A stretch of DNA of 21,234 nucleotides from a virus: positions 1 through 21,234 of IMG/VR virus record IMGVR_UViG_3300006902_000002. One strand, given 5' to 3'. Every line of letters begins with the position of its first letter. Positions within the stretch are counted from its first letter, which is position 1. The notes under the pieces were generated by a model that saw nothing but the letters and a program-made list of their open reading frames with translations, was not told the DNA's origin and made no database searches. Position numbers and translations under genes: made by a program. Shown in pieces: positions 1-21,234 of the stretch.

Positions 1-1584
1 AGAGGACAAGATATTAGATTTTCAGGTGGTTCAACTGCTTCAGAAATTACTTTAGCTGATTATTCAGACTTTGGATCAGATTTTAGAAGTATGTCGAGTA
101 CATCTGTTTATGGAAATAAAGGAATTGTTGCACAAGGTCCTGGTGCAAATGTAACTTTAGTTAATCATAATTTTGCATATATAGGTAGCGGTAAAAGTTA
201 TGAAAATGATGATACAGCGGCTATTCAAGCAAATGAAGTTGTAGCAACAAATAGTGCAAAAGTAAATTACAATTCAACTGATCAAAGTGGTGATTTTAGA
301 CTTGGTGAATTATTTCATGTTAATCAAAAAACAGGTGTAGTAGAATTTAAAAGTGCTGATATAAGAATAGACACTGCAGGTTCTATGACAATTAATAATG
401 GTTCAGACGCAACAGTAATAGATTCAACAAAAATAGAAACAAATAAATTAAGAATGAGTGGACAAACTATTCAAAGTCTTGCAGGGGATCTTAATCTTAA
501 TTCATCTAGTAATTTAATTAATATATTGAATAATGTTAATATTCAAGGTCATTTAGAAGTTGTAGGTAATATAACAATAGGTGGTAACATAACAATAGGT
601 GATGAAACTACTGATACTGTTACTATTACAGCAGGAATAGGAAGTGATATGACGCCTGCAATAGATAATACATATAATCTTGGTAGTTCAATTAATAGAT
701 GGAATACATTATTTGCAAATCAAATGCAAATAGATAGTATTAATATTACTAATAATGTAATAACAACTACAGACAGTAATGCTGATTTAGAATTAAGAGC
801 AAATGGAACTGGCGGAATTAGATTAGAATCATTTAGATTTGATCAAAGTACTATTACTAATGATTCAGGAGATATGACACTTACTCCTGCATCTGGAGTA
901 GCAAGAGTTGATGGTACTGGAAGTATAAGAATTTCTTCAGGTACAACTGCACAAAGACCTGGAACTCCTGTTGCAGGTATGATACGTTATAATACAGATA
1001 CAAGTTTATTTGAAGGTTATGATGGATCTATTTGGATAGCACTAACAGGTGTATATGACATAGATAGAGACACTTACATAACAGCAGAACTTACACCAGG
1101 TGCAGATGATGATACTATTAGATTTTATGCTGGTGGAACTTTAGTTGCAAATGTAAATTCTACAAGATTTGATATAACAAAATTAATAGTAGATGACATA
1201 GAAATTAGTGGAAATACCTTAAAAACTACTGGGGTAAACCAGGATTTAATATTAAATGCAAACGGAACTGGTAGTATTAGGATTGAAGACTTTAAATTCG
1301 AAGGAAATACGATAACTAATACTATATCGGACCCTATCGTAATAAGAACGAGTGGAAATGGGTATGTAGATGTTTCAGATGCTGGAGGATTTGTACTTCC
1401 TTCAGGAACTGTAGTAGATAGACCTGCTGTTGCAGAGTTGGGTATGACAAGATACAATACTCAAGATAGCAGGGTAGAACTTTATGATGGAAATCAATGG
1501 GGTTCTATTGCAGGTTCTTCTGGTGCAATTAGTGTATTAGATGCTACTGAAATTTCAATAACATACGCGATAGCTTTAGGATAA
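1..1584 (+). CDS. Large tail-fibre/virion protein, C-terminal part (5' end outside window)
   Basis: The reading frame is open from base 1 to the TAA at 1582-1584, giving 527 residues, so the gene starts upstream. The ATG at 91 is internal: residues before it (RGQDIRFSGG... then DFGSDFRS) run straight into a conserved fibre segment. From the N-terminus I see a beta-helix-like stretch, then STDQSGDFRLGELF (about nt 274-315), matching the C-terminal domain of the giant proteins at 5383 and 12253 (STDQDGNYRVGELF, ATDQDGNFKVGELF). Next comes DNTYNLGSSINRW, a common phage fibre motif, and then two copies of a unit of about 100 residues ending in RYNT...YDG..W (see repeats). This is probably a third member of the giant-fibre family with a different C-terminal extension. 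It would be a virion protein on the tail or baseplate. No catalytic motif is visible. Family assignment is good, exact role unknown. Confidence 0.85.
   Translation, partial: RGQDIRFSGGSTASEITLADYSDFGSDFRSMSSTSVYGNKGIVAQGPGANVTLVNHNFAYIGSGKSYENDDTAAIQANEVVATNSAKVNYNSTDQSGDFRLGELFHVNQKTGVVEFKSADIRIDTAGSMTINNGSDATVIDSTKIETNKLRMSGQTIQSLAGDLNLNSSSNLINILNNVNIQGHLEVVGNITIGGNITIGDETTDTVTITAGIGSDMTPAIDNTYNLGSSINRWNTLFANQMQIDSINITNNVITTTDSNADLELRANGTGGIRLESFRFDQSTITNDSGDMTLTPASGVARVDGTGSIRISSGTTAQRPGTPVAGMIRYNTDTSLFEGYDGSIWIALTGVYDIDRDTYITAELTPGADDDTIRFYAGGTLVANVNSTRFDITKLIVDDIEISGNTLKTTGVNQDLILNANGTGSIRIEDFKFEGNTITNTISDPIVIRTSGNGYVDVSDAGGFVLPSGTVVDRPAVAELGMTRYNTQDSRVELYDGNQWGSIAGSSGAISVLDATEISITYAIALG
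745..1044 (+). repeat. Fibre unit, copy A (duplicated within the first gene)
   Basis: Encodes a unit running from ITNNVITTTDSNADLELRAN through SFRFDQSTITN and TAQRPGTPVAGMIRYNTDTS to YDGSIWIAL. It aligns residue by residue with copy B at 1204-1515. The RP..P..G..RYNT....E.YDG..W signature is frequent in phage tail fibres and appendages. Confidence 0.75.
1204..1515 (+). repeat. Fibre unit, copy B
   Basis: Second copy of the unit at 745-1044: ISGNTLKTTGVNQDLILNAN, then DFKFEGNTITN, then VVDRPAVAELGMTRYNTQDS and YDGNQWGSI. The copies are clearly homologous in protein but well diverged in DNA, so the duplication is not recent. Confidence 0.75.
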
Positions 1585-1591
1585 AATAGAG

Positions 1592-1921
1592 ATGGCAACA
1601 TATTTTAAAAATGCAATAGTAAAAAACATTGGAACACTACCGGTGACAATTTATACGCCACCTGTAGGAACTAATGCAATTGTGTTGGGTCTTAATCTTG
1701 CAAATTTAATATCTAGTGTAGTAAAAGTTAGTGTAACATTACAAGACCTTACTAGTGCGTCAGGATTTCTTATTAAAGATGTAATGATTGCACCTAATTC
1801 GAGTTTAAGAGTTTTAAGTGCTGGAGAAAAATTAATAGTAGCGGCTCAAAGCACGTTATCAGTAAATTCTGATATTACTGATTCTGTAGATGTAGTCGCA
1901 AGTTATGTGGAGTTAACGTAA
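1592..1921 (+). CDS. Small beta-rich virion/tail protein
   Basis: 109 residues, starting at an ATG with AGGA at 1578-1581 ten bases upstream, inside the end of the previous gene. There is no signal peptide, membrane segment or cysteine. The sequence is Val/Thr/Ser/Leu-rich with alternating hydrophobic residues (TIYTPPVGTNAIVLGLNLAN, then LRVLSAGEKLIVAAQSTLSV and a final VDVVASYVEL), which suggests a small beta-sandwich. Its plan resembles the 106-residue protein at 18354 (YT.P near the start, a GxKLxV motif near the end), so the two may be distant paralogues. Proteins of this type lie among tail-fibre genes in marine T4-like phages and are usually called structural. A single base separates it from the next gene, suggesting translational coupling. 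Role inferred from context only. Confidence 0.7.
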   Translation: MATYFKNAIVKNIGTLPVTIYTPPVGTNAIVLGLNLANLISSVVKVSVTLQDLTSASGFLIKDVMIAPNSSLRVLSAGEKLIVAAQSTLSVNSDITDSVDVVASYVELT

Positions 1922-1922
1922 A

Positions 1923-2381
1923 ATGAGTGCAATAGGACAAGGAGTATCAGCATATTTAAAAGCCGGAGTTAAAGATAGATATTTTTACGGTTTAAGAAGA
2001 ACTGATGAAGGTGAACTATACATAGGAAAAGTTGACCAAATGTTAACTGGCGATGGTGTATCAGTTAATGTTCCTGGAGATCCTGCAAAGAATTTTAGTG
2101 AGTTTGACCAAGGACAAGATTTTTATGAAGGCAGAGGACCTAACCACGATAAGGTTTTTGCAAATTTAAAATATGAACAATTTAGATGGGATGATGTTAA
2201 TTTAAATTATTATGTTAATAGTGAAGGAGAACTAGTAGTAAGAATTAATAGCCAACAAACTGATGGAACAGTGGCATATCCTAATACAGATGAACAAGTT
2301 GTATATGATAAAACTATATTTTCTTTTGATAGAGACGTATACTACTTTGATAGTAATGAAGTAACATTTGACAAACATTAA
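1923..2381 (+). CDS. Conserved small phage protein, RYFYGLRR family (longer paralogue)
   Basis: 152 residues. The start is one base after the previous stop, with GGAG at 1909-1912 spaced ten bases away. The core (about residues 19-113) begins RYFYGLRRTDEGELYIGKVD, continues with a GxxVxVNxPG segment and a DFYEGR segment, and ends in YYVNSEGELVVRIN. The protein at 5000 has the same core in the same order, so they are clear paralogues flanking the 863-residue fibre gene. This copy has about 38 extra C-terminal residues rich in Asp, Tyr and Phe (SFDRDVYYFD). There is no signal peptide, membrane segment or catalytic motif. I do not recognise a characterised function; a fibre-associated structural or assembly role is an inference from position. 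Confidence 0.75.
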   Translation: MSAIGQGVSAYLKAGVKDRYFYGLRRTDEGELYIGKVDQMLTGDGVSVNVPGDPAKNFSEFDQGQDFYEGRGPNHDKVFANLKYEQFRWDDVNLNYYVNSEGELVVRINSQQTDGTVAYPNTDEQVVYDKTIFSFDRDVYYFDSNEVTFDKH

Positions 2382-2390
2382 GGAGACATG

Positions 2391-2394
2391 GGAG
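2391..2394 (+). promoter_or_regulatory. Ribosome binding site that fixes the start at 2402
   Basis: GGAG lies seven bases before the ATG at 2402. A second, stronger AAGGAG (2380-2385) overlaps the previous stop but is only two bases from an out-of-frame ATG (2388) that would give a five-codon peptide. The start at 2402 opens directly into a conserved fibre N-terminus, so it is preferred. Confidence 0.55.
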
Positions 2395-2401
2395 CAAACA
2401 A

Positions 2402-4993
2402 ATGACAAAACAGATAATACAAGATGGTATAATACCTAATGACGGTCAAGGTGACAGTCTTAGAACAGGTGCACAGAAAATAAACACAAATTTTGATGAG
2501 TTATATACTGCACTAGGAAATGGTAGTTCTTTAACTACTGTTTCAGATGGACTATTTACTGCAACTGGTTCTAATAAAATTACATTTCATTTTGACACCT
2601 TTGCAAACTTGCCAGATGCCACTACCTATCACGGAATGTTCGCCCATGTACATGGTGAAGATAGCGGTTATATGTCTCATGCAGGAGCCTGGGTTAAACT
2701 CGTAGATGCAAATAAATCTATTGATGCTTTAGCAGATGTTAATACAACTAACACTACACCAACAGATGGACAAGCATTACTTTGGGATAACGCAAATAGT
2801 TATTGGAAACCAGGTGACGTACAAGCATCAGGTGGTGGAACTTTTGTTTCATTATCAGATAGTCCTTCTACTTTTTCTGGAGCATCTAATAAATTTGTAA
2901 CAGTTAATAGTGGAGCAAGTGCTATAGAATTTACAACTCCAGTTATTGATAAAATTGGAGATGTAGATACAACTACAACACCTCCAACAGCTGGTCAAGT
3001 ATTAAAATGGAATGGATCTAATTGGGTTCCGGCTCAAGATTCTACATCAGGTGGAAGTGGATCAGACGCTGACACATTAGATGGTTTAGATAGTCCATAT
3101 TTTTTAGATTATAATAATTTTACTAATAAACCAACATCATTTGGTAAATCTTTTAACGTATCTGCCGCAACATATACAGCCGCGTCAGGTATAATGCAAT
3201 TAACTATTGGAGCACACGATTTAGTAATTGGTGACAATATTAAAATTGCTCCATTAAGTTTAACATTTTCTTGCGACATGGATAATCATGCTACTAATAC
3301 GCAATATCCAAGAGCAACTGGATCTGCCGCACCAGGTGGAATGGATTATGTATATAATAAACCAGTTGCAATTACGGGTGCAGATGCAACAACAATTACA
3401 ATGAATGTTGGAACTGGAAATGTTAAATCTTTTACTCCAACAGCCGCAATATACACACCAGCAACAGGTGTATTAGAATTAACTATTGGTACACACAATT
3501 ACATAGCTGGTAACAAAGTTAGTATTACTACAGGAAGTTTAACTTTCACTTGCGCCTTAGATGGTCATTCACAACAAACAGCATATCCAAGAGCAACAGG
3601 TTCAGCCGCTCCAGGTGGAGCTGACTATGCCTACGAAACACTACAAACTCTTACATCAGTAAGTGCAACAACAATTACAATGAATGTTGGAATATCAAGT
3701 AATACATCTGCACATACATTTGTAAGTGCTTCTGCTGGTGCTATAACAAGTTCAAATATTCATACATTTGTAAGTGCTACTTCTAATTGTGTAACATTTG
3801 CAAAAAGATTTACAGAGCTATCAGATGCTCCATCTAGTTTTAGTGGATATGGAGATTATTATCTTAAAGTAAACACTGGTGGAACAGCTTTAGAACTTGT
3901 AACAAAACCTGGCGGAGCAACTAATTTATCAGGACTTTCTGATATAACAACATTAGGAAATTATTACAATACATCAAGTGCAGTATATACACCTGCATCA
4001 GGAGTATTAGTATTAACTATTGGACAACACAATTTACAAGTTGGTCACAATGTAAAAATTGCTTCAAACAGTTTAACATTTACTTGTGCAATGGATAGTC
4101 ATGCAACAGAACATACATATCCAAGATCAAGTGGTTCAGCATTTGCAGGTGGAGAAGATCCTGCATTTACTTCGCCAAGTACAATTACGGCAATAACTGC
4201 AGATTCAATTACTGTAAATGTAGGAATATCAAGTAATACAACAACACACACATATATAAGATCTACTGAAAATAATATATCAGTAGTTGATCAATCTTAC
4301 AGTACATCAAATGCAACATACACACCTAACACAGGACAATTGCAATTAACTATCGGAAACCATGCCATACAGGCTGGACATTCTGTTATGATTGCCGCAA
4401 ATAGTTTAACATTTACTTGCGCCTTAGATAGTAATACTACACAATCAACTTATCCAAGAGCAACAGGATCAGCGGCGCCAGGTGGAATGGACTATGCTTA
4501 CGAAAGACCTGTATTAATTACAGCCGTAAGTGCGACAACAATTACAATGAATTGTGGTGTATCAAGTAATACATCAGCACACACATTTGTAAGTGCTGTT
4601 GCAAATAATATAAAAGTTGCACCAACACAAGGTGATTCATTGTACTTCAATGGAGTATCATGGTTAAGAAGAAACGGACCAGTATCAAGATATGAAATAA
4701 TAAATGACAGTAGCAATAACTTTACTTGGACAGGACCTGGTTTAACATCAGCAACTAATGATCCAGTAATGTATATGAACAGAGGTCATACATATTATTT
4801 GATTAATCAAGCAGGAAGTTCTCATCCTTTAGAAATAAGAACTAGTAATGGTGGTAGTGGATATACATCAGGAGTAACAGGTAGTCAATCAGGTACACAA
4901 ATATTTGAAGTACCAATGGATGCACCTGCTACATTGTATTACCAATGCACAATTCATTCTGCAATGGGTAACACAATTAACATATTGAGTTAA
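2402..4993 (+). CDS. Modular tail-fibre protein with YTP repeats and C-terminal cupredoxin-like domain
   Basis: 863 residues. The N-terminus (NDGQGDSLRTGAQKINTNFD, about residues 13-32) is a motif shared by many marine T4-like fibre and appendage proteins and may be the attachment end. Residues about 110-215 hold fibre motifs: two TPPTAGQVLKW-type segments, FVSLSDSPSTFSG and DADTLDGLDSPYFLDYNNFT. Four YTP repeats follow, as two pairs (nt 3149-3802 and 3968-4621) separated by a LSDAPSSFSG segment. The last ~100 residues look like a cupredoxin fold, with SHPLEIRT (His808) and YYQCTIHSAMG (Cys849, His852, Met855). The protein is Thr/Ser/Gly/Ala-rich, with no signal peptide or membrane helix. A trimeric fibre with a distal domain is the likely form. 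It lies between the two RYFYGLRR paralogues in what looks like one operon. Fibre identity is well supported; its receptor is unknown. Confidence 0.88.
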   Translation: MTKQIIQDGIIPNDGQGDSLRTGAQKINTNFDELYTALGNGSSLTTVSDGLFTATGSNKITFHFDTFANLPDATTYHGMFAHVHGEDSGYMSHAGAWVKLVDANKSIDALADVNTTNTTPTDGQALLWDNANSYWKPGDVQASGGGTFVSLSDSPSTFSGASNKFVTVNSGASAIEFTTPVIDKIGDVDTTTTPPTAGQVLKWNGSNWVPAQDSTSGGSGSDADTLDGLDSPYFLDYNNFTNKPTSFGKSFNVSAATYTAASGIMQLTIGAHDLVIGDNIKIAPLSLTFSCDMDNHATNTQYPRATGSAAPGGMDYVYNKPVAITGADATTITMNVGTGNVKSFTPTAAIYTPATGVLELTIGTHNYIAGNKVSITTGSLTFTCALDGHSQQTAYPRATGSAAPGGADYAYETLQTLTSVSATTITMNVGISSNTSAHTFVSASAGAITSSNIHTFVSATSNCVTFAKRFTELSDAPSSFSGYGDYYLKVNTGGTALELVTKPGGATNLSGLSDITTLGNYYNTSSAVYTPASGVLVLTIGQHNLQVGHNVKIASNSLTFTCAMDSHATEHTYPRSSGSAFAGGEDPAFTSPSTITAITADSITVNVGISSNTTTHTYIRSTENNISVVDQSYSTSNATYTPNTGQLQLTIGNHAIQAGHSVMIAANSLTFTCALDSNTTQSTYPRATGSAAPGGMDYAYERPVLITAVSATTITMNCGVSSNTSAHTFVSAVANNIKVAPTQGDSLYFNGVSWLRRNGPVSRYEIINDSSNNFTWTGPGLTSATNDPVMYMNRGHTYYLINQAGSSHPLEIRTSNGGSGYTSGVTGSQSGTQIFEVPMDAPATLYYQCTIHSAMGNTINILS
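3149..3802 (+). repeat. YTP repeats 1-2 of the 863-residue fibre
   Basis: Two tandem units (3149-3427 and 3428-3802). Each runs Y[TP]..[AS][TS]G...LTIG.H, then SLTF[ST]C, YPRATGSAAPGG, TTITMNVG. Unit 1 ends in a GTGNVKSFTPTAA link, and unit 2 ends in NTSAHTFVSA followed by a second HTFVSA. This pair recurs twice in the gene at 5383. Confidence 0.9.
3968..4621 (+). repeat. YTP repeats 3-4 of the 863-residue fibre
   Basis: Two more units (3968-4294 and 4295-4621), separated from the first pair by a non-repeat segment of about 55 codons. Unit 3 is the most divergent (YPRSSGSAFAGGEDPAF). Unit 4 has the standard YPRATGSAAPGGMDYAY. Confidence 0.9.
4682..4990 (+). other. Cupredoxin-like C-terminal domain with putative copper ligands
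   Basis: Residues about 761-863 of the fibre. Seen: a beta-rich domain with TWTGPGL, MYMNRGHTYYLIN, SHPLEIRT, FEVPMDAPATLYYQC and a final CTIHSAMGNTINIL. His808, Cys849, His852 and Met855 occupy the order His...Cys-x2-His-x2-Met. Known: blue-copper proteins such as plastocyanin use His...Cys-x2-His-x4-Met. Inference: the fold and ligand set are retained, but the Met spacing is two residues shorter than in plastocyanin, so metal binding is unproven. Related domains end other marine phage fibres. Confidence 0.6.
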
Positions 4994-4999
4994 TAATTT

Positions 5000-5347
5000 A
5001 TGAGTGGTGAATTAGATATAGAACAAATAACAGAGACACTTGGTAACTCTAGATATTTTTATGGACTTAGACGTACTAGTGAAGGTGAATTGTTTATTTC
5101 AAAAGTAGATTTACTAGAATTAAAAGATGGTGTACAAGTTAATAGACCTGGTGCAGTGTCAGATAATTTTAATGATTTTTCTAGAGGCGTAGATTTTTTT
5201 GATGGAAGAGATGGACAACATAGAAAAAATTATAAAAATTTAGTTTATGAACAATATAAATGGGATGGCAGAAATATTTTTTATTATGTTAATACTGACG
5301 GTGAATTAGTTTTAAGAATTAACGAACAATATACATACGAAGCATAA
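5000..5347 (+). CDS. Conserved small phage protein, RYFYGLRR family (shorter paralogue)
   Basis: 115 residues, starting six bases after the fibre stop. No strong Shine-Dalgarno is visible (only GAG at about 4986-4988), so translation is probably coupled to the gene before it. The core begins RYFYGLRRTSEGELFISKVD, continues with DGVQVNRPG and FFDGRDGQH, and ends in FYYVNTDGELVLRIN, matching the protein at 1923 throughout. It stops about 38 residues earlier than that paralogue. It is charged and aromatic-rich, with no cysteines, signal peptide or membrane segment. Function unknown. The repeated placement next to fibre genes suggests a subunit or assembly partner for the neighbouring fibre. Confidence 0.75.
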   Translation: MSGELDIEQITETLGNSRYFYGLRRTSEGELFISKVDLLELKDGVQVNRPGAVSDNFNDFSRGVDFFDGRDGQHRKNYKNLVYEQYKWDGRNIFYYVNTDGELVLRINEQYTYEA

Positions 5348-5356
5348 AATGGAGAA

Positions 5357-5364
5357 AATAAATA
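5357..5364 (+). promoter_or_regulatory. Candidate T4-type late promoter (AATAAATA)
   Basis: An exact NATAAATA box in the 35-base gap, ending 18 bases before the ATG at 5383. T4-like phages use TATAAATA-type boxes read by a gp55-like late sigma factor. Two other gaps carry a comparable box, which raises confidence over this AT-rich background. Confidence 0.5.
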
Positions 5365-5382
5365 CTTTAGGGATATAATTCG

Positions 5383-8300
5383 ATGGCAGATTTCAAAATA
5401 GATAGGATACGATTTAGATGGAGAGGTGACTGGGTAGCAGGTACTTCTTACATTAAAGATGATATCGTTAGATATGGTGCAAAAATATTTGTCTCTATCG
5501 AAATGCATACAGCAGATGCTAACTTTTATAATGATTTAGATAATATAGTTCCAAGATGGTCACAAATGATGGATGGTCAAAGTTGGACTGGTAATTGGAA
5601 AACAAGTAATTTTTATAAAGTAGGTGAAGTAGCAAAAGTTGGAGCGGCAGTTTATAAATGTATAGAAGGTCACTTATCAAATGCAAGTGAAGCCAATGGA
5701 TTATTAGGTGATGAAAGTAAATGGGTTTACTTTGCAAGAGGTGAAAAATGGACATCTACATGGCAACCTAATACACTTTACAACGTTGGTGAAACAATTG
5801 TTTATGGTGGATCAGTTTGGAAATGTATAACATCGCATACTTCTTCAACTACAGCCGCAGGTATAGAATATCATCAAGCCAATTGGGTTCAATATCATAG
5901 ATCAGATTTTTATAGAGGTTATTGGGCACCAAGTGTAAGATATTATCCAGATGATATAGTAAGAAATGGTGGAGTAATTTACAGAGCTGTAACAGGACAT
6001 ACAAGTGCCGCAGTAGATTATTGGAACGATTTAGATAGTACAGATTATACAACAAATTCATCAAGTGGTTCTGGTGCAGTTATAAATGTTTTCAGAGTTG
6101 GCGCAACTTATTATGTAAAATTTACAAATGCAGGAGTAAACTTTGCGGCGGCAGAAACTATTTCTATAGTAGGTAGTAAAATTGGTGGAGCCGATGGTAC
6201 AAATGATTTATCAATCACTATTAATACAGTAAACAGTGGAGCAATAGCAACGACATCTGCAAATGGTACTGCTGTTTCAGATAGTGCAGGTTTAGAAGCC
6301 GATCAAGCAAAATGGGAAATAGTTCTTGATGGTATTGAATATGAAGATGATTGGGCATACGGAAAAAAATATAATAAAGGTGCTCTTGTATCTTGGAGTC
6401 CGGGAATTTGGCAAGTAACTACTAGTCACTGGTCAATAACGGAACACATGAATGAAGCTAATTTTTCATTATGGGTTCCAGGTGCAGAATACGAAGGAAC
6501 TTATTCTACTACACAATATTATCAAAAAGGTGACGTTGTACATTATGGTGGTTATAGTTATGTTGCTTTAGTAAGCAATACAAATATTATTCCAGGAGTT
6601 ACAGATAGTACAAATACTTGGGAATTAATTCAAACAGGTTATAATTTTAGAAGCGAATGGAATAGTTCAACTGCATATAAAACAGGAGATGTAGTTAGAG
6701 CAGGTGGTAACTTATTCATAGCAGTACAAGATAGCACTGGATCAGATCCTGATACAGTTTTTGTTTATGATCCTGGTAGTGATGCTCCTGATCCTTGGCA
6801 ATTATTAGTAACTGGTAAAGCATTTAAAGGTTCTTGGAAAGAAAGTGATTCTAACGGAGCAATTACTTACTTTGTAGGTGATGTAGTTACAGAAGCAGGA
6901 ACAGTATACGCTTGTATTAAAACACATGAGTCATCATCATCTGATTCTAAACCATCTTTAGATGAAGAAAGTGAAAATGTCGGTCCTTATTGGGTAATGA
7001 TAGCCAAAGGTAATGAACCTGGCGTTTTAGTACTTGAACAAATAGGTGACGTAAAAAGTTTTGATACAGAAAAAACAAGAATAGGTTTAGGAACAGTAGG
7101 ACAATTATTTAAAGGCAATGCAACTGGTGATTATCCAATATGGGGTGATCATGATGTAATAAAAAATGTATTTTTTGTTTCACCATATGGAACAGACACT
7201 CCTACTAGTGGTAAAAGTGTTGCAGGACCTTTTAAAACAATCAAATATGCTTGTGATTTTGTAGCGGCAGATTTAGCCAATCGAACACCATGTACTATAG
7301 CAATTAAAACTGGTGTATATGAAGAAATATTACCTATTACGGTCCCAAGAGATACACACATTTGGGGAGATTTTACAAGACGTGGTGTGAACGTTAGACC
7401 TAAAGCAGGTTATACAACAACAGATATGTGGCGTGTAAACAATGCCTGTGGTATTGCAAACGTAACAATGCAAGGAAAAACAGGTGGATTAACTGCCGCA
7501 AATGAATATGGAACAAAAAGAACAACAGGTGGAGCATATGTAACTTTAGATCCAGGTAGTGGACCTGCAGATACAAGTGTTCATATTTTAACAAAATCAC
7601 CTTACATTAAAAACTGTTCAATATTTGGAACAGGATGTACTGGATTAAAAGTAGACGGAGACTTACACAATGCTGGTCTCAGATCTTTTGTTGCTAATGA
7701 TACTACACACTTTATTGAAAATGGAATTGGTGCTCATGTTAATGGAGATGCTAGAGTAGAATTTGTTTCAGTATTTGCCTATTACGCCCACATAGGATAT
7801 TTGGCAACAGGCGGTGGAAAATTTAGAGCAACAAATGGAAATTCATCTTATGGTGATTTTGGTTGTGTTGCAGAAGGACAATTAGCGGCAGAAACTCCAA
7901 CAACTGGAAAAATTAATAACCAATCACAAGAAGCACAGGTAGATGCAGTTTATAATGATGAAAATGAAATATTTGCTTTTGCATATGATCACGCAGGACA
8001 AGATTATTCATCAGCAACAATTAATATTTTTGGTTCAGGAGAAGGAGCCGCGGCAACATTAGGTTACGATCAAATTAGAAATGGTGGAGTAGGTAAAGTA
8101 AGAATTAAAGGATTAGGTGATTCTTCTGTAGCTGGTGGTTCAAATTATACTAGTGAAATAGCACCTTCACAAGGTGGTGATGCAACATCAATTAAATTAG
8201 CACAACAATACGAAGGTACGTCATTAGAAACTGTAGGACAAAGAATTTATATATGGGAAGGTACAGGTAGAGGTCAGTATGGATATGTTCATACTTACGA

Positions 8301-11300
8301 TCCAAGTACAAAAGTTGCAACTATTAAAAGAGAATTTGATGATACAGATGGTTGGCAACACGTGATGGGTGGTTTCCCTATTGAAACTTTACTTAATGCA
8401 TCTACAAAATATTCTATAGAACCTAGAATTACATTTACAGATGGACCTTATAATAAATCTACTCCTTCTTTTGGAACTACAGGAGAAATGTTAGTATCTG
8501 CATCAGGAAGAGTTGGAGCATCTGATGTTACAGTATTACTTGGTAATGGTAAAGGAAATAGAACAACAGATGGTACAAATTGGACTGCTGTTAGTGGAGT
8601 TCCTTTAGCTGACTGGATCGGAATGACTAGAACAGCAAATTATTTTATAGCAGTAGCACAAGATGGAACAACTGCTAGATCCGCCGACGGTGCAACATGG
8701 ACTAATATTACAACAAGTCAATATAGCACAACAGGAGGAACATATACACCATCTACAGGAGAATTAGTATTAGAAATTGGAGCACATGAAGTAGGTCAGA
8801 CTTATAGTACAACAAGTGCAACATATACACCAGCAACAGGTGTAATGGAATTAGGTATAGAAAAACATACTCCTGGAGCACAATTTACTCCATCAGCCGC
8901 AACATACACTCCGGCAACAGGAGTATTAGAATTAACTATAGGATCACATAGTTTAGTAGCAGGTAATAAAGTTAAAATTGCTCCAAATAGTTTAACATTT
9001 ACTTGCGCCTTAGACAGTCACGCTACTGAAAAAACATATCCAAGAGCAACTGGAAGTGCCGCACCAGGCGGAGTAGATTATTTCTACGAAAAAGCAATAA
9101 CTCTTACGTCAGTAGGTGCAACAACAATTACAATGAACGTTGGTGATACTAGTATATCAGGCAATAACTCAACACACACATTTGTAAGTGCTACTTCTAA
9201 TTCTGTAACAGAACAAGTTATTGGAGCACACAATTTACATATTGGTAATGAAGTTAAGATTGCACCAACAAGTTTATATTTTACTTGTTCTTTTGATGAT
9301 CATACTGCTCAAACAGCCTATCCAAGAGCAACTGGATCTGCCGCACCAGGTGGTTATGATTATTATTATTATAGCCCAGTAGAAATTACAGCCACAACAG
9401 CATCAACAATTACAATGAATGTTGGTAAAGGAAATATTAAAAATTATACTGTAACAGACGCGGCTTATACACCAGCAACAGGAGTAGTAATATTAACTAT
9501 TGGTGAACATAATTTAGTAGCTGGTAATCATATTGACATTGCTCCATTAAGTTTAACATTTACTTGTGCCCAAGATAGTAATGCAACAGAACATAGCTAT
9601 CCAAGAGCAACAGGTTCAGCCGCTCCAGGTGGTTATGATTATTTTTATAATAAACAAATAGAAATTATTTCAGCAGGTGCAACAACAATTACTGTAAATG
9701 TTGGAATATCAAGTAATACAACAGCACATACATTTGTAAGTGCTCTTGCTGACGGTGTATCAAATTCAAATACACATACATTTGTAACCGCTCTTGCTGA
9801 CAATGTAACATTGGCAGGTCAATTTATTACTATTGCTCCAAACAGTTTAGGTTTTACTTGTTCTTTTGATAATAATGTATCAACTTCAACTTATCCAAGA
9901 GCAACAGGATCAGCGGCGCCAGGTGGAATGGATTATTTTTACGATACACCAATTGAAATTCAAAGCAGAACAGCAACAACAATTACAATGAATGTTGGAA
10001 AAGGAAATATTAAAAGTTACACTCCAACAGCCGCAGTATATACACCTGCATCAGGAGTAATGGTATTAACTATTGGAGCACATAGTTTAATAGCTGGTAA
10101 TTATGTTGATATTGCTACAGACAGTTTAACATTTACTTGCGATCAAGATAGTCATGGTAGTAATCATACATATCCAAGAGCGACTGGAAGTGCCGCACCT
10201 GGTGGTTATGATTTTTATTACGAAAAACCAATAAAAGTTGAGTCAGTAGGTGCAACAACAATTACTCTAAATGTTGGTATATCAAGTAATACAACAGATC
10301 ACTTATTTGTAAGTGCGACTGCTGATTGTGTAACAAATTCAAATGCACACACATATGTAAGTGCTACTGCGAATAATGTATCTTATTATTCTGTTCCTGT
10401 TGATGTAATGTCAGGTATTGCATATCGTAATGGAACTGTAATAATTGCATCAGAAACAGGAATGGTTTATAAATCAACTGATGACGGTTCTAGTTTCTCA
10501 GCTGATCAATTAGAAGTTTATGATGGTTCTACATCAATATTCACATATATTGCCGCTGGAAATGGATTATGGATAGCAGGTAATGGAACTGGAAAAACTT
10601 ATGAAAGTCAAGATGAAGGAGTAACTTGGTCATTAGGTTCTAACATTGGAGACAAATTAATGGATATTAACGGTGTTCTTAAATCTGTTCACAGATATGA
10701 TGTAACATCATTAATATTTGGTGGTGGTAAATTTGTAGCAACAGTAATAGACGCTCCAGGAGATGAAAGTACAGTTATTAGTAAATTTATGATATCAAAT
10801 GCTACAGGACAAGTTGGAGCTTCTGAACAAACAGCTACAAGATGGACAGAAAGTGAAACACCTCCACACGCAGGACCTTACATTGGAGTTGCATATACTG
10901 AAGGTACATATGTTGCAATATCGGCCGGTGGAGATCTTGCTTACAGTTATGACGCTTGGTCTTGGAAAATATTAGATTCTGCATTAACAGGAACGTTTTC
11001 AAGTATAGGTAGTGGTAAAGCTGGCGGTGGACATTTTGTTCCTTTACAAACTGGTAGTACCGGTACAACATATTTGTTAAGAAAAGGTTCAAAACCTTTA
11101 GCAAGAGCAATTACAAGTTCTCAAGTAATTACAAAATTACAAATTTTAGATCCAGGTAGTGGATATTCAACTGCACCAGCAGTTACAATAACTGACAATA
11201 AAGCTACAACTAATGCAAGTCTTGAAGCAAGAATATTTGATGGAGTATTAGGTCAACCAGAATTTTCAAATAGAGGTTCAGGATTTATGAATGTATCTGC

Positions 11301-12204
11301 AACATTAACAGGAGATGGTTTTGCAGATGAATATCAAATTGGTCCTTATCTTCAAGTAAAAGATATGACCGGAAAACCAGGACCAGGTGCAATTTTATAT
11401 ATAAATGGACTTGAAGATCAAGTTTATAGAATAACTCAGGTTAATAATGTAACAGGAAGTTCTCCTAACATTGCCGCTCAGTTTAGAATAACACCTAGAC
11501 TAAATGCAAATGAATCTCCTGATCATGAAACAACAATAGAAATAAGAGAAAGATATAGTCAAGTTAGAATAACTGGTCATGATTTCTTAGATATTGGAAC
11601 AGGTAATAAATCTACAACTAATTATCCAGGTTTATACACTAGTGGTTATACACCAGGTTATGAACGTAAACAACAAAATGAAACTGTATCAAATGGAGGA
11701 GGTAGAGTATTTTATACTTCTACTGACCAAGATGGAAATTATAGAGTTGGAGAATTATTTGAAGTAGAACAATCTACAGGAATAGTAACATTAAACGCAG
11801 ATTTATTTGACTTATCAGGTTTAACAGAAATAACTTTAGGTGCAGGTGGAGTTGGTGGTACTGATGTTAAAATTAATGAATTTAGTACAGATCCAACGTT
11901 GAAGAAAAATTCAAATAATGTGATACCTACACAAAAAGCAATTGCTACATTCATTGGCTCTAGAGTTTCTGGAGGAGGTGCAAATCTTATTACTAATGAA
12001 GTTAGAGCTGGACAAATAAAATTTGCTAATGATCAAATATTTAATGAAGCATTTCCGGCGGCTGGACAAGTTGTATTTGCCGCTACAGTAAATATTTCAA
12101 ATGTTTCTGGGCCTATGTTAGCACAATCATACTTTTTTGGCTCTAATGTTAGAGATAGCTGGGATGAAGGTGGAGCAGAACGGGACACATTGTATGGAAA
12201 TTAA
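5383..12204 (+). CDS. Giant modular tail-fibre protein with CBM-like repeats, beta-helix, Asp-box propeller and YTP array
   Basis: 2273 residues. The start (MADFKIDRIRFRW) matches the paralogue at 12253 (MAEFKLGRIRFVW). Order: eight CBM5/12-like repeats (residues about 8-543), the fourth carrying an inserted module (nt ~6052-6283). Next is a pectin-lyase-like beta-helix region (residues about 587-835: FFVSPYGTD, PFKTIKYA, IKTGVYEEILPI) ending in the conserved NGNSSYGDFGCVAEG. After SIEPR comes an Asp-box propeller-like region: SADGATW at residue 1100, STDDGSSF at 1698, SQDEGVTW at 1742. The YTP array (residues about 1113-1667) interrupts it. The C-terminus shares LDPGSGYSTAPAVTI, DGVLGQP, RYSQVRITGHDFLDIGTG and TDQDGNYRVGELF with the paralogue. 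No catalytic set is evident, so glycan binding is more likely than cleavage. No signal peptide or membrane helix. Expected to be a virion fibre or baseplate-linked protein. Confidence 0.88.
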   Translation: MADFKIDRIRFRWRGDWVAGTSYIKDDIVRYGAKIFVSIEMHTADANFYNDLDNIVPRWSQMMDGQSWTGNWKTSNFYKVGEVAKVGAAVYKCIEGHLSNASEANGLLGDESKWVYFARGEKWTSTWQPNTLYNVGETIVYGGSVWKCITSHTSSTTAAGIEYHQANWVQYHRSDFYRGYWAPSVRYYPDDIVRNGGVIYRAVTGHTSAAVDYWNDLDSTDYTTNSSSGSGAVINVFRVGATYYVKFTNAGVNFAAAETISIVGSKIGGADGTNDLSITINTVNSGAIATTSANGTAVSDSAGLEADQAKWEIVLDGIEYEDDWAYGKKYNKGALVSWSPGIWQVTTSHWSITEHMNEANFSLWVPGAEYEGTYSTTQYYQKGDVVHYGGYSYVALVSNTNIIPGVTDSTNTWELIQTGYNFRSEWNSSTAYKTGDVVRAGGNLFIAVQDSTGSDPDTVFVYDPGSDAPDPWQLLVTGKAFKGSWKESDSNGAITYFVGDVVTEAGTVYACIKTHESSSSDSKPSLDEESENVGPYWVMIAKGNEPGVLVLEQIGDVKSFDTEKTRIGLGTVGQLFKGNATGDYPIWGDHDVIKNVFFVSPYGTDTPTSGKSVAGPFKTIKYACDFVAADLANRTPCTIAIKTGVYEEILPITVPRDTHIWGDFTRRGVNVRPKAGYTTTDMWRVNNACGIANVTMQGKTGGLTAANEYGTKRTTGGAYVTLDPGSGPADTSVHILTKSPYIKNCSIFGTGCTGLKVDGDLHNAGLRSFVANDTTHFIENGIGAHVNGDARVEFVSVFAYYAHIGYLATGGGKFRATNGNSSYGDFGCVAEGQLAAETPTTGKINNQSQEAQVDAVYNDENEIFAFAYDHAGQDYSSATINIFGSGEGAAATLGYDQIRNGGVGKVRIKGLGDSSVAGGSNYTSEIAPSQGGDATSIKLAQQYEGTSLETVGQRIYIWEGTGRGQYGYVHTYDPSTKVATIKREFDDTDGWQHVMGGFPIETLLNASTKYSIEPRITFTDGPYNKSTPSFGTTGEMLVSASGRVGASDVTVLLGNGKGNRTTDGTNWTAVSGVPLADWIGMTRTANYFIAVAQDGTTARSADGATWTNITTSQYSTTGGTYTPSTGELVLEIGAHEVGQTYSTTSATYTPATGVMELGIEKHTPGAQFTPSAATYTPATGVLELTIGSHSLVAGNKVKIAPNSLTFTCALDSHATEKTYPRATGSAAPGGVDYFYEKAITLTSVGATTITMNVGDTSISGNNSTHTFVSATSNSVTEQVIGAHNLHIGNEVKIAPTSLYFTCSFDDHTAQTAYPRATGSAAPGGYDYYYYSPVEITATTASTITMNVGKGNIKNYTVTDAAYTPATGVVILTIGEHNLVAGNHIDIAPLSLTFTCAQDSNATEHSYPRATGSAAPGGYDYFYNKQIEIISAGATTITVNVGISSNTTAHTFVSALADGVSNSNTHTFVTALADNVTLAGQFITIAPNSLGFTCSFDNNVSTSTYPRATGSAAPGGMDYFYDTPIEIQSRTATTITMNVGKGNIKSYTPTAAVYTPASGVMVLTIGAHSLIAGNYVDIATDSLTFTCDQDSHGSNHTYPRATGSAAPGGYDFYYEKPIKVESVGATTITLNVGISSNTTDHLFVSATADCVTNSNAHTYVSATANNVSYYSVPVDVMSGIAYRNGTVIIASETGMVYKSTDDGSSFSADQLEVYDGSTSIFTYIAAGNGLWIAGNGTGKTYESQDEGVTWSLGSNIGDKLMDINGVLKSVHRYDVTSLIFGGGKFVATVIDAPGDESTVISKFMISNATGQVGASEQTATRWTESETPPHAGPYIGVAYTEGTYVAISAGGDLAYSYDAWSWKILDSALTGTFSSIGSGKAGGGHFVPLQTGSTGTTYLLRKGSKPLARAITSSQVITKLQILDPGSGYSTAPAVTITDNKATTNASLEARIFDGVLGQPEFSNRGSGFMNVSATLTGDGFADEYQIGPYLQVKDMTGKPGPGAILYINGLEDQVYRITQVNNVTGSSPNIAAQFRITPRLNANESPDHETTIEIRERYSQVRITGHDFLDIGTGNKSTTNYPGLYTSGYTPGYERKQQNETVSNGGGRVFYTSTDQDGNYRVGELFEVEQSTGIVTLNADLFDLSGLTEITLGAGGVGGTDVKINEFSTDPTLKKNSNNVIPTQKAIATFIGSRVSGGGANLITNEVRAGQIKFANDQIFNEAFPAAGQVVFAATVNISNVSGPMLAQSYFFGSNVRDSWDEGGAERDTLYGN
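5404..7011 (+). repeat. Eight CBM5/12-like repeats (first giant fibre)
   Basis: Eight units of roughly 50-60 residues with the pattern W......Y..GD.V.YGG..Y.C...HTS....W....G. Examples are NFYKVGEVAKVGAAVYKCIE and TLYNVGETIVYGGSVWKCIT. The pattern resembles carbohydrate-binding modules of the CBM5/12 (chitin-binding type 3) fold. Unit 4 contains an insertion of about 75 residues between its HTS and its closing KWEIV. Confidence 0.75.
8719..10383 (+). repeat. YTP repeat array inside the Asp-box region
   Basis: Two truncated starts (about 8719-8883) followed by five near-complete units: 8884-9210, 9211-9441, 9442-9816, 9817-10014 and 10015-10383. Each carries a [SF]TC segment, YPRATGSAAPGG and TTIT[MVL]NVG. 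Some units end in GKGNIK and others in NTTAHTFVSA, alternating after the first unit. Confidence 0.88.
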
Positions 12205-12219
12205 AGATTTAACGGTAAT

Positions 12220-12227
12220 GATAAATA
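12220..12227 (+). promoter_or_regulatory. Candidate T4-type late promoter (GATAAATA)
   Basis: An NATAAATA box in the 48-base gap, 25 bases before the ATG at 12253. It is followed by a clear ribosome binding site (AAAGGA, 12237-12242) ten bases from the start. Its position matches the box before the paralogous gene at 5383. Confidence 0.55.
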
Positions 12228-12252
12228 ATATACAACAAAGGATTATATAAAA

Positions 12253-15200
12253 ATGGCTGAGTTTAAACTAGGTAGAATTAGATTTGTTTGGAAAGGTTCT
12301 TGGGTAACTTCAACATCATATTACGTCGATGACGTTATAAGATATGGTGGAAGAACCTATAATTGCGTATCAAATCACATTGCTAACGCAGATTTCCAAG
12401 TAGATTTAACTGCTGAAAATTGGCAATTAATGTCCGATGGTCAAGAATGGAAAAGTGATTGGTCATTAAATACAGTTTACAAACCAAATGATGTTGTAAA
12501 ATATGGTGGTTACATTTATATTTGTAACACAGGACACACATCTGCCGCAACGGTAGAACTTGGCTTAGAAAATCATCAATCTTATTGGGATTTATTTGTA
12601 GAAGGATTTGATTGGAAATCTGATTGGACAATTTCTACTAGATATAAAGTAAATGATTTAGTAAAATATGGTGGATCAGTTTATCTTTGTATAGAAGAAC
12701 ACACATCAGATACAACAACAGCAGTTGGCTTAGAAGGAAAACAAAGCAAATGGGAAATTTTTGGAAAAGGTTTTGTTTGGTTAGGCGACTGGGCAATTAA
12801 TACTAGATACAGAGTAAATGATACAGTTAGATACGGTGGACAAATTTATATTAACATAACTGGACATACTTCAGCGGCAACTATCACAGATGGTTTAGAA
12901 GCCAATCAAGCACAATGGCAAGTCTTACACAAAGGAATACAATATTTAGGTGCTCACGCGGCAACAACAAGATATAAAGTTAATGATGTAGTAAAATATG
13001 GTGCAAATATTTGGATTGCCACAACGGCACATACATCAACAACTTCTTTAGCGGCTGACGAAGGTAATTGGTCAGTTTTAATTCCAGGTTTAGAATTTGA
13101 AGATACTTGGGATTCTTCAACACAATATCAACCAGGTGACTTTATTACTTACGGTGGATATAGTTATGTTTCAAATACAAATAACGTTAATAAAAATCCA
13201 CCTCTTAATTCAAGTGATTGGACATTATTTGTAACAGGATTTAATTTAAGAGGCGACTATAATGCCGTTACTGCATACAAACAAGGTGACGTTGTTAGAG
13301 TTGGAGGTTTTACATATCTCGCAATTGCAGACACAACAGGTAATAAACCACCAAGTGTTTTACACTGGGATAAACTTAATGAAGGTTTATATTGGAAAGG
13401 TAATTGGGCAAATGCAACTGAATTCGACAGAGGTGATATAGTAAGAGGAACTACTAACACTAATACAAGTTATATTTGCGTAACAGGACACACATCAAAT
13501 AATGTTGGACCAAGTACAATTAATCAACCAGACTATCCACCAGGAGCAGGTGTCGATACTAGTGTTTGGTCATTATTAGCAACAGGAACAGAAAACGCTG
13601 TACTATCAGTAAAAGGTGATCTTTTAATTTATGGTCAATCAGGACCAGCTAGATTGCCAATTGGTAAAGCAGGACAAACTTTAATTGTAAACTCAGCAGG
13701 TGATCTTCCTGAATGGGGATACTTTGGAGCTGTAGATCAAGTTTATTATGTTTCAGAAACAGGAACAGATGTTCCAGCACCTGATTCAGGACCAACACTT
13801 GACAAACCTTGGAAAACTTTAAGATATGCTTTATGGCAAATTGAACAAGGACCAAGAAATCCTCAAGGAACTTACATGATGGAAAGAAACAAAGCATTTA
13901 TTCAAGCAGAAATTATAGCTTGGATTAACGCTCAAATTGCTGGAAACATTTCACCTTTCACATCAGGTTATACATATGACGCGGCAAAATGTACAAGAGA
14001 CTCTGGATTAATGATTGATGCAGTTCTATGGGATTTAAGACATGGTGGAAATGAAAAATCAAGATATGCAACACTTAGAATTTCAACTCAAACAGAATTT
14101 GTAAATAATTCTGCTGAATTACAAGCCTATCTTACTAGATTAGTTTATATTACACAACAAGTTACAGCCAACAATGCAGGTTATTCTGCAGGACAAGGTA
14201 CAATAAATCAAGTTGTTGATAACAATTATACTGCGGAGCCGGCTGTTAATGGAGAAATTGCAAGTTATATACAAATTGCAATAGATTGTCTTGCGGCAGG
14301 TAATACATCTGGAGTACCTATAGAAGAAGTAGCACAAACTTCATTATTTGTTAAAACAGGAACATACGAAGAAGTGTTACCTCTTTCAGTAAGAAAAGGA
14401 ACAGCAATCGTAGGAGATGAATTAAGATCAACAGTTATTAAACCAGCAGGACAACAATCTTCAGTAAGCGACACAGCATTTACATTAGAAGGTATTGGTA
14501 GAATGCAGGCAATTTTGTCTGACATAGTTCAGAACAATGCTGTAACACCAACACCGGTAGGAGGTGTTACATTTTTAACAACACCTGCACCAGATTTAGG
14601 TTTTGTTAATGGAACTTACACTAACGTTGCAGTAACAGGTGGAACTGGAACAGGATGTACAGTAGATTGTACTGTTTTATCATTTGCAATTACGGCTTTG
14701 TCTATAAATTCACCAGGACAGAATTATGTAGTTTCTGATGCATTAACAATTCCAGCGGCAACAATTGGAGCAGATGGAGTTTCAACTGTAACAGGAGTTA
14801 CAACAGGAAATAATTTAACTCAAAATACAGATCTTCCTGTAGGTTCAGCGGCGGCAGGTACAGCGGCGGCGGCAATTGGACAAGATATTATAGATCATAT
14901 AACTTACAAAGTTAATGCAACTGGATCTGATCCAGCAGTAACTGGTGTTAATAGTGCAGATTCAACTGCAGGCTTTACAGATGCAAGATTAAGACTATTA
15001 GCAAATAAAGAATTTATTGCATTAGAAGCCGCGGAGTATGTACAAAGAGCAAATCCAACTCATAGTAATTTTAAAGAAAAATGTTTGGCTGATATTAGAA
15101 TTTATGTTCAAACAATTATGGACGACTTAGAATATACCGGCAATTATAAATCATTGAAAGCGGCAGATGCCTATATTAATTCTAGACTTGCAAAAGGTTC

Positions 15201-18200
15201 TAGTTCAAATGATATGTTCTATGTTAGAAATGCTTCAGGAATAAGAAATGTAACAGTAGAAGGTTTAATAGGAACATTAGGTACTACTCAATTCTCTACA
15301 ACAGCGGCAACATACGCACCAGCAACAGGTGTAATGGAATTAACTATTGGAGCACATAGTATTGCTGTTGGTGAAAAAGTAATGATTGCCGCAAATAGTT
15401 TAATCTTTACTTGCGATCAAGATACTCACGCTACTCAACATAGCTATCCAAGAGCAACTGATCCTTATTACAATAAAGAAATTTTAGTTACAGGTGCGAC
15501 AGCGACTACAATTACAATGAATGTTGGAATATCAAGTAATACAACAGGACATACATTTGTAATGGCTACTGAAGATAATGTAACATTAGCTACTGCAAAT
15601 GAATATGGAACAAAAAGACCAACAGGTGGAGCATATGTATCATTAGATCCAGGTTGGGGACCAGCACATGAAGAAGTATGGATTAAGTCTAAATCACCTT
15701 ATATCCAAAATGTAACAACTTGGGGAGAAGGTTGTGTTGGAGTAAAAGTAGACGGTGCATTACACGATGGTGGTTTTGATTCTATCGTTGGAAATGACTT
15801 TACACAATTATGCGATAATGGTATTGGTGCTTGGATTACAAATTTAGGTAGAGTAGAACTTGTATCAGTATTTTCTTATTATGCACACATAGGTTACCTT
15901 TGTGAAAATGGTGGAAAACTTCGTTCTACAAACGGAAATTCATCTTATGGAGATTTTGGTTGTGTTGCAGAAGGAACAGATGCAAGTGAAACTCCAATAA
16001 CAGCAACAGTAGATAATAGAAGTACAGATGCAATTATTGACAATGTTATGACAGATGCTAATCAAATATTAGCATTTGAATATGATAATGCAGGTAGACA
16101 ATATAGTAATGCAACATTTACTATATCTGGACCTGGTTATGGAATTGCTGGAACAACTCCAACTTATAATACTGGTGGTGTTTACAAAATTAGATTAATA
16201 GAAACTAATCAAGAAGTAAGTGATCAAGGTGGATCAACTTACATGACTGCACTTAATACTGGACAAACAGGTGACACTACATCAATTACTATAGCTAACG
16301 CAGATAGTAATGCCTCAGGGGCTTATCCTGGAATGGCAATATGGATTGTAGAAGGAAAAGGTGTAGGACAATATGCATATATTAATACTTACAATGCAAC
16401 AAGTAAAGTTGCAACTGTTAAAAAATATTCAAATGCCGCAGACGGTTGGGAAAGACTTGGCGGTTTAGCGGTAGAGGCAACATTAGACAATACAACAAAA
16501 TATAGTATTGAACCGAGAGTAGTTATTGCGGCTCCTCAAGATGATGGAAGTACAGCAGTTAGACAAGCAATTGCAAGAGCAGTTGTTACAACAGAAAAAA
16601 TTTCCAAAGTAAAAATTATAGATTGCGGAGCAAGTTATACTTCAGCACCTGCTGTAACATTTACTGATCCTAACAATACTACAGATGCTCCAGTACAATC
16701 ATACATAGATGATGGTGTATTAGGACAACCAACTTTCTCTGCAAGAGGAACTGACTTTGAAACTGCAAGTGCAACAGTATCTGATGCAGGAAGCGAAAAA
16801 GTTATTACAGGTGTTTCACAAGCAAATCCAATGGAAGTTACAGCCGTAGCTCATAATTTTGTTGATGGTCAAAAAGTTGTATTTTCTGATATAGTTGGTA
16901 TGACAGAATTAAATTCTGGTGTATATTTTTATATTAAATCTACAAGTGTAGATACATTTGCAGTTTACATTGACTTTGATTTAAATAATGGATTAGATTC
17001 AACTAATTTCACAGCATACGTTTCAGGTGGTAAAGCAACAAGCTTCGGTGGATTTAGAGATGAATATCAATTTGGAAGATATCTTCAAGTAGAAGGATTA
17101 ACAAAAGTACCTCAAGCAGGTTCTAATATAGAATTTGATGGCATTGGTTCTACAACATATCCTTATGCATATGATGTTCTAACTTCAAATAAAGAATTTT
17201 TAAAAGATGAAGTTGTTTCTTGGTTTGATAATACTGGTTATCCAGGTGTTCATTCTCAAGCAGAATTAGATAAGTGCGAAAGAGACGTAGGATATGAAAT
17301 AGATGCGTTAGCACATGATTTAAAATTTGGCGGTAATACAGAAACAGTTAGGGTAGCAAAATTTTATTGGATTGGAACTAATACACAACTTGGCGTAGGT
17401 GAACAAGCCTATGCAGTTGCAGTTAATAATAAATTAAAAGAAATAATTAATGGTTATATTCTTACTAATACTGGTTGGTCAACTGAACAAACTCCAGTTG
17501 TTACTACTCAAACTATAACTGCAAATAATGGAGAAATTGGTACAACAGATAAAATTACAACATTAATTACAAACTTTAATGATGTTATAGAAAATGGTTT
17601 AACATCATTACCAGCTACAATAGGATTAAACAATCCTTACTACAAAATAGTAAGTGTTAAAAGTCAATTAGGATCACAAGCTCCTTATTCAGCACTATTA
17701 CAAATTAGTCCACAATTAAGTGTAGCACAATCACAAGAGCATGGTTCTCAAGTGACAATGAAATTTAGATACAGTCAAGTTAGATTGACTGGTCATGACT
17801 TTTTGGATGTTGGTACTGGTGACACAGCTAACACCAATTATCCTGGAACACCTTTAAATGATCCAGATTCAGCTAATGAAGCCGTTGGAAGAGGTGGAGG
17901 TAGAGTATTCTTCTCCGCAACTGATCAAGACGGTAACTTTAAAGTTGGAGAATTATTCTCAGTACAACAAGCAACAGGTATTGCTACGTTGAATGCTGAT
18001 GCATTTAATATTTCAGGATTACAAGAGCTTCAGTTAGGAGATCAAACATTAGGAGGCACTAGTGCCGCTATTAATCAATTCTCCACTGACGGGACAATGG
18101 CGGCTAATAGCGATTCCATTGTACCAACACAACGGGCAATAAGAACTTATATCGCTTCACAAATTGGTGGTGGTGCAAGTTCTATTAACGTTAACTTGAT

Positions 18201-18339
18201 AACTGCAGGATTAATTCAGATATCAGGCAATTCAATAAATACAACAACAGGAGTAAGCATCAATATTGCAAGTCCAGTTAATTTCCTTAAAGGGGTTAGC
18301 GGAGGACCATTGGCGATGAACTTCTTAATACATAGTTAA
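12253..18339 (+). CDS. Giant modular tail-fibre protein, paralogue of the 5383 gene
   Basis: 2028 residues. Eight CBM5/12-like repeats (about 8-445) lead into a beta-helix region (VYYVSETGTD, PWKTLRYA, VKTGTYEEVLPLSV). This region is opened by a helical module (about 544-676, with KCTRDSGLMIDAVLWDL), a GTYTNVAVTGGTGTG module (about 783-856) and a second helical stretch (about 881-980, KCLADIRIYVQTIMDDL). One YTP repeat (1012-1113) precedes the conserved TANEYGTKR...NGNSSYGDFGCVAEG domain (to about 1243). The C-terminal backbone matches the 5383 protein (DGVLGQPTFSARG, DEYQFGRYLQVEG, TGHDFLDVGTGD, TDQDGNFKVGELF, VPTQRAIRTYI). It is split by a VITGVSQANPMEVTAV module (about 1517-1597) and a third helical module (about 1635-1796). 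It lacks the Asp-box region. No signal peptide or membrane segment. A virion fibre or baseplate appendage is the best reading; the ligand is unknown. Confidence 0.88.
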   Translation: MAEFKLGRIRFVWKGSWVTSTSYYVDDVIRYGGRTYNCVSNHIANADFQVDLTAENWQLMSDGQEWKSDWSLNTVYKPNDVVKYGGYIYICNTGHTSAATVELGLENHQSYWDLFVEGFDWKSDWTISTRYKVNDLVKYGGSVYLCIEEHTSDTTTAVGLEGKQSKWEIFGKGFVWLGDWAINTRYRVNDTVRYGGQIYINITGHTSAATITDGLEANQAQWQVLHKGIQYLGAHAATTRYKVNDVVKYGANIWIATTAHTSTTSLAADEGNWSVLIPGLEFEDTWDSSTQYQPGDFITYGGYSYVSNTNNVNKNPPLNSSDWTLFVTGFNLRGDYNAVTAYKQGDVVRVGGFTYLAIADTTGNKPPSVLHWDKLNEGLYWKGNWANATEFDRGDIVRGTTNTNTSYICVTGHTSNNVGPSTINQPDYPPGAGVDTSVWSLLATGTENAVLSVKGDLLIYGQSGPARLPIGKAGQTLIVNSAGDLPEWGYFGAVDQVYYVSETGTDVPAPDSGPTLDKPWKTLRYALWQIEQGPRNPQGTYMMERNKAFIQAEIIAWINAQIAGNISPFTSGYTYDAAKCTRDSGLMIDAVLWDLRHGGNEKSRYATLRISTQTEFVNNSAELQAYLTRLVYITQQVTANNAGYSAGQGTINQVVDNNYTAEPAVNGEIASYIQIAIDCLAAGNTSGVPIEEVAQTSLFVKTGTYEEVLPLSVRKGTAIVGDELRSTVIKPAGQQSSVSDTAFTLEGIGRMQAILSDIVQNNAVTPTPVGGVTFLTTPAPDLGFVNGTYTNVAVTGGTGTGCTVDCTVLSFAITALSINSPGQNYVVSDALTIPAATIGADGVSTVTGVTTGNNLTQNTDLPVGSAAAGTAAAAIGQDIIDHITYKVNATGSDPAVTGVNSADSTAGFTDARLRLLANKEFIALEAAEYVQRANPTHSNFKEKCLADIRIYVQTIMDDLEYTGNYKSLKAADAYINSRLAKGSSSNDMFYVRNASGIRNVTVEGLIGTLGTTQFSTTAATYAPATGVMELTIGAHSIAVGEKVMIAANSLIFTCDQDTHATQHSYPRATDPYYNKEILVTGATATTITMNVGISSNTTGHTFVMATEDNVTLATANEYGTKRPTGGAYVSLDPGWGPAHEEVWIKSKSPYIQNVTTWGEGCVGVKVDGALHDGGFDSIVGNDFTQLCDNGIGAWITNLGRVELVSVFSYYAHIGYLCENGGKLRSTNGNSSYGDFGCVAEGTDASETPITATVDNRSTDAIIDNVMTDANQILAFEYDNAGRQYSNATFTISGPGYGIAGTTPTYNTGGVYKIRLIETNQEVSDQGGSTYMTALNTGQTGDTTSITIANADSNASGAYPGMAIWIVEGKGVGQYAYINTYNATSKVATVKKYSNAADGWERLGGLAVEATLDNTTKYSIEPRVVIAAPQDDGSTAVRQAIARAVVTTEKISKVKIIDCGASYTSAPAVTFTDPNNTTDAPVQSYIDDGVLGQPTFSARGTDFETASATVSDAGSEKVITGVSQANPMEVTAVAHNFVDGQKVVFSDIVGMTELNSGVYFYIKSTSVDTFAVYIDFDLNNGLDSTNFTAYVSGGKATSFGGFRDEYQFGRYLQVEGLTKVPQAGSNIEFDGIGSTTYPYAYDVLTSNKEFLKDEVVSWFDNTGYPGVHSQAELDKCERDVGYEIDALAHDLKFGGNTETVRVAKFYWIGTNTQLGVGEQAYAVAVNNKLKEIINGYILTNTGWSTEQTPVVTTQTITANNGEIGTTDKITTLITNFNDVIENGLTSLPATIGLNNPYYKIVSVKSQLGSQAPYSALLQISPQLSVAQSQEHGSQVTMKFRYSQVRLTGHDFLDVGTGDTANTNYPGTPLNDPDSANEAVGRGGGRVFFSATDQDGNFKVGELFSVQQATGIATLNADAFNISGLQELQLGDQTLGGTSAAINQFSTDGTMAANSDSIVPTQRAIRTYIASQIGGGASSINVNLITAGLIQISGNSINTTTGVSINIASPVNFLKGVSGGPLAMNFLIHS
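12274..13587 (+). repeat. Eight CBM5/12-like repeats (second giant fibre)
   Basis: Eight units in register with those of the paralogue. Units 2-4 are the most alike (TVYKPNDVVKYGGYIYICNT, TRYKVNDLVKYGGSVYLCIE, TRYRVNDTVRYGGQIYINIT), pointing to later local duplication. None has the large insertion found in unit 4 of the paralogue. Confidence 0.75.
15286..15591 (+). repeat. Single YTP repeat inserted in a conserved domain
   Basis: About 102 codons from TTQFSTTAATYAPATG to ATEDNVTLA. It has the same core as the other YTP repeats but with the short loop YPRATDPYYNKE in place of YPRATGSAAPGG. It lies between VEGLIGTLG and TANEYGTKR. The paralogue has MQGKTGGL followed at once by TAANEYGTKR, so the insertion edges are clear. 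Confidence 0.85.
18234..18241 (+). promoter_or_regulatory. Possible internal late-promoter-like box (AATAAATA)
   Basis: A NATAAATA match inside the end of the giant fibre gene, 112 bases before the start at 18354. It could serve the small downstream gene, but in AT-rich coding DNA such a match may be chance. Confidence 0.2.
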
Positions 18340-18353
18340 AGGAGAGAAAACAC

Positions 18354-18674
18354 ATGGCTTCAGGAAGATTAGGAAAAGCGGATTTGGTTGCCACTACTGA
18401 TACTGTAGTATACACGTGTCCAGCGGATACATTTACCGTGGCCACCGTGTCTATCTGCAATAGAGGTAATCAAGTTATTACACTAAAAATGTCGGTGTCA
18501 GACTCAGGTACTCCAGATGCGTCAGAATATGTAGAATATGATACAGAAGTTCTGTCACACGGAGTATTAGAACGAACTGGTTTAGTAATGAATGCTGGAC
18601 AAAAGCTCGTTGTATGGTCTAACGCTGTAAATGTTAGTGCAGTAGTTATGGGTATTGAAACTGGTACTTCGTAA
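18354..18674 (+). CDS. Small beta-rich phage tail protein
   Basis: 106 residues. A strong ribosome binding site (AAAGGAG, 18338-18344) nine bases before the ATG overlaps the previous stop. The sequence runs ADLVATTDTVVYTCPADTFT, then VSICNRGNQVITLKMSVSDS, then EYVEYDTEVLSHGVLERTGL and AGQKLVVWSNAVNVSAVVMG. The plan YT.PA.T...V.VCNRG...YIEYDT.....VLERTG....G.K..V is familiar from small structural proteins near tail-fibre genes in T4-like and other phages. There is no signal peptide or membrane segment. It has two cysteines. It resembles the protein at 1592 in length and overall plan, so the pair may be distant paralogues. Likely a small beta-sandwich tail or fibre-tip component; role inferred. 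Confidence 0.72.
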   Translation: MASGRLGKADLVATTDTVVYTCPADTFTVATVSICNRGNQVITLKMSVSDSGTPDASEYVEYDTEVLSHGVLERTGLVMNAGQKLVVWSNAVNVSAVVMGIETGTS

Positions 18675-18700
18675 TAATTACGTAGAATTAGCTTAAATAA

Positions 18701-18708
18701 CATAAATA
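18701..18708 (+). promoter_or_regulatory. Candidate T4-type late promoter (CATAAATA)
   Basis: A NATAAATA box in the 63-base gap, the longest in the window, 29 bases before the ATG at 18738. A ribosome binding site (AAAGGA, 18723-18728) follows. It would start a transcription unit covering the small tail gene and the Cys-rich family. Confidence 0.5.
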
Positions 18709-18737
18709 GTTAAAATAGATACAAAGGACATAGAAAA

Positions 18738-19070
18738 ATGGGAAGATATATATCAACAACTGGAACTGCTGGTGCTGTTACTAGAGAAGTCTCTACAACA
18801 TACGCCGCATTAGTTAATGATAGAATTCTTGCTGACAGTACAGGTGGAGCATTTACAATAACTCTACCGGCAAATGCTGGTTTGTTAATTAATGATACAA
18901 TTCAAATCATTGATGCAACATCTCAAACTGGCGTAAATGCAATAACTGTTGGAAGAAACGGATCATTAATTCAGGGAGTGGCAGAAGATTTAACTGTTGA
19001 CTTACCTGGAGCGATAATGACTATGGTTTATACTGGTGCAACATACGGTTGGATCTTAGGTGCTGTATAA
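18738..19070 (+). CDS. Small beta-rich tail/fibre protein
   Basis: 110 residues, starting nine bases after AAAGGA. The sequence shows a phage tail-type beta domain: DRILADSTGGAFTITLPANA, INDTIQIIDATSQTGVNAIT, then VGRNGSLIQGVAEDL and a closing VYTGATYGWILGAV. Segments of this type (a .F.ITLP strand, an .I.I.D strand, then .I.RNGS.I.G and a final Y....GW) are common as domains or whole proteins in phage appendages. There is no cysteine, signal peptide or membrane helix. The gene follows its own late-promoter-like box and is 51 bases from the first Cys-rich gene. It may cap or join a fibre, but the sequence shows only the fold class. Confidence is good for a structural role, low for a specific one. 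Confidence 0.72.
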   Translation: MGRYISTTGTAGAVTREVSTTYAALVNDRILADSTGGAFTITLPANAGLLINDTIQIIDATSQTGVNAITVGRNGSLIQGVAEDLTVDLPGAIMTMVYTGATYGWILGAV

Positions 19071-19121
19071 GAATTATTATTAATTTTTTTACACAACAGT
19101 TTTATTTAGGAGAGTTAAGAG

Positions 19122-20111
19122 ATGAGTGCATTAAGCACAATGCTGACAACAAAAAAAGTAGGTTTTACCGAAGCCGAAGAACAGAATCTTGAGAAAGGAA
19201 GAATTTATACATATACTCAAGGGGCTAATTGGTCTAGACTTTGGTGCGGATTTTGTTTCCATCCTGAAGTAGCAGGAACAGTATATTTAGAATCATGGGG
19301 AGCTGGCGGTAGTGGCGGTAAAATGTGCTGTTGCGGTTTTGGCTTACCTGGTAACTCTGCGGCTTATGCCTATAGAAAATTTGATCTAGGAGAAAATGGA
19401 TTTATTTGCGGATGTACAGGTCAATCATGTGGTAATGCAGATACATTATGTCACAGAGGTTGTTCTGAACCAACGTTCATGAATATTTCTACTGGCTTAG
19501 GTGAATGTACTTGCGTTTGTACTCAAGGTGGTGCAGGCGGAGTTTCTTATTGTTCAACTAATACTTCATTTTATTGTTGTTTTGCGGCAAACGGTTTTTG
19601 TGCAACAAAAACTGATAACGATCACTGCGGATGGGTATGTAATATGTGCGATGGAAAACATATAGCTCAAGCATATTGCGGAGATACAGGTTATAATTGT
19701 CCAGGAAGAACTTCTTGTGTAGCGGCTTTTGGTTGTTACCCATTATGTATTTGTAATTTTACTCACTACGCACCTACACCTGCAGGTATGTTTAGTAAAG
19801 AAGGAATGTATGTCGCTTTTAATACAGAAAACAATAACGGATTTTCAGATTGGTCAGGTCAAGGTGCACACCAATTAGAAGCATCTTTAGGGGCTGGAAG
19901 ATGGCCTACAGGTGGTATACCTTGGTCAACTTGCTGGGGAGCAAGTAAAGGTTGTCACTGTCAAATAGGTGAACCTTGTATACCTCACGTTCCAGTTGGA
20001 ATGGGAGGACACGGATCAATGCCATGTCCACAAGTAAGAGATCACGCAAGTAGAGGAGGTCACGGTGGAGTACGAATTAAATTTATTCGTAACGACGAAC
20101 CGACTCAATAA
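19122..20111 (+). CDS. Glycine/cysteine-rich candidate adhesin, paralogue 1
   Basis: 329 residues with 31 cysteines by my count (about 9%). AGGAG at 19108-19112 supports the ATG. The N-terminus (LSTMLTTKK... EEQNLEKGRIYTYTQ) matches the next two genes. Then come WCGFCFHPEVAGTVYLESWG, a Gly-rich SWGAGGSGGKMCCCGFGLPG, and a long middle part with spaced Cys, CxC, CC and His (LCHRGC, CTCVC, CHCQIGEPC). The C-terminus PCPQVRDHASRGGHGGVRIK is conserved. There is no signal peptide or membrane helix. The cysteines could form disulfides after release from the cell or bind metal; neither is shown. T-even-type phages often encode a Gly-rich receptor-binding adhesin (gp38 class) just downstream of the long fibre. 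The same placement here makes a tip adhesin a reasonable but unproven guess. Confidence 0.7.
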   Translation: MSALSTMLTTKKVGFTEAEEQNLEKGRIYTYTQGANWSRLWCGFCFHPEVAGTVYLESWGAGGSGGKMCCCGFGLPGNSAAYAYRKFDLGENGFICGCTGQSCGNADTLCHRGCSEPTFMNISTGLGECTCVCTQGGAGGVSYCSTNTSFYCCFAANGFCATKTDNDHCGWVCNMCDGKHIAQAYCGDTGYNCPGRTSCVAAFGCYPLCICNFTHYAPTPAGMFSKEGMYVAFNTENNNGFSDWSGQGAHQLEASLGAGRWPTGGIPWSTCWGASKGCHCQIGEPCIPHVPVGMGGHGSMPCPQVRDHASRGGHGGVRIKFIRNDEPTQ

Positions 20112-20123
20112 AGAGAGATTATT

Positions 20124-21137
20124 ATGCCAGCATCATCATTAACAGCATTATTACAAACGAAGTATGATTACCCATTAGCTAATGAAACTAATTTAGAAAC
20201 GGGACAGCTTTTTACATTTTATCCTAGTAATCAATATAGCACTAATTTTTGGTGTCATATTTGTTGGAAACCACCAGCAAATGGTATAGCTACAATTGAA
20301 GTATGGGGTGCGGCTGGATCAGGTGCAGAAATGTGCTGTTGCGGTGGAGGAATTCCAGGCAATCCAGGCGGTTATTCTAGAAAAGTATTACCAGAATTTG
20401 GAGCATCTTGGGCCGATTGTTATATTTGTGCTCAGATAGGTTTATCTTGTAATAACACAGACGATTTATGTTACAGAGGAATGTCAGAACCAACTCAAGT
20501 TTGTTGGTTAGCTGGTGATTCCGATGGATGTATTTGTGCTCAAGGTGGTAGAGGTGGAACATCATTCTGCTCATCTAGTCCAGCAATGTATTGTTGTTAC
20601 CTAACAAATGACTGGTGTGGTACACAAGGCGGTGGAGCAGGTTGCGGTATAATTTGTAATTACAGAGACGATGGTGGTACAAATTATTCCGGTGCAGATT
20701 ATTGTGCATTTGCTTATGGTGGAGATGTAAACTGTTATGGCGGATTTAGTTGTATGTACTTTAAAAACTGTTATCCAAACTGTAACTGTAGACAAAATCC
20801 AGTAATTAGAATTCCACCAGGAATGATTTCAGAAAAAGGTGGACAAGTTCAATACGCAATGGATACAGATAATCAAAGATCTTATTGGTCAGGAATGGGC
20901 GGAATTTTTGGAGTAATGGAACCATTAAATATGGCAACAAGAAATCCAACTCAAGGAGCTCCTTATAATGCTTGTTGGACAGGTAATGACTCTTGCGGAT
21001 GTTATCAAGATCAAGGACAAATTAACTTCTTCCCTGGAGGAATTCCAGGACAAGGTCCTACACCTTGCGATGGTGTAAGAGATCACGCTTGGAGAGGCGG
21101 AAACGGAATAATGAGGATTAAATTTGTAGCTTCGTAA
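20124..21137 (+). CDS. Glycine/cysteine-rich candidate adhesin, paralogue 2
   Basis: 337 residues with 28 cysteines by my count. It starts 12 bases after the previous stop; only a weak GAGAG precedes the ATG, so coupling is likely. It aligns with the protein at 19122 over its whole length: ALLQTK...NETNLETGQLFTFYP, WCHICWKPPANG, VWGAAGSGAEMCCCGGGIPG, DDLCYRGMSEPTQV, CICAQGGRGGTSFCSS, MYCC, NCYPNCNC, PPGM.SEKG, and TPCDGVRDHAWRGGNG.MRIKF at the end. The cysteine pattern is kept (WCxxCW/F, MCCC, xCxC, CC) while the intervening loops differ. That is the pattern expected of a fixed scaffold with variable surface loops. No enzyme motif or targeting signal is seen. Probably an alternative or partner subunit of its neighbours at a fibre tip. 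Confidence 0.7.
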   Translation: MPASSLTALLQTKYDYPLANETNLETGQLFTFYPSNQYSTNFWCHICWKPPANGIATIEVWGAAGSGAEMCCCGGGIPGNPGGYSRKVLPEFGASWADCYICAQIGLSCNNTDDLCYRGMSEPTQVCWLAGDSDGCICAQGGRGGTSFCSSSPAMYCCYLTNDWCGTQGGGAGCGIICNYRDDGGTNYSGADYCAFAYGGDVNCYGGFSCMYFKNCYPNCNCRQNPVIRIPPGMISEKGGQVQYAMDTDNQRSYWSGMGGIFGVMEPLNMATRNPTQGAPYNACWTGNDSCGCYQDQGQINFFPGGIPGQGPTPCDGVRDHAWRGGNGIMRIKFVAS

Positions 21138-21144
21138 AAAGGAG
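21136..21144 (+). promoter_or_regulatory. Ribosome binding site of the truncated last gene
   Basis: AAAAAGGAG, the strongest Shine-Dalgarno in this family, overlaps the previous stop codon and lies 11 bases before the ATG at 21156. It supports that start for a gene visible for only 26 codons. Confidence 0.5.
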
Positions 21145-21155
21145 TAAATAGTATT

Positions 21156-21234
21156 ATGGCAACATTGAAAAAAATATTAGGTGAAAGAACAGCCGGAGGC
21201 GGTATAGAACAAAACATAGAAAAAGGTTATATCT
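21156..21234 (+). CDS. Third member of the Gly/Cys-rich family, N-terminal fragment (3' end outside window)
   Basis: Only 26 complete codons are in the window: MATLKKILGER then TAGGGIEQNIEKGYI. The segment IEQNIEKGYI lines up with EEQNLEKGRIYTY of the 19122 protein and NETNLETGQLFTF of the 20124 protein, at nearly the same distance from the start. With the matching intergenic arrangement and strong ribosome binding site, this makes a third tandem paralogue likely. No cysteine falls in the visible part, but none does in the equivalent part of the other two. The product cannot be described beyond this. Confidence 0.6.
   Translation, partial: MATLKKILGERTAGGGIEQNIEKGYI

Follow-up and report, generated by a model that had tools for sequence, protein, structure and literature searches.

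The 21,234-base viral DNA analyzed here (referred to below as the window) ends in three tandem genes, A, B and C, whose cysteine- and glycine-rich products very probably make up a receptor-binding fiber tip, as judged from a structural model of A and from the surrounding genes. On balance, we favor a tip in which A, B and C would be three different subunits in the combination A1B1C1, stapled by disulfides and carried on a long fiber. A wider proposal, to which we give a little less than an even chance, is that an obligate heterotrimeric, disulfide-stapled tip with one copy each of three paralogs arose on two or more independent occasions in T4-like viruses and would turn three different faces to the host. 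A three-part tip of paralogs has not previously been described in this protein family.

Gene content and cysteine conservation

All genes of the window lie on the + strand, beginning with large fiber genes, which are followed by two small fiber-associated genes, A, B and the start of C:

12253..18339, + strand, large fiber protein of 2028 amino acids; PHROG_9851 tail fiber protein, E 3.6e-190
18354..18674, + strand, fiber-associated protein of 106 amino acids (MASGRLG...); PHROG_11338 tail fiber protein; constant neighbor of the trio
18738..19070, + strand, fiber-associated protein of 110 amino acids (MGRYISTTGTAG...); matches tail-protein PHROGs; constant neighbor of the trio
19122..20111, + strand, gene A, open reading frame for a cysteine- and glycine-rich putative fiber-tip protein; 329 amino acids, 31 cysteines; PHROG_4205, E 1.1e-7
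20124..21137, + strand, gene B, open reading frame for a paralog of A; 337 amino acids, 28 cysteines; PHROG_4205, E 2.1e-10
21156..21234, + strand, start of gene C, third paralog, read from the sequence; 26 codons in the window, MATLKKILGERTAGGGIEQNIEKGYI; continued in relatives L002 and L003

The initial annotation had reported two full proteins with 31 and 28 cysteines and a third paralog at the window edge, and both observations were confirmed. The ATG of C at 21156 is preceded by an AAGGAG-type ribosome site and its frame stays open to the window end. Contig L002, which is 98-99% identical to the window and on which the cysteines were also counted, extends C to 147 amino acids, and complete C proteins in L003 (323 amino acids) and others have 320-325 amino acids and 31-33 cysteines. 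A and B are 40% identical when aligned and are thus paralogs.

Eight other proteins of the window contain 40 cysteines in 5756 residues (0.69%), and at that background the probability is ~5e-25 for 31 in 329 and ~3e-21 for 28 in 337. Since the background is so low, the excess in A and B is not due to chance, and the cysteine content is as unusual as had been claimed. Twenty-four cysteine columns are more than 80% conserved, with a mean entropy of 0.23 bits versus 2.04 for ordinary columns, and form a fixed skeleton beneath variable positions. The MCCC, CxC and CC patterns named in the initial annotation are kept throughout the family; WCxxC, also named there, occurs in both A and B, but among 99 proteins only its second cysteine is conserved (99%, versus 28% for the first). 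An extra insert enlarges one protein of the trio to 408-409 amino acids with 36-47 cysteines in some relatives from freshwater; the gene concerned is the second in L091 and L093 and the first in L085 and L087.

The 2028-amino-acid protein is likely the shaft of the fiber that carries the trio. Cyanophage fibers, including those of P-SSM2 and S-CAM1, both of which carry PHROG_4205, cover 33-44% of it. The order fiber, 106 amino acids, 110 amino acids, A, B, C and a gene of ~215 amino acids recurs in relatives of the window and in cyanophages S-CAM1 and S-CAM3, in all of which a PHROG_8954-type gene and a carbamoyltransferase follow the ~215-240-amino-acid gene. The location at the fiber cluster is conserved in the lineages examined.

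The ~215-amino-acid gene falls past the window end. Eleven of 12 examples match PHROG_9740, whose link to tail-fiber assembly (97.6% by profile comparison) comes through the Sf-FS3 member only, which itself also matches 'tail fiber assembly' (6e-9). The gene changes fast, with 42% identity between L003 and L008. It is probably the assembly chaperone of the trio, by analogy with gp25, which serves gp24 in phage Pam3.

Relatives, copy number and gene history

Both A (residues 2-322, profile positions 2-285 of 287) and B (profile positions 20-249) match PHROG_4205, a family of 'unknown function'. When named phages were searched with this profile, three copies were found in S-CAM1, S-CAM3, S-SSM7 and Sf-FS3 and two in P-SSM2, all annotated as hypothetical and located after a long fiber gene, as in the window. 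Thus the statement that no characterized homolog was known holds for function, as we found no characterization of the family in the databases and literature searched; it does not hold for homologs as such, since PHROG_4205 and its cultured cyanophage members exist. The passages searched in the main text of Sullivan 2010 report proteomics for none of these gene clusters. These members resemble the window proteins in their full-length profile match, their slot after a long fiber, their 24-36 cysteines and, in four phages, their three copies, and S-CAM1 and S-CAM3 also have the two ~106-110-amino-acid proteins in the slot. They differ in their low identity (direct alignments are short, 33-51%) and in forming a separate clade with its own triplication. 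When 50,697 phage records were searched by tblastn, A and B gave no match; with the divergent relative L036 as query, weak matches to S-CAM1 and P-SSM2 were obtained.

The initial annotation had counted at least three paralogs. Exactly three were found in all 28 longer viral records, each searched whole, although these are not fully independent, with an identity range that reaches down to ~40%; in two of them one gene has a match split in two pieces and in one there is a frame break. Four of the records (G007, G008, G020 and G027) have a tandem pair plus a third gene, which lies toward the major capsid gene at a distance of ~23 kb; in a quick tree this lone copy groups with the C line. Scans of viral contigs in four overlapping runs gave 38, 74, 80 and 80 loci; three genes were present in 189 of 252 loci, many of the others being cut short or derived from the split-copy lineages. 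The order A-B-C was recovered by profile in 45 of 67 distinct trios. The remaining trios are divergent sets, some of them from freshwater, with mostly ambiguous calls and often a B-like gene in last position.

A careful tree placed the window lineage in one clade (100/99) and the trios of Sf-FS3 and S-SSM7 in another (100/100). Genes 1, 2 and 3 of Sf-FS3 and S-SSM7 pair by position, as do those of S-CAM1 and S-CAM3, and the two P-SSM2 genes pair with each other (100/100). Since the trios of the window and of Sf-FS3/S-SSM7 form separate clades, triplication occurred independently at least two times, perhaps three. The quick tree, in which some deep branches are weak, separates A, B and C of the window lineage into three lines.

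The trio is found in a set of large aquatic T4-like viruses. A T4-type gp23 is present in 21 of the 28 longer records, and the gp23 encoded in the record of L003, which is closely related to the window, shares 66-69% identity with that of jumbo T4-like phages. Family members were not found in the capsid-related jumbo phages PA5oct, Vibrio 2.275.O and Erwinia SNUABM_19, nor in Pelagibacter phage Mosig, which has a related fiber; in Phosso, another jumbo relative by capsid, there was one short weak match inside a 3182-codon frame. The photosystem gene D1 was absent from the 13 records checked, which are fragments, so that these give no positive sign of cyanophage identity. AG-345-P14 (Marine virus, L112 5117-5962) was considered as a member with one copy and rejected: the protein in the slot has 26 cysteines in 282 amino acids, but no match to PHROG_4205 or the family profile. 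The sole match among GTDB species genomes was L280 (PAOW01000006.1), a contig of 15 kb that belongs to a MAG of marine Euryarchaeota (SAT205) and contains B, C, the chaperone-like gene and a carbamoyltransferase. This is a binned virus contig, and its placement is perhaps a hint of the host, perhaps mis-binning.

Predicted fold of the A protein

AlphaFold2 modeled A from a 99-row alignment with a pLDDT of 83.8 and a pTM of 0.83. The best solved structure found for this model by Foldseek was the Pam3 fiber (7ypx_A, E 8.8e-6, probability 1.00, TM 0.42/0.53), followed in the PDB by the Bxb1 tail tip and then the glycine-rich domains of ALK/LTK. Because the TM values are moderate, A is predicted to share a fold class with Pam3 gp24 rather than a close likeness. 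Among viral models, the S-CAM3 and P-SSM2 homologs ranked best, ahead of numerous glycine-rich proteins from phages and giant viruses. The match to the Pam3 tip, together with the family link of the next gene, through one cyanophage member, to tail-fiber assembly chaperones, supports well the initial reading of a glycine-rich adhesin. The comparison with gp38-type adhesins made at the same time holds for the type of fold only: S16 gp38 (6F45), to which gp24 was likened in the Pam3 paper (PMC9608196), is also a glycine-rich tip of a long fiber, but it was absent from the best 50 PDB matches listed for the A model, below which weaker matches may lie, Pam3 gp24 being the nearest solved structure, and here the tip genes are a cysteine-rich set of three.

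Pam3 gp24 and gp25 (PDB 7YPX, 7YFW) have in common with the trio the TNF-like plus glycine-rich fold, as predicted for A, and probably a dedicated chaperone, the two Pam3 proteins forming a 3:3 complex (PMC9608196). Pam3 differs in using one gene and a homotrimer; its tip domain has 39% glycine, compared with ~16% in a protein of this family, and cysteine goes unmentioned in the text (PMC9608196). In A, a short segment (MxxLxxxLxTK...NLEKGxIYxY) precedes the TNF-like/glycine-rich domain; the model has a helix only at residues 4-9, with pLDDT below 50 at residues 12-17, and lacks the long N-terminal helix that forms a trimer bundle in gp24.

A PDB search with the sequence profile returned a chance match only, and Pfam gave no match for A or B at E <= 1, with Gly_rich_2 (PF21722) included. 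The family does share with Gly_rich_2 a WGAGGSG start and an RGGxGxVRIKF end, and one cyanophage member, SfFS3_97, passes its cut-off (27.1 versus 24.3 bits).

One three-part tip or separate adhesins

In the arrangement that we favor, the short N-terminal segment of each chain would dock on the fiber, and the TNF-like beta-sandwich would run out into a glycine-rich tip, as in trimeric Pam3 gp24. Three paralogous chains, one of each, would replace the three copies of a single Pam3 chain, and the gene after the trio would supply the assembly chaperone. Once the virion has left the reducing cytoplasm, the ~24 conserved cysteines would staple the loops by disulfides, which may take over some of the role of the polyglycine lattice. 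Because a trimeric fiber offers three places at its tip, A1B1C1 predicts a fixed number of three, while a repertoire of independent adhesins should differ in size between viruses. That three position-specific genes were arrived at repeatedly and independently is therefore what leads us to favor the heterotrimer over spare host-range adhesins. A prediction of a fused A-B-C chain was poor (pLDDT 54.3, pTM 0.52, 13-row alignment) and thus gives the heterotrimer no structural support. Nor is three universal, as the two copies of P-SSM2 would suit A2B or two homotrimers.

The strongest alternative, which we nevertheless consider unlikely, is that each paralog forms its own homotrimeric tip, on different fibers and for different receptors, thereby widening the host range. 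Such tips would fit with the complete domain in every chain, with the separate location of C in some genomes and with the several large fiber genes in the window that could bear them. They fit less well with a gene number of exactly three, which is seen in the 28 records as well as four cultured cyanophages and arose independently two or more times, and with the fact that most of the loci seen have just one ~215-amino-acid chaperone-like gene after the trio. Divergence is also against them: relative to L003, A is 75% and B 73% identical, and the neighboring fiber 75%, so that A and B change no faster than the fiber and hypervariation of the trio is not seen. The initial annotation had suggested that the paralogs widen host range; with copy number fixed at three, an orthologous line for each copy in most of the lineage and no faster divergence, we have replaced this reading by the heterotrimer hypothesis, and its adhesin part is supported.

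A heterotrimer made from three genes has been described in mycobacteriophage Mysterious, in which the consecutively numbered products gp35/36/37 form a fiber-like complex (PMC13252515, preprint). The Mysterious complex is part of a siphophage baseplate with another arrangement of folds, and the report does not use the word 'paralogue' or describe a glycine- or cysteine-rich tip (PMC13252515). Pam3 gp24, the closest solved tip of this fold, is a homotrimer, and a tip of three paralogs would let a virus change one adhesin face at a time. If it exists, it would account for the strict limit of three genes across widespread aquatic viruses, and it offers a testable function for PHROG_4205.

The simplest role for the ~24 conserved cysteines would be in disulfides, which they probably form following release of the virion, and the conserved columns are compatible with disulfides in the mature particle. 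Agrobacterium phage Milano provides a precedent: its tail is disulfide-locked and its virion extensively disulfide-bonded despite cytoplasmic assembly (PMC10811340). Other proteins are involved there, with 2.1% cysteine in the structural proteins (0.9% in the T4 proteome; PMC10811340), compared with 8-10% here, which, if the disulfides are real, would be an extreme of virion disulfide chemistry and a model for tough binding scaffolds. It is improbable that the cysteines instead bind metal (Zn, Fe-S or Cu) in a metal-clustered adhesin. The dense CCC, CxC and CxxxCxC spacing, the odd number of cysteines in 50 of 99 proteins and the reducing cytoplasm would suit metal, but the alignments contain neither a recurring short metal-finger unit nor an invariant histidine, the number of cysteines conserved above 80% is even, and the Milano disulfides are documented. 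Finally, a non-structural or soluble role for A, B and C, for example as a secreted decoy or an enzyme whose genes lie in the fiber cluster by accident, is very improbable, as the predicted fold of A is that of a fiber tip with fiber and tail-tip proteins as best matches, the fiber neighborhood is constant with an assembly-type gene adjoining, and Pfam gives no enzyme match.

Other features of the fiber cluster

Seven stretches of the 2028-amino-acid fiber protein (12253-18339) match the Pfam carbohydrate-binding module 5/12 (CBM_5_12), and, oddly, residues 1533-1596 pass the threshold of the FCCH domain of ubiquitin E1. A C-terminal module, GRVFY/FSxTDQDGNFxVGELFxVxQxTGI, is common to the large fiber proteins 1-1584, 5383-12204 and 12253-18339, the first of which has a shorter version, TDQSGDFRLGELFHVNQKTGV. 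Repeats of ~85 amino acids with a single conserved cysteine (LTFTCALDSHATxxTYPRATGSAAPGG) recur in the proteins encoded at 2402-4993 and 5383-12204 and occur once in 12253-18339. The small proteins encoded at 1923-2381 and 5000-5347 are paralogs of each other and belong to PHROG_8997 (unknown function); each of their genes lies upstream of a large fiber-like gene. Downstream of the trio, both in L003 (11755-15470) and in relatives, two PHROG_8954 proteins (unknown function) flank a NodU-type carbamoyltransferase; a carbamoyltransferase is found at the same place in cyanophages, tying sugar-modification genes to the fiber cluster.
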